Shown here: piece after piece, positions 1-64,000 of the stretch
How positions within the stretch are numbered: position 1 is the stretch's first letter
Layout of the letters: each line of letters begins with the position of its first letter
Source: Paraburkholderia ginsengiterrae
GTDB taxonomy: Bacteria > Pseudomonadota > Gammaproteobacteria > Burkholderiales > Burkholderiaceae
Assembly: GCF_001645125.1 (NCBI RefSeq)
Contig: NZ_LXKA01000221.1
Span: 186,001 to 250,000 of the forward strand
Length of the DNA: 64,000 bases
Direction of reading: 5' to 3'
Translations under genes and position numbers: made by a program
Notes under the pieces: model-generated
The model's database searches: none
What the model was told of the DNA's origin: nothing
Seen by the model: only the letters and a program-made list of their open reading frames with translations

Positions 1-2
1 TG

Positions 3-1517
3 ATTCGCGAGCGCGCCGGCGTGCAAAGCCTGCGTAGCGGGGCCGTATTCGAGGATCCGTCGATACGCCTGCACCACCATGTCTTTCTCGATCTCGACAG
101 GAGTTTTCTCGACACGGTTGCGTGGATTCACGCCCTGCATCAATTGAAGGCGCGCGTGGAAGCGGAGGCCCATCCGCGCGCACTCGCCGCTGTCGGTGAG
201 CTGATCGGCGCGCTAATCGCCATAGTGCCGGGCGAAGGGCAGCCGGAGCCGATCACGCTCGAGCAGGTCGAGACACTCGCGCACGCGCTCGACGCTTTCG
301 AGCAGTCACTGCCCGCGCATCTGGGCAGGCTGCTCCATTCACTCGCGGATTTGCCTCCGCAGCAGCGGCAGTTCGTGGCGACCACGGGCTCCGCGCTGTT
401 CTTTTCGATTGCAGATCTTCGGCAGTACTGCAGAAGCTATATCGATGCGCGCGCCGTCGACCGGTTGCCGTGGTCGCGTTCGGTGATTCACGCGATTCGC
501 GGCATCGGCAGAACGCGCGCCACGGCCAATCGCATGGCCGCGCTCATCGCCGGCACGCGCGCGGCGGTAGCGGTGCTGCTGGTCGGGTCGGCATGGATCG
601 CGTCGGGCTGGGTGGGCGGATCGAGTGCGATCGTCGCGGTGGCGATTACGAGCGCGCTCTTTGCACTCGTGCCCAACCCCGTCGCGGCGAGCCGGCAGAT
701 ATTCTGCGGTTGTCTCGCCGGCTGGCTGGCCGGTTTCGCGTTCAACTTTTTTCTGCTGCCGCGCCTCGATGGTTTCGTGCTGCTCGCCGCGTCGATTGCG
801 ATCTTCGTGATGATCGGCAGCTATGTGAATACGTTTGCGAAGACGTCCATTTTCGGGCTCGGCTTCAACATCTATCTCTGCTTTATCGTCGGCATATCGA
901 ATCCGACCGTCTACAACCCGAGCGCTTATCTCGACACAGGGTTTGCGCTGCTGGCCGGCATCGCGGCGGCGGCCGCCGCGTTTTCGATCCTCGTGCCGCG
1001 CGCGGGCGACTGGATCTCGGCTCAATACCTGCAACAGATTCGCACGCTGGTCTCGCAAAGCGCGCAGGACGGCGACCTCGACGATCTGCTCTACACGTTC
1101 GAATTGAGTCTGCGTGACTTCATCCTGCAGATCGCGTCGGCGCCGGCCGATGCGAGAGTGGACCGCAATCATCTGATCGGCTGGGCGTTCGCGGCACTGG
1201 AGATCGGCCGCGCGATGATCCAGATACGGCTGGACACCGAGCAACTAGGCGAGCGATTGCCGGAGGAGTGGCTGGATACGCAGACTGCCTGGCTGGCCGC
1301 GCTAGCCGATGTATTCGCCGCCGTCACGCCGCAGGCGGCCGATGCGGCGCGGGTCGCGACGCGAAGGGCATTGGATGTGCTGCCGTTCGCGCAACATGCG
1401 GAGGTTGACACGGCGATGCTCACGCATTGCCGGATGCGGGCGTTGCTGCACTTCACCGATCTGGCGCTGCAGGACGAGACGTTGTCGCTGTGGCAAAGCG
1501 CGAGGCAGCCGGCATGA
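3..1517 (+). CDS. FUSC-family inner-membrane efflux protein, 3' part (5' end outside window)
   Basis: The frame is open from base 3 with no stop, so the gene begins upstream and only about 504 C-terminal residues are visible; FUSC/AaeB transporters are usually near 700. The visible part has a long soluble region and then a run of about six hydrophobic segments (roughly residues 185-330), as in the second transmembrane half of the family, followed by a soluble tail. FUSC proteins export aromatic acids or fusaric-acid-like compounds across the inner membrane with a periplasmic adaptor. The stop overlaps the next start as ATGA, and the three following genes encode an outer-membrane factor, a DUF1656 peptide and an HlyD adaptor, so this is the pump component of a tripartite operon. 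The substrate cannot be told from sequence. Confidence 0.88.
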   Translation: MRERAGVQSLRSGAVFEDPSIRLHHHVFLDLDRSFLDTVAWIHALHQLKARVEAEAHPRALAAVGELIGALIAIVPGEGQPEPITLEQVETLAHALDAFEQSLPAHLGRLLHSLADLPPQQRQFVATTGSALFFSIADLRQYCRSYIDARAVDRLPWSRSVIHAIRGIGRTRATANRMAALIAGTRAAVAVLLVGSAWIASGWVGGSSAIVAVAITSALFALVPNPVAASRQIFCGCLAGWLAGFAFNFFLLPRLDGFVLLAASIAIFVMIGSYVNTFAKTSIFGLGFNIYLCFIVGISNPTVYNPSAYLDTGFALLAGIAAAAAAFSILVPRAGDWISAQYLQQIRTLVSQSAQDGDLDDLLYTFELSLRDFILQIASAPADARVDRNHLIGWAFAALEIGRAMIQIRLDTEQLGERLPEEWLDTQTAWLAALADVFAAVTPQAADAARVATRRALDVLPFAQHAEVDTAMLTHCRMRALLHFTDLALQDETLSLWQSARQPA

Positions 1518-3013
1518 AACGGCATCACCAGAGCGCTCTTGCTGCTGGTCCAGCAGCGGCCGCCGCGCTCGCGTGCGCGCTTTTGCTGGGCGGATGCATC
1601 ACTAGCGGAGGCATTCGCACGCAAGCGTCGATGATCGATCCGGCGACGCTCGATCCGGGCACGGCGTTGCGCGCCACTCAACAGGATGCGCAATGGCCGG
1701 CTGACGGATGGTGGCGTCAGTGGGGCGACCCGCAACTGGACACGCTGGTTCAGGACGCCACCGCCGGCAACCCCGGCTTGCGCGCAGTGCAGGAACGTAT
1801 CGACGAGGCAAGCTTCCAGGCGCAGATCGCAGGCGCCGCGGAATGGCCGCAACTCAATGCGGGCAGCGCGTTCGAGCGCAGACGCTACGCGCGCTACACG
1901 ACGCCGGCGCCGCCGGGCGGCACGACGGTATGGAGCAACAACGTCGAGGCCGACCTGACCTACGATCTGGATTTGTGGGGCAGGACGCGTGCGCTTCGCG
2001 AAGGCGCGCTCGACAACGTGCATGCGGCCGCCGCGGATGCGCGCTTCGCGGAGATTGAACTTCAGACGGCGATGGTGCGCGGTTACGTGCAACTGGCGCT
2101 GCAATACGCATTGCTCGATGTCTACCACGCTGTCCAGGATGAACAGCGACGCACGCTGGATATCGCGACGCGCCGCTGGCGCGCGGGTGTCGGCAGCCGT
2201 CTTGAGGTCAGCCAGGCGTCAACCCAGTTCGAAACGAGCACCACGAGGGTGCAGCAGGCGGAGCAGCAACTCGCGCTGATCCGCATTGGCATCGCCGCTC
2301 TGGCCGGCAAAGGACCGGGCTATGGCGACGCGCTAAACCGTCCACATCTGCCTTTGAATGTGCCGGTGAACTTGCCGGCGTCGCTGCCGGCCGACCTGAT
2401 CGGCCACCGGCCGGATGTGGTCGCGCAGCGCTGGCGCGTGCTCGCAGCGGATAAGGGTATCGACGTCGCGCATGCGGATTTCTATCCGGACATCAACTTG
2501 CTGGCGACCGCATCGCTGGGATCCGCCGCGACGTTCGGCGGCTTCCTCAACTTCGTGAACAGCAACGGCATGGGGCACGGCGTGGGCGCGGCGATTTCGC
2601 TGCCGATTTTCGACGGCGGGCGCCGGCGCGGCAGTTACGGCGTGGCCGTTTCGTCCCGCGACGCCGCCGTCGATGCGTACAACCAGAGCGTGGTGAATGC
2701 GATGCAGGCCGTCGCGGTGCAAGCCGTGTCGCTGCGCTCGCTCGCACAGCAGCAGGCGTCGGTTGAAAAAACGCTCGATTCGGCACGCGCATCGTTCCGG
2801 CTCGCTGATACGGGATACCGCAGTGGCATCACGGAATTCCTGAACGTGCTGGCGGCGCAGAACGAACAATTGCTGCAGCAGGAAAGTCTCGCGAAGATCC
2901 AGGCGCAACGCCTCGATTCGTGGGCTCTCCTGATGAAGGAGCTGGGTGGCGGTTTCGCATCGACGCTGCCCGATCACGCGGCACAAGGAGCCGATCATGC
3001 CGGGCGAGATTGA
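1514..3013 (+). CDS. NodT-family outer-membrane efflux lipoprotein
   Basis: This 499-residue protein is the TolC-like outer-membrane channel of the pump. The chosen ATG overlaps the FUSC stop by four bases and is followed by a signal peptide ending in a lipobox, LLGGC, which places the acylated cysteine near residue 25. Two OEP repeats follow, with the family signatures YDLDLWGR near residue 150, LIGHRPDVVAQRW near 295 and SLPIFDGGRRRGS near 365. A longer frame opening upstream would lie inside the FUSC gene and lose the signal peptide. Length is normal for the family. The 3' end overlaps the next gene by 17 bases, which supports translational coupling. Confidence 0.92.
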   Translation: MKRHHQSALAAGPAAAAALACALLLGGCITSGGIRTQASMIDPATLDPGTALRATQQDAQWPADGWWRQWGDPQLDTLVQDATAGNPGLRAVQERIDEASFQAQIAGAAEWPQLNAGSAFERRRYARYTTPAPPGGTTVWSNNVEADLTYDLDLWGRTRALREGALDNVHAAAADARFAEIELQTAMVRGYVQLALQYALLDVYHAVQDEQRRTLDIATRRWRAGVGSRLEVSQASTQFETSTTRVQQAEQQLALIRIGIAALAGKGPGYGDALNRPHLPLNVPVNLPASLPADLIGHRPDVVAQRWRVLAADKGIDVAHADFYPDINLLATASLGSAATFGGFLNFVNSNGMGHGVGAAISLPIFDGGRRRGSYGVAVSSRDAAVDAYNQSVVNAMQAVAVQAVSLRSLAQQQASVEKTLDSARASFRLADTGYRSGITEFLNVLAAQNEQLLQQESLAKIQAQRLDSWALLMKELGGGFASTLPDHAAQGADHAGRD

Positions 3014-3197
3014 CCTGTTTTCACTGCTCGTGCCCGGACTGCTGCCGGTTCTCGCCGGGTGCGTGCTGCTGTTCGTCGTCCTCGATCTGGTGCTGGCCAG
3101 ACTCGGTGTCTATCACTTTGCATGGCATCCTGGCCTGTTCCGGATCGCGCTGTTCGCCGCACTGTTCAGTGGCGCCTCGCTACTGCTGCTGTATTGA
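2997..3197 (+). CDS. DUF1656 small inner-membrane protein (AaeX-like)
   Basis: A 66-residue protein with two hydrophobic segments (about residues 8-33 and 44-64) and the short start MPGEIDLF that is typical of DUF1656/AaeX proteins. An AAGGAG ribosome-binding site lies at 2985-2990, seven bases before the ATG. The gene starts inside the end of the outer-membrane factor gene and precedes the HlyD adaptor gene. DUF1656 peptides regularly accompany FUSC pumps; their exact role is not known, and a small accessory subunit in the inner membrane is the usual inference. Confidence 0.87.
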   Translation: MPGEIDLFSLLVPGLLPVLAGCVLLFVVLDLVLARLGVYHFAWHPGLFRIALFAALFSGASLLLLY

Positions 3198-3254
3198 ACG
3201 TTCGACAACCCAGGTTCCCATGAATTCACAGACAGCTCACGCCCGGTAACGAAG

Positions 3255-4214
3255 ATGAAAACGCAATCCATCCTGCGCGCCGTTTTTACGCTGACCCTCC
3301 TGGTGGTGGCGGTGGTGCTGGTTCGCTTACTGTGGCTGGACTATATGTTTTCGCCGTGGACCCGCGACGGCCGGGTCCGCGCGAAGGTCGTGCAGGTCGC
3401 CACCGATGTATCAGGGCTGGTCAGCGAAGTGCGTGTGAAGGACAACCAGCTGGTGCGGCAGGGCGATGTTCTGTTCGTCCTCGATCCGGCCCGCTTCCAC
3501 TATGCCGTCGCTCAAGCCGATGCGGATCTTCAACGGGCTCAGGCGCAGATGGCCCAGGCCAAAGCGCAAATGACCGCCAGCGAAACCAGCTTCGCGATGA
3601 AGCGCGCGCAGGCGGCGCGCCGCGCCAATCTCGCGGGCGATGTGATCTCGGATGAGAGCCGGCAGGATTCCGCGTCGCTCGCGCGCCAGTCCGAATCCGC
3701 CTATTCCGCGGACGTCGCGGCCTATAGCGCGGCAGAAGCCCTATACAAGGCGGCCGTGGTCGAGCGGGAAACCGCGCTGCTGAATCTGGCGCGCAGCGAA
3801 GTGCGCGCGCCGACGGATGGCTACATCACCAACCTGAATCTGTATCCCGGCGATTTCGCGACCGCGGGCGTCGCGCGCATGGCGCTGATCGACTCGCATT
3901 CCTTCTGGGTGTATGGCTATTTCGAAGAGACCAAGCTGCCGGACGTGCATGTCGGCGATCAGGCGGTCGTGCGGCTGCTCTCGGGCGGCAAAGACATTCA
4001 GGGGCATGTCGACAGCCTCGCGAGCGGCATTGCCGATCGGGACAACCCGACCAGCAACGGCGATCTGCTGGCGGACGTCAACCCGATCTTCACGTGGGTG
4101 CGGCTCGCGCAGCGTGTGCCGGTGCGGATTCATCTGGACCGGATTCCCGCCGGCGTCAAGCTCGCGATGGGGATGACCTGCACGGTGACGCTGAAGCCGC
4201 AGCATGGCCATTGA
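3255..4214 (+). CDS. HlyD/AaeA-family periplasmic adaptor of the FUSC pump
   Basis: A 319-residue membrane-fusion protein with one N-terminal transmembrane segment (about residues 8-27). The first half of the biotinyl-lipoyl-like domain follows (SPWTRDGRVRA, then VSGLVSEVRVKDNQLVRQGD), then an alanine- and glutamine-rich alpha-hairpin (residues 90-170), the second lipoyl half (VRAPTDGYITNL) and a beta-barrel domain. It would link the FUSC pump to the NodT channel. It begins 57 bases after the DUF1656 gene and is the last gene of the operon; a different kind of protein follows after about 190 bases. Length and domain order are normal for EmrA/AaeA-type adaptors. Confidence 0.92.
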   Translation: MKTQSILRAVFTLTLLVVAVVLVRLLWLDYMFSPWTRDGRVRAKVVQVATDVSGLVSEVRVKDNQLVRQGDVLFVLDPARFHYAVAQADADLQRAQAQMAQAKAQMTASETSFAMKRAQAARRANLAGDVISDESRQDSASLARQSESAYSADVAAYSAAEALYKAAVVERETALLNLARSEVRAPTDGYITNLNLYPGDFATAGVARMALIDSHSFWVYGYFEETKLPDVHVGDQAVVRLLSGGKDIQGHVDSLASGIADRDNPTSNGDLLADVNPIFTWVRLAQRVPVRIHLDRIPAGVKLAMGMTCTVTLKPQHGH

Positions 4215-4402
4215 TCTTGCAGCGGCGCACAAGGTGGTGCAATGTAAGCACGCGAACGCCGATACCGTGCGAATTCGAAAACTCAGCGGACGCAACCGGT
4301 TCACAATAGCGCTCAGCGCGACATGGGCTCGCTGCACCGCGGGTGCCGCCACCGTGTTGCATGAATTTATTTAAGTCAACGTATTTCCCGGAGAAAAGAA
4401 TC

Positions 4403-4840
4403 ATGAAAGCAAAGTGGGCATGGGTATTTCTGGCTGCGTCCGTGTTTGGTGTGGCGTGCCAGTCGGCAAGCGCACAGGTCGCGGGCACGCAGACCCTCGG
4501 CGTCACCGTGGAGGAGTCGGCACTCATCGTCCAGGGCTGGAGTGTGAAGAAGAGCCTGCTTGGCAAGAGCATCTTTAACGACAGCGGCGAGAAAGTAGGG
4601 GTGCTGCACGACATCATCATCGCGCCGGATAACGCCGCATCGTTCGCGATCGTGGCGGCTCATCAGTTTCTCGGCGTGTCCCAGCATGACGTCGCGATTC
4701 CCCTGTCGCAACTGGATTACGTAGACGGCAAGCTGGTGTGGGCCGGCGCCACGCGCGACGTGGTCAAGTCGATTCCGGCGTTTCAATATACCAAGGTCCG
4801 CACCGTCCCCGTGGCGCGTCAGGACTACGGCAAGCATTGA
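4403..4840 (+). CDS. Exported PRC-barrel domain protein
   Basis: The 145-residue product has a signal peptide (MKAKWAWVFLAASVFGVACQSASAQ, cleavage probably after ASA) and then a PRC-barrel-like fold: a LLGKSIFNDSGEKVGVLHDII strand pair near residues 53-73 and a second half ending in VARQDYG. The ATG has a GGAGAAAAG ribosome-binding site at 4390-4398. PRC-barrel proteins are small ligand- or surface-binding modules; periplasmic forms in Burkholderiaceae have no firm function. It lies 188 bases after the efflux operon and a hairpin follows it, so it is probably a separate transcription unit. Confidence 0.8.
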   Translation: MKAKWAWVFLAASVFGVACQSASAQVAGTQTLGVTVEESALIVQGWSVKKSLLGKSIFNDSGEKVGVLHDIIIAPDNAASFAIVAAHQFLGVSQHDVAIPLSQLDYVDGKLVWAGATRDVVKSIPAFQYTKVRTVPVARQDYGKH

Positions 4841-4851
4841 CGCAAGCGCTT

Positions 4852-4876
4852 GCGCGGCCGCCGGTGGCCGCCGCGC
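4852..4876 (+). terminator. GC-rich hairpin after the PRC-barrel gene
   Basis: The arms GCGCGGC (4852-4858) and GCCGCGC (4870-4876) pair, with an inner GCC/GGC helix around a GGT loop and one C-C mismatch. A short T run (CTTTT) follows about nine bases later. The position, 11 bases after the stop codon, fits a factor-independent terminator, but the T run is displaced, so this stays tentative. Confidence 0.42.
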
Positions 4877-5130
4877 AGCTGTGCTTTTGGAATGATTAAG
4901 GAAAAATAAGTACCGCGTTTGACGTGGGCTCGCGCATGATCGCACTCAGCTTGAAAGCTATCGGTCACCGGTAGGTCTGAGTGTCATGCGCCCTGACAGC
5001 GATCCTTGCTGTCATCCAGATGGACAGGCTTCCGGTATTCGCCAACGAACGCCGCGTCAATCGCCTATGCCCATCTCTGTCTGTTCCGTTCCGGTTGATT
5101 GCCGGATGGCGGCCTATTGATCCGCCCGCC

Positions 5131-6255
5131 ATGAAGAATTGCCGGCGCGCGTCCCCCACGGTGCGTCCCGACGTCAGTGTCGTGTCGACGCTTGCCGTCG
5201 TGATCGCGCTCGCCGTGTTCGTGATCGATGCGCTAACTTCCCTTGAAATCGCGGCAGGCGTGTTCTACGTGGTGGTGGTGCTGCTGGTCGCTTCGGCCGG
5301 CTACCGCCCGGCCACGATCGGCGCGGCGTGGGGCTGCGTGGCGCTGACGTTGCTCGGCTTCGTGATGTCGCACTATGACGCTTATTCCGGTGGCGCGATT
5401 GCGCGCTGCCTGGTGAGCCTGCTGGCGATCGCCACCACGTCGATGCTGGCGTTGAGAAACCTGGCCGCGACGGCCATGCTGCACGAGCAGGTCGAACTGC
5501 TCAATCTCGCTCAGGAAGCGCTCGCTCGGTCCACTGCGGAACTGGCTCATGTCACGCGTATCACCACGCTCGGCGAACTGGCTGCTTCGGTGGCGCACGA
5601 GGTGACGCAGCCGATCGCGGCCATTGTGACGTGCGGCGGCGCCGCGCTACGCTGGCTGAACCGTCCCGCACCGGAGATCGACGAAGCGGCGCAATCCGTC
5701 ACGCAGATGATCCGCGACGCGAAGCGCGCGGACGAAGTCATCCAGCGCATTCGTGCGATGGCCAGAAAGCACGACCGCCTTCCGGCAACGTCCAATCTGA
5801 ACGGCATCTGCAGCGAGTCGATCGAACTGGTGCGATTCGAACTCGAGCGCCACGACATCGAACTCGAAACCGACTTTGCGGTGCCGGCGCCCACGGCGTG
5901 CTGCGATCGTGTGCAACTGCAGCAGGTGCTGATCAACCTGATCATGAACAGCGCGCAGGCCATGCTCGCGGCGAACGGACCGCGCAGGCTGCGGATCGTC
6001 ACGCGCTGGTTCGACGACGCGCATGCGCAGGTGATCGTACAGGACTCGGGTACGGGGATCAGCGAGGACGACAGAGGCCGTATGTTTAATGCGTTTTTTA
6101 CGACCAAAGCCGAGGGCATGGGTATGGGGCTGTCGATCTGCCGTTCAATCGTTGAGGCGCACGGCGGCCGGATCTGGGCCGAATCGCCGGACGACGGCGG
6201 CGCGATGCTGCAGTTCATCCTGCCCGTCGATAAAGGGAGATGTCATGAGCAGTGA
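5131..6255 (+). CDS. Membrane sensor histidine kinase (FixL/DctB-like core)
   Basis: A 374-residue sensor kinase. The N-terminal third has about four hydrophobic segments (residues 12-110) with little periplasmic loop, so the input domain is probably in the membrane itself. There is no PAS domain, unlike FixL. The kinase core has the H-box VAHEVTQPIAA with phospho-acceptor His156, an N-box (QQVLINLIMNSAQAM), a DSGTGIS G1 box and a GMGMGLSICRSIVEAHGG G2 box. It overlaps the FixJ-type regulator gene by 11 bases, so the two form a pair. The start is uncertain: in-frame GTG (4981) and ATG (5020) codons lie upstream, none with a clear ribosome-binding site. The signal sensed is unknown. Confidence 0.88.
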   Translation: MKNCRRASPTVRPDVSVVSTLAVVIALAVFVIDALTSLEIAAGVFYVVVVLLVASAGYRPATIGAAWGCVALTLLGFVMSHYDAYSGGAIARCLVSLLAIATTSMLALRNLAATAMLHEQVELLNLAQEALARSTAELAHVTRITTLGELAASVAHEVTQPIAAIVTCGGAALRWLNRPAPEIDEAAQSVTQMIRDAKRADEVIQRIRAMARKHDRLPATSNLNGICSESIELVRFELERHDIELETDFAVPAPTACCDRVQLQQVLINLIMNSAQAMLAANGPRRLRIVTRWFDDAHAQVIVQDSGTGISEDDRGRMFNAFFTTKAEGMGMGLSICRSIVEAHGGRIWAESPDDGGAMLQFILPVDKGRCHEQ

Positions 6256-6931
6256 TGGGCATAGCGATGCCAACAGCAAGGTGGACCATGCCATGGTCTA
6301 CGTCGTGGATGACGACGAGTCGATGCGCGACGCCGTCGGCATGTTGCTGCGCTCGGTCGGGCTCGCTGTCGAAACCTTCGGTTCCGCGCAGGAATTCCTC
6401 GCTTACGACATGCCCGACGTGCCGAGCTGCCTGATCCTCGACGTTCGCCTCAAAGGCCAAAGCGGACTCGCGGTGCAGGAACAGATCACGGCGAGTCAAC
6501 TTGGTTTGCCGATTGTTTTCATGACCGCGCACGGCGATATAGCGATGACGGTCAAAGCCATGAAGGCCGGAGCAAAGGACTTTCTGGCCAAGCCGTTTCG
6601 TGACCAGGACATGCTGGACGCCGTCGCGCATGCGCTGGCGAGCGACGAGGAGCGGCGCGAGGCCAACCGGTCGGTCGCGGATCTGCGGCGTTGCTACGAA
6701 TCGTTGACCACGCGCGAGCGCGAAGTGATGGCCTTTGTCGTGGCCGGGCTGATGAACAAGCAGATTGCGGGTGAACTGGGGCTGAGCGAAATCACCGTCA
6801 AGATCCATCGTGGCCAGGCGATGCGCAAGATGGGCGCACGTTCGCTTGCCGACTTCGTTCTGAAAGCGGAAGCGCTTGGCATCAAGCCGCCGCCAGGTAC
6901 GGCGACGCCGGTACGCAGTTCGCGTAGCTGA
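6245..6931 (+). CDS. FixJ/TtrR-type response regulator (receiver + LuxR-type HTH)
   Basis: A 228-residue regulator with a receiver domain (YVVDDDESMRD, acceptor Asp66 in LILDVRLKG, MTAHGD, Lys in LAKPF) and a C-terminal LuxR/FixJ helix-turn-helix (LTTREREVMAFVVAGLMNKQ to SEITVKIHRGQAMRKM). It is translationally coupled to the kinase gene upstream. By family, phosphorylation by that kinase should make it bind DNA as a dimer. Its targets are unknown; the frameshifted AraC gene and the DUF3331 gene downstream are the nearest candidates, and a small inverted repeat lies at 6981-6994. Confidence 0.93.
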   Translation: MSSDGHSDANSKVDHAMVYVVDDDESMRDAVGMLLRSVGLAVETFGSAQEFLAYDMPDVPSCLILDVRLKGQSGLAVQEQITASQLGLPIVFMTAHGDIAMTVKAMKAGAKDFLAKPFRDQDMLDAVAHALASDEERREANRSVADLRRCYESLTTREREVMAFVVAGLMNKQIAGELGLSEITVKIHRGQAMRKMGARSLADFVLKAEALGIKPPPGTATPVRSSRS

Positions 6932-7254
6932 ACCCGCTGCGTGAGAGAGGCCATGGTCGACGCGCGAGCATTGCTCCCATACCTACGTATAGGTTGCTCA
7001 CCGTTTCCTGCAAAAGAACCGTTTCCATTCGTCTCAACGCGCCATGGTCCGCGCGGCGCTGCGTCCCGGCGGGTGGCGTGCTGTCCGCATGCTTCGTGAC
7101 GCGAATAAACCTGGATATGAGTCAGCCCAACCAATGGTCACTGCGGCCAGCCGTATGTAGGGCTAGTTGTAGTACTTGCGGTGCGATACCTTGGAGTCAT
7201 CACAGGGCTCGATCCGCCGGGCACTGTCTCACCACTCAATCGGATGACCAGATC
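6932..7254. other. Intergenic region with a short inverted repeat
   Basis: No convincing gene lies in these 323 bases. The only structure seen is ACCTA-CGTA-TAGGT at 6981-6994, a five-base inverted repeat around CGTA, which could be an operator for the adjacent FixJ-type regulator. That link is a guess from position only. Confidence 0.35.
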
Positions 7255-8176
7255 ATGATCAGCTCATCGACTTTGCCCGCCGCGCACGCCATTCAGAGAG
7301 GCCGAGGCTGCCCGATCGCCGTTGAGCATCAATGGCGCATTCCCGGCGACGATAACGCCGGCACGCGGCAGCGAAACCCTATCCTCGTGTCGCGCTGGAC
7401 CCGAAACGATGCCCAGCCGCTGGAGGTCGTCAATCCGGGCAGCGCCGCGCTCCACTGCATCGCAATGAACCTGAGGTGCACGTCACTGACGTTCGTTCAC
7501 GACGGCAGGACGCTTGTGCGCGGTCGCGTAACCGCGGGTGCCGTGCAGTGCCGTGTTCGAGTCGCAGGGCGACGTACTGCATCTTTTCGTTTCGCAGCAG
7601 GTGCTGGGCGAATGCTTCGAGGACATTTTCGGCCGCCCGCATGCGGGCGATATCCGCATCGACGATCCGAAGCTCGTGCGCGACCCCGCGCTCGAACGTC
7701 TCGGTCAGGCGCTTGCCGTGTCGCAATCCGACGATGCCGCGCTCGGGCAGGTCTTCACGGACGGCGTCGGCCTCGCCATCGTGTCGCGCGTGATCGCGCG
7801 TCACTTCGCGGTGGCGAAGCGGCGGACCCGTGAAGCGAATGCCTTGCCGTCATGGCGGCTCAGCCGCGCGATCGAATATGTCGATGCGCACCTGTCCGAG
7901 TCGATCGGGCTTGCGGACATTGCCAGCAGCGCGGGGCTGACCCGCATGCATTTCGCGTCGCAGTTCCGTCGCGCGACCGGCATGCGGCCCCACGAATACC
8001 TGGTGCGGCGCCGGATCGAGCACGCACAACATCTTCTCGCCGGGTCGAGACACAACGTGCTCGACGTTGCACTGAGTTGCGGCTCCCGCTCGCAAGCTCA
8101 CTTTACGACGGTGTTCAAACGTCTGGTTGGCGAGACCCCGTTTTGCTGGAGAAAAAAGGCGAATGCCGATCGCTAA
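7255..8176 (+). pseudogene. AraC-family transcriptional regulator, frameshifted
   Basis: Two overlapping frames together make one AraC-family regulator. The first (from ATG 7255) encodes an N-terminal ligand-binding part up to about 7540 (RNPILVSRWTRNDAQPLE, then RTLVRGRVTAGAVQCR). The second frame, open from 7532, carries AVFESQGDVLHLFVSQQVLG and a complete C-terminal AraC double HTH (RLSRAIEYVDAHLSESIGLA, MRPHEYLVRRRIEHAQHLLA, CGSRSQAHFTTVFKR). An upstream TAA at 7529-7531 in the second frame and loss of family sense in the first place the shift at about 7532-7550, consistent with one extra base. It may be a real inactivation or a sequencing error. From a start inside the second frame, a shortened DNA-binding protein could still be made. 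Confidence 0.72.
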
Positions 8177-8207
8177 ACAGAACCTTGCCCGAAACAGGAG
8201 TGCAATC

Positions 8208-8621
8208 ATGCTGGCGAACGCAAACTTCATCGATCCGTGGATGCAAACTCTCGGTCTGCTGTCCATCCTGTCCGGCGATACCGAGTCGGGCTTCATCGAG
8301 CGGGCGGCGGCGGTCTCCCAGAATGGCCGCAAGAACTGCGACCTGCCGGTCATGGGAAAGCGCTTTGAAGTCCAGGTGCATGTGATCGACCGACCGTCCC
8401 GGACCACCGCGACGGTCATCTGGCGCGATCCGACTCGCTGTTCCTACGGCGATCAGGTCTGGCACGCAAGCCGTGCGCGCGTGGCCGGCGTTTGCGCCGT
8501 GAGTGGACGCGCTATTCAGCCGGGCGATGCGATCTACAAGCCGCGTCCCTGCCGTCCCGTGCCGCTTAACTCCGGGGCGATGATTTTGCGCACGGTGCTG
8601 GATAGTGCCGTGGCGGATTGA
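8208..8621 (+). CDS. DUF3331 domain protein
   Basis: A 137-residue protein of the DUF3331 family, which is found mostly in Burkholderia and relatives. The family core can be read in TATVIWRDPTRCSYGDQVW and the cysteine-bearing GVCAVSGRAIQPGDAIYKPR, ending in NSGAMI. The ATG at 8208 has an AGGAG site seven bases upstream, better than the in-frame ATG at 8163. It starts 31 bases after the AraC gene, so the two were probably co-transcribed. No function is established; the CAVSG segment resembles a small zinc-finger-like turn, but one pair of cysteines is not enough to claim metal binding. Confidence 0.78.
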   Translation: MLANANFIDPWMQTLGLLSILSGDTESGFIERAAAVSQNGRKNCDLPVMGKRFEVQVHVIDRPSRTTATVIWRDPTRCSYGDQVWHASRARVAGVCAVSGRAIQPGDAIYKPRPCRPVPLNSGAMILRTVLDSAVAD

Positions 8622-9011
8622 TATGCAGCCGTTGCTCGGGAAAGAGCCGGGGCGCACGCCTTGCGATTAATGCGGCGCTTGCTCGGGCGCGTGTGAGCCT
8701 GTCAGTACCTTGCCGCGGAAGATTTATAGTCCGACGAATCCTATCGAACATGTCGACCAGCCGACGCTAGAAGACTTCGGCGCATCACTCCTACCCAACT
8801 TCAGATTCCGTGTCCGTATCACTCGATGAGAAGCTAGGTGTCTCATTTCCAGCCGTCTCCGAGAGCAAGTTCGATGTTTTCTCATGGAAACGCTGCTTGA
8901 CCAGCTGCGACGAAGGAAGGCAGTATCGGAAACGCGGTGCGGTGCCATCCCGGCGAACTGGCAATGGGTTTGTGCCTGCCGGAACCCAACTCCATCGGTG
9001 AGGAGACGTCC
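8622..9011. other. Intergenic region, no gene recognised
   Basis: These 390 bases hold only short frames without a ribosome-binding site or family resemblance. The AGGAGA motif at 9001-9006 belongs to the next gene. Confidence 0.5.
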
Positions 9012-9344
9012 ATGATAGAGGTGACGAATACGTACGACCTGCAGCCAGGCGTGAATCTGGAGGCTTACGCCGAATGGGCCAGGAAGGCGGCGGAAACGAT
9101 TGTGCAGCAGCCAGGTCTAGTCGAACTTCGCGCGAACCGGAATATGCTCGGTGCTCCGCAGATTCGAACGACTGCCTGCTGGAGGTCTACAGTCGACTGG
9201 GCGACGTTCGCAGACGGGCCATGGCGCGCGATGGAGCAGGAATTACGGACCTTTGCGACCAATTTCAAGGTGGAGATGTGGGGACCGTCGCAACTCCTGC
9301 CAACGCCGCTCCGTCCGGACCCAACCGGCGGTGCTGGTGCATGA
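9012..9344 (+). CDS. Small dimeric alpha/beta-barrel (ABM/EthD-like) protein
   Basis: A 110-residue protein resembling antibiotic-biosynthesis-monooxygenase/EthD-type ferredoxin-like folds: a first strand (MIEVTNTYDL), a helix (NLEAYAEWARKAAETIVQQPG), a LVELRANRN strand, a VDWATFADG helix start and a last strand (KVEMWGPS). The ATG follows an AGGAGA ribosome-binding site by six bases. Members of this fold are small cofactor-free oxygenases, haem-degrading enzymes or proteins of unknown role, and the active-site residues cannot be assigned here. It stands alone, with no operon partner, at the left edge of a degraded accessory region. Confidence 0.62.
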   Translation: MIEVTNTYDLQPGVNLEAYAEWARKAAETIVQQPGLVELRANRNMLGAPQIRTTACWRSTVDWATFADGPWRAMEQELRTFATNFKVEMWGPSQLLPTPLRPDPTGGAGA

Positions 9345-9704
9345 GCAGACCGGCGCACGTCGTCAGCATCGAAACCGGTCTCGGCAATCCGTCCGAAAGA
9401 GCTCGTTTCTGGCCGTCTGCCCCACCTGACCCAAGTGCTCGCGAATTGCAGTCGGTCAGACACCGACTGCTTCCGTCAGAGGCACGTGACCGTCATGCGC
9501 TCAAGTGTGGCGAGGTGCATAAGCCGAGATTTTTCTCTTCGCCAGGTAAGACAGCGGGTGCGAAGGGGAGCAACTTGCGAAATTTTGTTACGCAAACTGT
9601 GGGACCTTTCTAGCGTCGGTTGGCTCACCTGACCGGGGCACCGGGGTGTCTCACTTTATGCTTCCCAAAATCCCACTTGATGGTCCCCGCTACAGATGGC
9701 GCAA
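9345..9704. other. Intergenic region, no gene recognised
   Basis: Short frames here look like noise. No hairpin or motif is convincing. The region separates a plus-strand and a minus-strand gene that converge. Confidence 0.45.
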
Positions 9705-10379
9705 TCACTGCGATGTTGGTACCAGCGTCACGTAATGCGGTGTCAAGTTGACACTGCCAGAGGTGCCTCCGATAGTGAGTCCCACGGGCATCGTGCTCAC
9801 GCCCCTCGGGAACTCATATTCGCCAATTGCGAACAACTGGTACGTCCGCGGTGTGCTGGTAGAGGAAATGGAGATGAACAGATTGACGCCGTTTACGGTT
9901 CCCCGATACACGTAACCCTTGCGAGGCAAATCGTCGGGCACGAATGACCCTGCCGGCAATTTGAGGGTGAGCGCGCCAATGGTCAGCGTGACCGCCTGGG
10001 TGGGCGGCGTGATGCTAGTGCTTGAGGTCCCCAGCGTGAATGTTTCGTTGGCCGCAAACGCGGATAGCTTGGGCGCGAGGTACAGCGTCGCAGCAAATTT
10101 CGAGAAGGGCGCCGAGCTGAACGTCAAGGCCACTGAGGCAGGCCCCGTCCCCGCCGCGAAGGGCGAACCGGAGACCGGCGTCAGGGCGCCTCTCGTGGCG
10201 TTGATGATGTACGCAGAGACGGTGTTGGATTCGTCATTCACGACGTAGGCGAAGCCTGGCGTCTGGGCCCAAAGCGGGCTCCAGACAAGACCAACGAATA
10301 GCGCCAAGGCAGCCAAAACGGTTGCCCGCAGGGCGCGGGACCTAAAGTACCACTTTGAAGCTGCATGGGGGGAGCGCAT
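9705..10379 (-). CDS. Exported protein: one beta-propeller blade joined to a propeller-associated C-terminal domain
   Basis: The 224-residue product has a signal peptide (about residues 1-38, ending PLWA/Q). A single lactonase-like propeller blade follows (GFAYVVNDESNTVSAY, then TRGALTPVSGSPFAAGTGP). About 20 residues later begins a serine/threonine-rich beta domain (FTLGTSS, TQAVTLTIGALTLKLPAGSF, YVYRGTVNGVNL, GLTIGGTSGS). That last domain often closes long YVTN/lactonase-type propeller proteins. A one-blade version cannot form a propeller, so an internal deletion of the other blades, kept in frame, is the simplest reading. It is either a remnant that is still open or a minimal form of the family. 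Confidence 0.62.
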   Translation of the reverse strand: MRSPHAASKWYFRSRALRATVLAALALFVGLVWSPLWAQTPGFAYVVNDESNTVSAYIINATRGALTPVSGSPFAAGTGPASVALTFSSAPFSKFAATLYLAPKLSAFAANETFTLGTSSTSITPPTQAVTLTIGALTLKLPAGSFVPDDLPRKGYVYRGTVNGVNLFISISSTSTPRTYQLFAIGEYEFPRGVSTMPVGLTIGGTSGSVNLTPHYVTLVPTSQ

Positions 10380-10876
10380 CGCAGTTTCTCCTAGTTGACT
10401 ACGGCCAAGATTCCTTTGAACAGCTCGACCATCAGCTAGCTCGACACATTCACGGACGTCTTCTCATCGGAAAACATGGGCGGCTTCCAATTTTAGTTTT
10501 TGATGCACAGGCCAATGCGACCTCGCGAGCGAATTGTTGGCAGGTTCGAGAGGGGCACCGAAATACCTAGGCAGGCTTAAGCTTGATTCACTTAGCTGAT
10601 TAAAGTTAGCAGACAGCGCCTCCAGACGGCATAGTCAATATTGACTATGCCGTCTGGAGGTTGGCGCCTTCGCGAAGGGTGCCGCTCTGACCTCAAACGG
10701 TGCCAATATTCGGCTTTGCAGTCAGAGTGATGCTCATAGTCGGAGCAGGCGTTTCAGCCGGCTGTCGTTGCCGCAGATTCCTCGTCATTGTTCAAAGGTT
10801 GGCCCGAGGCCCTCGCTGCGTTGCCACGAGACGTACCTCATTGCGCCGTCCACTTTTCGGCAATCGCCCTCAGGAA
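10380..10876. other. Intergenic region containing a perfect palindrome
   Basis: No gene is supported in these 497 bases; the frames present lack family resemblance. The notable content is the 42-bp perfect palindrome at 10619-10660, listed separately. Confidence 0.5.
10619..10660. repeat. Perfect 42-bp palindrome, no loop
   Basis: The arms 10619-10639 and 10640-10660 are exact reverse complements with the centre CAAT|ATTG and no spacer. The sequence starts CCTCCAGACGGC and ends GCCGTCTGGAGG. Pairing stops at both outer edges. No T run follows on either strand, so a normal terminator is unlikely. It lies between the propeller remnant and a LysR remnant, in non-coding DNA. Confidence 0.9.
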
Positions 10877-11203
10877 TCACACGTCGCTCAAGGTCCGCCT
10901 CAACGTGTCGCAGAACCACTGCTGAGCGCCAGAGTCCTCGGCATGCGGATACCAGTACAAATTCACGTCGAAAGACTGTATCTGGAACGGAAGCGGTAGG
11001 ACTTTCATGCGCCCATCGCTTGCGAATGCTTTCGCGACACGCGTTGGCAGCGCGAGCACGAGGTCTGTGGTTGCGATTGAAGAGAAGAGACTGGTGAAGT
11101 GTGGAACCCGGAGGACAATCTTCCGTTGAAGTCCCATTGCACGATGTTGTTTGAGGGTCTTGGCGGTTTGCGCAAGCGTCGCGTCAGTGCTGGCCGGCGT
11201 TCA
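10877..11203 (-). pseudogene. LysR-family regulator, C-terminal remnant
   Basis: The minus strand encodes about 108 residues that look like the end of a LysR effector-binding domain: TDATLAQTAKTLKQHRAMG, then VLRVPHFTSLFSSIATTDL, LVLALPTRVAKAF and NLYWYPHAEDSGAQQWFCDT. The frame is closed upstream by a TGA at about 11204-11206. No N-terminal winged helix or first half of the effector domain is found upstream, so about two thirds of the gene is missing. It resembles the tail of NodD/PcpR-like LysR proteins that control dehydrogenases or aromatic catabolism. Confidence 0.7.
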
Positions 11204-11317
11204 GAAGCATCCAATACCTAGTCGACTCTAAGGGATGAATGACGGACTACGCGGGGTAAAGATTCCTGGCACAACGCCGTAAACCCGTCTATCTCGTTTG
11301 TGCGAAAAATCTCTTGA

Positions 11318-11908
11318 ATGTCTGCAGTGACCCACAAAACTCCTGTGCTAGCAAAGGCGTTCGCTCTGGTTACGATACTTGCCTCGAGTGCATGCGCAAC
11401 CCGTCCGCCAATCGCCTTCGACCCACCGCCTCCAGCGAAGTGTTGTTCCGTCTGGCAGAGTGCTCACTTTGAGGACATGGATGCAAACGGGGTCAGCCAC
11501 GCCCATATCAGTCTGACAGGAAGTCCGACGTTCGACTTCACTGAGGGCAGGTCCACTTTTGTAGCCTACAAGCTGCCCGAGGTGGAAGCGAATACAGTTG
11601 AAGTCGACACGTACGTCAGCTCTGATTTGTTGCCTCTGGCCACGGTTTTCAGACCGCGTGTTCTCTTTCTCGATGCGGGTCTCAAAGAGGTCGGCGACGG
11701 AAAGCTGGACCCGATGGAAAAAGGCTCAAAGTTCCTTGGGGATGCATACTACTTTGCAACGACGCCGATTCCTCCTTCGGCGAAGTACATCGTGGTCTAC
11801 GCCGCATCGTCCGCAAATACCGACCGGCTGGTTGCTCGGTCAGCGAACGGTTCACTCTACGGTCTTCCGAATGCGTACGAAGGCGATATCTCAATCATTC
11901 TAAAATGA
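11318..11908 (+). CDS. Exported protein with distant resemblance to MalM
   Basis: A 196-residue protein with an N-terminal signal (hydrophobic to about residue 25, ILASSACATRPP). The cysteine could be lipidated, although the residue at -3 is serine rather than leucine, so the lipobox is weak. The body is beta-rich and ends in NAYEGDISIILK. That ending, together with segments such as YFATTPIPPSAKYIVVYA, recalls the C-terminal half of MalM-type periplasmic proteins; this is a weak similarity by eye. Its stop overlaps the next start as ATGA, so it is coupled to a second exported protein. Function unknown. Confidence 0.65.
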   Translation: MSAVTHKTPVLAKAFALVTILASSACATRPPIAFDPPPPAKCCSVWQSAHFEDMDANGVSHAHISLTGSPTFDFTEGRSTFVAYKLPEVEANTVEVDTYVSSDLLPLATVFRPRVLFLDAGLKEVGDGKLDPMEKGSKFLGDAYYFATTPIPPSAKYIVVYAASSANTDRLVARSANGSLYGLPNAYEGDISIILK

Positions 11909-12486
11909 ACTGGTTCTCTCACTCCCCGCGATTTCAACGACTGTTCGCAGCCACGGCCTGCGCGACACTGCTTGCCGCCTGCATTCCCACCGATATCGTG
12001 CTGGCTCCAAATGAAGCGAGTGCCCGTGTCCGGTTCCGCTTCGTCGGAAACGGAACCGATGACGTGCTCCAATACACTCCGGCAAAGTGTCACTTCAAGA
12101 TGGACCCGGCCACGCGGTCACTTGCATTCATTACGTATCAGCACAACACGTTGAATCTGAACTCGGCGCTATCTCCGCCGCCGAAGCTGGACATGCCTAA
12201 TGACATCCCGGACGTATCGAAGCTCACCTACGCTGAAGTTCGGGTCAGGGCGGGAATTCCCCTCGAGTTCGGTTCAGAGTGGTCAAAGGGCAACGGGTAT
12301 GTGATGTACAGCTCAGCCAAGTTTGCCCAATTCACGCCTGAAGCATCTGCCGACTATGACGTCACAACAGGCGCCGATATCGGCAAACCAATTGAGCTAA
12401 CCGTGACGCAGTTGAAAGTTGTAGACGGTCGTGTCGAGCGGTTGCCTGTAGCGGCAATAACCGTACCGGCATGCAAGAGTTTGTGA
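11905..12486 (+). CDS. Predicted lipoprotein of unknown function
   Basis: A 193-residue product with a signal peptide and a good lipobox, LLAAC, giving an acylated Cys near residue 26. The mature part is beta-rich (ARVRFRFVGNGTDD, TYAEVRVRAGIPLEF) and has two further cysteines, one near residue 62 (PAKCHF) and one at the end (VPACKSL). It overlaps the preceding exported-protein gene by ATGA. A shorter frame at 15231-15428 repeats the layout of its last 65 residues, suggesting a small family of such lipoproteins in this region. I do not recognise a named family. Confidence 0.65.
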   Translation: MNWFSHSPRFQRLFAATACATLLAACIPTDIVLAPNEASARVRFRFVGNGTDDVLQYTPAKCHFKMDPATRSLAFITYQHNTLNLNSALSPPPKLDMPNDIPDVSKLTYAEVRVRAGIPLEFGSEWSKGNGYVMYSSAKFAQFTPEASADYDVTTGADIGKPIELTVTQLKVVDGRVERLPVAAITVPACKSL

Positions 12487-12675
12487 ACGCCATCGACTCG
12501 CGGTCGGAGTTGCATATGCTGGTGAGGTGACTAAAGTTTTTGTTCTTCGCCCTAGTTGCCCCGCTTTTGGCTGTCGGCAAGGAAATCCAGATGGGGGAGG
12601 GCAAGGGTCCCCGGAGACGGCTGAAACGCGCCAGGCTGCTACACTACCTAGCTCGAAATCATGTCGTGACTCACC

Positions 12676-13701
12676 ATGCAGAACAGCTATCCGAATCGCC
12701 AGTGGATTTACGTTAAACGTCCCGAGGGGCGAGTGGGTCCAGAACACTACGAGTTGCGCGAGGAGGTGCTCGTTGGCAACCTGGCTGCCAACGAAGTCAT
12801 CGTGCGCGCGAGCATCATTAGCGTCGACCCCTATATTCGTATTCAGCAGCACGAGCGCAACACTTACGACGTGCCTCATCCCCTCGGGATTGTTCAGCGC
12901 GCCGGCGTTGTGGGGCAGGTCGTCGCGTCTGCCAGCCCGCTCTTTGCCGAAGGCGACTGGGTTTCAACGTACAGCGGCTGGCAGCTTTACGCGCGTTGTC
13001 ATCACAGCGAGCTGACGAAGCTGGACCCCAGCGTGGCTCCCGTGTCCACAGCACTTGGCGTCCTTGGGATGCCTGGGCGCACCGCATGGTTCGGCCTGAT
13101 GGATGCCGGTCGTCCGCGCCCGGGAGACACATTGGTCGTCTCTGGCGCCGCAGGCGCGGTCGGCTCGCTGGTTGCTCAGTTTGGCAAGCGCGCAGGATGC
13201 CGGGTTGTCGGCATCGCTGGCGGCCCGGACAAGTGCAAATTCCTCACGGATACCCTCAAACTCGATGAAGCGGTCGACTACCGCGCATATTCGACTTTGG
13301 AGTCGTTGAGCGATGCCATACAGGCGGCTACCGGCGGGGTCGACGTCTATTTTGACAACGTCGGCGGCCGCGTCACCGACGCGGTTATTCCTCTCATCAA
13401 GCGCCGTGCCCGCATCGTCATCTGCGGGGCAATCAGCCAATATGACGGTGGACTGGACAAGCCCGACCTGGGCCCACGCTTCCTGCAACATATGCTCTTC
13501 CAACGAGCGACGATTCAAGGAATTCTGGCCCGGGATTTCATCAACCGAATGGATGAAATGGTGGCCACAGTGGCACCCTGGGTTCGAAGCGGCGAACTTC
13601 ATTTCCATGAGACATACGTCGACGGATTTGATGAGTTGCCCGCGGCACTCAACAGTCTCTTCGACGGACGGAACCTTGGTAAGCTGCTAGTTCGCGTCTA
13701 G
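12676..13701 (+). CDS. NADP-dependent oxidoreductase, MDR superfamily (CurA/LTB4DH type)
   Basis: A 341-residue medium-chain reductase without structural zinc. The N-terminal GroES-like domain has SIISVDPYIR, the usual SLDPYMR-type motif of the family. The Rossmann domain has VVSGAAGAVGSLVAQ near residue 155, GIAGGPDKC near 178 and YFDNVGGRVTDAV near 225, then ICGAISQYD. Relatives reduce the double bond of alpha,beta-unsaturated carbonyls with NADPH (curcumin, leukotriene B4, alkenals); the substrate here is unknown. It is full length and stands alone, an intact enzyme among gene remnants. Confidence 0.9.
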   Translation: MQNSYPNRQWIYVKRPEGRVGPEHYELREEVLVGNLAANEVIVRASIISVDPYIRIQQHERNTYDVPHPLGIVQRAGVVGQVVASASPLFAEGDWVSTYSGWQLYARCHHSELTKLDPSVAPVSTALGVLGMPGRTAWFGLMDAGRPRPGDTLVVSGAAGAVGSLVAQFGKRAGCRVVGIAGGPDKCKFLTDTLKLDEAVDYRAYSTLESLSDAIQAATGGVDVYFDNVGGRVTDAVIPLIKRRARIVICGAISQYDGGLDKPDLGPRFLQHMLFQRATIQGILARDFINRMDEMVATVAPWVRSGELHFHETYVDGFDELPAALNSLFDGRNLGKLLVRV

Positions 13702-13823
13702 TCGCATAGTTTGCAGAGCGGCCCGGATATGGTTAGCCGGGACCGCCTCGCCGGTTACTGATTGCGGGCGGCGCCGACAATGTGCCGACTATCAATTGCG
13801 GTGCCCGGCGACGTCGGTGAGCT

Positions 13824-14879
13824 TCAGGCACCCGGAGTAGTAAGCGATTGCCATTCCTTGACGAGTTCAAAGTTTTCGCGAAACCATCGCCCGCGGAATA
13901 CTCTCAGGCCGTTTCGATTCACACGGCTCGCGTACTCGCCCATCAACCAGAAATGCCGGATTGCGACGAATGTCGTGACCGCTTCGAAATCGACCGATGA
14001 GATGGGCTCAACACTTCGGTAGCCGTTCACAAATTGCTTCCAATTGGCCTCAACCTTCTCGTCCGGACTCGCTAGCCCCCGTCCCAGCAGGTTGCTCCAG
14101 AGGTACACCGCGATGTCGTAGGCAAGATAGCCTGGTCCACCGTCATCGAAGTCGAAGAATGAAGCTACCCGTACACCGTCGGGGCCATCGCTCATCAGCG
14201 TGTTCCCACCATGGCAATCGCCGTGGCATGCGACTGGTGCGAGGTCGGTGAGCGTAGCTATTCGTGCTTCAAGCGTTTGCGCAATCGAAGTCAGCAGTTC
14301 GCGGACTTCTTCGCTCAAATCTCTAAGCGCCAGCAGACGCGCTAACGGGCGGCGCAGAAGATGGTCAAAATCGAGCCGGTAGTTACTCTCAGGGCCAGTG
14401 TAGTCTCGTGAGAGGACGTGAATACGAGCGAGTTCCGCGCCCATTACCGCGATGTCAGTGGGCTCATTTCCGGGCGGTTTGCCTGAAAGAAAATCGAAGA
14501 CCACCAAAGAACGCGACCCTTCAGGCGCGGCGACCTCCACGCTGTATGCCCCGTTTCTAGCTCTCCAAGGTGCCGCGACTGCCGCTCCGGCCGATTTCAG
14601 ATGCTGCAGCAAAGCCGTCTCGTAGTTGACGTTCGGCACACCTCTTTCCAGGCGGGAGCTTAGGCGCGCAACGCAGCGCCGCCCGTTCGCCAGGGCTACT
14701 TCATAGATGTCGTTAAAGCCCGACTGCAACAACGTGCAATCCTCGATTGGTCCGATTCCGAAAGTCCGCCCAAGCACTCTTCGAATTTCGTCGCCCCCGA
14801 TGGTCGAATAGACTGCCTGAATTGGGCTTGGACCATCAGTCACTTGGGTCAGCATCTTCGCAATCCATGGAGTGAGCAT
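13824..14879 (-). CDS. Aminoglycoside-phosphotransferase-fold kinase (SrkA/homoserine-kinase-like)
   Basis: This protein kinase-like small-molecule phosphotransferase has the APH-family catalytic loop CHGDCHGGNTL (Asp as base, Asn for metal) and the metal-binding FFDFDDGGPGY that replaces DFG, followed by DIAVYLWS. The N-lobe includes LQSGFNDIYEVAL and ARLSSR. The fold is shared by Ser/Thr kinase SrkA (YihE), homoserine kinase ThrB and aminoglycoside kinases, so the substrate is open. I begin at the ATG at 14879 (351 residues). A second ATG lies at 14855, and an in-frame TTG at 14954 would add a poorly conserved extension. None has a strong ribosome-binding site. Confidence 0.83.
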   Translation of the reverse strand: MLTPWIAKMLTQVTDGPSPIQAVYSTIGGDEIRRVLGRTFGIGPIEDCTLLQSGFNDIYEVALANGRRCVARLSSRLERGVPNVNYETALLQHLKSAGAAVAAPWRARNGAYSVEVAAPEGSRSLVVFDFLSGKPPGNEPTDIAVMGAELARIHVLSRDYTGPESNYRLDFDHLLRRPLARLLALRDLSEEVRELLTSIAQTLEARIATLTDLAPVACHGDCHGGNTLMSDGPDGVRVASFFDFDDGGPGYLAYDIAVYLWSNLLGRGLASPDEKVEANWKQFVNGYRSVEPISSVDFEAVTTFVAIRHFWLMGEYASRVNRNGLRVFRGRWFRENFELVKEWQSLTTPGA

Positions 14880-15230
14880 CAGCGTGAGATTATGCTCCGA
14901 CTCTTCGGTCGAAAGAATCACGGCGCAGGTTGCAGCATTGCATGTAAATGCCAACTTGATGCATCTCGCATCACCCTGTGGGTCTTCGTCCGCCTAGGCT
15001 CATAGTCAATCGTCTGGGATAGGGGTCTAGTATGTTTCTGGCGGACCTTGAATCCAGGCATGTTTGAATATTCAGTCTCGTCGCTATCAGTCTGAATCTC
15101 CAAATTACCGGAGTATGGACCTATCAAGTTTCGGCACTCTCTGCCGATATGTCTAATAACCCCGTGATTGACTAGCTGCTGGCGCCAAGCGTTCAAATCG
15201 CGTCTGGAATCGTTCACGCATAGCTGTTTT

Positions 15231-15428
15231 GGTGGCGACCAATTCGTGACCTATCGTGGAAACGGAATCGGAGAGTTCGTGCCTCAGACAGGCAAAGACT
15301 ATGAACTGAAAGTCGTGGTTGCACTGAAGAAGCCAATGCAGCTTGTGGTCGATGAACTACAAGTATTCGAAGGCAATATCGTCCGGGCGCCGGTGACAAT
15401 GAATAAGGTGCATCTGTGCGGAACCTGA
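15231..15428 (+). pseudogene. C-terminal fragment of a lipoprotein like the one at 11905-12486
   Basis: About 65 codons (from GGDQFVTYRGNGIGEFVPQT to VHLCGT) match the tail of the lipoprotein at 11905-12486 in layout: an aromatic strand, GxGxFxP or AQFTP, then (K/G)P(M/I)(Q/E)L strands, an xLxVxxGxxxRxP strand and a cysteine near the end. There is no signal peptide or N-terminal domain, and the sequence upstream of 15228 shows no resemblance. I read this as a remnant of a second copy; the comparison is by eye only. Confidence 0.5.
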
Positions 15429-15517
15429 GCAGTTGGCTCTGATATCGCAACTCCTATTTCGGCTTAGTTTGGTTGATGCCGGGTCCTCCTAAAATGCATC
15501 GTATTGAAGTCGCATCA

Positions 15518-16957
15518 ATGAAAAAAATCTCTTTCTTCGTCGCTGGAATCTGCCTCCTGCTCTCAAACCAAGCAGCTCTTGGCGCCGATGGAGCGCCGTC
15601 GTACACCTTCACGCCTGCGGCGCCTCAAGTTGTGACGCCCCCAGAAGCAATGCTCGATGACCAAGTCAGGAAGTTGGGCTTTGAACCCAACAGCGACGCT
15701 GGAAAACTCGCCAAGAAATGGGTCGTGCAAATCGCGACGGACCCGGATTGGAAGAGCGTTATGGCGCACGCAAGTGGGCGGCCAGGCGACAACTCCTCCA
15801 ATGACGGCGTAATGAGTGGCTTCGGCGCGAATCTGTCGGCTCAAGAGCGCGAAGCTCTGCTGCGTTTGTTTCTAGGCGTCGTTTCCGGATTGAAGCCAGA
15901 ACAATGCGAACGGATGTTCGGCGGAGAGGGGCCACCGGTTGGTTCCAATATCCTGTCTTCCAGACAGCTTTACGCGCTGATGACATTACTGAATTCCGCA
16001 GTGAAAAGGAGCGCGCACAGCGATGCGCCCAAGGAGTCCTACTCGATTGCACGAGCACTCGATGCAGACAGTGCTTTAGAGATGCACATGGAGGCGATGC
16101 TCCGCAAGAATAAAGAGATTTCTGCGAGCGAAATGGAAGACGTGCCCGCGATACTGAAGGGCAGGCATGCGTGCATCGCCGCATCTGCAATGCTGCGGTC
16201 ATTCCTTGAGGCAACCGAGCCCACCAGGACTGTAGCCACCTGGGATTTTCTTTCGTCGCCGTGGCATGGCACTGCAAGCCAGCATGTCCTCCAGACGGCT
16301 GAGCATTATGCTAACAGCGAGTTCGACCTGAACAAATTGCCGGCACAGCTTGCTAGCCGCTTGCCGGCCCCCGGTTCGAGGCCGTTGGGTTTTCGGAGCG
16401 TGGTGGTTGAAGGAGATTGGGAGAACCGCTCACGTCCTGAGTTTGACGCGAGGTATCGCAAGACATACTGGAACCTTCACAACTCTGGGGCGGTTGCGAC
16501 TTTCCTAAGCCGGGCGGACGCCGACAAAGAGATTGTCTGGGGTTTTTTCCAAACAGAGTTCGGCTTCGTCGGACTGAGGGTCCAGGAGGTTGGGACCGGG
16601 ATTCGGATTTTGCCACCGGAGGTGTTCCCGGCCTCGCAATTTTCAATGGCGAGCGAAAGTAACTTTGTTCCTAAACCTAACAGCAGCTTCCACATACCAG
16701 CAACTCAGCCGTCAATGGAGGATGTACGCGATTACCAATGCGAGACCTATGGAAAATATCCTGCATCGAAGGTGTTTCCTGATTTGAAGGGCGATGCGAT
16801 GGATGTCAGTTGCCAGGCGGTATCGGGTACGGGCTCGACGAAGCATCAGATTCGGGAAGCTTACCTGGTCGATTACAGCATCTCGGTCAGGTTATTTGAA
16901 ATCGATAAGGACGGACTGACCATGTCGCGCATTCGCAGCGTGACCGTAACGCAATAA
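15518..16957 (+). CDS. Exported protein of unknown function
   Basis: The 479-residue product begins with a signal peptide (MKKISFFVAGICLLLSNQAALG, cleavage probably before ADG). An upstream in-frame ATG at 15473 would bury this signal, so I chose 15518. The mature protein has a helix-rich first half (residues 60-250) and a beta-rich second half with WDFLSSPWHG, GFRSVVVEGDWENRSRP and two late cysteines (YQCETYG and DVSCQAVSG), which could form a disulfide. I recognise no family. It is alone between remnants, with a gap of nearly 200 bases before the next gene. Confidence 0.72.
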   Translation: MKKISFFVAGICLLLSNQAALGADGAPSYTFTPAAPQVVTPPEAMLDDQVRKLGFEPNSDAGKLAKKWVVQIATDPDWKSVMAHASGRPGDNSSNDGVMSGFGANLSAQEREALLRLFLGVVSGLKPEQCERMFGGEGPPVGSNILSSRQLYALMTLLNSAVKRSAHSDAPKESYSIARALDADSALEMHMEAMLRKNKEISASEMEDVPAILKGRHACIAASAMLRSFLEATEPTRTVATWDFLSSPWHGTASQHVLQTAEHYANSEFDLNKLPAQLASRLPAPGSRPLGFRSVVVEGDWENRSRPEFDARYRKTYWNLHNSGAVATFLSRADADKEIVWGFFQTEFGFVGLRVQEVGTGIRILPPEVFPASQFSMASESNFVPKPNSSFHIPATQPSMEDVRDYQCETYGKYPASKVFPDLKGDAMDVSCQAVSGTGSTKHQIREAYLVDYSISVRLFEIDKDGLTMSRIRSVTVTQ

Positions 16958-17155
16958 TAGAGCGCTTGAGGCGCAGGAAGTTGCGTTTCCGTGCCGCCAC
17001 CCATGCTCGCGCCCGTCGCGAGCGGGCAAGGTGTCGTAGCCGTTATGAAAGACGCTACACGAAGCCTACGACGTCTGTCTCATAGTGCCTGTGTTGCTGT
17101 CACGAGTGCCGCGTAGGTAAGCGAGTCCGCCGCTGATTCAGTTTAAGTCAAGAGT

Positions 17156-18022
17156 ATGAGCTACGACCTCTTCTTCGATTTTCCGTCCACCGTGCAGGCA
17201 GCAGAACTGGAGCGTTATTTTTCGAACCGTCCCAACTATCAATTGGCGAGCGGGGCGTTCTACCAAAACCAGGCAACGGGCGTCTATTTCCAGTTTGCGT
17301 GGTCTGCTGACCCCCACCGGAATCAAGCTGTATCCAAGGTAAGCTTCAACATGAACTACTTCCGTCCGCATGTTTTCGGGCTCGAAGCGGAGCCGGAAGT
17401 TCGTTCGTTTGTTAGTCGCTTCATGCCGCAGGTTCAGGACCCGCAGAAGGACGGGATGGGTAACGGTCCGTACTCGACGAAGGGTTTTCTTGCCGGTTGG
17501 AATACCGGAAACGAGTATGCGTACGCTGCGATTCTCCAGATGCAGACGCCGTCGCATAAGTTCTTCTCGCTGCCAGCGATCGAGCTTGAAAAGGTGTGGC
17601 GGTGGAACGCATCTATTGCGACAACTCAAGCGACATATGGTGAATCTCTCTTTGTGCCACGAATCATGACATTGTCAGTAAACGGCGAGTTGCGTACCGT
17701 TGTGGTCTGGGGTGATGGGATTCCCGAACTCATCCCGGAGGTTGATCTGCTACTGGTTGTGCGCGACGAACTGGCACCGGAGTCGCCGGGTGGCCCGCGC
17801 CAGAAGGACCGGTGCCTCATCACACAGGAAAGTGTAGATGCGATTCTCGCGCCGCTTACGGAGGGTGGGTATGCAATGAGAGTGCGGAAGCCGCGATATA
17901 ACGCCGCTCCACAAGCCGTTCGCACTTTCATCCAGTCCCTCGCACCGACCTCAGCGCACATTACAGGCGTCGCCATGGAAGCAATTCTCGATGCGGAATT
18001 GGTCCGCAAATTCGCGAAGTAA
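17156..18022 (+). CDS. Conserved-looking soluble protein of unknown function
   Basis: A 288-residue protein with no signal peptide or membrane segment, starting MSYDLFFDF. Short proteins starting with this kind of phrase occur as immunity-like or type VI secretion neighbours in some proteobacteria, but I cannot place this one. The composition is ordinary for a folded cytoplasmic protein: a FNMNYFRPHVFGLEAEPEV segment, WGDGIPELIPEVD and a helical end (SAHITGVAMEAILDAELVRKF). No partner gene is adjacent; the next locus is the collapsed cydAB remnant on the other strand. Confidence 0.65.
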   Translation: MSYDLFFDFPSTVQAAELERYFSNRPNYQLASGAFYQNQATGVYFQFAWSADPHRNQAVSKVSFNMNYFRPHVFGLEAEPEVRSFVSRFMPQVQDPQKDGMGNGPYSTKGFLAGWNTGNEYAYAAILQMQTPSHKFFSLPAIELEKVWRWNASIATTQATYGESLFVPRIMTLSVNGELRTVVVWGDGIPELIPEVDLLLVVRDELAPESPGGPRQKDRCLITQESVDAILAPLTEGGYAMRVRKPRYNAAPQAVRTFIQSLAPTSAHITGVAMEAILDAELVRKFAK

Positions 18023-18121
18023 ATATGCTCGGGGTCCCTTCACCAAGAGTGAGCGCCAAATTTTGTCGGAAACCCGTATTCGGCTCGCTCACAAACGTGA
18101 TTCCTTATATCGTCGTTAAGT

Positions 18122-18617
18122 TTACGGTCTGTACCCTTCAGAAAACACGTAGTACTGGTAGAGGTTATACCCAATCATCACCGGAAAGATGAGGCCGATT
18201 CCGATCAGCATGAACACCAGTGTCGACGAATCGGAAGCGGCTTCCACGATACCCAGCTTGCCCGGGATAAAGTCGGGAAAGAGGCTGAGGGCAAGGCCGA
18301 TAAACGAAACGAAGAACAGGGTGACCGATGCGCGGAACGGACCCCGCGAGCGCCCCCTGATCAGCGAGCCGATCACGTACACGTATGCGAGCGCTGCTGC
18401 CGCGTCGAGCCCGACCAGCAGATGAAACACGCCGGGCCGGGTCCAGCGGTCGTGCCCCACTGCGCTGATAAACCAGGCCGCGGCGCTTGCGTAGCAGGCT
18501 GAGTATGCCGATGCCGATGCCGAGGTCGAAGCCGTCGGTGACCACGTAGAACGCCAGCATCAGGCCGATCAGGCCGAACCAGGTGTACGCGAGCGTCGTG
18601 TGAATCGAGTTGTCCAT
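18122..18617 (-). pseudogene. cydB: Cytochrome bd oxidase subunit II, internally deleted and frameshifted
   Basis: The first about 40 residues of CydB are present near 18490-18615 (HTTLAYTWFGLIGLMLAFYV, then DGFDLGIGI). The frame then jumps to the last about 110 residues (18122-18460: DAAAALAYVYVIGSLIRGRS, LALSLFPDFIPGKLGI, IGIGLIFPVMIGYNLYQYYV). A CydB of about 330-380 residues should have some 200 residues between these parts; they are missing, and the two ends are in different frames. The product cannot assemble with haem or quinol, so I call it a pseudogene. It lies downstream of the cydA tail in the normal gene order. Confidence 0.82.
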
Positions 18618-18642
18618 GAGATGTCCTCGTAATCGGATTGAG

Positions 18643-18903
18643 TCAGTACCCGCTGACGGCCGTCGCCGCTTCAGCCTTGACGGACGCGGATGGCGTCAAC
18701 TTGAGATCGGGACCGGTGCGCAGCCAGTTGCGCGCGAGCACGAAGAAGGTGAGCAGCAGCACGACGTTGAAAGCGCAGAACATCACCATGCTTAGGGTGA
18801 CAGACGATGGCGCCACGCTCGACACAGCGTCCCTGGTGCGTAGCAGCCCGTAGACGATCCAGGGCTGGCGGTCCACCTCGCGCACAATCGCATGAAGGTG
18901 AGT
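18643..18903 (-). pseudogene. cydA: Cytochrome bd oxidase subunit I, C-terminal remnant
   Basis: Only about 85 C-terminal residues of CydA remain: VREVDRQPWIVYGLLRTRDA, the conserved GRQPW-type motif after the eighth helix, then a last transmembrane helix (FCAFNVVLLLTFFVLARNWL) and a short cytoplasmic tail. The haem ligands and Q-loop that lie in the first 400 residues are absent, and sequence above about 18905 no longer resembles CydA. The tail ends just before the cydB start, as in an intact operon. Confidence 0.8.
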
Positions 18904-18915
18904 GCCAAGGTCTTC

Positions 18916-19300
18916 GCGGTCCTCGTATCAGTTCCCGAGAAGAAACCTGGAGAACCCTCGTGCACTACCGAAGAGGCGTGATTCCGCGAATGCGCCAACG
19001 CATCGTTGGACCGTCGCTGGCTTGCGTGTTTCGCGCGCATGAGGACGTCATACCAAGGTGTTATGTTGGCGCCCCCCGTGTGCGGGTGCTGTGCCGCGGG
19101 GCCCGGCCAATGCGTCGGGACCGCGCAGCCTTTGCTGGCGCGCCGCAACCGGGTAGCACCGTATCCCTATGGATAATAGTTTCGGATAAATATCCCAATT
19201 AGTATGGAATTTGCGACGCAAGCGCCGCATTGGCCGCGTAGCGCCAGGGGGCAGCCGTCGAACGTGCCCGTCCCGCTAATCAACCAGGCGTGAGTGCAGC
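18916..19300. other. Intergenic region upstream of the signalling island
   Basis: No gene is supported in these 385 bases. The left edge is the break point of the cydA remnant; the right part should hold the promoter of the winged-helix/STAND regulator gene, but no clear -35/-10 pair was identified. Confidence 0.45.
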
Positions 19301-20806
19301 ATGATAAAGATCGGTCGAGTAACGGTATCGTTGGAAATGCGTGAGATGTACCTGGATGATCGGCTGGTCCAGGTCGGCTCAAGGGCATTCGATATTCTCG
19401 AACTGCTGATCCTGGCGAGAGGCAAGACCGTCACGAAAGACGAGATTCTTCGACGCGTGTGGCCGAATTCAGTGGTCGAGGAAAATAACATTCATGTCCA
19501 GCTTTCGGCGCTCAGGAAAATCCTGGGTGCGGACAAGCACGCGATCTGCACGATCTCCGGGCGGGGCTACCGGCTCATTGTGCCGGCTGAAGCGACTGCT
19601 CCGGCTGTGTTGCCCGAAGCCGTCCACAGCGGGCAAACGGCTGCGGCGCGCCGCCATGGTCTGCCGGTTTGCCACGTGCCGTTGCTCGGGCGCGAGGGCG
19701 CGATTGCCGACATCATCCGGGCCTTGCAGGAGACGCCGATTGTCAGCTTGCTCGGGCCGGGAGGCATCGGCAAGACGCAACTCGGCATCGCGGTGGCACG
19801 GTCCATCGCGGCCGCGTCCGAGGTTGACGTGTGCTTCGTCACCTTGGCGGCGGTGGAGAACGCCCAGGGCGTCATCAATATGATCGCCGGAGCGCTGGGC
19901 GCGGGCCATGCCGATGACGAGGCTACCCTGCAGTCGCTTATCGCCGCGGTACGGGGACGCAAGTTGCTGGTCGTGCTGGATAACTGCGAGCACGTGATCG
20001 ACCCGGCGGCAACCGTATGCGAACTGCTCGTCCAGGCAAGCGCGGACCTGCGTATTCTGGCAACGAGCCGTGAGCCGTTGCGAACCCGTGAAGAGAAGTT
20101 CTATTGGGTGGCACCGCTCGATACTCCGGATGCAGGCGCAAGCCCGGCCGCGATTCAAGCCTGTAGTTCAGTTAGGCTGTTTCTGGCGCAGATGCGCGCG
20201 TTCAACGCGGAGGTCGAGACAGACGCCGGCAGCCTCGAGATGGTGGCGACGATCTGCCGCCGGCTCGACGGTGTGCCGCTGGCTCTCGAACTGGCGGCGG
20301 CGCGTGCCGCGGTGTTCGGTATTCGTAAGACGATTTCCGGGCTCGACGACCGGTTCCACTTTCTGACGGGCGGCCGTCGCACCGCGCCGCCGCGGCAGCA
20401 GACGCTGGAGGCGACGCTCGACTGGAGTTATCAGCTTCTCAGCACGACGGAGCGTATCGTGCTGCACCGGCTCGGTGTTTTCCCGGCAAGGTTTTCACTG
20501 GAAGCAGCGTGTGCTGTCGCAGCCTGTGAGCGGCTGTCGCACAACGAAGTGACGGAGGCGATCGTCGGTCTGGCCTCCAAGTGCGTCGTCATGACCGCCC
20601 TCGACAGCAAGACCAAGGAATACTTCCTGCTCGAAACGACGCGCGAATATGCGCTGCGCAAACTGTATGAATCGGACGAGGCCGATGACGTGCTGACGAG
20701 AAGCGCGGCTTATCTGGCATCGTTTTACGCGCAGCCTCGCGCGCGCAGTTTCACGACCGCGAGGCTCGCCGACAACCTTGCCGCGGAATCCGTTGCAACG
20801 CGTTAA
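19301..20806 (+). CDS. Winged-helix/STAND-ATPase transcriptional regulator
   Basis: A 501-residue protein. Residues 1-95 form an OmpR/PhoB-type winged helix (SRAFDILELLILARGKTVTK, EENNIHVQLSALRKILG, SGRGYRLIVP). Residues 125-380 form a STAND/NB-ARC ATPase with Walker A LLGPGGIGKTQ, Walker B LLVVLDNCEHV, the sensor ILATSREPL and GVPLALELAAARA. A winged-helix-like region follows to about residue 470. STAND regulators normally carry long C-terminal TPR repeats that bind the effector; here the protein stops soon after the ATPase module. It is followed by a FixJ-type regulator gene and faces a paralogue at 21996-23489. It probably acts as an ATP-dependent switch on DNA. Confidence 0.88.
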   Translation: MIKIGRVTVSLEMREMYLDDRLVQVGSRAFDILELLILARGKTVTKDEILRRVWPNSVVEENNIHVQLSALRKILGADKHAICTISGRGYRLIVPAEATAPAVLPEAVHSGQTAAARRHGLPVCHVPLLGREGAIADIIRALQETPIVSLLGPGGIGKTQLGIAVARSIAAASEVDVCFVTLAAVENAQGVINMIAGALGAGHADDEATLQSLIAAVRGRKLLVVLDNCEHVIDPAATVCELLVQASADLRILATSREPLRTREEKFYWVAPLDTPDAGASPAAIQACSSVRLFLAQMRAFNAEVETDAGSLEMVATICRRLDGVPLALELAAARAAVFGIRKTISGLDDRFHFLTGGRRTAPPRQQTLEATLDWSYQLLSTTERIVLHRLGVFPARFSLEAACAVAACERLSHNEVTEAIVGLASKCVVMTALDSKTKEYFLLETTREYALRKLYESDEADDVLTRSAAYLASFYAQPRARSFTTARLADNLAAESVATR

Positions 20807-20897
20807 GGCAACGGCCGAAACCTGCGGGAAAGCATCTTTTGCGTCGGGTCTCATGTACCATGAAGGCACTCAAATCCCAATTTTTCTGGAATCTGAA

Positions 20898-21524
20898 ATG
20901 CCTGGTCCCTCGGAGCTTGAGCCGATGGTGTACGTGATCGACGACGAAGACATGGTGCGTGATGCGCTAGGGCGCCTGTTGCGCTCAGCAGGTTTCAACG
21001 TGCAGGGTTTTGCGTCGCCGGCGGAGATACTTTCAAAAGAACTGCCCAGCGTGCCGATGTGTATCTTACTGGATATGAACCTGGAAACTACGACCGGCTT
21101 CGATGTCCAAAGCCAGCTCGCGCAGAAGGGCGTGCAGGTGCCGATTATCTTTCTGACCGGGTATGGGTCCATTCCAATGTCGGTGCGTGCGATCAAGGCG
21201 GGTGCGCACGAATTCCTCACCAAACCGATCGACGACGAAGAGCTGCTCGACGCAGTGCGGCGCGCGCTCGCACAGGACGAAGCCAACCTCGCGGGGCGCG
21301 CCCTCAGCGCGCAGTTGCTGCAGCGTGCGGCGTCGCTGACGCCGCGTGAAATGGACGTCTTCGAACTGGCGGTGGATGGCCGGATGATCAAGCAGATCGC
21401 GCATGAACTCGGCACGCAGGAGGTGACGGTAAAGGTTCATAAGCGGCGCGTGATGAGCAAGATGGGCGCAAAGACGCTTATCGAGCTGGCAAAAATGTGG
21501 GAGTTGATCCATCAGGCGCGGTGA
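20898..21524 (+). CDS. FixJ-type response regulator
   Basis: A 208-residue regulator: a receiver domain with VYVIDDEDMVRD, acceptor Asp59 in LLDMNLETTTGFD, the T/K switch residues (FLTGYGS, FLTKPID), and a C-terminal LuxR/FixJ helix-turn-helix (LTPREMDVFELAVDGRMIKQ, EVTVKVHKRRVMSKMGA). It starts 91 bases after the STAND regulator gene; an upstream in-frame ATG at 20853 is possible. No histidine kinase gene is directly adjacent, so its donor may be one of the kinases encoded at 24477-33232. Confidence 0.9.
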   Translation: MPGPSELEPMVYVIDDEDMVRDALGRLLRSAGFNVQGFASPAEILSKELPSVPMCILLDMNLETTTGFDVQSQLAQKGVQVPIIFLTGYGSIPMSVRAIKAGAHEFLTKPIDDEELLDAVRRALAQDEANLAGRALSAQLLQRAASLTPREMDVFELAVDGRMIKQIAHELGTQEVTVKVHKRRVMSKMGAKTLIELAKMWELIHQAR

Positions 21525-21599
21525 GGATCCGGAAGCAGTCAATATCGCGCCGTCAATCGGCCCCCGTTACTACGTCGGCGGAATTGGAGCAAGGAAGCT

Positions 21600-21974
21600 A
21601 TGAGTGTTGTATGCATCGTCGACGACGACGCCTCGGTGCGAAGCGGCGTCGGCAACCTGCTTAAGGCAGTGGGTTATACGGCCGTGACGTTTGCATCGGG
21701 AGAGGAATTCCTCGCCTCACCGATGGTCGACGAAGCGCTGTGTGTTTTGCTCGACGTCAAAATGCAAGGCATGCAGGGCCTCGAAGTGCAGCGGCAACTG
21801 AACGCGGAGCATCGAAGCATTCCGGTTGTCTTCATGTCGGCGCATGGCGACGACGACTCGGTTCAGCGGGCGCTTCGCCACGGCGCGGTCGGTTTTCTGC
21901 GCAAACCCTTTGCGGAAGAACTCCTGCTCGATTCCATCGAGCTTGCTATTGCACGCGTGAGCAGGGCGCACTGA
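21600..21974 (+). CDS. Receiver-only response regulator
   Basis: A 124-residue stand-alone receiver domain: CIVDDDASVRSG, acceptor Asp52 in VLLDVKMQG, FMSAHGD and Lys in LRKPFAEE. There is no output domain. The ATG at 21600 follows AAGGAAG by a few bases. Such proteins act as phosphate shuttles or sinks, or bind a partner allosterically. The sequence resembles the receiver of the FixJ-type regulators nearby. It converges with the paralogous STAND regulator gene; the stops are about 20 bases apart. Confidence 0.9.
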   Translation: MSVVCIVDDDASVRSGVGNLLKAVGYTAVTFASGEEFLASPMVDEALCVLLDVKMQGMQGLEVQRQLNAEHRSIPVVFMSAHGDDDSVQRALRHGAVGFLRKPFAEELLLDSIELAIARVSRAH

Positions 21975-21995
21975 CCCGAAGCCGGCAGCGCGCGT

Positions 21996-23489
21996 TCAAG
22001 CGTACTGCAGCGCGAGGTTCGTATGTTCATGAGGCGTCGCGATTGTATCGACGTCGTCCGTCACGGCGCCACGCGTGCGTTGAAAGTATTCGTGTTTGCA
22101 GAACATGAGGTCGCTTTCACCTGATTCGGCAAGCATTTGCAGCGCATACGCGCGGGTCGTTTCGAGCAGGTGGTAGGTCATGAGCGAGCCATTCGGCCCG
22201 AACATGAGCAGTGACTTCGAGACGAGACCGGCGATAGCCTCGGTGACGTCGTCCGCGCGGAGCTCATCGTACGCAGCGACTTCACAGGCCGCACTGAGCT
22301 GAAAGGCGCCGTCGAATACGCTGATACGTCGCAAGACGATCCGTTCCCGCTCGCAGAGAAACTGGTGACTCCAGTCGAGTGCCGCCTTCAGCGTTTGCTG
22401 CCGCGGTGGCGCGGTACGAAGCCCGCCGGTGAGCACGCCAAAGCGCTGGTCGAGTCGCGCGACCAGTTCGCTGATGCCGAGTGCGGCGACCCGCGCCGCC
22501 GCCAATTCCAGCGCAAGCGGCAAACCGTCCAGGCGCCGGCAGATCGTGCCGATCAGCGTGGTGCTCTCGCCGTCCGCCAGAAAGGACGGCGCATGTGCGT
22601 GGGCGCGGGAAACGAACATGTCTACGGCGCTGCACCTGAGAATGTCGTCGTGCCCGGCATGTTCGGCGGGCACTTCCAGCGGCGCCACCCAGTAGATCCG
22701 TTCAAGGCAGGTGCGCAAGGGTTCACGGCTCGTCGCCAGAATACGGAGGTTGGGATTGCTCTCGACCAGTTGCTCGCAGATCGAAGCCGCCTGCTGAATC
22801 ACATGCTCGCAATTGTCCAGCACGATGAGCATCTTGCGGCATCCGATGGCGTGGATGAGGCTCGATGCAGTGACCACGCCTGTCGAACCTGCGCAAGCCA
22901 GCCTGTCGGCGATGGCACTCAAGGTGGACTCGGGGCGCTCGACGGTGGACAGATTGATGTATCGAACGTCGTTGAAAAGAGGTGTCAGACCACGCGCCAC
23001 TTCAAGGCCAAGCTGCGATTTGCCGATGCCGCCGGCGCCGACCAGCGTGACATGAGGCGACTCGGCGAGCGCGCTCTTTACTTCGTCGAGCGCTTTCTCG
23101 CGGCCGATGAGCGGCGTGTGACCAAGCGGCACATTGCTCAGCGGCGCAGAGTCCGGATTTGCCGCGCCGTCGCTTCTCGCTGCTGCCCGGTGTTCAATGT
23201 CATCGGGACACGTCAGAAGATAACCGCGACCCGGTATGGTCTTGATGAAGTCCCGGCCGTTGCCGAGCAGTTTTCGAAGCGAGGCAATATGCACCTGCAG
23301 ATTGCTTTCTTCGACGATCGTGTCGGGCCACACTCGCTCGAGAAGCTCGTCTTTGCTGACAAGCTTGCCGGCTGCCTCGATTAGCACTTCGAGAATGTCG
23401 AATGCGCGCGTGCCGACGCGCAACGGCTGGCCTTTCAGATAAAGCTGCCGTTGCTCCAGCGATACGTCGACTGGACCGATTCTGATCAT
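21996..23489 (-). CDS. Winged-helix/STAND-ATPase transcriptional regulator (paralogue)
   Basis: A 497-residue protein with the same architecture as the one at 19301-20806: a winged helix (residues 1-95: TRAFDILEVLIEAAGKLVSK, EESNLQVHIASLRKLLG, PGRGYLLTCP), Walker A LVGAGGIGKSQL, Walker B MLIVLDNCEHV, ILATSREPLRT and GLPLALELAAARV, and a short C-terminus. I start at ATG 23489 because MIRIGPVDVSLEQ aligns with the start of the paralogue; the frame is open about 36 codons further upstream. It too lacks the usual C-terminal TPR arm. It is transcribed away from the OmpR-type regulator gene, with 278 bases between them. Confidence 0.88.
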   Translation of the reverse strand: MIRIGPVDVSLEQRQLYLKGQPLRVGTRAFDILEVLIEAAGKLVSKDELLERVWPDTIVEESNLQVHIASLRKLLGNGRDFIKTIPGRGYLLTCPDDIEHRAAARSDGAANPDSAPLSNVPLGHTPLIGREKALDEVKSALAESPHVTLVGAGGIGKSQLGLEVARGLTPLFNDVRYINLSTVERPESTLSAIADRLACAGSTGVVTASSLIHAIGCRKMLIVLDNCEHVIQQAASICEQLVESNPNLRILATSREPLRTCLERIYWVAPLEVPAEHAGHDDILRCSAVDMFVSRAHAHAPSFLADGESTTLIGTICRRLDGLPLALELAAARVAALGISELVARLDQRFGVLTGGLRTAPPRQQTLKAALDWSHQFLCERERIVLRRISVFDGAFQLSAACEVAAYDELRADDVTEAIAGLVSKSLLMFGPNGSLMTYHLLETTRAYALQMLAESGESDLMFCKHEYFQRTRGAVTDDVDTIATPHEHTNLALQYA

Positions 23490-23767
23490 GGCGGTTTCGC
23501 GAGAGGTTGAGTTGGGCACAGCTGCCACCGACCGCGTGTCTGGTAAAGTTACGACGATCTTACGATTCGCGAACTCCCCCCACGATGAGGGATTCATTAA
23601 AGATAGTTAACGCGGCGAGCGACGTGGCCGGCGTTTGAGGTATCTGAAATGTATCTCGCGAGTCGCTCTGGGAAAATTAAAAAAATTTAATCAGATTGGC
23701 GAATTGGGGCGTGGCCCCTTTCACCGATAATCGGATGATTCATGGAAGCGGAGCACGCGAGATTTAA

Positions 23768-24448
23768 ATGAAAATCTTGCTCGTCGAAGATAACGAACAG
23801 GTTGCCGGGTTTTTGAAGAAAGGCCTGATGGAGGCGGGACATGTGGTCGACTGCGCAGATAACGGCCGTGACGGCATGTTCCTTGCAGCAGGCGAAACCT
23901 ATGACGCCATCATCATGGACCGCATGCTGCCCGGCGGCATCGACGGCCTGGGTATCATCGCGGCCCTGCGCGCCACGGGAAATCGCGTGCCCATTCTGAT
24001 CGTGAGCGCGCTGGACGACGTCGACGAGCGGATTCGCGGCTTGAAGGCGGGCGGCGACGACTACGTCGTCAAGCCGTTTGCGTTCGGCGAAGTGCTGGCC
24101 AGGCTCGACGCGCTGGCGCGCCGCACGCAAGAAAGCTACGCGGAAACCACGCTGAAAGTGGGCGATCTGTCGATCGATCTGCTGTCGCGCAAAGTGACGC
24201 GAGCCGGCAAGCTGATCGCGCTGAAACCGCGCGAATTCAAGTTGCTCGAATACCTGATGCGGCACGCGGACCAGGTCGTCACGCGCACCATGCTGCTCGA
24301 AAATATCTGGGACTACCACTTCGACCCTCAAACGAACGTGATCGACGTGCATGTGAGCAAACTGCGTCAAAAGATCGATGCGGGGTTCGAGCGGTCCCTG
24401 CTGAGGACGGTTCGCAACGCGGGCTACGTGTTGACGGTGAACGATTAG
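23768..24448 (+). CDS. OmpR-family response regulator
   Basis: A 226-residue regulator of the CopR/IrlR/QseB kind: a receiver with LLVEDNEQVAGF, acceptor Asp51 in IIMDRMLPGG, IVSALDD and Lys in VVKPFAF, and a C-terminal winged helix (LKPREFKLLEYLMRHADQVV, TNVIDVHVSKLRQKID, RNAGYVL). A dedicated membrane kinase gene usually follows such regulators. Here the next gene, only 28 bases away, is the giant pseudokinase/ATPase/kinase, so that protein is the likely donor. Divergent from the second STAND regulator gene. Confidence 0.93.
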   Translation: MKILLVEDNEQVAGFLKKGLMEAGHVVDCADNGRDGMFLAAGETYDAIIMDRMLPGGIDGLGIIAALRATGNRVPILIVSALDDVDERIRGLKAGGDDYVVKPFAFGEVLARLDALARRTQESYAETTLKVGDLSIDLLSRKVTRAGKLIALKPREFKLLEYLMRHADQVVTRTMLLENIWDYHFDPQTNVIDVHVSKLRQKIDAGFERSLLRTVRNAGYVLTVND

Positions 24449-24476
24449 TCCGACAGTGGCGGGTGGGGGCGGCGGC

Positions 24477-27400
24477 ATGATTGAGTTGTCAGGCTTTGGG
24501 TTCGAGACTCTCTGTGACGATAGTGAGTTCGTGCTCTCGCGGGTCAGCCGGCGCGATGGCGCCGAGACGTGGCTGGCCGTCACGTTGCCTGCGTTGCAGC
24601 CCGCGGCCAATAGTCAGGCGCGCCTCGAGCATGCGTATGAGTTGCGAAGCCTGCTCGACGGTCATTTCGTTACCCGGCCTCACGCCCTGATCGAGCACCG
24701 TGGGAGCGCGGCGCTGGTACTGGAAGACCCGGGTGGGATCTCGCTCTCCGCGATGCCAATGGGCTCGCTGCCACTTAGCTGCTTCCTCGCGATTGCAGCC
24801 AATCTCGCGGCGGCACTCGGCGCGTTGCATGGACGCGGTCTTATCCACAAAGACATCCGACCGGCCAACGTTCTTGTCAATCCGGAAACGGGCGGCGTGG
24901 CGCTGACCGGCTTCGGCATCGCCTCAAGCGTGACCGGCGAGCCGCCGGCCAGCACGCCGCCTGATGTCACCGCTGCGGCGCTTGCCTACCTGGCACCTGA
25001 GCGGACCGGCCGTATGAATCGTCCGGTCGATTCGCGTGCGGACCTCTATTCGCTGGGTATCACGTTCTACGAAATGCTGACCGGCGGGTTTCCGTATCGC
25101 GCGAATTCGCCGATCGAATGGATTCATTGCCACATCGCCAGACCGCCGATTCCGTTGAATGAATTGACGCGCGACGTGCCGCCCCAGCTCGCCGCGATTG
25201 TGATGCGCCTGCTCGCTAAAACGGCTGAGGAGCGCTATCAGACGGCACAGGGTCTTGAAAGCGATCTGCGCCATTGTCTCGACGCGTGGAAGCAAACTGG
25301 TCGCGTCGACCCATTTCCGCTCGGCGCGCATGATGTTGCCGAGCGCTTGCGCATTCCCGAGCGATTGTATGGACGCGAGGTGCAGTCGGCTGCATTGAAT
25401 GCCGCGTTTGACCGCGTGGTGCGGCAGGGCAAGCCGGAGCTCGTGCTCGTATCGGGCTACTCCGGCATCGGCAAATCGTCGCTGGTGAATGAACTGAAGA
25501 AGCAGCTCGGACCGTCTTATGGACAGTTTGCTGCCGGCAAATTCGACCAGTACAAGCGCGATATTCCTTATACGACGCTCGGGCAGGCATTTCAGAGTCT
25601 GACCCAGCAAATACTCGACCGGGGTGAGGCAGAGGTCGCGCATTGGCGTGAGCGGCTCAGCGAGGCGGTCGGTTCGAACGGACAACTGATTGTTAATCTG
25701 ATTCCGGAAGTCGAAGACATCATCGGTCCGCAACCGGCGGTGCCGGAGCTGCCGGCGCAGGAAGCGCAGATTCGATTTCATGGCGTGTTCGGGCGTTTCA
25801 TCGGCGCTTTTACGCAGACCGGTCATCCGCTGGTCCTCTTTCTGGACGATCTGCAATGGCTGGATGCCGGCACGATCTGTCTGCTGGAGAGTCTGCTTGC
25901 CATGCCGGCGCTGCAGAATGTGCTGCTCGTTGGCGCCTATCGCGACAACGAGGTGGGCCCCGCGCACCCGCTCAGCCGCACCTTGACCACCATTCGCGAG
26001 TTGGGCGTGCCGGTTCACGATATCGTGCTGACGCCGCTGCAGAGCGGCGACGTGGCGCGCCTGGTCGGCGAAACATTGCACGCGAGAACGGCCGAGGTCG
26101 ACAGCCTCTCGCAATTCATCGTCGAGAAGACGGGCGGCAACCCCTTTTTCACGGTGCAGTTTCTCAGAGCGCTCGCCGAGGAGCACCACCTGGTATTCGA
26201 TCCGGTGCGCCGCGCGTGGGGATGGGACATGGCACGCCTTCGCGAGGCGCGCTTTTCGGATAGCGTCGTCGATCTGATGGTGAGCAAGATCGGCCGTGTG
26301 CCGGCTGTCACGCAGGCCGCGCTCAAACAGTTCGCGTGTTTCGGCAACAGCGCGACCACTGCGCTGCTGACGCGTGTCGCGGGTACGTCGGACACCGAGG
26401 TGCATCGTGCGCTCGCCGACGCGGTGACAGCGGGCCTCGTGTTCCGGCGAGAGCACGGCTACGCGTTTCTTCACGACCGCGTGCAGGAAGCGGCCTATGC
26501 GCTGATTCCCGCCGATGAGCGTGCGGCGGCCCATCTGCGAATCGGCCGCATGTTCGCGGCCAACGCGGAAGGAGAGGATATCGAACAGAATATCTTCGAG
26601 ATCGTCAACCAGTACAACCGCGCGGCCGAACTCATCGACGACCCGGCGGAGTGCGAACGCGTCGTCAAATTCAATCTGATTGCCGGGCGGCGCGCGAAGA
26701 TGTCGTCCGCCTACGCGTCGGCATCGACTTATCTGTCGGCGGGCAGCGCGCTGCTCGGCGATGAGGCGTGGGATACCCGCTATTCGCTCAAGTTCGCGCT
26801 GGAAAGCAGCCTTGCGGAGTGCGAATTTCTGACCGGCGACACCAGCTCGGCCAAAGAGCGGCTGGCGAGCCTGTCGAAGCGTTGCACGACGCTGGCTGAC
26901 CGCGCTGCCGTGACGTGGTTGCGAGTGACGCTGTTCACCGCGCTCGATCAGAGCGACCTGGCGGTGGAAATCTGCCTGGAGTATTTGCGCGCTATCGGGA
27001 TTGACTGGGACCCGCACCCCACCCGCGAACAGGCGCGCAGCGAGTACGACCGGCTCCTGCAGCAGATCGGCGATTCTCCGATCGAATCGCTGATCGATCT
27101 GCCCTTGCTCACCGACACGGACCGGCGCGCGACGCTGGATGTGCTTACCGCGGTCCTGCCACCCGCGTTTTTCAGCGATGAGAACTTGGTCTGCCTCGTG
27201 TTGTCGCGCATGGCGAACCTGAGCATCGAGCACGGCAACAGCGACGCGTCGTCGATCGGCTACGCTTACCTGGGCATGGTGGCCGGCCCGGTATTCGGCG
27301 ATTACGAGGCAGGCTTCCGTTTTGGCCAGCTAGGCTTGGGTCTCGTCGACGAGCGTGGTCTGCAACGCTTCAAGCCGCGTGTCTACATGTGCTTTGCGTA

Positions 27401-29486
27401 TCACGTGATGCCGTGGACCAAGCACATTCGCACGGGCCTTCCGCTCTTGCGGCGGGCGTTCGATGCCGCAAGCGAGAGCGGTGACCTTACGTACACCGGC
27501 TTCAGCAGTTGCTGCCTCGTGACCAGCTTGCTGGCGGCGGGCGATCCGCTCCCCGACGTCGAACGCGAAGCTCAGCAGCGCCTCGGTGTGGTGCAAGCCG
27601 CGAAATTTGGGCTGATTGTCGATATTATCGGCGCGCAGTTGCAGCTCGTTCGAAGCTTGCGCGGCTTGACCGCCTCGTTAGGGTCCTTCAATGACGACGC
27701 ATTCGACGAAGCGGCGTTCGAGCAGCATCTCGAAGCCGACCCGTGCCTGGCGATTGCCACATGCTGGTACTGGATCCGCAAACTGGAAGGGCGCTATTTC
27801 GCGGGAGATATAGCGGACGCGATGACGGCCGCCGAGAAGGCGGAACCGTTGTTGTGGACCTCGTCCGGTCACTTCGAGCTTGCCGAGTACCATTTCTACG
27901 CCGCACTCGCCCGGGCACGCCGGTATGACGATGCGGCGCCCGAAGAGCAGGCGGAGCAATTGCGCAAGCTCGTCGAGCATCACGCCAAACTCGAGATCTG
28001 GGCCGAGCACTCGCCGAGCAATTTCGCGAGCCGCGCGGCGTTGGTCGCCGGCGAGATTGCACGTATCAAGGGAAACGAGTTCGAGGCGATGCGTGAATAC
28101 GAAAGCGCAATCCGTTTCGCGCGTGAGCAGGAGTTCCCGTTGGTCGAGGCGCTGGCGCACGAAATCGCCGCGACGTTCTACATGGCGCGCGGATTTGCGA
28201 CGATCGCCTTTGTCTACCTCGGCAATGCGCGGCTGGCTTACCTTCGGTGGGGCGCGTTGGCCAAGGTTCAGGCGCTTGACCGGCGCTATCCGAATCTGGT
28301 TCATGAGCCGGCGAACGATGCGCCGACAAGGAGTTTTGTCGCCGAACAGCTCGACGTCGAGACGGTCGTCAAGGCGTCACAGGCGATTTCGGGCGAGATT
28401 GTCTTCGAAAAGCTGATTCACACGCTGATGACCATCGTGCTGGAGCATGCCGGCGCGGGGCGGGCGCTGCTCGTCTTGCCGCGTGCGGAGACGTTGTGGG
28501 TCGAAGCCGAAGCGCTCGCCGGGCGCGAGGGCGTGGAGGTGCGTCTGCAACACGAAGTCGTGACGCCGCGCCATTTGCCGACATCGATTCTGCATCACAG
28601 TATTCGCACACAGGAGCGTGTGTTGCTCGATGACGCGTCGCAGCCCAATCCGTTTTCAGCGGACGAGTACCTTCGTTCGAGCCGTTCGCGCGCCGTGTTG
28701 TGTCTTCCGCTCATGAAGCAGGCGAAACTGATGGGCGTGCTCTATCTGGAAAACGAGCTCGCGCCGGGCGTGTTTACGCCGCCGCGGATCGCCGTGCTGG
28801 ACCTGCTGGCGTCGCAGGCCGCGATTTCACTGGAGAACGCGTCGCTGGAAGAGAAAGAAGCGCTGCTCGAAGAGAAGGAGGCACTGCTGCACGAAGTCCA
28901 CCACCGGGTGAAGAACAATTTGCAGCTGATCAGCAGTTTGCTCAATCTGCAGGCATCACGTGTAACGGACAAGTCAGTCGCCGGCCTGTTCGCCGATAGC
29001 CGCAACCGGGTGCGGTCGATGGCGCTGGTGCACGAGAACCTCTATCGCGCGGGCAATTTCGCGCGAATCGCCATGGCGACACACGTGAAGAACCTGTGTG
29101 GCCATCTCGCACGCGCTTTCGACATGCGCCAGATGGGTGTGGACTTGCAGGTCGAAGTTGACGACGTGCAACTGGACATGAACCGTGCGGTATCCTGCGG
29201 CCTGATTATCAACGAGCTGGTTTCCAACGCATTGAAGCACGCGTTTCCGGATGGCCGTGGCGGCTGCGTGCGTGTGGAACTCGGCCTGGTCGACGAAGGG
29301 CGGTGCAGGCTGACTGTTGCGGACGACGGCGTCGGCATCGCGCCGGGATTCTCGCTGGATGAAGCCGACTCGCTCGGCTTGCAACTGGTCCACGACCTCA
29401 CACACCAGTTGCACGGAACCCTGGAACTGAGCCGCACGGGCGGCACGTCGTGCAGCATTGTGTTCAACGCAAACGGACGTGGATAG
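24477..29486 (+). CDS. Giant signalling protein: pseudokinase + AAA/STAND ATPase + GAF + histidine kinase
   Basis: A 1669-residue protein. Residues 1-270 have a Ser/Thr-kinase fold with the catalytic loop IHKDIRPANVLVN (Asp126), but DFG is GFG (145-147) and no VAIK lysine is visible, so it is probably a pseudokinase. Residues 300-620 form an ATPase with Walker A GYSGIGKSS (about 327) and Walker B LVLFLDDLQWLD. A long helical, TPR-like region follows to about 1270, then a GAF domain (about 1290-1450), a coiled coil with an exactly doubled heptad, and a HisKA_2 kinase (HHRVKNNLQ near 1475) with an HATPase domain (IINELVSNALKHAF). The architecture is known from proteobacteria and cyanobacteria. 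Start ATG 24477 has a G-rich site (GGTGGGGG); a GTG at 24456 is possible. Confidence 0.92.
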   Translation: MIELSGFGFETLCDDSEFVLSRVSRRDGAETWLAVTLPALQPAANSQARLEHAYELRSLLDGHFVTRPHALIEHRGSAALVLEDPGGISLSAMPMGSLPLSCFLAIAANLAAALGALHGRGLIHKDIRPANVLVNPETGGVALTGFGIASSVTGEPPASTPPDVTAAALAYLAPERTGRMNRPVDSRADLYSLGITFYEMLTGGFPYRANSPIEWIHCHIARPPIPLNELTRDVPPQLAAIVMRLLAKTAEERYQTAQGLESDLRHCLDAWKQTGRVDPFPLGAHDVAERLRIPERLYGREVQSAALNAAFDRVVRQGKPELVLVSGYSGIGKSSLVNELKKQLGPSYGQFAAGKFDQYKRDIPYTTLGQAFQSLTQQILDRGEAEVAHWRERLSEAVGSNGQLIVNLIPEVEDIIGPQPAVPELPAQEAQIRFHGVFGRFIGAFTQTGHPLVLFLDDLQWLDAGTICLLESLLAMPALQNVLLVGAYRDNEVGPAHPLSRTLTTIRELGVPVHDIVLTPLQSGDVARLVGETLHARTAEVDSLSQFIVEKTGGNPFFTVQFLRALAEEHHLVFDPVRRAWGWDMARLREARFSDSVVDLMVSKIGRVPAVTQAALKQFACFGNSATTALLTRVAGTSDTEVHRALADAVTAGLVFRREHGYAFLHDRVQEAAYALIPADERAAAHLRIGRMFAANAEGEDIEQNIFEIVNQYNRAAELIDDPAECERVVKFNLIAGRRAKMSSAYASASTYLSAGSALLGDEAWDTRYSLKFALESSLAECEFLTGDTSSAKERLASLSKRCTTLADRAAVTWLRVTLFTALDQSDLAVEICLEYLRAIGIDWDPHPTREQARSEYDRLLQQIGDSPIESLIDLPLLTDTDRRATLDVLTAVLPPAFFSDENLVCLVLSRMANLSIEHGNSDASSIGYAYLGMVAGPVFGDYEAGFRFGQLGLGLVDERGLQRFKPRVYMCFAYHVMPWTKHIRTGLPLLRRAFDAASESGDLTYTGFSSCCLVTSLLAAGDPLPDVEREAQQRLGVVQAAKFGLIVDIIGAQLQLVRSLRGLTASLGSFNDDAFDEAAFEQHLEADPCLAIATCWYWIRKLEGRYFAGDIADAMTAAEKAEPLLWTSSGHFELAEYHFYAALARARRYDDAAPEEQAEQLRKLVEHHAKLEIWAEHSPSNFASRAALVAGEIARIKGNEFEAMREYESAIRFAREQEFPLVEALAHEIAATFYMARGFATIAFVYLGNARLAYLRWGALAKVQALDRRYPNLVHEPANDAPTRSFVAEQLDVETVVKASQAISGEIVFEKLIHTLMTIVLEHAGAGRALLVLPRAETLWVEAEALAGREGVEVRLQHEVVTPRHLPTSILHHSIRTQERVLLDDASQPNPFSADEYLRSSRSRAVLCLPLMKQAKLMGVLYLENELAPGVFTPPRIAVLDLLASQAAISLENASLEEKEALLEEKEALLHEVHHRVKNNLQLISSLLNLQASRVTDKSVAGLFADSRNRVRSMALVHENLYRAGNFARIAMATHVKNLCGHLARAFDMRQMGVDLQVEVDDVQLDMNRAVSCGLIINELVSNALKHAFPDGRGGCVRVELGLVDEGRCRLTVADDGVGIAPGFSLDEADSLGLQLVHDLTHQLHGTLELSRTGGTSCSIVFNANGRG

Positions 29487-29495
29487 GTACTCGCT

Positions 29496-32069
29496 ATGGC
29501 CCCCGCACGCATTCTGGTAGTCGAAGACGATCGGGTGGTCGCCAGAGACCTCGCGCAGCAGATGAGCCGCGCGGGCCACACGGTGGTCGGCATCACCGCG
29601 CGCGGCGAAGACGCAGTTCCGCTCGCAGCCGAGACCGCACCGGATCTGGTCCTGATGGACGTGCGGCTGGAGGGCGAACTCGACGGAATCGACACCGCAC
29701 GGCTGCTCCGTGAGAATTTCAATCTGCCGGTCGTTTTCCTGACCGCTTATGCCGACGAAGAAACGGTTCGGCGCGCAACCCTTACCGAACCGTTCGGATA
29801 CGTTCTCAAGCCGTTTGACGATATGCAACTGCGTACTGTCGTCGACATGGCGCTCTATAAGCACGGCGCGGAACGCCGCTTGCGCGAAAGTGAACAACGG
29901 TACGCGGTCACGCTGTCGAGTATTGGCGACGCGGTGATTGCGACTGACCGGGAATCGTGCATCACCTTTATCAACCCGGTCGCGGAAACGCTGACGGGCT
30001 GGGCTAGCCACGATGCGATGGGACGCCCGCTGGTGGACGTATTTCGCGTGATCAACGAAACCACGCGTGCGCCGGCGAAAGATCCGGTGACCGCCGTGCT
30101 GAGCGCCGGCACCATAGTTGAACTGGCGAACCACACGCTGCTGCTCTCGCGCGACGGACATGAGATCGCGATCGAAAACAGCGGGTCGCCTATCGTCGAC
30201 GATCGTGGCGAAATTCTCGGCGTGGTGCTGGTGTTTCGCGACGTCACGCAAAGGCGTCGAGCCGAAGAGGCGGAAATACTGCGTGAAACGAATGCCCGCC
30301 TTGAAATGGCGATGCACGGATCCAACGTCGGTGTGTGGGAAATCGACATGCCGGACGGCGACCACCATCATGGATTCGCGCAATTTTCAAACATCTGGGA
30401 ATGGCTTGGCTTCACGCGTCCGACCACTTTGCTGGATTACGATGCCTATATGTCGGTGTTGCATCCCGATGACCGCGCACGCACCGAAGCGGCGATACAG
30501 CGCTACCTCAAGCGAGAGACAGACGTGTTCGAAGTGGAGAACCGCCTGTGCCATCGCGATGGGACCATCCGCTGGGTGCTCGTGCGCGGTATGGCGCGGT
30601 GGAATGCAAGCGGGAAACCGATCCGCTTCGTTGGCAGTCTGGTAGACATCACGCAACTGAAACTGACTGAGCAGGCGCTCCGGTCCAGTGAAGCGCGCTT
30701 TCGCGGCACCTTCGAAAACGCCGCGGTTGGCATCGCGCACTGCGATCTCGACGGGCACTTCTTGCGCCTGAATCAACGCCTGTGCGATATCGTCGGCCAC
30801 CAGCGTGAGACCCTGTTGCTCAACCGCTTTCAGGATATTGCCGATCCGGACTTTCTGGTCGCGAGCGAGGAAAAATACCGCTCGCTGACCGAGGGCAGGC
30901 TTTCGCACTACTCGGAGGAGATGCCGCTCGTCAGACTCGACGGGTCTCGCGTCTGGGTGAGCGTGTCGGTGGCGCTTCAGCGCGACGCGAACGGCCGGGC
31001 GCTTCACACCATTGCGATCTTGCAGGATATTTCGGCGCGCAAGGCGTTGGAGGACGCGGTACGCGTCGCAAAAGACGCCGCCGAATCGGCAAACCGCGCC
31101 AAAGACCAGTTTCTCGCCAACATCAGCCACGAGTTGCGTACACCGCTGAACGGTATTCTGGGTTATGCGCAGATTTTGCGGCGCGACGCAGCCATGACGG
31201 AGCGGCAACTGTCGAGTCTGAAAGTGATCGAACAGAGCGGCGAGCATCTGCTCATGCTGATCAACGACATTCTCGACTTTGCCCGGATCGAAGCGGGCAA
31301 GCTCGAACTGAACGTGACGGACGTACCGCTCGGACCGTTTATACGGGTCATCGCCGAAATGGTGAGCGTGCGCGCTGATCAGAAGAATCTTGTCCTGAAC
31401 CTCGAAGCGCCCGCGAATCTGTCGCTGGTTATTCGTGTGGACGAAAAACGCCTCCGGCAGGTGCTGTTGAATCTGCTTGCGAATGCAGTCAAGTTCACGG
31501 ACCAGGGTGAAGTCACGTTGGTCGTTCGAATGATTTCGGATGGAAGGCTGCGCTTCGAAGTCAGAGATACGGGTGTCGGCGTGAGTCCGGACAGGCTGGA
31601 AACGATCTTTCATCCCTTCGAGCAGGCCGGCAATTTGACTCAGCGTACAGGCGGTGTAGGTCTTGGACTGGCGATCAGCCGCCAGTTGGTGCAAGTGATG
31701 GGCGGCGACATTCATGTCACGAGCACCGTGGGCAGTGGCAGCACGTTCTGGTTCGAACTGGATGTACCCGTGTCCTATGCGGAGGTGGCGGATTTCAGTC
31801 CAACCCTTCAGGTCGCGGATCGTGAAGGCGAGCCGCGCCAACCCGTTGTGATCGACAATCCCATCGTCCCACCGCCTGAGGAAATGGCGACACTGCATCG
31901 CTTTGCGCTGCTTGGCTCCATGCGTGCCATCGTCCATCACGCGGATTACCTGATCAACCTCGATGCCCGCTATGAGGCCTTCGCGACGCAATTGCGCCGT
32001 CTTGCGTCGGCATTTGAATCGCAGGCCTTACTATCCATGATCGAACGACATTTGGATCGAGACTCGTGA
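29496..32069 (+). CDS. Hybrid sensor kinase: receiver - three PAS - histidine kinase
   Basis: The 857-residue product has an N-terminal receiver (ILVVEDDRVVARD, VLMDVRLEGELDG, FLTAYADEE, GYVLKPF), three PAS/PAC units (about 130-270, 275-395 and 400-520) and a HisKA/HATPase core with ISHELRTPLNG (His545), LLNLLANAVKFTD, DTGVGVS and GGVGLGLAISRQLVQ. A C-terminal extension of about 100 residues has a helical end. No transmembrane segment is seen, so it senses in the cytoplasm. It begins nine bases after the giant kinase gene and overlaps the next gene by GTGA. A receiver before the PAS units suggests it can accept phosphate as well as donate it. Confidence 0.92.
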   Translation: MAPARILVVEDDRVVARDLAQQMSRAGHTVVGITARGEDAVPLAAETAPDLVLMDVRLEGELDGIDTARLLRENFNLPVVFLTAYADEETVRRATLTEPFGYVLKPFDDMQLRTVVDMALYKHGAERRLRESEQRYAVTLSSIGDAVIATDRESCITFINPVAETLTGWASHDAMGRPLVDVFRVINETTRAPAKDPVTAVLSAGTIVELANHTLLLSRDGHEIAIENSGSPIVDDRGEILGVVLVFRDVTQRRRAEEAEILRETNARLEMAMHGSNVGVWEIDMPDGDHHHGFAQFSNIWEWLGFTRPTTLLDYDAYMSVLHPDDRARTEAAIQRYLKRETDVFEVENRLCHRDGTIRWVLVRGMARWNASGKPIRFVGSLVDITQLKLTEQALRSSEARFRGTFENAAVGIAHCDLDGHFLRLNQRLCDIVGHQRETLLLNRFQDIADPDFLVASEEKYRSLTEGRLSHYSEEMPLVRLDGSRVWVSVSVALQRDANGRALHTIAILQDISARKALEDAVRVAKDAAESANRAKDQFLANISHELRTPLNGILGYAQILRRDAAMTERQLSSLKVIEQSGEHLLMLINDILDFARIEAGKLELNVTDVPLGPFIRVIAEMVSVRADQKNLVLNLEAPANLSLVIRVDEKRLRQVLLNLLANAVKFTDQGEVTLVVRMISDGRLRFEVRDTGVGVSPDRLETIFHPFEQAGNLTQRTGGVGLGLAISRQLVQVMGGDIHVTSTVGSGSTFWFELDVPVSYAEVADFSPTLQVADREGEPRQPVVIDNPIVPPPEEMATLHRFALLGSMRAIVHHADYLINLDARYEAFATQLRRLASAFESQALLSMIERHLDRDS

Positions 32070-33232
32070 GCACAACGGAACCATTCGGCGCGGGCGCACC
32101 CATTGTTCTGGTTGTCGACGACACACCGGCGAATCTGGGACTCGTGGTTGAATGCCTCGAAAGCAACAATCTGCGGGTCGCCGTTGCGCGTGACGGGGCG
32201 GAAGCGTTGCGGCGCGCAGCGCTGGTGCAGCCCAACCTGATTCTGCTCGATGTCATGATGCCCGGACTCGACGGCTTCGAGACCTGCCGGCAATTGAAGG
32301 CCGCCGAGACGACGCGCGACATTCCGGTGATCTTCATGACTTCGCTCACGCGAACGGAGGACAAGGTCACGGGCTTTCGCGCCGGGGCGGTGGATTACAT
32401 CACCAAGCCGCTGCAGATGGAAGAAGTGGCCGCACGCGTCGATACGCACCTGAAACTGCACGCGCTGCAAAAACTGCAGGAAGAGCAGAACATCCAGCTG
32501 CAAAAGGAAGTGAAGACGCGCAAACAGGCCGAGGAGGCGCTGCTCGAAGTCATCAATGGTGTGCGCAACGTGTCGAACGCGATCGCTCACGATTTGCGCA
32601 CGCCGCTCACCGAATTGCGTTCGCGCCTCGAGGTGATGACGCTGACGCTGCGACGGCAAGGCAAAGATGATCAATGCCTGACCGAACTCGAGGTCGCATT
32701 GTCCGATGTCGATCGCGTGATCAGCATCTTCAATGCGCTTTTGCGTCTCGCCGAAATCGACGCGGGCGTTCGCCGCTCGGGATTCATGCCGAGCGATCTG
32801 GACACCATCGTTTCGGACGCGGTCGAGTTCTATCAACCGGTGGCGGAGCTGCGCCGCGTTACGCTGTCGCTTCGGACTTCCGGTGATCTGACAGCTGTAT
32901 CCGATCCGCTTCTGCTTGCACAGGCGATCGGCAATCTGATCGACAACGCATTGAAATTCGCGTCGGAGGGGGGAGAGGTCAGTGTCGTCGCCACGCGCAC
33001 CGACGACATGATTGCGATTTCGGTTGCGGACGACGGCCCAGGCATTCCGGATGAGGAAAAGTCAAAAGTCACCGAGCGGTTCTATCGTGGCGACGCAAGC
33101 CGCGGAACGCCGGGCGTGGGCCTTGGGCTCGCACTCGTGAAGGCGGTCGCGACGCTCCATCGCGGCTCGCTCGCCTTTAACGACAATCAACCAGGGCTGA
33201 TCGCGACCCTGAATGTGAACTGTGGTCATTGA
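32066..33232 (+). CDS. Receiver-histidine kinase fusion
   Basis: A 388-residue protein starting with GTG in a four-base overlap with the gene before. Residues 1-130 are a receiver (LVVDDTPANLGL, acceptor Asp62 in LLLDVMMPGLDG, FMTSLT, ITKPLQ), then a coiled coil (QEEQNIQLQKEVKTRKQAEE) and a HisKA/HATPase core with IAHDLRTPLTE (His175), IGNLIDNALKFA, DDGPGIP and GVGLGLALVKAVA. It has no sensory domain, so input must come through its receiver or coiled coil. Such proteins often serve as middle steps in a relay. Confidence 0.92.
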   Translation: MSTTEPFGAGAPIVLVVDDTPANLGLVVECLESNNLRVAVARDGAEALRRAALVQPNLILLDVMMPGLDGFETCRQLKAAETTRDIPVIFMTSLTRTEDKVTGFRAGAVDYITKPLQMEEVAARVDTHLKLHALQKLQEEQNIQLQKEVKTRKQAEEALLEVINGVRNVSNAIAHDLRTPLTELRSRLEVMTLTLRRQGKDDQCLTELEVALSDVDRVISIFNALLRLAEIDAGVRRSGFMPSDLDTIVSDAVEFYQPVAELRRVTLSLRTSGDLTAVSDPLLLAQAIGNLIDNALKFASEGGEVSVVATRTDDMIAISVADDGPGIPDEEKSKVTERFYRGDASRGTPGVGLGLALVKAVATLHRGSLAFNDNQPGLIATLNVNCGH

Positions 33233-33402
33233 GCAATCTGCACCTATTTGGTACCAGATCGAGCTGCACGTCAGGCTAGTTGCTTGTTATACATTCGTAT
33301 GGTTTCCCGGCTGAGCCTTCTGAATTATCCTTGTACGGTTGAATGCGCGGGCGTAGCAGTCCGCGCGTTCGTAGACCATTATTTGGGAACCGGGGCCGCC
33401 GC

Positions 33403-33774
33403 GTGGACGCCACTCAGATTGTTTGTATCGTCGACGACGACGAGTCAGTCCGGAGGGCCACGGCGAGCCTGGTACGCTCGCTTGGATGGCAAACACGCGT
33501 ATTTGCATCGGCGGAAGAGTTTCTCCAATCCAGTGATCTGGGCGGGACTGCCTGTCTGATCTCCGATGTGCGAATGCCCGGCATGTCGGGCATCGAGATG
33601 CACGTTCAGCTTTTGAAGTACGGGTACGCACCGCCCACCCTGTTCATTTCGGCATTCCCCCCAGTCGCGCTTCAGGCGAAGATCGAAGAGGATGGGGTGT
33701 TGGCGTTTCTCCCCAAACCTGTCGATGCCACCGCCATGGCGCATTGGCTCAGTCGGGCGTTGGGTTCGCCCTGA
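33403..33774 (+). CDS. Receiver-only response regulator
   Basis: A stand-alone receiver domain of about 123 residues: CIVDDDESVRRA, acceptor Asp55 in LISDVRMPGMSG, LFISAF and Lys in FLPKPVD. I start at GTG 33403 because the domain begins at once; an ATG at 33343 in the same frame would add 20 arginine-rich residues. It lies 170 bases after the receiver-kinase gene and closes the signalling series. No DNA-binding domain follows, so it acts as a shuttle or through a partner. Confidence 0.85.
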   Translation: MDATQIVCIVDDDESVRRATASLVRSLGWQTRVFASAEEFLQSSDLGGTACLISDVRMPGMSGIEMHVQLLKYGYAPPTLFISAFPPVALQAKIEEDGVLAFLPKPVDATAMAHWLSRALGSP

Positions 33775-33795
33775 CTGTGCCGCGCATGCCGACGC

Positions 33796-34908
33796 TTAGC
33801 TCATGGCCGGGTAGTCGGTGTAGCCGCTTACATCTCCGCCGAAGAAACTGGTGCTGTCCGCGACATTCAGCGGGTGCCCGCCGCGCAGGCGAGCCGGCAG
33901 GTCGGGATTTGCAATGAAGGGTCTGCCGAACGCAATGATGTCGGCCCGGCCGTTGGCGATCGCCTGTTCGGCGGTATCGCGGTCATAGCCGCCGGCGATC
34001 ATCAGCACACCTTTGAATTCTTCGCGCAGCAGCTTGATGATGGCATCCCAGCGCGGGTCGAAGTTTTCGTCCTTGACCGTCCCTACCATCGCCGGTTCGA
34101 CCAGATGCAGATAGGCGAGGCCATAGTCGCTGAGCTTTCGCACGATGTAGCCGAACGTTGCCTCGGGCGTTTCATCACCCATGCCCATGAAGCGTCCCAT
34201 GGGTGTGAGGCGGACCCCGACGTTTTGCGGGCCCACTTCGTCGCTGACGGCGGCGACGACTTCAAGCAGCAGGCGGGCGCGATTTTCGATGCTGCCGCCG
34301 TAGCTATCGGTGCGTTGATTGCTGTTGCTGTTGATGAACTGATCCAGCAGATAGCCGTTGCCAGCGTGAATTTCAACGCCGTCCATGCCGGCTGCAATCG
34401 CGTTGCGTGCGGCACGCCGGTAGTCGGCGATGATCTCGCGAATGCCTTCAACGGTAAGTTCCTGCGGCACCGGCACGTCGCTCCACACGCCATTGCCGGC
34501 CTCGTCGACAATGAACGTCTTTCCCGGCACCGGCATGGCGGAAGGGGCAACAGGCAGGCCGCCATCCGGCTGGAACACGGGGTGGGAAACACGGCCAACG
34601 TGCCACAGTTGAAGGAACATGTGGCCGCCTTCTTCGTGAACAGCCTTGCTGACGGCGCGCCAGCCTTCAATCTGCTGTTCCGTGTGAATGCCCGGCGTCC
34701 ACGCATAACCTTGGCCCTGCTGCGAGATCTGCGTCGCTTCACTTACGATCAGTGCCGCGCTGGCGCGCTGGCGATAGTATTCGACGTTGATGTCGGTCGG
34801 CACGTTGCCCGGTTGGCCGGCGCGCGAGCGCGTGAGAGGAGCCATTGCAACGCGGTGATCGAGAGAGAGGCGGCCCAGTTTGATCGGGTTAAACAGGTGC
34901 TTGGTCAT
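33796..34908 (-). CDS. Old yellow enzyme-family alkene reductase (NemA-like)
   Basis: A 370-residue FMN-dependent flavoprotein. Visible family signatures are FNPIKLGRLSLDHRVAMAPL at the N-terminus, HAGNGYLLDQFI with the substrate-binding His/Asn pair, SYGGSIENRARLLLEV, GVRLTPMGRF, and phosphate-binding FGRPFIANPDLP near the end. These enzymes use NADPH to reduce activated alkenes, nitrate esters or N-ethylmaleimide. The ATG at 34908 has GGAGC eight bases upstream. The FAD monooxygenase gene lies upstream on the same strand with about 160 bases between, so a shared role in processing an electrophilic or aromatic compound is possible. Confidence 0.93.
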   Translation of the reverse strand: MTKHLFNPIKLGRLSLDHRVAMAPLTRSRAGQPGNVPTDINVEYYRQRASAALIVSEATQISQQGQGYAWTPGIHTEQQIEGWRAVSKAVHEEGGHMFLQLWHVGRVSHPVFQPDGGLPVAPSAMPVPGKTFIVDEAGNGVWSDVPVPQELTVEGIREIIADYRRAARNAIAAGMDGVEIHAGNGYLLDQFINSNSNQRTDSYGGSIENRARLLLEVVAAVSDEVGPQNVGVRLTPMGRFMGMGDETPEATFGYIVRKLSDYGLAYLHLVEPAMVGTVKDENFDPRWDAIIKLLREEFKGVLMIAGGYDRDTAEQAIANGRADIIAFGRPFIANPDLPARLRGGHPLNVADSTSFFGGDVSGYTDYPAMS

Positions 34909-35070
34909 GGTGAAGCTCCGTGTGGTTGGTTGATGTGTGTAAGCGTAGGGGAGGCGGGGTTTGGGCGGAATCCCAACGGCGTGCTACACATCTTTGCGTG
35001 GTGTGCAACGGCCGAACCAGACTTTGCCGCTGAGTTCCGTATCGAAGACCTCCGCCATGCCGGTCAGACA

Positions 35071-36264
35071 CTAGCGGCGAAGCTTCATGATTCGGTCACC
35101 CAGCGAAATGCCGAGTTCCGACATGCTGGTTCCGAGCCGCCTTTGCTGTTGCTCCCAGCCGGCCAACGCAGACTGCAGGCGCGCACCGCCTCGCGAGAGT
35201 GCCTGAGCCAGCGCCACGGCGTTCGCAGCAGCTTTGGCGGTGCTGCCCGCGGTATGCGGGCGTGGTATGTACGCAGCGTCGCCAAGCAGGATCGTCCGGC
35301 CGAAAACCATTTGTTCAACCCGAAGATCCTGAATCGCCTGGACGAAGGGTTCCTTCGTCACGTGAACGAGAACCTGCAGCGTGGGCGCGAGCAACCTGCT
35401 CGCGGCGGAACGCAGTTCGGCGATGTCGGCGTCTTTCGTCGTTCCAGGCGGCAGAGAGTTGCTGCGTTGGGTTCCGTTCCTGTCCAGCATCAAGGCGCTG
35501 AGGCTGTCGCTGGACATCGGGCGATACCAGACCCAGTTCCAGCGCCGCTTGCCGGCTTCGGTGGCGCCGTTTTCGCCGGGGACGAGATAAACCAGAATCA
35601 GATGCGCATCACCTTGCTGGAAGGTAAAGCGGTCGCGTAAAACATTCGCCGCATCGATTGGCAGTTCATTTTCTTCGACGAGACCGCGCCACGCGATATA
35701 GCCGGCATAGCTGGGCTGCGAATCGGGCAGCAACTGCGCCCGAACCGTGGAGCGCCCACCATCGGCGCCGATCAGAAGATCGCTTTCTTCGACTCGGTCG
35801 CTTTCGAAATAGGCTTTGACCGACTCCCCGGTTTGCTCGAGATGAGTGAAACGTTCGCCGGGGTGAATGACGTCGATGGGCAATGCACGCCTCATGGCGC
35901 TGTAGATGAGGCTCCATGAGGTTTGCGTCTGCGGCATATAGAACTGCTCGATGATGCGGTCGTTCTGGTCGAGATAGATGCGATCTCCCGAGTCCACGCC
36001 CGGAGAGACCGGCAGTTTTACGCCGCCGAAACGGAAGGCTTCCAGCACGTCGGGCTGCAACACGATGCCGCCGCCCCGGCTGTCGAGTTCATTGGGTGAC
36101 TGCTCGAAGAGCTTGACGTCCCATCCGACCGCGCGCAGCGCAGTTGCCGTGAAAAGACCGCTGAGCGAGCCACCGATTATGGTTGCGCGCGGTCGATTGG
36201 CACGGCTGATGGAGTGCTCCTGATTGTTCTGCGTCTGATCGTTTGGCAGTGCGATGATGGACAC
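35071..36264 (-). CDS. FAD-dependent monooxygenase, dihydroxypyridine hydroxylase-like
   Basis: A 397-residue class A flavin hydroxylase. Residues 26-45 give the FAD Rossmann motif in the GGSLSGL form typical of 2,6-dihydroxypyridine 3-monooxygenase relatives; LLIGADGGRSTVR is the DG motif, and FGRTILLGDAAYIPRPH is the second FAD motif. YAGYIAWRGLVEE is also close to that subfamily. By family it would use NAD(P)H and O2 to hydroxylate an aromatic or N-heteroaromatic ring. The start is GTG with AAGGAG seven bases upstream. The substrate remains open. Confidence 0.9.
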   Translation of the reverse strand: MSIIALPNDQTQNNQEHSISRANRPRATIIGGSLSGLFTATALRAVGWDVKLFEQSPNELDSRGGGIVLQPDVLEAFRFGGVKLPVSPGVDSGDRIYLDQNDRIIEQFYMPQTQTSWSLIYSAMRRALPIDVIHPGERFTHLEQTGESVKAYFESDRVEESDLLIGADGGRSTVRAQLLPDSQPSYAGYIAWRGLVEENELPIDAANVLRDRFTFQQGDAHLILVYLVPGENGATEAGKRRWNWVWYRPMSSDSLSALMLDRNGTQRSNSLPPGTTKDADIAELRSAASRLLAPTLQVLVHVTKEPFVQAIQDLRVEQMVFGRTILLGDAAYIPRPHTAGSTAKAAANAVALAQALSRGGARLQSALAGWEQQQRRLGTSMSELGISLGDRIMKLRR

Positions 36265-36548
36265 GGCGTTCTCCTTTTATTGCCAGGTAGCGGGAGATTA
36301 GCCGTTACGTAATCAGCGGAGAATGCAGGTGCAACGCAATCCACCTTTGCAGGATTTGCAGAAAGTAGTCTTCAAAATTACTGCGGCGAACGGGGTCGCT
36401 CCGTGCATCAGATGAGTGAGCAGAAGGCGACGCGGTTTCCGCTTCCCCTTGCCTGACGCGCAAAGGTGCATTGCCTCATGCTGTGATTCTTATCGGTCGG
36501 CGGCGGCGTTATCGTGCATCTGCAATCAATCCTTTCTGGAGGTGTTCG

Positions 36549-37199
36549 ATGAACGAGCTGAATATCGAGGTTACATACGACTTTATTTGCCCCTGGTGCT
36601 GGATCGGTGGGGAGAAGCTGAAGCAGGCCATTAGCGAAGCGAATGCCGGCGGGCAAACGAAACTCGTGTTTGTTCCCTATGAATTGAATCCGGACATGCC
36701 GGTCGAAGGCCGCGATCGCAAGGAATACCGCTCGGCGAAGTTTGGGAGCTGGGCTCGCTCGCAAATCATGGATGCTCAGGTCACCGCGGCCGGACGCCAG
36801 GCGGGTCTGGAATTCAACTACGCGTTGGCGAAGCGAACACCGAACACGCTTGCCGCTCATCGGCTCGTATGGGTGCTGCAACAGAGGCACGACGTCGCAG
36901 CGCTGGTAGAGGCGATCTTCCATGCGTATTTTTCCGCTGGACGCGACATTGGAGACATCGCCGTGTTGACGGAGATTGCCGTAGAGGCGGGCTTCGACAA
37001 AGACGAGATCGAAACGTTTTTTGCGTCGGGTGGCGGAGTCGGCGAAGTGCGCGCGCTTGAAGCTCGGGCAATTGCGCAAGGCGTCAGCTCGGTGCCGTCG
37101 GTGAAGATTGGCGACGAGGTTGTTAGCGGTGCGCAGTCCGTCGCTCTGTTTCGGGCAACACTCGAAAACGCATTGAAAGCCGGCACCACAGCGCCGTAA
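36549..37199 (+). CDS. DsbA-family oxidoreductase (FrnE-like)
   Basis: A 216-residue thioredoxin-fold protein with the active site CPWC at Cys14 and Cys17 (DFICPWCWIGGEKL), an inserted helical domain and the cis-proline segment GVSSVPSVKIGD near residue 185. It has no signal peptide, so it is cytoplasmic, as usual for FrnE-like proteins, which are linked to polyketide modification and oxidative stress. The ATG at 36549 follows GGAGGT by six bases; an upstream ATG at 36471 lacks this. Transcribed divergently from the FAD monooxygenase gene. Confidence 0.9.
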   Translation: MNELNIEVTYDFICPWCWIGGEKLKQAISEANAGGQTKLVFVPYELNPDMPVEGRDRKEYRSAKFGSWARSQIMDAQVTAAGRQAGLEFNYALAKRTPNTLAAHRLVWVLQQRHDVAALVEAIFHAYFSAGRDIGDIAVLTEIAVEAGFDKDEIETFFASGGGVGEVRALEARAIAQGVSSVPSVKIGDEVVSGAQSVALFRATLENALKAGTTAP

Positions 37200-37624
37200 G
37201 CAGGGCCGCGGTGATTATGGGCCGCTCGCCTCGAAGGTTGGGCGGCAGTCCATGGTTGCCGCGGCGCTTAGCATTCTGAAATTTTAATTCGACTGCAAGG
37301 CTGCATGAGATCAGCATGCGCAGTTAGGGAAATGCAGCGGCGCCGCTCGCGCGAGGCGATTTCGACGAGCGTGACAGGATTGTCGTGGAGGCTGGGGATG
37401 GAAGGCGCAAGAGTGGTCAGGGTTCTTGGCGCTGCGCATAGCAAGGAAGCGCACGAGATCCGGGACTTCCTCGCTTGAGTACGGGTTTCAGCAGCGCCGA
37501 TGTTTGGAGAGCGGCGACTGGAATCCAGGGCAGATGACAAATTGGTAATCCAGGCGTCAGTGCTCGGCAAGCAGGGCCGCGGAGAATGGGAAATCCATCA
37601 ACGCGACGCGGCACAAACATCGTG
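37200..37624. other. Intergenic region, no gene recognised
   Basis: These 425 bases hold only frames without family resemblance or ribosome-binding sites. The promoter of the cytochrome gene should lie in the right part, but no clear element was found. Confidence 0.45.
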
Positions 37625-38212
37625 ATGTCTCTTCGTACTCGAATTGCGACCATCGTCGCCACCGTTGTAGCAGTATTTGTGTTGCTCGGCGCGGCAGGTT
37701 TGGCCTTCATGTATTCCGGGGTGTACGACGTTTCGGCAAGTTCCCGAGACATCCCGATCGTAGCAAAGCTGCTGCACGGAACGTACGAAGCCTCGTTGCA
37801 CCGGCACGCCGGGGCCGACGTCGCGCCTGGCGACCTGCTCTCGTTTGAAAACATACGTGCAGGCGCGCGCATGTACGACGCCAGTTGTGCCCTCTGCCAC
37901 GGTGCGCCTGACCGGCCACTGAGTGCCGTCGGCCAGGGTATTCAGCCCGCCGCGCCCTCGCTCCTTTCTGCGAGCCGCCGCAATAAGCCCGAGCTGATGT
38001 TCTGGACGATCAAGCATGGCGTGAACATGACGGCGATGCCTTCCTTCGGGAAGACGCAGTCGGACGAGGCGCTCTGGCAAGTGGCCGCGTTTATCTTCGC
38101 CGAGCGTGGCGTATCGAAGGATAAATACGACCTGCTCGTGCATGGTGACGATCAGGTTGGCAGCACGGCCGTATCGCTGAAAAGTCCGACGCCGCAGACT
38201 GGTAAAGACTGA
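37625..38212 (+). CDS. Membrane-anchored c-type cytochrome
   Basis: A 195-residue protein with an N-terminal transmembrane anchor (about residues 7-30) and one class I cytochrome c domain: the haem-binding motif CALCH starts at Cys88, and the distal methionine is probably in TAMPSFGKT near residue 140. The domain faces the periplasm. Single-haem proteins of this kind (cytochrome c, class I, CccA-like) pass electrons between dehydrogenases and oxidases, and here the partner is not evident. The ATG at 37625 is chosen because it opens directly into the membrane segment. Confidence 0.87.
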   Translation: MSLRTRIATIVATVVAVFVLLGAAGLAFMYSGVYDVSASSRDIPIVAKLLHGTYEASLHRHAGADVAPGDLLSFENIRAGARMYDASCALCHGAPDRPLSAVGQGIQPAAPSLLSASRRNKPELMFWTIKHGVNMTAMPSFGKTQSDEALWQVAAFIFAERGVSKDKYDLLVHGDDQVGSTAVSLKSPTPQTGKD

Positions 38213-38277
38213 CGGCGCCGCTCTGGTCAACAACTTCGGTCGGCTGAATGTTTCTCATCGGGAGTTGGATCTATAAC

Positions 38278-38499
38278 ATGAAGCGCGTTGTCGTTGCTCT
38301 CCAGATTGCCGTGTTGTTGACCGCTTGTACAACAGAACCAGCGAACCATTCGCTAACCCGCGGGCCGGCTACGCGCAGCGAGACCGTCGATTACGCGGGT
38401 CACGTCTGCGGCGATCAGAACATGCACGTAAAAATACCTGTGTGCATTTTCCCTCGGGTGGTCACGCAAATGTCCGCGCAGCGTCCGCAGTCCGGTTAA
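38278..38499 (+). CDS. Small predicted lipoprotein
   Basis: A 73-residue product with a short signal peptide and lipobox LLTAC (Cys near residue 17). The mature part of about 57 residues has two cysteines (HVCGDQNMHVKIPVC) that could form a disulfide. The ATG at 38278 has GGGAG at 38260-38264. It starts 65 bases after the cytochrome c gene on the same strand, so it may share its transcript. I recognise no family. Confidence 0.6.
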   Translation: MKRVVVALQIAVLLTACTTEPANHSLTRGPATRSETVDYAGHVCGDQNMHVKIPVCIFPRVVTQMSAQRPQSG

Positions 38500-38569
38500 G
38501 GCAAAGCATCATTGATGCGCCTGATGTCAGCTGCGGATCTGGGCGTCGGATTCCGCCACGCGTCCGCTC

Positions 38570-39784
38570 CTACGGCAGCGGGGATGACGCGCGCCGCTCC
38601 TGCCAGCAGCGTAAGCCGAACAGCGGCACGAGCCCATAAGCATGGTCGAGCATGTCAGACTGCAGGTTTTCGTACGGTATCCAGCGCGTCTCGTCGAGAT
38701 AGAGAAAAATCTCCAATGCGACGACAGCATGAGTGGATTGCAGTTGACGGACCACGAGCGGCATGTCGTGGCGGACGACCGGGTGGTCGCGAAGATGCGC
38801 CGTCAGATAGAGACGGTACAGGCCGAGATTCGTGTGGCGTTGCGTGTCGTCGGACACAAGGTCGGCGAGTGGCCGGTCGATGCCGTTGCGCAGCCGGGCG
38901 AGCAGCGCCTCGTCGGGAAAGCACACGGTGTCGACGTCAAAATGAATCGCATGCTTGACGCGTCTACCGCCCGAGTCTGTCATGCCTCGCCAGTTCTTTA
39001 CGCTGTGCGTCAGCAGGACGTAGCTCGGCAGCATGACGATCGAGTTATCGAAGTTTCGCACCTTGATGGTGTTCAGCGCGATGTCGATCACCGTGCCGTC
39101 GGCGATGAAGCCGGGCACCTCGATCCAGTCGCCCACCCGCAGCATGTCGTACGCGGTGAGCTGGATGCTGGCCACGAATCCGAGTAGCGAATCGCGGAAG
39201 ATAATGATGAGGAGTGCGGTCATCGCACTGAGGCCAGTGAGGAAGTACGCAGGCGAGCGCTCCAGCAGCACCGAAATCGCGGCGATCAGCGCGATCACGT
39301 AGAGCACGATGGTGGCGACCTGCAAGAAGCTTTTGATGGGCCGCTCGCTCGCAGACGGGAAGTGGCTGTAGCGCTCGCCGACGCTGTCGAGGAACGCGAG
39401 GGCGGCGCGTAGCAGCGTGTACACCATGTAGCAGCCCGCGAGCAGCGCCAGCGGGTGCCCGAGCGCTGCAATCAGCGGGAACGTCAGTCCGGAAAGCAGG
39501 GGGGCGGCCGCATAGACGATCGCGGCAGGGACGAGCGGCGCGAGCCGATGGAAAACCTTGTGGCGCTCGGCGGCGCGCAGCCACTTGTGCCGCTCCTGGC
39601 GCGCGAGGCGGCCCACAATCTGCAGCATGATCGAGCGCGTGGCGTAGTAGCAGATGGCGCTCGCCAGCAGAATCGCGAGCAGCAGGATTGCAATGAGCAG
39701 GATCGCGACGGCCCAACTGTCGGTGTAGACCTGGAAGTGATGCCAGTCCGGCCCACCTTCAATACGCAGCGCCTTGTCGAACAT
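38570..39784 (-). CDS. MscS-family mechanosensitive channel (YbdG-like)
   Basis: A 404-residue membrane protein with about five hydrophobic segments (20-50, 75-100, 110-130, 155-180 and 185-205) and the MscS core: the pore-lining helix region with IIIFRDSLLGFVASIQLTAY, then the beta domain DMLRVGDWIEVPGFIADGTV and LNTIKVRNFDNSIVMLPSYV. The long N-terminal membrane region and the C-terminal domain resemble the YbdG/MscM type, with miniconductance and osmotic adaptation as the family role. The ATG at 39784 follows GGGAGG by about six bases; the upstream extension lacks support. Confidence 0.9.
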   Translation of the reverse strand: MFDKALRIEGGPDWHHFQVYTDSWAVAILLIAILLLAILLASAICYYATRSIMLQIVGRLARQERHKWLRAAERHKVFHRLAPLVPAAIVYAAAPLLSGLTFPLIAALGHPLALLAGCYMVYTLLRAALAFLDSVGERYSHFPSASERPIKSFLQVATIVLYVIALIAAISVLLERSPAYFLTGLSAMTALLIIIFRDSLLGFVASIQLTAYDMLRVGDWIEVPGFIADGTVIDIALNTIKVRNFDNSIVMLPSYVLLTHSVKNWRGMTDSGGRRVKHAIHFDVDTVCFPDEALLARLRNGIDRPLADLVSDDTQRHTNLGLYRLYLTAHLRDHPVVRHDMPLVVRQLQSTHAVVALEIFLYLDETRWIPYENLQSDMLDHAYGLVPLFGLRCWQERRASSPLP

Positions 39785-39971
39785 GGACCCTCCCATTGCC
39801 GGCGAGCTCATTGCGCCGGCGAGATCCGGTCTGTCCAGCGGGTCGGCACGCTGCCGTGGCAAGCGTGCGGCGCCTGCCGCCGCCGGGTTTGCCACCGTGC
39901 GAGCAGGGCCGGACCGGGCGGCACGCGCATCGCACGATGGCTATTGTAGCGGTGTCGCCCGTGGCGGAGCC

Positions 39972-40871
39972 TTACGCCTGTTTGTACTGAGCGAACAGCC
40001 ACTTGCGCATGGATTCACTCGCTTCCCGATGGAGGTTGGCCTGCGGGTACACGACGTAGAAGCCGAGCGACGTCGGAAACGAGAAATCGAAAACGCGCCG
40101 CAAACGACCCTCTGCAATATCGCGCTCGACAAGCGGCTCACTGGTCAGCGCGATACCCTGGCCCGCGATCGCCGCATCAATGGCGAGTAAGGACTGGCTG
40201 AACCGTGGTCCTTTCAATGTATCGACGCGGGTTCGTCCACCCACCACGTCGAAAAACTCGGGCCACGAATTGTGCGCATCGTGCAGCAAGACATGCTTCG
40301 CCAGATCCGAGGGGCTCCGGATTGGCGGCCCCGCGCTGAGCAATTTTGGGCTCGCCACAGCAAACATATCGAGCGGAAACAGCAACTCGCCGGTCAGTCC
40401 GGAGGGGAATGGTGGCTTGCCCAGCCGAACGGCGATGTCCACGCCGTCGGTCTGAAAGTTGGAGAGCTTCTCGTCGGCCATGACGCGGACTTCGATGTCC
40501 GGGTGCAACCGGCCGAAGTCCGACAGCCGGGGAATCAGCCATTTCGCCGCGAAAGACGGTGTAGTGCTTATAGTGAGAAACGTTGAGCGTTGACCAAGCG
40601 CTTCCGTCGCGTCGGCGATGATCAGCAGCGCGCGCTGTACCGCCGGGAAATACTCCAGTCCGTCGCTGGTGAGGGCAAGCCCCCTCGGCAAGCGTTGGAA
40701 TAGCTGGACGTCGACAACATTCTCAAGATGCCTCACCTGCTGTGCAACGGCCCCTTGAGTGACGCCGAGTTCGTCGGCCGCCAGACGGAAGTTGAGGTGC
40801 CGCGCCGACGCTTCGAAGGCGCGAAGCGCGTTGAGCGGTGGAAGCCGGCGGGTTTGCAGCAGATTTTTCAT
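39972..40871 (-). CDS. LysR-family transcriptional regulator (GcvA-like)
   Basis: A 299-residue regulator. The winged helix is LPPLNALRAFEASARHLNFR followed by AADELGVTQGAVAQQVRHLE, the wording typical of the GcvA branch. The effector domain has LTISTTPSFAAKWLIPRL and IDIAVRLGKPPF. It is divergent from the SDR gene at 41004-41708, and the 132 bases between hold an inverted repeat at 40875-40887, so it probably controls that gene and itself. The effector is unknown. Confidence 0.92.
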   Translation of the reverse strand: MKNLLQTRRLPPLNALRAFEASARHLNFRLAADELGVTQGAVAQQVRHLENVVDVQLFQRLPRGLALTSDGLEYFPAVQRALLIIADATEALGQRSTFLTISTTPSFAAKWLIPRLSDFGRLHPDIEVRVMADEKLSNFQTDGVDIAVRLGKPPFPSGLTGELLFPLDMFAVASPKLLSAGPPIRSPSDLAKHVLLHDAHNSWPEFFDVVGGRTRVDTLKGPRFSQSLLAIDAAIAGQGIALTSEPLVERDIAEGRLRRVFDFSFPTSLGFYVVYPQANLHREASESMRKWLFAQYKQA

Positions 40872-40874
40872 GCA

Positions 40875-40887
40875 GTAGAAATTCTAC
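40875..40887. promoter_or_regulatory. Candidate LysR operator (GTAGAA-A-TTCTAC)
   Basis: A perfect six-base inverted repeat around one base, four bases upstream of the LysR start codon and within the divergent LysR/SDR promoter region. Position and symmetry suit a LysR-type binding site that also represses its own gene; the T-N11-A form is present as TAGAAATTCTA. Inferred only. Confidence 0.4.
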
Positions 40888-41003
40888 AGTCTGACTGGAG
40901 AAATCATGATTCGACAGCATCATTCTATCGCCTTACAGTATGGCTACGGTAAGTGGATTAAAGCCCGGCGCGGCGCTCAGTGGGTATCTTGAAGGAGAAC
41001 GGG

Positions 41004-41708
41004 ATGACTGTAGAAAAAGTGGCATTGGTAACAGCGGCTGGCAAGGGCATGGGCGCGGCTATCGCACGGGAGCTCGCGGCGAACGGCTATCGCGTGGCAC
41101 TGATGTCGCCATCGGGCAGTGCTGTCGAGCTGGCGAAGGAGTTGGGCGGGTTCGGTATTGCCGGGTCCGTTACCGAGGAGGCGGACATCGATCGCTTTGT
41201 TCGCGAGACCCTCGCGAAGTATGGCCGCATCGACGCGGTCGTGAACAATACGGGCCATCCGCCCAAGGGCGATCTGCTTGCCATCGAGGACAGCAAATGG
41301 CACGAGGGGCTGGATCTGATCGTGTTGAACGTCGCTCGTGTGCTGCGGCGTGTCACGCCGGTGTTTCTGCAGCAAGGTGGCGGAGCGGTCGTCAATATTT
41401 CGAGCTTCGCGGCCGACGCGCCGGAGCAGGCCATGCCGGTTTCTTCCGCGCTGCGCGCGGCACTCAGCGCATTCACGCGCCTGTATGCCGATCGTTACGC
41501 CAAGGACAACATCCGGATCAACTCGGTTCTGCCAGGCTTTATCGACAGCTGGCCGGAGACGCCTGAAATCGTCGCGCGCATTCCGGTCGGCCGTTTTGGC
41601 AAGACGCAAGAGATCGCTAAAACGGTAGCGTTCCTGTTGTCGGATGGCGCCGGCTATATGACCGGCCAGAATATTCGCGTCGACGGCGGCATCGTGCGAG
41701 CGTTGTAA
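41004..41708 (+). CDS. SDR-family oxidoreductase
   Basis: A 234-residue classical short-chain dehydrogenase: the cofactor motif is ALVTAAGKGMGAAIA (TGxxxGxG with Ala for Gly), VVNNTGHPP replaces NNAG, and the C-terminal GYMTGQNIRVDGGIVRAL is typical. At the catalytic site, the Ser is in VNISSFAADAP. The following Tyr-x-x-x-Lys is not obvious: the segment reads SSALRAALSAFTRLYA, without Tyr or Lys at the usual distance. The enzyme may therefore be altered in activity. AAGGAG lies eight bases before the ATG. Divergent from a GcvA-like LysR gene. Confidence 0.87.
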   Translation: MTVEKVALVTAAGKGMGAAIARELAANGYRVALMSPSGSAVELAKELGGFGIAGSVTEEADIDRFVRETLAKYGRIDAVVNNTGHPPKGDLLAIEDSKWHEGLDLIVLNVARVLRRVTPVFLQQGGGAVVNISSFAADAPEQAMPVSSALRAALSAFTRLYADRYAKDNIRINSVLPGFIDSWPETPEIVARIPVGRFGKTQEIAKTVAFLLSDGAGYMTGQNIRVDGGIVRAL

Positions 41709-41730
41709 AGCGCGCTCGTTATCATTAGCA

Positions 41731-41768
41731 CTCACTATGGCCGCCCTCATGAAGGCAGCCATAGCGAG
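41731..41768. terminator. Hairpin between convergent genes
   Basis: Arms 41731-41745 and 41754-41768 pair over 15 positions with two mismatches that become G-U pairs on the minus-strand transcript, around an eight-base loop. It sits 22 bases after the SDR stop and 26 bases after the stop of the minus-strand gene, which suits a shared transcription end. No T run follows. Confidence 0.45.
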
Positions 41769-41794
41769 CAAGCGTGGATCCAGCCGGAATCCGA

Positions 41795-42361
41795 TTAGCG
41801 GAAGCCGTAGACCTCGACCTTTTTCCCCTCGAATTGTTCTTGCACACCTTGCTGGCAATTCGGTGGACACATGATGCCGTCCGGCGTCGAGCCTCCCGTG
41901 CCGATTGCCCTCGACACAACCGATTCGATGAGCGTGCCGTCCTGAGCGATGACGATCTGCAGGTCAGTTTCCGTGCCGGCCGGCACGGGGCCTCCCGCGG
42001 TATAGATGACACTCATGGTGCCGGTGCAATCGGAGTTCACTGTGTAGGTGCCGGTCTGGTACGGATTGAATGTAGTCTGCCCCCCTTTCGGCAGCCCGTT
42101 GATGACCCCATAGTCGGTGCGTGAATAATTGCCCCTGCCATCGAACTTAATCAGGGCGACGTCGTCAAGGGTCAACGGACTGGCGAACGGATGCAAGGCA
42201 TTATTTGAATCCAGTAATCCAAGAATCTGTCCGTGACCGGTAAACCCATACGCTCCCTTTAGCGTCTCCTTTGAACAATGGTTCTCGGCCTGCGCGGCGC
42301 CGCTGAGCGAGAGAAGTGCAACGGCAGTTGCCGACAAAGCGACTAAATGCTTGATCTTCAT
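41795..42361 (-). CDS. Exported beta-rich protein of unknown function
   Basis: A 188-residue protein with a clear signal peptide (MKIKHLVALSATAVALLSLSGAAQA/EN). The mature part has the wording of small secreted lipocalin-like proteins of soil bacteria: CSKETLKGAYGFTGHG, FDGRGNYSRTDYG, TGTYTVNSDCTGTMSV and a late CPPNC. Four cysteines could make two disulfides. I start at the second ATG (42361) because AAGGAG lies six bases before it; the ATG at 42367 would be too close. It is alone, converging with the SDR gene. No known activity. Confidence 0.72.
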   Translation of the reverse strand: MKIKHLVALSATAVALLSLSGAAQAENHCSKETLKGAYGFTGHGQILGLLDSNNALHPFASPLTLDDVALIKFDGRGNYSRTDYGVINGLPKGGQTTFNPYQTGTYTVNSDCTGTMSVIYTAGGPVPAGTETDLQIVIAQDGTLIESVVSRAIGTGGSTPDGIMCPPNCQQGVQEQFEGKKVEVYGFR

Positions 42362-42939
42362 GGTCATCTCCTTGCCATCGAATCAGGTTCTTAACATCAC
42401 GGCGAGCAGGGGCCCTTTTTTGCCCGCGGGTTTAGGCGCCCTATGGCAAACCAATGGAAATTTCGAACGGCCGCAGTGATCCGTGGCTGATGCCATTTGC
42501 CAGGTATGGGATGAGAGAACGAGCGACCGCCAATGTGGCCGGCTGTTCCGGTGTGTGCGGCGAGAATGCCTGGGCGCAGGTCGAAGCAATGAATGTCGAA
42601 ACGCTTCACCAGGCGGTTTTTTTCCGCTTGGCGTTGGCAGGCACGTGCAAAAGAGGTGCACGAAAATCCGCGCAATGGTGACTTCGTGAGTCCGCCACGC
42701 TTTAAGGTCGCGTAGCAAAAAATGGTGTAATCGACACTATTCGCGGGGCGCCAATGAAAATCGGACAAAAGACAGGCGCATTCAGAATCGCGCGTGCCCA
42801 CATTGAATGTCACCCGTAACGCCGCGGTATCGTTGCACGACGAAGGCTTCCGCTTTCGAATAGATGACATAGTCGACTTGGCTTTGCATGGGGCCGGACT
42901 AAGCGTTAAAACGCTAAGTCCGGCCGACAGGAGGCGGCG
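42362..42939. other. Intergenic region, no gene recognised
   Basis: In these 578 bases I see no supported gene. Frames are open on the minus strand for about 190 codons, but the translation is cysteine- and arginine-rich and without family resemblance. The right end holds the hairpin at 42893-42924 and the ribosome-binding site of the serine hydrolase gene. Confidence 0.45.
42893..42924. promoter_or_regulatory. Inverted repeat just upstream of the serine hydrolase gene
   Basis: The arms 42893-42907 (GCCGGACTAAGCGTT) and 42910-42924 (AACGCTAAGTCCGGC) pair with one mismatch around two bases. It ends 15 bases before the ATG at 42940 and right next to the GGAGG site, so it could be an operator or an RNA hairpin that masks ribosome binding. 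A terminator is less likely, as no T run follows. Confidence 0.45.
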
Positions 42940-44472
42940 ATGACCGAGACATCCGTACTTCGATCCCACTGGTTCACGATGCTGCTGCTACTTGCGTCGA
43001 CGCTGTCGGCGTCGCGGCCCGCGCGCGCCGAAGATCCCCTTGCACGCGATGTGAATGGACTTACGTTCGATCAGTTCATCCAGAAGACGCTTGATGACTA
43101 TGGGGTGCCTGGGGCGGTTGTCGTCGTGGTGAGCGACAAAGGCACGGAGTTCCTGAAGGGGTACGGCGTGCGCCGTCGTGGCGAAACAGCGCTTGTCGAC
43201 GGAGATACGCGATTTCAGATTGCGTCTATGAGCAAGTTCATCGCCGCGACGGCGGTCGGAGCATTAGTCGATCGGGGCGTGGTGTCCTGGGACGCGCCGG
43301 TCACGACTTTTTCGCCTGACACCGTGCTCGCCGAGCCGTACGCCACGCAGAACGTCACCCTGCGCGATTTCTTTGCACACCGCACCGGGCTGCCGGCCTA
43401 TACAGACGACCTCCTTCCCCAACTCGAGTTCAGCTTTGACGAGCTGCTGCACCGCGCGCGCTTTCAGCCATTCGACCATAGCTTCCGGTCGCGATGGGCG
43501 TATTCGAACTACGGTATTTTTCTTGGGCAATACAGCGCTGCACGGGCGGCCGGAATGAGCCCCCCGCAAGTGCTGTCGAGCACGATGCTGGAGCCGCTCG
43601 GCATGACGCGTAGCGGTCCGGTACAGGCGGAACTTTTCAAGGACGACAACCGGGCAACGGCGCATAACATCGACGGCACGGTCATGCCGTACGAGAACGT
43701 CGACAAATTTAGTGGTGCGGGCGCGATCGTATCGACGGGCCATGACATCGCACGGTGGATGACGATGCTGCTCGCGCAAGGCACTTTCGAAGGCAAGCCG
43801 GTTTTGAGCAAGGACACCGTGACGGAGATCTTCGCGGCGAGCATGGTGCAAGGCCCTGGTGGTCCGCTGAACGATCCGAATGACTCGGCCGGGCTGGGCT
43901 GCGAGAGCTACCACTTTCTTCGCTGGCGCGTGATCGAAAAGAATGGCGCGCTGAACGGCATGCGCACCATCGTCACGCTGGTTCCGGAGCGAGACATTGG
44001 CATCGCCATCTTTGCCAACAAGCAGATGACGGTATTTCCGGAGGCCGTCCGCGCGGAGTTTCTCGAGCGTGTGCTCGCGCCGTCAGGCAGAGACTTGCAA
44101 AAGCAGATTCACGAGGAACAAAAGGGATGGTTTGCGCTTCTCGATGTGCCCAAGCCGCCGCCCGATGCGAAGCCGCTATCACGTGATCTTGACGCCTTCG
44201 CGGGTCCCTTTGTCAGCCCGCTGTATGGATCGCTAACGGTGGTTCGCAACGGCGAAAGCCTTGCCGTGAAGGTCGGTGCGCATGATTATCCCGGGCAGTT
44301 GACGCATTGGTCGGCCGACTCTTTCCTGATCACGTTCGAGAATCCCGACGTACCACCCGGACTTCTCACGTTTGCGTTCAAAGAAGGCAATCCGCGTGCC
44401 ACCGGCTTTGACGGCAGCAGGGTGCCGAACGTCTACACGACCAGCTACGGGCACTTTGATCGCGCGCAATAG
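42940..44472 (+). CDS. Exported serine hydrolase, class C beta-lactamase fold
   Basis: A 510-residue protein with a signal peptide (about residues 1-30, ending RPARA/E). The catalytic domain has the Ser-x-x-Lys motif SMSK (Ser96, Lys99) and the YxN motif WAYSNYG (Tyr188). A C-terminal beta domain of about 110 residues (LDAFAGPFVSPLYGSLTVVR) resembles DUF3471-type lipocalin-like tails. Such enzymes are more often esterases or peptidases than antibiotic-degrading beta-lactamases, and resistance should not be inferred. GGAGG lies just before the start, next to an inverted repeat. Confidence 0.9.
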   Translation: MTETSVLRSHWFTMLLLLASTLSASRPARAEDPLARDVNGLTFDQFIQKTLDDYGVPGAVVVVVSDKGTEFLKGYGVRRRGETALVDGDTRFQIASMSKFIAATAVGALVDRGVVSWDAPVTTFSPDTVLAEPYATQNVTLRDFFAHRTGLPAYTDDLLPQLEFSFDELLHRARFQPFDHSFRSRWAYSNYGIFLGQYSAARAAGMSPPQVLSSTMLEPLGMTRSGPVQAELFKDDNRATAHNIDGTVMPYENVDKFSGAGAIVSTGHDIARWMTMLLAQGTFEGKPVLSKDTVTEIFAASMVQGPGGPLNDPNDSAGLGCESYHFLRWRVIEKNGALNGMRTIVTLVPERDIGIAIFANKQMTVFPEAVRAEFLERVLAPSGRDLQKQIHEEQKGWFALLDVPKPPPDAKPLSRDLDAFAGPFVSPLYGSLTVVRNGESLAVKVGAHDYPGQLTHWSADSFLITFENPDVPPGLLTFAFKEGNPRATGFDGSRVPNVYTTSYGHFDRAQ

Positions 44473-44495
44473 CGTCGAAGGCGAAGCTGCCCGAT

Positions 44496-45578
44496 TTACG
44501 AAGCGCGCCCGAACACCGCCGTGACCACCATCGTGCAAAGCGCGCCGACCATGGCGCTAATCAGCACGCCAAGGACCAGATTCGTTCCGATGTACTTGCT
44601 AAACCAGTCGTCTGTGACCCAGACGCCATTCTTCGTGAACCACGCACTGCCATGAATCGTGACGATCACACTGTCCGGCTTCAGTTCGAGTTTCGTGGCA
44701 CGCAACAGCCCGCTGGTCGAACAATCCTGAATCGCCGGACTCCGTAGCGGCCGATAATCCGCTTCCTCACTCGCCGCACACGCGAAGAGCGTATCGGTGC
44801 TGCTGTCGGACAGCCGCACGGCGGCGCTGCGCAAAGGCAGACCGGAACTGGCCGCATCGGGATCTTCGGCCCCGCCGAGATGCAGGACCGAAGCAGGCTT
44901 TCTGGACGGAAAAGTCAACGTGAGCGCATGGTCCTCCTGAACCAGGACAGTCAGCGCAACGGCTCCGGGAACGCGTGCGGCCGGCTGGTTGGCGACGCGC
45001 AACTCTTTCTGTTCCGCGACGGCAGGCGCCGTGCCGCCGTCGCCGAGCAGAACGGCGAGCTGAACCTTCAGCGGGGCATGATGTGCAACGATGTTCAACC
45101 CCGGATGCGGCCCTTCGCCAATGTGGGCGATCTGCACGTCGGCGATGCCGGAGCCCGGTTCCAAGGCAATGTCGATCATCGTGTGGCCCGTTCCCGCTTG
45201 CGCGGTCGTCCAGGATAGCGCGCCGTCGGACGTCGGCATCGTTAGCGCGAAGTCATCGTGTAGTGACTTGACCGTCTGGTCATCGAGATGCGCGCCGTCG
45301 AAGCGCACGTCAACGCCCTCGTTGTCGGCACCCTCGACAGCAAGCAGCGGCCCCGGCGCGAGCGGTTCGAGAACGAGCCGGTCTCCGGCTGCCACTTTCC
45401 ACGGATCCGGCGGAAGAGGGCGGCTAACGGGCCGGCTGGTCGCGTACCAGTAGAGCGCCGCAAGCGCGAGCAGCGCAATCAGCGCGATGCCTGAGCGCCT
45501 GATGATCACGCGCGCGGCGGGCGTGACCGGACGCGCCCGCGCTCGCGCCGGGGGATGGGGTTTTGCTCGGCGGTTCAT
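44496..45578 (-). CDS. Membrane protein of unknown function
   Basis: A 360-residue product with a basic, proline-rich N-terminus, a transmembrane segment at about residues 30-48, a large domain of about 280 residues, and a second hydrophobic segment near the C-terminus (LGVLISAMVGALCTMVVTAVF). The topology suggests a domain on the periplasmic side held by both ends. The central region is beta-rich (DGALSWTTAQAGTGHTMIDI, LHLGGAEDPDAASSGLPLRS). No family is recognised. Its start overlaps the stop of the next gene upstream (45575-46543) as ATGA, so the two are co-translated. Confidence 0.7.
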   Translation of the reverse strand: MNRRAKPHPPARARARPVTPAARVIIRRSGIALIALLALAALYWYATSRPVSRPLPPDPWKVAAGDRLVLEPLAPGPLLAVEGADNEGVDVRFDGAHLDDQTVKSLHDDFALTMPTSDGALSWTTAQAGTGHTMIDIALEPGSGIADVQIAHIGEGPHPGLNIVAHHAPLKVQLAVLLGDGGTAPAVAEQKELRVANQPAARVPGAVALTVLVQEDHALTLTFPSRKPASVLHLGGAEDPDAASSGLPLRSAAVRLSDSSTDTLFACAASEEADYRPLRSPAIQDCSTSGLLRATKLELKPDSVIVTIHGSAWFTKNGVWVTDDWFSKYIGTNLVLGVLISAMVGALCTMVVTAVFGRAS

Positions 45579-46543
45579 TGCTTCACGATGTGTACGGAGT
45601 CCGGCGAAATCGCGCCAGCCCAGCTCTTTTCGTCATTCAGCGTGTCCCAGACTCGCACCTGCAGACGATAGACGCCCGGCACCCTTGCACCGCCCCCATC
45701 CTTGCCGTCCCAGCTCCCGCTGTGCGTTCCTTTCTGCAAGGGATCGTGCGGCGTCGCGCCGACGAGTTGCACGCTCACCTGGTCTGGCGCCGTCACTTCG
45801 AAGCGAAGTATTTCTTCCGTACCACGGCCAAAGTCGCGAATGGTGCTGTAGCCGATCGAAGCCGATTCCTGCGGAAACCGCGGTGCGGACGGTCCGAACT
45901 GCAGGTTGTTGACCGCGACGGACCCAACCGCGCGCGGCCCGCCGCCAATGCCATAGATGGCAATGGGAGAAAACGGGCGCGCTGTTTGCCGGTCGCCGCC
46001 GGTGGCTGACGTGCACGCCCGCTGCACCGAATAGACGGCATATTGGCCCGGCTGGGGGCTGGGGCCTATCTCGTCGGGAAGCGGGACCTTGATGACATGC
46101 CGGCCGGCGCGGCCGTCCGCGTCCAGCATGATGCTCGGATACGTTTTCTCGCCCGCGCTGAGCGCGAGCCATGTGCAACTGTCGGGGCGCGGTGCGACGT
46201 CGATCACGAAAGGCCAGCCGCCCTGCATGAATCCTTCGACGGTAAATGACCCGGCGCTCAGCGACACTGGAAATTGAGGGCCGTACTTCAGCAGACTCTC
46301 CGCGTCAGGTTTGGGCCGCGGATCAGGTGGCTTGGGACGCGCTTCGGACCCGCCCTCCGGACGATTGAAGAGCCACTGCAGCGGAATGGATACCGACGGC
46401 CCACCGCCGCCTTGCGGACGGTCGTATCCCCCACCCGGCGCTCTCTGCGCATGGGCCAAGAGCGGCCCAAGAGACAGGCACATAATCACGACGCGGCCGG
46501 CGGTGCCAAGCCGCCGCGAAGAGATGCCGGGATGCCGCTTCAT
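45575..46543 (-). CDS. Exported protein with a FlgD-like C-terminal domain
   Basis: A 322-residue product with a signal peptide (about residues 10-33, LGPLLAHA/Q), a glycine-rich linker (GGGYDRPQGGGGP), a middle beta domain with one Cys pair (SCTWLAL and VQRACTS), and a C-terminal domain whose SGSWDGKDGGGARVPGVYRL wording is typical of FlgD-like Ig-fold domains. It is coupled by ATGA to the membrane protein gene downstream; the pair may form a complex in the periplasm. I chose ATG 46543 over GTG 46555 because GAGAAG precedes it. No function known. Confidence 0.72.
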   Translation of the reverse strand: MKRHPGISSRRLGTAGRVVIMCLSLGPLLAHAQRAPGGGYDRPQGGGGPSVSIPLQWLFNRPEGGSEARPKPPDPRPKPDAESLLKYGPQFPVSLSAGSFTVEGFMQGGWPFVIDVAPRPDSCTWLALSAGEKTYPSIMLDADGRAGRHVIKVPLPDEIGPSPQPGQYAVYSVQRACTSATGGDRQTARPFSPIAIYGIGGGPRAVGSVAVNNLQFGPSAPRFPQESASIGYSTIRDFGRGTEEILRFEVTAPDQVSVQLVGATPHDPLQKGTHSGSWDGKDGGGARVPGVYRLQVRVWDTLNDEKSWAGAISPDSVHIVKQ

Positions 46544-46580
46544 GATGCTTCTCACATGGCAAGTGCCTATGCCTGCAACC

Positions 46581-48176
46581 TCACTGCTTCCGCTCTTTCG
46601 TCCTCGTCTGCAGCATCCGCACTCGCGCCATGGCAGCGTGGTCGGTGATCGTGCTGTCGTATAGCTTTGCCAGATCGGCTTTCAGCGCGGTACGCGAATC
46701 GCCGTCGAGATATACCATGTGGCCCGACGGATAGTATTTGAGAGTCAGGTTCTGACGTACTGCGGCGTTCTGCAACGGCATGTTCTGCAGATCCATTGTG
46801 GTCTGGTAAAAAGGCGTGACCGCGTCGTAGTAACCGTTCGCGGACAACACCTTCAGATCGACGTTCAGCGCCATCGTCGCCGCGAGATCGCCCGCGGTGT
46901 ACAGCACGATATTGCCGTTCACGTCCTTGCCTTTCTGCGCGCCTGTCGGGTCGATGTGGCCGAAGTCCCAGTTCGCGAACGCCTGATCATTGAGGTCGGT
47001 GAAGGGCGTCACCGACGTGTACTTGAGCGTGTCGTTCAGATAGGTGTTCCACATCGCCGTGTAGACGCCGCTGACCGCGGTCATCGTCGGGTCGTTGCCG
47101 CCCGAGTTCGGATTGATCGTCGCGGCAATGCCGGTTCCCACGCCGGTCACCCGGCCGTCGTATGAGCCCAGTTCGAGGCCGTCCGATGCCATCAGGGACA
47201 CCAGGAAGGCCATATTCCCGATCGCGTTCTGCGCGGCGACGTCGAGGCTCCAGCTATCGAGCACCACGGGCGTAATGCCGATGAAATCGCTCAGCTTCTG
47301 CACGGTCGCGGCGTCGGCGTTCGGAAACGCCGCGACGGCTTGCGCATAAGGCGTCTGCGCGAACGGAATCACGCTTTGCACATACGACGGCAGATCGGCG
47401 GGCGGCGGGGCAACGTTGATCTTCTTGTGATACCACGCGTCGGCGGCGCACGTCGGCAGGAGTCCGACAGGATTGCCGGCCTGCGAGTAGTCGAGAATGG
47501 ACGATTGCAGCGTCACGCCGTTCAGATCGATGCCGGCTTCGTGCAGCAGATAGGCAAGCACACAGCTGCGAGCCGTGCCATACGATTCACCGAACAGGAA
47601 TTTGGGCGAATTCCAGCGATCGTAGACGGTCAGAAACCGCTCGATGAATTGCCGCAATGAAGCGGCATCCTGGTCGACGCCCCAGAAGTTCTTGTTCGTG
47701 TTCGGCGCGATAGCCGCGGAATAGCCGGTGCCGACCGGATTGATGAACACCAGGTCGCTTCTGTCGAGCAGGCTGTCGGGATTGGGCTCCATCGTGTAGG
47801 GCGCGGCCGGCGTGAATTTCGGCATGTCGGTTTTGATCCGCTGCGGCGCGAACGATCCGAGCAACAGAAACACCGACGACGAACCCGGTCCGCCGTTATA
47901 GAAGAACGTGACCGGCCGGGTGGAGAGGTCCGCCCCGTCGGCGGTGAATGCCACATAGAAAATCTTCGCCGACGGCTGCGCGCTGACAGGGTCTCGTGCG
48001 ACCAGATGACCGGCGTACGCCGTATAGGCAATGGCCTTCCCGCCGAGCTCCACCTGATGATGCGTAATCGCTGCCTGCTCCGTGCTGTCGCTGATCGAGT
48101 CGCCGGGACCGCTGCCGTATGCGAGCGGATCGGAGTACGGTTGATCAGGTGAGGGGACACTGGGTGCTGTTGACAT
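46581..48176 (-). CDS. Serine carboxypeptidase-like peptidase, family S10
   Basis: A 531-residue alpha/beta-hydrolase of family S10. The oxyanion region is FFYNGGPGSSSVFLL and the nucleophile elbow is FGESYGTAR with Ser198. A catalytic Asp is expected near the ANGYYDAVTPF segment and the His is in YYPSGHMVYLD. Eukaryotic and many bacterial S10 enzymes are exported, but the N-terminus here (MSTAPSVPSPDQPYSDPL) has no signal peptide. GGGAG lies eight bases before the ATG. It is followed by the pair of exported proteins after about 40 bases and may share their transcript. Confidence 0.9.
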   Translation of the reverse strand: MSTAPSVPSPDQPYSDPLAYGSGPGDSISDSTEQAAITHHQVELGGKAIAYTAYAGHLVARDPVSAQPSAKIFYVAFTADGADLSTRPVTFFYNGGPGSSSVFLLLGSFAPQRIKTDMPKFTPAAPYTMEPNPDSLLDRSDLVFINPVGTGYSAAIAPNTNKNFWGVDQDAASLRQFIERFLTVYDRWNSPKFLFGESYGTARSCVLAYLLHEAGIDLNGVTLQSSILDYSQAGNPVGLLPTCAADAWYHKKINVAPPPADLPSYVQSVIPFAQTPYAQAVAAFPNADAATVQKLSDFIGITPVVLDSWSLDVAAQNAIGNMAFLVSLMASDGLELGSYDGRVTGVGTGIAATINPNSGGNDPTMTAVSGVYTAMWNTYLNDTLKYTSVTPFTDLNDQAFANWDFGHIDPTGAQKGKDVNGNIVLYTAGDLAATMALNVDLKVLSANGYYDAVTPFYQTTMDLQNMPLQNAAVRQNLTLKYYPSGHMVYLDGDSRTALKADLAKLYDSTITDHAAMARVRMLQTRTKERKQ

Positions 48177-48419
48177 TTGTCACACTCCCGGAATATCGGA
48201 TCGATGAACCACACCGGTTCTTTGCGGATGCACCAAGCCTCCGCCCGCTGCATAGGCAGCGTGAGCCTGGCGGCAAGCAATACGTCGAGCGCCGGCCAGA
48301 CGCCTCGTCGGGCAGCGCCCTCGCGGACGCTCTTCCAATATCGGAACGATTCATCACACTGGATTTTTTAACATGCGCAGATCCGTTCCGGCAGTGGCGT
48401 AAATGCGCCGCTGCGCGGC

Positions 48420-49871
48420 TTACGGTTTCGTCGCCGAAGCCTTTGCACGTGCACGTAATGCCTGCCATGCAGCTGTTCGCGTGCGGATGTAGTTGTCGTA
48501 GTCATCGCTCGTTCTGAGCGCGGGCATCTGGTTGTGCACATACCCCTGACTGTCGGGAACCGGCAATCGCGACACCAGTTCGGCCTGAATCATTTGCAGA
48601 TGCGAAGGCACATCCGCGTCAGGAAACACGGTGCCTGATGTCGGCACCTTCACTCCGGCAAGCGGATTGTCCGTGCGCGGCTGCGAGAGCGTGAAGACCG
48701 CGCTGACATCCGGCGCGGCTGCATCTCTCGCGGTGAGCGGCGGCAGGTTCCAAAGCAGCTCGACTGTCTTCAGGATGCTGGTGTGGTCGAGCGGAGTTCC
48801 CGTTTCGGGCACCCTGAAGACGGTGCCCGCCTCGATCCAGGGTGATACGAGCACCGTCGGCACGCGCACGCCGAAGCGCTTGAAGTCGAATCCGAATTCG
48901 CCCGCGAGGCCGTCGGGTGCAACGGCGGTCGCAGGCGGCGGCACATGGTCGTAATTGCCGCCGTGCTCGTCGTAGGTGATGATCAGCAGTGTCTGATTCC
49001 AGTTCGGCCCAGTGAAGACGGCCTGGTAGACGTCGTGAATCAACTGCTCGCCCAGCGCCACATCGTAGTTGGGATGCTGGCTATTGCCCTTGGGACTCCA
49101 GCTCGGCTCCAGAAAACTGAAGGCCGGCAACGAACCGGCTTTGGCCGCCGCCTGGAAATCGGTGAACAGCCCGAAGTGCGATTCGTCCGCATTGGTCACG
49201 TCGGGAAAATTGTGGCGCGTCATCGGCGGCGTGTCATAGCCGTAGATGACCCAGCTCCGGTTGGCATCCGATAGCCGGCCAAAAATGCTGGGGCAGGTGA
49301 ACGTCTTGGCCACATCGTCCATATGCCCCTGACTGGTCCCCGCGCAGGTGAACGCGCGATTCGGCATCGTTTCCGTCGGCACCGAAGCGTACCAGTGGTC
49401 ACAGACAGCATAGCCGCTGGCCAGCCCGGACAGGACGGGGAGCATGGCCGGCGTGAACATCCCCATGATGCCGGTCGCGACCGTGCCCGGCAGGATCGAC
49501 CAATGCTTGTTCGCTTCCCACGAGAGCGTTTGCGCGAAGTCCTGCACGAAGCCGCCATTGTTCGGCTGCTGTCCTTGCGCGACGGTGGCGGTTCCGTACA
49601 GTTGCACGTTGGTTGCCGCATACCCCTCGCCAGGATCGGCGCCGGGCATGAAATACGCGTTCTGGTCCGTGGGGGCGATCTTGAACACCGCGACCGCGTT
49701 ACCCTGGCTATCGCGATTGCTTTCCTCGCCTGTGAGGCCTTCGAATGGCTGCCCCGTCGGTGATTTGTTTCCCTGAGCCGCGTAGAGAAACCCCAGCATC
49801 TGATCGAACGAACGGTTTTCGAGCATCAGCACGACAATGTGCTGAGTCGACGAGAAGGCGGCCGCATTCAT
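48420..49871 (-). CDS. Phospholipase C/acid phosphatase-like phosphoesterase
   Basis: A 483-residue enzyme of the bacterial phosphoesterase family that includes phospholipase C (PlcN/PlcH type) and acid phosphatase AcpA. The N-terminal metal motif VVLMLENRSFDQMLG is typical, with TETMPNRAF near the middle, ITYDEHGGNYDHV and LDHTSILKTVELLW. It begins almost at once with the catalytic domain: the twin-arginine signal found in secreted family members is absent. It lies upstream of the S10 gene on the same strand with 243 bases between, so co-transcription is uncertain. Substrate unknown. Confidence 0.9.
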   Translation of the reverse strand: MNAAAFSSTQHIVVLMLENRSFDQMLGFLYAAQGNKSPTGQPFEGLTGEESNRDSQGNAVAVFKIAPTDQNAYFMPGADPGEGYAATNVQLYGTATVAQGQQPNNGGFVQDFAQTLSWEANKHWSILPGTVATGIMGMFTPAMLPVLSGLASGYAVCDHWYASVPTETMPNRAFTCAGTSQGHMDDVAKTFTCPSIFGRLSDANRSWVIYGYDTPPMTRHNFPDVTNADESHFGLFTDFQAAAKAGSLPAFSFLEPSWSPKGNSQHPNYDVALGEQLIHDVYQAVFTGPNWNQTLLIITYDEHGGNYDHVPPPATAVAPDGLAGEFGFDFKRFGVRVPTVLVSPWIEAGTVFRVPETGTPLDHTSILKTVELLWNLPPLTARDAAAPDVSAVFTLSQPRTDNPLAGVKVPTSGTVFPDADVPSHLQMIQAELVSRLPVPDSQGYVHNQMPALRTSDDYDNYIRTRTAAWQALRARAKASATKP

Positions 49872-50471
49872 GTTGAGCTTTCCCTATTTGCGGTTGGTCA
49901 GAACGGATCCGGCAGGTCACCCGCCGCAACACATGCAAAGCGCACGGTTCGACTCCGATAGTTTCCGCTGATGTGCGCGTAGTGGAAGCGCTTCACGTCG
50001 AGCGCCGACTGTATGCGCGCTAGTCGATCCGGATACGCGCCTCGACTCGCGATCCGGAGGACGAGAGCAAATGACTCCCCCTGTGACACTTCAATGGCAT
50101 GCCTCAGGCATAAACGAGCCATTTGAAAACGATTAGCGTGACTGTCACTAAAGTTACATGGACAACGCTAATTTTCCCCCGCAAGCCAGCACGGCCGGCG
50201 TTGGAAGATCGGTCCTGTCGAATTGATCTGCTCACGAGATTCGCTATTCAAGCTAGAACCCCGCAATTCGAAAGTCAAGGATACGGCTGTCTACGAAGAA
50301 CGCCTCATTCCGGCACTTGCGCCACCATGCGGTAGCACACCTGAATCACGCGCAGCAGTCGGTGTGCGGTTTATGCAACACGCGGCGCTCGAACTTTTTT
50401 TAACAGACAGCCGCGCCAGACTTTGATAGCCTCTGTTGTGGAAGTGCATCCGACGACAGGAGGGCTTCACC
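49872..50471. other. Intergenic region, no gene recognised
   Basis: These 600 bases between divergent genes show only short frames. The right end is T-rich (TTTTTTTAACA near 50397) and followed by a good ribosome-binding site for the small coiled-coil gene. No specific promoter is claimed. Confidence 0.45.
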
Positions 50472-50744
50472 ATGCTGCGATGGCTTGTCAACTGGGCTTC
50501 ACATCACGCGCCGACTCCCGAGAAACAGGCGGAACGTGCCTTGAACGAACTGCGCATGGAACTGTTTCAGGCCGAACAGCATGTGCTGGATGCGCAATTA
50601 CGGGTGGATTACTACCGGGCCCGGCTAACCTTTCTGGAAGAGGTAACAAAGAAAGGTATCGAGCAGGTATCCGATGAGCGGAAAGGCTTACACGAGCCGG
50701 CACCGGCGTTGAGACCGGGGCTGAAACTGACCGCGGCTCAATAG
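50472..50744 (+). CDS. Small coiled-coil protein
   Basis: A 90-residue protein with an amphipathic central helix (PEKQAERALNELRMELFQAE, then HVLDAQLRVDYYRARLTFLE) that looks like a coiled coil, and a charged tail. An AGGAGG ribosome-binding site lies eight bases before the ATG, which makes a real gene likely. No signal or membrane segment. Small proteins of this form, some near plasmid- or stress-related genes, are common in Burkholderiaceae; no function can be given. Confidence 0.68.
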   Translation: MLRWLVNWASHHAPTPEKQAERALNELRMELFQAEQHVLDAQLRVDYYRARLTFLEEVTKKGIEQVSDERKGLHEPAPALRPGLKLTAAQ

Positions 50745-50820
50745 CTTTTGCATCTTGAGTAAGACGTTCTCATTCGGCATTGCGGCCGGACATTTCTACC
50801 GCCCGAAATAATGTTCTCCG

Positions 50821-50842
50821 TGCGCCCCCGCAAGGGGGCGCA
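50821..50842. terminator. Strong GC hairpin between convergent genes
   Basis: A perfect nine-base stem, TGCGCCCCC with GGGGGCGCA, closed by the stable tetraloop GCAA. It lies between the small coiled-coil gene (plus) and the end of the SDR gene (minus). No clear T run follows on either strand, so it may be a terminator or only an RNA 3'-end stabiliser. Confidence 0.5.
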
Positions 50843-50862
50843 CGCCATGCCATCAGGCGGTA

Positions 50863-51627
50863 TCAAGCCGTCGAACCACCATCCACGCTGATGTTCTGGC
50901 CGTTGATGTAGTGTCCCGCGTCAGAGACGAGCAAGACCGCCAGGCCGGCCACATCCGCGGGCTCGGCGATGCGCCGCATAGGAATCGTCGAGACGGTCAA
51001 TTTTTCGCGCTCCGGATCCTCCCAAAGCATGCGGGAGAAGTCGGTGCGCACCGCGCCCGGGTTGATCGAATTAACGTTGATGTTCGACGGTCCGAGTTCG
51101 ACTGCGAGGTTGCGCACGAGCTGATCGATCGCCGCCTTCGCCATGCCGTACAACCCGAGCAGGCCCGTGCCACGCTTTGCAGCGCGGCTCGACATAAAGA
51201 CGATCGAGCCGCTCTTGCGTTCGATCATTTGCGGAGCCAGCGCGAGGGCCAGCGCCAGGCTGCCGCGGACCCCGTGGGCCATGGTTGTGTCGAACTGCTC
51301 CGGCGTCTGGCCGAGCACCGAGCCGGCGGGCGGATCTCCCGCCGCATTGAGCACGAGTGCATCGACACGGCCGAATGCGGTGAGCGCATCGGTCGCAAAG
51401 CGCTGCACGCTGTCAGGATCCGTAATGTCGCAAGCGAATGCCGCGACTTCGAATCCTTCTTCTTTGCGCAACTGCGCAGCGGCGGCGTCTGCTGTTTCCT
51501 GGCTGCGCCCGGTAATGACGAGCTTCGCGCCAGACGAGCCGAGGGCCCGCGCGATCGCCAGCCCCATGCCCTTGGTGGACGCCGTTACAACAGCGACTTT
51601 CCCTGTGAGATCAAACAGCTTGTTCAC
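50863..51627 (-). CDS. SDR-family oxidoreductase (FabG-like)
   Basis: A 254-residue classical SDR: the cofactor motif is VVTASTKGMGLAIARAL, then LVLNAAGDPPAG, a catalytic Ser in IVFMSSRAAKRG, and Tyr/Lys in YGMAKAAIDQL, with VNSINPGAVRTDF and the C-terminal HYINGQNISVDGGSTA. All four catalytic residues are present. The start is GTG with AAGGAG nine bases upstream. It probably reduces a 3-oxoacyl or similar carbonyl with NAD(P)H. No neighbour on the same strand points to a pathway. Confidence 0.92.
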   Translation of the reverse strand: MNKLFDLTGKVAVVTASTKGMGLAIARALGSSGAKLVITGRSQETADAAAAQLRKEEGFEVAAFACDITDPDSVQRFATDALTAFGRVDALVLNAAGDPPAGSVLGQTPEQFDTTMAHGVRGSLALALALAPQMIERKSGSIVFMSSRAAKRGTGLLGLYGMAKAAIDQLVRNLAVELGPSNINVNSINPGAVRTDFSRMLWEDPEREKLTVSTIPMRRIAEPADVAGLAVLLVSDAGHYINGQNISVDGGSTA

Positions 51628-52122
51628 GATGGACGCTCCTTATTTGTCAGACATTTAACTTGCGGTTGCAGTACGCCGGTCAACGAACTTCGACGATCCG
51701 GCGAGGTGTTTTAAAGTGCATATACACTAGTAAATGAATATGGTATCAGTCTTGGTGAAACCTTGCAGCGTGTTTGTTGCAGCGGTTTTTCTCCCTAGTG
51801 GAAGCGATCAGGAGGTTAAGGCAAAAAGAAAATTTCTAGTCCGAACTAAAAATACATGGCATCGCCGCCTTGCGTCGGGCGAAGCCACAGCATAGCGCTT
51901 AGGCGCAAACCTTGCTGATGCCTCATCGCCACGATCCCTGCGACCACGACCCTAATATTCCCGCCACGGCAGCGTAATCGAGGACGCTCGCTCAGACACG
52001 CTCATCCTCAAGCGAAATTGTTCGGATGGAGAGAACGATGAATTCTTTACCGAGCATTTTTCCGCGTGATCCGTTCAGATATCTTGTCAAGCATGAATGC
52101 ATCGTCGTGATGAGGTAATCAG
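51628..52122. other. Intergenic region between divergent SDR and MFS genes
   Basis: These 495 bases are more A/T-rich than the surroundings and hold no supported gene. An A/T-rich stretch at 51716-51745 could belong to the SDR promoter. No operator is clear. Confidence 0.45.
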
Positions 52123-53400
52123 ATGGACAACGCAATAACGGAGTGTGTCGGCACTGATCCCGCGCCATTAGAGCGCGACGGCAAGGCCTCGTCTGTGAAG
52201 GATGAGGGCGCCGCGGTGTCGGCGGCGGCGCAGCGCAGTGCGTTGTATGCGCTGGCGCTGGGTACCTTTGCAGTGGGTACGGAAGGCTTCATGATCGCCG
52301 CAATCCTGCCCAGCATCGCCCATTCGTTGTCGATATCCGTGCAGGTCGCGGGTCAGCTCGTCACGATCTTCGCGCTTGTGTATGCGGTGAGCTCTCCGTT
52401 CCTCACAGCGCTGACTGCCTCGCTCAGTCGCCGTCATCTGCTGATGCTTGCGCTGGCTGCCTTCATGGTGGCGAATCTGGTCGCTGCGCTGGCGCACAGC
52501 TTCTGGGCGCTGGCGGCGGCGCGAGTGCTGCTCGCGCTAACCGCCGGACTCTACGTCCCCAACGCCAATGCGGTAGCAGGCGCCATCGTGCCGGCCGCGT
52601 GGCGGGGGCGGGCACTGGCCATCGTCAACGGAGGCATCACGGTCGCGGTTGCCATCGGTGTTCCGCTGGGGGCCGTCGTCGGCGTGCATGTTGGGTGGCG
52701 CTACACGTTCGTCGCCGTTGCCGTGCTGTCGGCGATTGCGCTGACGGTACTGGGCGCCATCCTGCCGCGCAATATTGCGGGTAGTCCGCCGGCCAGCATA
52801 CAGACACGCCTTGCGGTCGCGACCATGCCGGGCGCTTTCGAAGCGCTAGGCACAACGACGCTGTGGGCAACCGGTGCCTATGCGGTCTATACGTACGTCT
52901 CGCCTTTTCTTGCGTCTGCGACCGGGCTGGGTGCGGACCGGGCAGGTCTCGTCCTGACGCTGTTCGGCGTCGCCGCGCTGGGTGGCGTAGCCCTCGGTGG
53001 AATCGCCAACGATCGCGTCGGCGCGCGCCGCGTTCAATCATTCAGCCTGCCGGTCATGGCGACGACGTTTGCAGCGCTCAGCGTGTCCGCGTGGTTGTTC
53101 GCGCCACACGCGCTGCCCGTCATCGTGCCGCTGGTGGCGTGCTGGGGCCTCAGTGCATGGGCTTTCTATCCGCCGCAGCAGAACCGGCTGATCGACGTCG
53201 CCGGTGCGCAGAACACGCCGGTGATTCTCTCGCTGAATGCGTCTTTCATGTACCTGGGCTTCTCGCTCGGTGCCGCAATTGGCTCGCTCACGATCACGTT
53301 GCTGTCGATCACGTGGATCGGTGCAGTCGGAGCCGCATGCCTGCTGGGTGCGATGGCGTTGTCGCGTCTCGCCTGGGCACGTTCCCGCTCACTTTCCTGA
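52123..53400 (+). CDS. MFS transporter, AraJ/drug-exporter type
   Basis: A 425-residue protein with twelve predicted membrane segments beginning near residue 40. The loop after TM2 reads TASLSRRHLLMLAL, the place of the MFS signature, and VALGGIANDRVGARRVQSFS is the repeat of that motif between halves. The family (DHA1, sugar/drug exporters such as AraJ, PbuE, YdhP) exports small molecules by proton exchange. The substrate is unknown. The next gene, a protein of unknown function, starts 13 bases after the stop, so the two form an operon. Confidence 0.9.
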   Translation: MDNAITECVGTDPAPLERDGKASSVKDEGAAVSAAAQRSALYALALGTFAVGTEGFMIAAILPSIAHSLSISVQVAGQLVTIFALVYAVSSPFLTALTASLSRRHLLMLALAAFMVANLVAALAHSFWALAAARVLLALTAGLYVPNANAVAGAIVPAAWRGRALAIVNGGITVAVAIGVPLGAVVGVHVGWRYTFVAVAVLSAIALTVLGAILPRNIAGSPPASIQTRLAVATMPGAFEALGTTTLWATGAYAVYTYVSPFLASATGLGADRAGLVLTLFGVAALGGVALGGIANDRVGARRVQSFSLPVMATTFAALSVSAWLFAPHALPVIVPLVACWGLSAWAFYPPQQNRLIDVAGAQNTPVILSLNASFMYLGFSLGAAIGSLTITLLSITWIGAVGAACLLGAMALSRLAWARSRSLS

Positions 53401-53412
53401 TTGGAGTTATTC

Positions 53413-54132
53413 ATGAATGATCTGCTTGCTCTTGCTGTCGCCGCCCATGGCGGTCTCGATCGCTGGAACTCGTTCCGTACATTGACCGCCGAAGCGTCCA
53501 TCGACGGTGGTCTCTGGCACATGAAGCAAGTGCCGGACATGCTGAAGCACGCAACCTTCGAGATTGGCACACACGAAGAGCACATGAGCATCGCGCCGTT
53601 TCCGGCCCCCGATCAACGCGGCCTGTTCCTGCCGAACCGCGTCTGGGTCGAGAAGCCGGATGGCACGGTCATTGATAGCCGCGACAATCCCGAAGCGTCC
53701 TACGCCGGCCATACTGAGGAAACGCCTTGGGACAAGTTCCACGTCAGTTACTTCACCGGCAAGGCGATGTGGACTTATCTCACGTCGCCTTTCCTCTACA
53801 TCTACCCGGGATTCGAGACCGAAGAGATCGAACCGTGGCAGGAGGACGGTGAGGTCTGGCGGCGCCTGAAGGTGACGTTTCCCGACTACGTGGCGAGCCA
53901 TACGCGCACGCAGATCACGCATTTCGGCCCCGATGGCTTGATGCGGCGCCACGACTATACGGTCGACGTTCTTGGCGGCGCCCCCGGTGCCAATTACGTT
54001 AGCGGCTATCGCGAAGTGCAGGGCATCATGATGCCCACGAAACGCCGCGTGTATGCGTACGATCAGAACGGGCAGAAGGTGCCGGAGCCCGTCCTGGTGT
54101 CGATCGACTTCGGTCAGCTGACGTTTTCGTGA
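53413..54132 (+). CDS. Soluble protein of unknown function in operon with MFS exporter
   Basis: A 239-residue product with no signal peptide. The sequence is rich in aromatic strands (WHMKQVPDMLKHATFEIGTH, FLYIYPGFETEEIEPWQEDG) and ends in a beta-rich part (YREVQGIMMPTKRRVYAYD), like outer-membrane-lipoprotein carrier-type folds found in cytoplasmic relatives. The ATG at 53413 has TTGGAG ten bases upstream. Pairing with an exporter suggests that it binds or modifies the transported compound; this is inference only. Confidence 0.75.
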   Translation: MNDLLALAVAAHGGLDRWNSFRTLTAEASIDGGLWHMKQVPDMLKHATFEIGTHEEHMSIAPFPAPDQRGLFLPNRVWVEKPDGTVIDSRDNPEASYAGHTEETPWDKFHVSYFTGKAMWTYLTSPFLYIYPGFETEEIEPWQEDGEVWRRLKVTFPDYVASHTRTQITHFGPDGLMRRHDYTVDVLGGAPGANYVSGYREVQGIMMPTKRRVYAYDQNGQKVPEPVLVSIDFGQLTFS

Positions 54133-54168
54133 CGAGGCGTCTTGCCTGTATGGCCTTCGCCCGACTGC

Positions 54169-54783
54169 TTACGGTTGGGCGGCCAGCGCCGCGGCGTGAT
54201 CGATAACGCTGGCAAGCTTGACGTCCAGTTCACGCCCTATCGCCGTGACATCCGCATTGCCGAACTGGCCGAACAGCGTGGAGGGCTGGTCGTACTCCAC
54301 CCTCACGACGCCGGGCGCAATTTCATAGACCAGCACGGATAGCGGGGCGTAAAGGCCCGCGCGGATATCGTGCCGGGTCATCTGCAACGCCACGCGCGGG
54401 TTGCCGATGATATAGCGGATGGCGTGCCTGGGAGCGCCCGCCAAACTGAGCAGGACTCCGTGATTTGTCGTCGAGAAGATCATCAACCCTTGATCACCTT
54501 CCATCTTCGCAAGACGAGCGTCTGCTGCGGTCGGATCGGTTTGCACGAGGGTCTTTAACGAAGTTGGGTCGAAACGGCCCAGCAAGGCTTCCAGGTGTCG
54601 CGTGAACGAATCGAAATCGACCTTGCTTTCGAGGCTCACGTGGGTGACTTCAATCTGCTGGCCCGAGGTTCGAACCAGTGAATCCGAGCGCGTTGCGGTT
54701 GAGGGCGACTCGCTGCTCGCGTCCGTAGAAAGCACGCCAAGTCCAATCATGGCGGCGATGGGGGCAACCCGTACTAATCTCAT
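54169..54783 (-). CDS. Exported DUF302 protein
   Basis: A 204-residue protein with a signal peptide (about residues 1-25) and a DUF302 domain: the family phrases are GLMIFSTTNHGVLLSLAG, YIIGNPRVALQM, LYAPLSVLVYEI and VRVEYDQPSTLFG. AAGGGA precedes the ATG. It starts 11 bases after the FAD-subunit gene, so it is probably the last gene of the molybdenum hydroxylase operon. DUF302 proteins have no settled function; periplasmic binding of a small ligand is a common guess. Confidence 0.85.
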   Translation of the reverse strand: MRLVRVAPIAAMIGLGVLSTDASSESPSTATRSDSLVRTSGQQIEVTHVSLESKVDFDSFTRHLEALLGRFDPTSLKTLVQTDPTAADARLAKMEGDQGLMIFSTTNHGVLLSLAGAPRHAIRYIIGNPRVALQMTRHDIRAGLYAPLSVLVYEIAPGVVRVEYDQPSTLFGQFGNADVTAIGRELDVKLASVIDHAAALAAQP

Positions 54784-54794
54784 TACGTTCCCTT

Positions 54795-55652
54795 TTACGA
54801 TTGGCGGACCGCGTCAGCGAGCGCCCGGCTGAGCATCACTTTCGCCAGTTGGATGCGGTATGCACCATCGGCAAATCCATCTTCGAGCGGTGTCGTGCCG
54901 CCAAAAGCCAGTTCGACGAGGCGGGCGATCTCTTCTGCCGAACCCGTGAATCCGTGGCCTAGCTCGATCTCAGCCGCACGCGCGCGGAATGCTGTTTCAG
55001 CCACCCCAGTTACGCCAATCATGCCGCCCGTACAAATGCTTCCGCCGTAGCGCAAGGCGACCGCGGCCGCGGCGACGGCATAACCCGAGGAGGGATGGCG
55101 GAATTTCCGGTAAGCCACCCGATCAGGACCGGGCAACGGGATGAGGATGCGCGTGAGCAACTCGTCCTGCTGTACCGCCGAAGTCATGAAACCGACAAAA
55201 AACTCGTCGGCGGGTACCTGTCGTGTACCGTCGGCGCTGGTGATTTCCATTCGCGCATCCAGCGCAAGCATGACCGCCGGCCAGTCTGCCGACGGATCGG
55301 CATAAACGAGCGAGCCGCCGATGGTGCCGCGATTGCGCACGGTCGGGTCCGCAATGACGCTTGCCGCCATCCGGAACAACGGAGAAAGTTCGGCCAGTTG
55401 TGAATGATCGCCAAGCTTGGCATGGGACGTCGCAGCACCGATTGCAATGTGATCGGAATGGATCTCGATGCCGTGCAGTTCGGGCAGTCTGCCAATGTCG
55501 ATAAGCAGGGGCGTACTGGCAAGGCGCAGCTTCATGAGCGGGAGCAGCGAATGGCCGCCGGAGAGCAATTTGGCATCGCGCTCGCTGGCGAGCATGGCGA
55601 GTGCATGCGCCACACTGGTGGCTCTGACGTAGTCAACAGGGTAGGGGATCAT
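54795..55652 (-). CDS. FAD-binding subunit of a molybdenum hydroxylase (CoxM/CutM type)
   Basis: A 285-residue medium subunit. The FAD-binding motifs are AKLLSGGHSLLPLMKLRLA (residues about 28-46) and NRGTIGGSLVYADPSADWPA (about 110-130), both conserved in CoxM, CutM and the XDH FAD domain. It transfers electrons from the 2Fe-2S subunit to the acceptor through FAD. Its start overlaps the large-subunit stop as ATGA, so the two are co-translated. Length is normal. Confidence 0.93.
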   Translation of the reverse strand: MIPYPVDYVRATSVAHALAMLASERDAKLLSGGHSLLPLMKLRLASTPLLIDIGRLPELHGIEIHSDHIAIGAATSHAKLGDHSQLAELSPLFRMAASVIADPTVRNRGTIGGSLVYADPSADWPAVMLALDARMEITSADGTRQVPADEFFVGFMTSAVQQDELLTRILIPLPGPDRVAYRKFRHPSSGYAVAAAAVALRYGGSICTGGMIGVTGVAETAFRARAAEIELGHGFTGSAEEIARLVELAFGGTTPLEDGFADGAYRIQLAKVMLSRALADAVRQS

Positions 55653-58021
55653 GCGTGGCTCCGGGTTGCAGTCTGAATTGCGCGCCAGATTTTTGGCGGC
55701 GTGAGCGGCATGTCGAGATGGGTAATGCCAAACGGTTTCAGCGCATCACAGACAGCGGACACGACCGCGGGCGGCGCGCCAACGCAGCCCGCCTCACCAA
55801 TGCCCTTTGCGCCGAGCGGATTGGTGGGCGAGGGGGTGATATGAAAGTCCGTACGCATACGGGGAATTTGCTCGATGCGAGGGAATCCGTAATCGAGCAG
55901 TGACCCGGAAAGAAGCTGCCCGCTCTCGTCATATCGGGCTTCTTCATAGAGTGCCTGTCCAATGCCTTGCGCGATGCCGCCGTGCATCTGGCCGTGGCAC
56001 AGCAAGGGATTGATCAGTACGCCGACGTCGTCGACTGCAACATAATCAAGAATGCTAACTACGCCGGTATCGGCGTCGACCTCTACGACAACCGCATGGC
56101 ATCCGTTTGGCGCGCCCATTCCGGTGGGTTCGTAGAACACGCGCTCATCCAGGCCGGCCTCAACGTCGCGCGGGAGTTTGCTCGCCACGTAGGCCATTCT
56201 GGCCACTTCGGCGAAGGACGCCGTGCCGCCGGCTTCCGTGGAAAATACGCCGCGAGCGTAACTGACAGCTTCTTCCGGGACCCCAAGCATGAGCCCCGCG
56301 ATTTTCTTTGCTTTTGCGAGAATCTTGCCCGCCGAGACATAGGCGGCCGAGCCTCCTACCGGCATGGAGCGTGAGTTGAAGGTGCCGTGCCCGGCGAGGA
56401 CGCGGTCCGTATCGCCTTGTACAACGTCGATGTCGTCCATCGGCAATTGAAGCACTTCACCCACGATCTGGGCGTAACTCGTGGCGTGACCATGGCCCTG
56501 CGGCATCGATCCGCTGAACAGGGTGACCTTGCCGTCGGAATGCATGCGCACGTGCGCGCTTTCCCAGCCACCGCGGTTGAATCCCACATGGCGCAGGAGC
56601 TGGGAGTTGCCCATGCCGACCACTTCCATGTAGCAGATCACGCCAATGCCGATATACCGGCCTTCCTGACGCAGGGCCGCCTGCCGTTCGCGCCAGCCTT
56701 CGTAGTCGATCATCTCCGTCGCTCTCGCCAGACAGGCTTCATAGTCGCCGTTGTCCCATTTGCTGCGAGCATTGTTATGCGGCTGATACGGAAACTGGTG
56801 AACCTGTACCAGGTTCAGGCGGCGCAGCGCGACGGGATCCATATCCAGGGCGTTGGCTACCGCATCCATGGTGCGCTCGATGATATAAGCAGCCTCCGGC
56901 CGCCCTGCGCCGCGATAGGCATCGACAGGCGTGGTGTTGGTTGTCACGAGATCGACCTGCACGTCGACATTGCCGATGACGTAGTTGCCCGTCACATAGG
57001 TCGCCGTGTTGATGGTCGGGATGCCGGTTCCCATGTTGGACAGATAGGCGCCCAGGTTGGCGTACGAGCGGACTTTGATACCGAGTACCTTGCCCGCATT
57101 CGTGACAGCGGCGTCCACGTATTCCACGTGATCGCGCCCGTGCGTCGTGGCCACGTGGTTTTCGCTGCGCGTTTCGGTCCAGCTGACGGGGCGGCCGAAG
57201 TTCCGGGAGGCGAAGGCGACCAGCACCTCTTCAACGTAGAAGTGCATCTTGCAGCCGAAACCACCGCCGATATCCGGCGCCACAATGCGTAGGCGATGCT
57301 CGGGCCAGCCCAGCGTCTCCGCGATCCATCGGCGGGACATGTGCGGTACCTGGCTTGGCAGAATGAAGGTAAGCCGTTCGTCGATTGCGTCGTAGCTGGC
57401 GCAGAGTGCGCGAGGTTCAAGCGGGTTGGGAATCAAACGTTGGTTGACGAGGCGAATGGACACGACACGGTCGGCCGCTTTTACGGCTTCTTCGTAGTCG
57501 CCGCCCTTGACCTTGTAGACGCCGATAAGATTGCCGGGGACGTTGTCGTGAAGTTGCGGCGCGCCGTCCTTCAGCGCGGTTTCCGCGTCCACCACCACGG
57601 ACAATTCTTCATAGTCGACCTGCACGAGTTCGGCGGCGTCGGCCGCCAGTTCGCGCGTCTCGGCCACCACCAGCGCTACCGCTTCGCCTGCGTACCGTAC
57701 GCGCTCCGCTGGCAGCGGTGGGTGAGGCGGAACGATGGAATCGCCGACAACCCAGTTCGGGCGAATATCACCAATTTTCCCGGCGATGTCGGCGTGGGTC
57801 AGCACGCCCACCACACCCGGCAACGCGCGCGCGGCGGCCGTATCGATCTGGCGGATCCGCGCATGCGCGAAAGGCGACCTGACGAAGGCGGCGAATACCA
57901 TTCCGGGGAATTGGTAGTCGTCCGTAAAACGACCCTGTCCGCTCATCAGGCGCTGGTCTTCACGCCGTTTGACCGGCTTGCCGATGTATTGCGTGCCGAC
58001 GTTTTGCTGTCTGTCATTCAT
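55649..58021 (-). CDS. Molybdenum-binding large subunit of an aldehyde/xanthine/CO dehydrogenase-family hydroxylase
   Basis: A 790-residue CoxL-type subunit. N-terminal [20 protein letters not shown] is typical; [13 protein letters not shown] is the substrate/Mo channel motif; [10 protein letters not shown] occupies the active-site loop where true form I CO dehydrogenases carry AYRCSFR with the Cu-binding cysteine, so CO oxidation is unlikely. [18 protein letters not shown] and [18 protein letters not shown] with the active-site Glu follow near the end. It probably hydroxylates an aromatic, aldehyde or N-heterocyclic compound. The start has GGAGG six bases upstream and overlaps the 2Fe-2S gene by eight bases. 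Confidence 0.93.
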
Positions 58022-58514
58022 GGCTCGCCTCCGCGACCGGTTGGCCCGTGCGCTCGTTCAACCGTTGCGCGGCCAGCAGGACGGCATCCACGATGTTCTG
58101 GTACCCGGTGCAGCGGCACAGATTGCCATGCAGCGCGTGCCGCACCGCTTGTTCCGAAGGGTCCGGCGTATTGACCAGCAGCGCGCGCGCAGCCATCAGC
58201 ATGCCCGGCGTACAGAAGCCGCACTGAAGCCCATGGCACTCGTTGAAAGCCTGCTTCAGCGCGCTGACAATCGAATCCTGCTCCATGCCTTCAATCGTGT
58301 GCACGCTGCAGCCTTCGGTCTGCACCGCCAGCACAGTGCACGAGCGAGCGGTTTTCTGGTCGATTAGAACCGTACACGCGCCGCACTGTGACGTGTCGCA
58401 GCCGATATGCACGCCGGTCAATCGCAATGAATCTCGCAAGACGTGGACGAGAAGCCGCCTCGGTTCTGTGTCAATCGTGCGCGGCGCGCCATTGACGGTG
58501 TTGTGTATCTGCAT
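58014..58514 (-). CDS. 2Fe-2S small subunit of the molybdenum hydroxylase (CoxS/CutS type)
   Basis: A 166-residue ferredoxin-like subunit with both clusters: the plant-type motif [12 protein letters not shown] with a fourth Cys in ARSC, and the C-terminal four-helix motif CGFCTPGM with CRCTGY. It carries electrons from the Mo site to FAD. I begin at ATG 58514, which has AGGA eight bases upstream; ATG 58523 is possible but too close to its purine run. A separate promoter is plausible, because 148 bases and an inverted repeat separate it from the CoxG-like gene. Confidence 0.92.
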
Positions 58515-58648
58515 GAGTGTCATCCTGTCCCGTTGTCTGCATGTCTCGCCTGGCAGGCCTAAGCCTTTCACCAAGGTGCCCATTCGTACGATGTTGAGCG
58601 CCGCGCCAAGTGGATCGGTCAGGTACCGGCATCCACTTGCCACCTTTT

Positions 58649-58668
58649 TATATGATAACCATCATATA
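58649..58668. promoter_or_regulatory. Candidate operator: TATATGAT-AACC-ATCATATA
   Basis: A perfect eight-base inverted repeat around AACC. It overlaps the end of the CoxG-like gene and lies about 135 bases upstream of the 2Fe-2S gene start. It is A/T-rich in a GC-rich region, which argues for a protein-binding site or a promoter rather than coding constraint. The protein that might bind is not known. Confidence 0.42.
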
Positions 58669-59108
58669 TCAGGGCGAAGCAAATCCGTTGGCTCGCTTAC
58701 CTGCCGCTCGAACTGCGCGAAAAAGTCGGCGAGGAACTTGTTGGCCACTGAGCCAATGAGGCGTGAGCCGAGCTGCACCGTCGCGGCATATTGCAAGGTG
58801 GTGCCGCCATCCATGTCTTCCAGGTGAACGTCGGCAACGAGCTTGCCGAACCCGGCTATTCCTCCGCTGCCGCCGCCTTCTATCCGGTAGCCGATGTTCT
58901 CGAGAAGGTCCAGGAAACGGGCATTGCCTTTGAAACGGGCTTTGATCGGCCCGACGGCCGCCACGATGACTACGTCGTAACTGCCGTCCTCTGCCTGCTG
59001 ATAGTGCTCGCATCCTGGCAGGCACTGCTGCAGCGTCACTGGGTCGTTAAGACGCTGCCACACGGCGGCGCGAGACGCAATGATGCGTTGTGATCCTTTA
59101 AATTCCAA
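58662..59108 (-). CDS. CoxG-like SRPBCC protein
   Basis: A 148-residue protein of the CoxG/polyketide cyclase-like fold: MEFKGSQRIIASRAAVWQRL at the start, QCLPGCEHYQ, IKARFKGNARFLD and GSRLIGSVANKFLADFFAQF at the end, all typical of CoxG. In CO dehydrogenase clusters CoxG anchors or assembles the enzyme at the membrane. The start is TTG, as the family beginning MEFKG aligns there and GGAGGG lies five bases upstream. It is the first gene of the minus-strand molybdenum hydroxylase group. Confidence 0.88.
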   Translation of the reverse strand: MEFKGSQRIIASRAAVWQRLNDPVTLQQCLPGCEHYQQAEDGSYDVVIVAAVGPIKARFKGNARFLDLLENIGYRIEGGGSGGIAGFGKLVADVHLEDMDGGTTLQYAATVQLGSRLIGSVANKFLADFFAQFERQVSEPTDLLRPDI

Positions 59109-59507
59109 ACCGCCCTCCGCCAGACCTATAATGTCATCATCGTTAACATGCTAAGGGGGCTGTGTCTGGACGGTCAAGTCCGGATCGTGATAATCCCGCT
59201 GGTATTTACCCCAGGCTGGCAGGCAGGAGGGCTTGGGGTGACGGGCGCGTGCTTCGGTAACTGCGATAGCGGTTGCTATTCGCGGCTATCTAGCGGACGA
59301 GCCCCGAGGTTTGCAATGCGCCCAGGTCGGGAATCGTCGAGGCAAACGCCGCAGATTGCATGGCTTGCTGTGCGAGCACTGCCAATTCATGCGCAGGCTG
59401 CTGGACTGTCACTGTGGCGGCATCTGCCGCCCCGGTTTAGACTTGCGCCTGCGGCAGGTGGTCGGCAGTGTTCACGTTCAATCCGTCATGCTAACGAGGT
59501 ATAGCGA
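59109..59507. other. Divergent promoter region of the CoxG-like and LysR genes
   Basis: These 399 bases hold no supported gene. They must carry the promoter of the hydroxylase group on the minus strand and of the LysR gene on the plus strand. I found no convincing operator; an A/T-rich stretch near 59124-59150 suits a promoter. Confidence 0.45.
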
Positions 59508-60512
59508 ATGGATATCGCGCAGGCCATGAGAGTATTTGCCCGCGTCGTGGAGACGAAGAGTTTCACGCGCGCGTCCGAGACGCTCGACTTGCCACGCGGA
59601 CGCGTGACCGTGATCGTACAGAACCTCGAAGCACACCTTAAAACACGCTTGTTGCAACGCACCACGCGCAGCCTCAACCTGACGGCGGACGGCGCCGCCT
59701 ATTACGAGCGATGCGTGCGCGTCCTCGCGGATATCGACGACATCGAGAACTCGTTCCTCGGCAAGAAGCAATCGCCGCGCGGCAGGTTGAGGGTGGACAT
59801 GCCCGGCGCGCTCGGGCGCCTCATCGTCATGCCGGCGCTGGCGGACTTTCACGAGCGCTATCCTGAGATCGACCTGGTGCTCGGCCTCGGCGACAAGCCT
59901 CTGGATCTCGTGCAGGAGGGCGTCGACTGCGTGGTGCGCATCGGCACCTTGCAGGATTCGTCGCTCGTGGCGCGGCGTGTCGGGATCTATCAGGGCGTCA
60001 CCGTCGCCAGCCCGGCGTATCTCCACAAGGCAGGCACACCGCGAACGCTGGACGAGCTCGCCCATCACCAGGCCGTGAACTACTACTGGGGGCGCTCGGG
60101 CAGGATCATGCCGCTGACGTTCGATGTCGACGGCAAAACGGTCGAGGTGAAGATGCGCGGCTCCATCGCCGTGAACGACGCTGAGGCCTATCTGGGAAGC
60201 GCGCTGAATGGCCTCGGCATCGTTCAGGGCGCCCGCTTCATGGCGCTGCCGTACCTCGAATCCGGCGCACTGGTCGAGATTCTTTCGCAGTGGAAGCCGC
60301 CGCCGCTACCCATTTCCGCGGTATATCCGCACAATCGGCATCTCTCCGCGACCGTGCGCGCGTTCGTCGACTGGATCGCCGAACTCTTTCGCAACTGTGC
60401 GCTCCTGACCAGCACCCCCGAAGCCGACGCGCGGTGTCGCCCTACGAGCATTGATACCCAGGACGCCGATGCCGTCGATCTTGCAGACGACGAAGAGGGC
60501 TCGATTGGCTAA
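59508..60512 (+). CDS. LysR-family transcriptional regulator (BpeT/CeoR-like)
   Basis: A 334-residue regulator; the HTH reads MRVFARVVETKSFTRASETL then RVTVIVQNLEAHLKTRLLQR, the style of the branch that includes BpeT and CeoR. The effector domain has GRLIVMPALADFHERYPEID and VDCVVRIGTLQDSSLVARR. In Burkholderia, bpeT and ceoR stand before llpE and an RND efflux operon; here an llpE-like gene follows at 60657 but no RND genes do. It also faces the molybdenum hydroxylase group, which it might control instead. Confidence 0.9.
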   Translation: MDIAQAMRVFARVVETKSFTRASETLDLPRGRVTVIVQNLEAHLKTRLLQRTTRSLNLTADGAAYYERCVRVLADIDDIENSFLGKKQSPRGRLRVDMPGALGRLIVMPALADFHERYPEIDLVLGLGDKPLDLVQEGVDCVVRIGTLQDSSLVARRVGIYQGVTVASPAYLHKAGTPRTLDELAHHQAVNYYWGRSGRIMPLTFDVDGKTVEVKMRGSIAVNDAEAYLGSALNGLGIVQGARFMALPYLESGALVEILSQWKPPPLPISAVYPHNRHLSATVRAFVDWIAELFRNCALLTSTPEADARCRPTSIDTQDADAVDLADDEEGSIG

Positions 60513-60656
60513 GCCGGTTGCTACCACGGAGAAAGGCGACACTTTGTTCTCGTTGTAAGAACAGAGTTGGCGCGAGCTCGCGATTTATCGGCGCAGCGCT
60601 GAGGATCACAATACGGGCATTGTTCCCATCAGTGAGAACGCTGCGCGTTGCCTGGC

Positions 60657-61445
60657 ATGTCTACCGTTTCCCAATCAGGTTTGCTGGTCGAAGAAGTGCA
60701 GATCAACGGCTACAGCCAGCCTGTTGCCGTGCGCAGCTTCAGGCCGCCGGCGCAGAAAGGCCGGCTCCCGATCATCCTCTATTTTCACGGTGGCCTTTTC
60801 ACGGGCGGCTCGCTTGAGGAGACCCATTCCGTATGTGAGGCGCTCGCGCTAAACGTGCGCGCATGGGTGCTCTCCGTCGGCTACTCGCTCGCGCCTGGGT
60901 TCCCCTTTCCCAATGCGGTGGAGGACGCGCATCGCGCCCTGCTGTGGGCGCACGCTGAAGCCAGTGGAGTGAATGCGGACAAGCAACATATGGCCGTGGC
61001 CGGCCACGACGCCGGCGGCAATATCGCGACCTGCCTCGCCGCCGTCGCTCGCGACCGCGGTAATGCGGGCATCCGTGCCCAGGTTCTGCTCGCGCCGCTG
61101 CTTGACCCCAGCATGACCCGCGTCGGCCAATATACGACGCATGCAGCGCCTGGCGTAGACGATCTGGCGGTCAGCTACCGGGCGTACCTGCCAACGCTCG
61201 CGCAGCGCGTTCATCCTTATGCCGCTCCGCTCGAGTCGCGCCGCCTCGCACGCTTGCCGGCGGCATTCATTGCCAGCGTAGAGCATGACCCGCTGCATTT
61301 CGAAGCCGAACAATACGCCGCGTCTCTCATCGCCGCCGGCGTCCCTACGGAATTCGCGCGCTACGCCAACACGACGCGCGAGGGGATTGCCGTGCACGCG
61401 CCTGCGCTTCTTGCGGCGAGCGGATTTCTGCAGCGGCACCTCTGA
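60657..61445 (+). CDS. Alpha/beta-hydrolase fold protein, LlpE-like, catalytic Ser replaced by Asp
   Basis: A 262-residue protein of the hormone-sensitive-lipase group. The oxyanion motif is YFHGGLF (His44) instead of HGGGF. At the nucleophile elbow, VAGHDAGGNIA has Asp118 where GxSxG enzymes have Ser. It still has FIASVEHDPLHFEAEQYAA for the acid position. So esterase activity is doubtful, though the fold is intact. A LysR gene precedes it in the same order as bpeT-llpE in Burkholderia efflux loci, but the RND pump genes are missing; a porin gene on the other strand comes next. ATG 60657 was chosen over TTG 60648. Confidence 0.85.
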   Translation: MSTVSQSGLLVEEVQINGYSQPVAVRSFRPPAQKGRLPIILYFHGGLFTGGSLEETHSVCEALALNVRAWVLSVGYSLAPGFPFPNAVEDAHRALLWAHAEASGVNADKQHMAVAGHDAGGNIATCLAAVARDRGNAGIRAQVLLAPLLDPSMTRVGQYTTHAAPGVDDLAVSYRAYLPTLAQRVHPYAAPLESRRLARLPAAFIASVEHDPLHFEAEQYAASLIAAGVPTEFARYANTTREGIAVHAPALLAASGFLQRHL

Positions 61446-61581
61446 CGCCTTGCGATGCAAACCCGGCGGGTGACTACCTGATCGTTTGCGGGCGCTTCTC
61501 CGGCCATAGCCGCCCCGCCGCGTCGCCAAACCGTGCGGGAGCGCGGGCTGGCGGCCGGATAAGGCGTCACCTGAGTTGCAA

Positions 61582-62715
61582 TCAGAAAGAATGACGGATG
61601 CCGATCATCGCGGCAGTAGAAGACCGGCCCTTGGGAACAGGCGAGCCGTAGCCGATTATCTGGCTCATCGTGCCGTGGTTGTCGACATAGCCCACTTCCG
61701 CATAGGTGACGGTGGCCTTGGACAGCGCGTAGTTGGCGCCCGCGGCAAACTCCGCCGAATGGTTGGACCCGTTGTTCCTATCATGCAGGTAATAGAACCC
61801 CGACGTAATCTCGAATGCGGGGCTGAGTTTGTATCCCAATCCGCCAGACGCCAATTCCAGGTTCGCCTTGTTGCTGTTGGCCGGGTTCTTTCCGCGGCCG
61901 TAAGCCGCGGATATCGAAAGATTCATGATCTTGTACAACGCACCAAAGTAGTACAACTGATTATTGTTCAGACCAGTTGACGGTGCGGCCTGGCCGGTAG
62001 GCCCGAACGGATTGGTGTCGTGTCCATTGTAATAAACCGCTGCAAGGTTGAGTCCGTAATCCGAATATTGCAGGACGGCGGACTCTCGCGTGCCGCCCTG
62101 GAACTGTCCAGGTACGCCGCCTGGTGCATACTCGAGCGCGAGCGATGCACCATAGAATTTCGGAGAGCGATAGACGATGGCATTGCTGTCATAGATGGCG
62201 CCGATCGCGCCGTTCGAACTGGTGCCAGGCCACCCGGCTGCCTGATTGAGGCCGAGAACGGCGATCAGACTGCTGCCGAAGTACTGCGCTCCGCGAACGT
62301 CGGTATCCTTCATCGCGTAGATCAACGGGGTCAGTTGCCGGCCGAAGTCCACGCTGCCATATGGGCTCGCAACACCGACCGTCGATTGCCGGTTGAAAAT
62401 AGCGCTGACGCCCGGTGTGTCGGAGGGCCTGAAAGTGCCGTTGTTGCTCGAGAAACCGCCCTCCAGCCGGAAATTGACCTGATAGCCGCCGCCGATATCT
62501 TCGTGGCCTATCATGCCCCAGAGGCTCGTATAGAGGCCCCCGTCCTTCATCATGTAAGCGTGACCGAGATTGATCTTCGACTGAAAATTGGCGGCGTTCG
62601 CGCTCTGGTACATGAGTCCCGTGTCCACCACGCCATACAAAGTGACTGATGATTGTGCGTGCGAAGCTGCCGCATATATTAGGAATGCGATGGAACTACC
62701 GTGTTTCAACTTCAT
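61582..62715 (-). CDS. General outer-membrane porin, Burkholderia type
   Basis: A 377-residue protein with a signal peptide (to about residue 20, ASHA/Q). It then has the OmpC-like first strand SSVTLYGVVDTGLMYQS, and alternating strands through the length, with VDFGRQLTPLIYAMKD and the C-terminal AAMIGIRHSF ending in Phe, as needed for outer-membrane insertion. By family it forms trimers of 16-stranded barrels for small hydrophilic solutes. GAGAGGA precedes the ATG. It is alone; upstream on its strand a TTGACA occurs about 100 bases before the start, without a good -10 partner. Confidence 0.93.
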   Translation of the reverse strand: MKLKHGSSIAFLIYAAASHAQSSVTLYGVVDTGLMYQSANAANFQSKINLGHAYMMKDGGLYTSLWGMIGHEDIGGGYQVNFRLEGGFSSNNGTFRPSDTPGVSAIFNRQSTVGVASPYGSVDFGRQLTPLIYAMKDTDVRGAQYFGSSLIAVLGLNQAAGWPGTSSNGAIGAIYDSNAIVYRSPKFYGASLALEYAPGGVPGQFQGGTRESAVLQYSDYGLNLAAVYYNGHDTNPFGPTGQAAPSTGLNNNQLYYFGALYKIMNLSISAAYGRGKNPANSNKANLELASGGLGYKLSPAFEITSGFYYLHDRNNGSNHSAEFAAGANYALSKATVTYAEVGYVDNHGTMSQIIGYGSPVPKGRSSTAAMIGIRHSF

Positions 62716-63075
62716 TGCCGATCCTCTCAGGAAATTGCGATTGCCGGGTGATCCTCGGGTTTATGAGGCGATGCTGAAACGAAACTGCGATAGCTTTTCG
62801 ACCACGTTGCCATTGTCAACGTAAGTGTCGATATGTGTTCGTGCTTTGGAACACCACTGTTGGTGCCGCTACACACGCGAGTCCGGTGTGTGGTGAGCCA
62901 TCCTGGTTCGCCAGGATATTTTTCTATTTCAGCAGTACTGCACGGGTGAGGCGCTTTCCCTCGCACACTTTATCCGCGAGGCGTTGAGGGCATTCTCTTG
63001 CGGAAAACACAGAACTTTATTGCAACAGGATTCCTGGCCGGGGCAAAGCCCCGGACCCATGACGCTTTCTTTGTG
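62716..63075. other. Intergenic region upstream of the porin gene
   Basis: These 360 bases hold no supported gene. On the minus strand a TTGACA lies at 62814-62819, a possible -35 element of the porin promoter, without a clear -10. The hairpin at 63038-63054, downstream of the thiolase gene, is listed separately. Confidence 0.45.
63038..63054 (-). terminator. Hairpin after the thiolase gene
   Basis: CCGGGGC pairs with GCCCCGG around an AAA loop, about 20 bases after the thiolase stop on the minus strand. No T run follows within ten bases, so it may be an incomplete terminator. Confidence 0.45.
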
Positions 63076-64000
63076 TCAGTAGATTTCGAAGAGGCCTGCT
63101 GCGCCCATTCCGCCTGCGATGCACATTGTGACGACCGCGTATTTGGCTCCGCGGCGGCGTCCCTCGAGGAGAACGTGGCCGGCCAGACGGGCGCCGGTCA
63201 TGCCGAACGGATGGCCAACAGCAATCGCTCCGCCGTTGACGTTAAGGCGCTCAGATGGGATGCCAAGTTGCCGCTGACAATAGAGTGCCTGCGAAGCAAA
63301 CGCTTCGTTGAGTTCCCAGAGGTCGATATCGTCAACGCTGAGACCATGCTGCTTCAGCAACTTCGGAACGGCCAGCATCGGACCAATTCCCATTTCGTCG
63401 GGCTCACAAGCGGCCACAGCCAGTCCGCGAAACGCGCCGAGCGGAGACAGGTTGGCGCGCTCGGCTTCTTTCGCTTCCATGAGCACGCACGCCGACGAAC
63501 CATCGGATAACTGCGACGAATTCCCCGCCGTGACGAATCTGTCGGGACCTTTGACAGGTTCGAGTTTTGCGAGCGCGTCCATGGTAGTGCCAGGGCGATT
63601 GCAGTTGTCGGCCGTAATCGTTGTGGTCCGATGAGTTATTTCACCGGTTTCCTTGTTCTTGACGGCCATCGTGGTCGTTACCGGTACGATCTCGTCGGAG
63701 AATCTCCCCGCTTGTTGCGCCTCGTCTGTTTTGCGCTGGCTCTCAACCGAGAATTCGTCCTGCTCCTCGCGCGTGATTCCGTAACGCTTGGCGACGATGT
63801 CTCCTGTGTCGATCATCGAGAGATAAAAGTCGGGCTTGTGTTCGAGGATCCACGGATCGAGATCATTGGTGCCCGTTCGCGACCGAATGCCGGAAATACT
63901 TTCGACTCCACCCGCGACGACGGCTTGCGCCCCATCGACAACGATCCGGCCGGAGGCCAAAGCGATTGCCTGGAGCCCGGAGGCACAAAAACGATTGATC
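63076..64000 (-). CDS. Acetyl-CoA acetyltransferase/thiolase, C-terminal part (5' end outside window)
   Basis: The visible about 308 residues are the C-terminal three quarters of a thiolase. The nucleophile Cys is in [13 protein letters not shown] at the window edge. The other signatures are [10 protein letters not shown], the [14 protein letters not shown] segment, [20 protein letters not shown] with the catalytic His, and the late [17 protein letters not shown] with the second Cys. About 90 N-terminal residues must lie beyond 64000. The enzyme condenses or cleaves acyl-CoA units; the phrases [12 protein letters not shown] and [13 protein letters not shown] suit the degradative group of acyl-CoA thiolases. 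Confidence 0.93.

Follow-up and report, generated by a model that had tools for sequence, protein, structure and literature searches.

Genes and features of the locus

The window (the whole stretch of DNA analysed, 64,000 nucleotides from Paraburkholderia ginsengiterrae) carries nine genes, here called A to I, between positions 19301 and 33774. All nine open reading frames were found where the first-pass annotation had placed them, and the Pfam domain content of all nine proteins fits its calls, so that its list of genes, domain types and coordinates was borne out, as was its count of three kinases, six receivers and four DNA-binding proteins (Table 1). Judged from the open reading frames and alignments, translation of B may begin at 20853 and that of D near 23489.

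Table 1. Positions of genes and sequence features in the window
Feature	Position	Strand	Description
A	19301..20806	+	Short winged-helix NB-ARC (STAND) regulator (Pfam); variable neighbour
B	20853..21524	+	REC-GerE (Pfam), FixJ-type regulator; variable neighbour; the longest frame begins at 20778
C	21600..21974	+	Single receiver (Pfam); variable neighbour
D	21996..23489	-	Short winged-helix NB-ARC (STAND) regulator, divergently oriented to E; longest frame extends to 23597
E	23768..24448	+	OmpR/CopR-type response regulator, REC + Trans_reg_C (Pfam); predicted end of the cascade
F	24477..29486	+	Sensor kinase: pseudokinase-AAA_16-long middle region-GAF-HisKA_2-HATPase; longest ORF from 24456
HisKA_2 phospho-acceptor domain of F	28893..29117	+	Pfam PF07568, residues 1480-1554, 2.4e-26
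G	29496..32069	+	REC-3 PAS-HisKA-HATPase kinase (Pfam)
N-terminal receiver of G	29496..29885	+	Predicted acceptor from F
Second-receiver remnant in G	31839..31862 (approximate)	+	From alignment with L059, L060, L066 and G126
H	32066..33232	+	REC 14-125, linker, HisKA 170-234, HATPase 280-374 (Pfam)
I	33343..33774	+	Single FixJ-like receiver (Pfam); probably outside the operon
Proximal palindrome	23676..23691	.	ATTAA-N6-TTAAT; predicted E box
Distal palindrome	23596..23611	.	One mismatch; upstream of the likely D start
GATAAT	23726..23731	+	Probable -10 element of the E-F-G-H operon

The nearly gapless spacing described for 23768-33232 was confirmed: 28 bases separate E from F if F begins at ATG 24477 (its longest frame begins at GTG 24456), the F-G gap is 9 bases, and G and H overlap by 4 bases. 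The gap between H and I is 110 bases. In hydropathy plots (19-residue window) no peak above 1.6 was seen in A, B, D, G or H, and the peak of 1.85 in F lies inside the kinase-like domain, just ahead of the HxD motif, which agrees with the earlier statement that none of the kinases has a membrane segment. A Pfam search of the nine proteins gave no HPt match at E<=0.001; in the HPt-containing phosphorelays of the Rcs, Arc and Spo0 type an HPt domain stands between two receivers, a layout not found in these proteins.

The order E-F-G-H was kept in 14 of the 19 compared genomes that have an F ending in HisKA_2. The conserved unit is this operon (23768-33232), not the set of nine genes.

The sensor kinase F and its predicted partner G

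Pfam recognised in F a protein kinase domain (the C-lobe being best matched), AAA_16, GAF, HisKA_2 and HATPase domains, and F was the only HisKA_2 match at E<=1e-6 in the genome of the window. Among 104 F-family matches, a number in which some genes are counted twice through overlapping loci, the Asp of the DFG motif was lost in 102 (GFG in 97, GLG in 4, GFR in 1) and DFG was kept in two; the HxD Asp was retained in 101, and the beta-3 strand Lys was absent from the 25 commonest strings. F itself lacks the DFG Asp and the beta-3 Lys, residues expected of a catalytically competent Ser/Thr kinase, and in this domain it looks like a pseudokinase. F combines kinase-like, AAA_16, GAF and histidine-kinase domains in a single polypeptide, which places it among the trifunctional kinases. 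With the DFG Asp lost so widely, a competent Ser/Thr kinase may not define this family. Relatives without HisKA_2 align to F over approximately residues 15-1476 with 32-56% identity; the alignment of the middle region comprised 52 of 89 sequences. An apparently disrupted F in genome G055 was rejected as such: its frame of 1667 residues is intact, and the flagged TAA is no internal break. A role in anti-phage defence received no clear support from defence protein models, where the kinase-like domain of F matched kinase models such as PD-T4-6, as Ser/Thr kinases generally may, G and H gave weak receiver or ATPase matches only, and A and D gave no match.

Of 124 loci, the same 20 had a HisKA_2 end in F and, in the adjacent gene, a G-type N-terminal receiver. 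In a set of 150 family genomes the HisKA_2 giant and the G-type receiver were found in the same four, with the receiver directly 3' each time. Phylum-wide, a HisKA_2 kinase was found no more than 3 kb away from 20 of 27 G-type receivers, 12 of which stood directly 3' of it, and no such kinase was found near the other seven. Three of these seven are in genomes without a HisKA_2 match (G436, G424, G175), two are in G294, whose HisKA_2 genes sit on other contigs, and two are in G168 and G397, where the positions of HisKA_2 matches were not listed. These patterns suggest that F phosphorylates the N-terminal receiver of G.

By its kinase core, G is closest to TorS/ArcB-type NCBIfam models, a typing made for the window's G, one of the 14. 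Four relatives carry a two-kinase version, F-G'-FixJ. In the four tested short-form loci the core of G' was of the FixL/AtoS type and a FixJ-type regulator followed in four; the core of the window's G scored best with other models than these G' proteins. Thus, the kinase half of G and its partner differ together.

Proposed steps from G to H and from H to E

A second receiver of G is whole in L059, L060, L066 and G126, and alignment with these leaves a remnant of it in the window's G. This receiver scored 69-83 bits against the receiver of H and at most 54 bits against the other five receivers of the island. In H itself, Pfam recognised no sensor domain except the receiver. The protein has the layout of Rec-controlled histidine kinases of the LvrB type, in which the receiver is followed directly by DHp and CA without a membrane sensor. 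The distance from the receiver Lys to the kinase His was 61 residues in 13 of 13 orthologues, and by eye the linker resembles a coiled coil. The transfer from G to H would be the weakest step of the cascade because it is proposed from operon order and from the likeness of a receiver carried in the G of other species.

E is 82-92% identical in 11 named relatives. Its closest NCBIfam models are of the CusR/CopR type, with scores below the curated cut-offs (241 against 279.2 for TIGR01387, 244.7 against 420 for NF007346). For H a CopS-type model came second, after EpsF, likewise below its cut-off (147.9 against 292.55, TIGR01386). These assignments agree with a pairing of H and E. Among the best 11 matches to the H core in relatives nine adjoin an E-type regulator, and among the next 39 nine do. 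H is thus predicted to phosphorylate E, although any of the kinases behind the 57 HisKA matches in the window's genome could act on H or E. CopS carries a membrane sensor; H instead carries a receiver and lacks a membrane segment.

The four genes might instead encode two separate pairs in one operon, F with G and H with E, the receiver of H being fed from elsewhere or serving as a phosphate sink. Support is stronger for each pair than for their connection, and H and E resemble a CopS/CopR pair added to an F-G module that elsewhere occurs without H and E. We nevertheless regard this arrangement as unlikely: H, whose receiver is its only recognised input domain, directly follows G in 14 of 14 loci, the receiver of H is the closest of the six to the second G receiver of sister species, and the core of the window's G differs in its best models from the G' proteins followed by FixJ.

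Palindrome, probable promoter and candidate targets of E

Allowing up to one mismatch, 24 copies of the box ATTAA-N6-TTAAT were found in 13 upstream regions, against 0.025 expected, and each of the 13 box-bearing loci has GATAAT 33-35 nt downstream of the proximal box. No box was present at E in P. madseniana (L069), where A-B-C run straight into E. An exact box stands upstream of two of 11 tested paralogues of the E type, which may be orthologous to each other, and is absent upstream of the other nine. The distribution of the box points to E as the protein that would bind it, and E probably controls its own operon.

A further reading, in which D, the STAND regulator, binds the palindrome and controls the operon, seems improbable. 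D is divergent from E, and P. heleia and P. silvatlantica have an extra exact box upstream of a second STAND gene; however, L066 has both boxes though no divergent STAND match, 20 stretches without E, with 25 STAND genes among them, had no box, and the exact box recurs upstream of the two E-type paralogues.

The genome of the window contains three exact boxes, compared with two in the reversed control, and the visible targets of E are therefore the operon itself and the divergent D. With one mismatch the numbers were 41 and 28, so remote targets cannot be picked out. With counts this near to the control a large E regulon was not found. The earlier view that the island has no obvious target has to be amended in part: the operon's own promoter and, by position, D are candidate targets. 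The flavoenzyme gene at 33796-34908, considered as a further possible target, lies downstream also in P. heleia, P. madseniana and P. bannensis, but no box was seen near it. From the conserved neighbours of STAND genes, a listing full of shadow frames, no target was drawn.

Genes flanking the operon

Conserved co-occurrence, the check proposed for the nine genes, was found for E-F-G-H and for the most part for D, a divergent STAND gene being present at its position in 12 of 14 loci. It was not found for A-B-C, which adjoins the operon in 3 of 14 loci, or for I, which is near it in 2 of 14 (both counts within the fetched stretches); in P. madseniana I lies approximately 5 kb from H and adjoins the flavoenzyme gene. 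The idea of the nine genes as one unit was rejected because only E-F-G-H was conserved throughout, and the claim that they form one branched system is not supported by the refuting condition set for it, since in 14 genomes these four alone keep their order. A branched network of three kinases, six receivers and four DNA-binding outputs seems improbable. In its favour, all nine genes lie inside 14.5 kb, P. madseniana and Paraburkholderia sp. BCC1884 likewise have A-B-C close to E, and STAND-receiver-FixJ blocks recur next to other giant kinases, but these include giants without HisKA_2, as with the A-B-C relatives in G141, G063 and G122.

Cascade model and comparison with known systems

We estimate at about 0.5 the probability that E-F-G-H encodes a soluble, linear three-kinase His-Asp cascade running from F through G and H to E, which then acts on the palindromes. 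The model builds on what can be read from the sequence, namely gene order, domain content, co-occurrence, the conserved box and -10 element and the receiver remnant in G; the phosphotransfer steps throughout, the binding to DNA, the sense of regulation and the nature of the signal are predicted from these. F would sense a cytoplasmic cue through its pseudokinase, ATPase and GAF modules, autophosphorylate on the HisKA_2 histidine and pass the phosphate to the N-terminal receiver of G. This receiver, together with the PAS domains, would switch the TorS-like core of G, which would phosphorylate the receiver of H, and the latter would switch the CopS-like core of H via the linker helix, as in LvrB. 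H would then hand phosphate to E, and phosphorylated E would bind the ATTAA-N6-TTAAT palindromes between D and E and so activate its own operon and probably also D. As a STAND transcription factor, D may relay the signal to other genes. Of the branched cytoplasmic phosphorelay suggested by the first-pass annotation, the genomic evidence supports a cytoplasmic multi-kinase phosphotransfer pathway; the wiring looks linear, F-G-H-E.

Two-kinase chains have precedents. According to two reports (PMC5863495, PMC13269768), the soluble kinase LvrA of Leptospira phosphorylates the receiver of the Rec-DHp-CA kinase LvrB, the prototype of Rec-controlled histidine kinases, and raises its autokinase activity; lvrA and lvrB share one operon, and LvrA strings several kinase modules together, its kinase part being followed by REC and a kinase-like effector. 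H would be receiver-gated like LvrB. As far as the Lvr system is described there, E-F-G-H differs from it in having three separate kinases, two of them receiver-led and the first a giant that ends in HisKA_2 and includes a pseudokinase and an ATPase. Its operon also encodes a DNA-binding regulator, whereas a putative anti-sigma factor, LvrC, belongs to the Lvr system, for which a branched layout is described. In the stress-response pathway KipF-PakF of Sphingomonas melonis PakF is phosphorylated by a kinase and was compared to the sensorless LvrB (excerpt of PMC5863495); that pathway has two kinases, E-F-G-H three. PhcR is called the prototypical Rec-HK of Ralstonia (PMC13269768, in part), and PhcS is thought to feed PhcR, PhcQ and ChpA (PMC11960443, in part); as outlined in these excerpts, PhcS-PhcR-PhcQ is a branched quorum-sensing system without a giant kinase or an OmpR-type regulator, unlike E-F-G-H. 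HstK and proteins annotated as 'trifunctional serine/threonine-protein kinase/ATP-binding protein/sensor histidine kinase' share with F the chain of kinase-like domain, ATPase, GAF and histidine kinase (PMC1262709 in excerpt; plasmid annotation); compared with them, F ends in HisKA_2 and its Ser/Thr kinase domain lacks the catalytic residues. In open-licence papers on HstK, receiver-kinase cascades, HisKA_2 partners, Rec-HK, STAND proteins and kinases of Paraburkholderia, and Phc no three-kinase chain was found, in keeping with the initial remark that the arrangement matches no described pathway; on trifunctional kinases in Burkholderia no paper came up. A three-kinase chain would be a new variation on a familiar type of pathway.

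Relation to the short pathway

The best explanation of E-F-G-H appears to be that it is a longer version of the pathway of Azospirillum and others leading from F through a REC-PAS-kinase to a FixJ-type regulator. More tentatively, and with somewhat less than even odds, we propose a three-tier histidine-kinase cascade of MAP kinase-like layout, in which each kinase would use its own ATPase and be switched through its receiver by the previous one, so that amplification would be possible at each tier instead of one phosphoryl group being handed on. It would have evolved from F-G'-FixJ by a joint swap of the second half of the middle kinase and its downstream partner, the input half being kept.

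If this is true, living relatives hold the same pathway in a short and a long version, in which the first receiver was kept and the second half swapped, and the growth of two-component pathways becomes testable. It could then be asked whether gain, delay or thresholds are added by receiver-gated kinases, and whether specificity for partners travels as a block with the kinase core. The operon would also offer a concrete candidate site on DNA and, in its closed autoregulatory loop, something that can be measured.

Conservation of the E-F-G-H operon

ORF mapping and domain search confirmed the nine genes of the signalling island reported in the first-pass annotation, with the domains assigned to them: the winged-helix NB-ARC (STAND) regulators A and D, the FixJ-type regulator B, the receiver-only proteins C and I, and the operon encoding the OmpR/CopR-type regulator E, the giant protein F, the REC-3PAS-kinase G and the REC-kinase H. 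In the proposed cascade the signal would pass linearly from F to G, H and E, and E would act on the palindrome ATTAA-N6-TTAAT ("box"). F contains protein-kinase-like, AAA_16 ATPase, GAF, HisKA_2 and HATPase domains. The DFG aspartate is gone from its kinase-like domain, as in 102 of the 104 family matches examined. The window's genome has 57 HisKA matches versus a single HisKA_2 match (E ≤ 1e-6), which is F. On the same contig, about 66 kb before F, there is another giant kinase (36% identity to F) with a STAND gene beside it, and one more was found elsewhere in the genome (Table).

When a named genome collection was scanned with F, 460 stretches contained a relative, and the best 80 of these loci were kept. 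The HisKA_2 end of F was present in 13 of the 80. Eleven of the 13, all from Paraburkholderia or Caballeronia, carried E-F-G-H in the same order and on the same strand, with identities to the window proteins of 82-92% (E), 56-89% (F) and 65-90% (H); the remaining two were the MAGs L068 and L097. With G126, the P. largidicola plasmid and the window itself the total is 14 (G055 and L062 denote the same contig of Paraburkholderia heleia, a species of the window's genus). The 19 distinct genomes with HisKA_2-ended F that were compared thus comprise 14 with E-F-G-H, four with a short form (see below) and L097, which has F and a shorter kinase, G'. Conserved co-occurrence of all nine genes, the check suggested in the first-pass annotation, was borne out for the order E-F-G-H only. 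A divergent STAND gene occupies the place of D in 12 of the 14 loci (it is absent from L066 and from P. madseniana, L069). Within the fetched stretches, some of them short, A-B-C adjoins the operon in three of 14 (window, L060, P. madseniana) and receiver I is near it in two (window, P. madseniana). On the 607 kb P. largidicola plasmid PPGU16_p2 (L215) the divergent STAND gene and E-F-G-H are located near IS66 genes; the unit is therefore not limited to chromosomes.

Coordinates of features in the window and in compared genomes
Source	Position (strand)	Feature
Window	18122-18885 (-)	Short frames immediately upstream of A
Window	18165-18617 (-)	Frame weakly matching start of cytochrome bd subunit II (sub-threshold)
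Window	23768-33232	Operon E-F-G-H
Window	33796-34908 (-)	N-ethylmaleimide reductase-type flavoenzyme
L041	2041-3150	Same flavoenzyme type
P. madseniana, L069	24642-25019	Same flavoenzyme type
Window	35071-37199	FAD-enzyme and DsbA-like genes, downstream
P. largidicola, L215	562-2366	FAD-enzyme and DsbA-like relatives
P. bannensis, L065	23389-24024	DsbA-like relative
P. heleia, L062	15000-17246	G
L041	4562-7495	STAND gene near E-F-G-H
L041	8448-10001	STAND gene near E-F-G-H
Window's genome (G000)	C111:139888-144303	Second giant kinase
Window's genome (G000)	C111:145403-146803	STAND gene
Window's genome (G000)	C2:195077	Another giant kinase

Association between F and G

Among 124 loci searched, most of them obtained via F or STAND genes, the HisKA_2 end of F and the first 130 residues of G were found in the identical 20 loci (19 distinct genomes), always adjacent. 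In a test free of this selection, 150 family genomes were searched for the G receiver (E ≤ 1e-20; at most 28 candidates per genome scored). Among the candidates scored, it occurred in four genomes, exactly those with an F-type HisKA_2 giant, and lay directly 3' of the giant in all four; seven further genomes had weaker HisKA_2 matches and no G-type receiver among the candidates scored. In 349 phylum genomes (at most 12 candidates per genome scored) there were at least 27 G-type receivers in at least 25 genomes. Among the matches listed, 20 of the 27 had a HisKA_2 kinase within 3 kb; 12 of these, that of the window among them, were directly 3' of it. No HisKA_2 kinase was found among the matches listed near the other seven (two in G294, and G436, G424, G168, G397 and G175); the listed positions do not include those of the HisKA_2 matches of G168 and G397. 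The predicted F-G end of the cascade has strong genomic support.

The short form occurs in Azospirillum sp. B510 and A. brasilense, in MAG L068 and in G089 (a member of the window's own family): F is followed by the REC-PAS-HisKA kinase G' (about 510-530 residues) and then by a FixJ-type regulator. F and G' also adjoin each other in L097. G' shares 62-73% with the first 130 residues of G. In all four cases tested (B510, G089, L068, L097) the top-scoring models for its kinase core were FixL or AtoS, whereas those nearest to the core of the window's G were TorS/ArcB. The common start and the differing cores and partners suggest that the input half of G has been kept, whereas its kinase half varies jointly with the downstream partner. 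Judged by its wider spread, the short form may be the older of the two.

Proposed links from G to H and from H to E

G of L059, L060, L066 and G126 carries a second receiver after the kinase domain, which among the six island receivers is closest to that of H (69-83 bits versus 47-54 for the next best); P. largidicola G has two receivers as well. In the window and P. madseniana the second receiver is missing and the beginning of its first strand remains, which points to a deletion. In L061-L065, L067 and L072 it is absent without an equally clear remnant, and this may reflect either loss or the original state. Genomic support for this putative middle part, between the F-G and H-E ends, is weaker. 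P. heleia has a shorter G, with 748 residues in frame and overlapping partial matches; it may have lost a PAS domain.

E-type regulators and H-core kinases were listed in 16 genomes (the window's own and 15 relatives). With two E-F-G-H loci omitted from the neighbour count, nine of the 11 best H-core matches had an E-type regulator within 2.5 kb, versus nine of the 39 next ones. Of the NCBIfam models, CusR/CopR were nearest to E, and EpsF, then a CopS-type model, to H, all below cut-offs. Judged by these scores and the E-type neighbours, H looks like a CopS-type kinase in which a receiver would replace the membrane sensor. The predicted H-E end has strong genomic support.

A palindrome upstream of E

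Most loci have two boxes between D and E. Within 300 bases upstream of E, 13 loci contained 24 copies (≤1 mismatch; 0.025 expected from mononucleotide shuffles), and in all 13 GATAAT starts 33-35 nt after the proximal box. The window has two copies versus 0.17 expected from dinucleotide shuffles. In the fourteenth locus, that of P. madseniana, there is no box upstream of E, and A-B-C lead directly into E. No box was found in 20 stretches holding 25 STAND genes without E, or in five F-G' loci. Among the 11 E-type paralogues examined, two have an exact box upstream (0.065 expected over all 11). On these grounds the box was assigned to E as its predicted site. The kinases adjoining the two paralogues, which may be orthologues of each other, rank among those closest to the H core. 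In E. coli, regulators of the CusR/HprR family bind a comparable palindrome of 16 bases. An exact box some 150 nt upstream of two CopR-like regulators from other Paraburkholderia genomes (L224, L225) hints at a DNA specificity common to them and E. The window's genome contains three exact copies versus two in the reversed control, so the visible regulon would be the operon itself plus D, the latter by the position of the distal box. An additional exact box precedes another STAND gene in both P. heleia and P. silvatlantica.

Companion genes and flanking DNA

In most of the other giants found, the match to F ends at about residue 1476, and in many of their loci a stretch resembling the PAS-HisKA-HATPase part of G follows. 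A/D-like STAND genes cluster with giants (12 of 62 within 5 kb; 0.2 expected). In G141, G063 and G122 a giant that lacks HisKA_2 is accompanied by a STAND gene, a C-like receiver and a B-like FixJ regulator. A-B-C is therefore more plausibly a block that accompanies giant kinases in general than a part of the cascade. The four closest STAND matches in the window's genome are all on one contig. Of the STAND genes near E-F-G-H, some are long (about 980 residues) and others short (about 500-530); A and D are of the short type.

Of the short frames upstream of A, the one with a weak, sub-threshold match to cytochrome bd subunit II may be left over from broken oxidase genes. Several species have the flavoenzyme gene downstream of the island; that of P. 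madseniana adjoins receiver I (92%, over the part covered, and 84% identical). In P. largidicola the FAD-enzyme and DsbA-like relatives (57%, 47%) flank the operon on the opposite side, and the DsbA-like relative of P. bannensis (58%) is downstream.

Comparison with known kinase chains

LvrA-LvrB (PMC5863495, PMC13269768) and KipF-PakF (PMC5863495) are two-kinase chains with a receiver-led second kinase, and PhcR of Ralstonia is termed Rec-HK (PMC13269768). No description of a three-kinase chain was found in the open-licence literature searched. LvrA-LvrB and KipF-PakF consist of two kinases, whereas the cascade predicted here has three. Receiver-led chains of two kinases are thus already known, and it is the chain of three that would be new.
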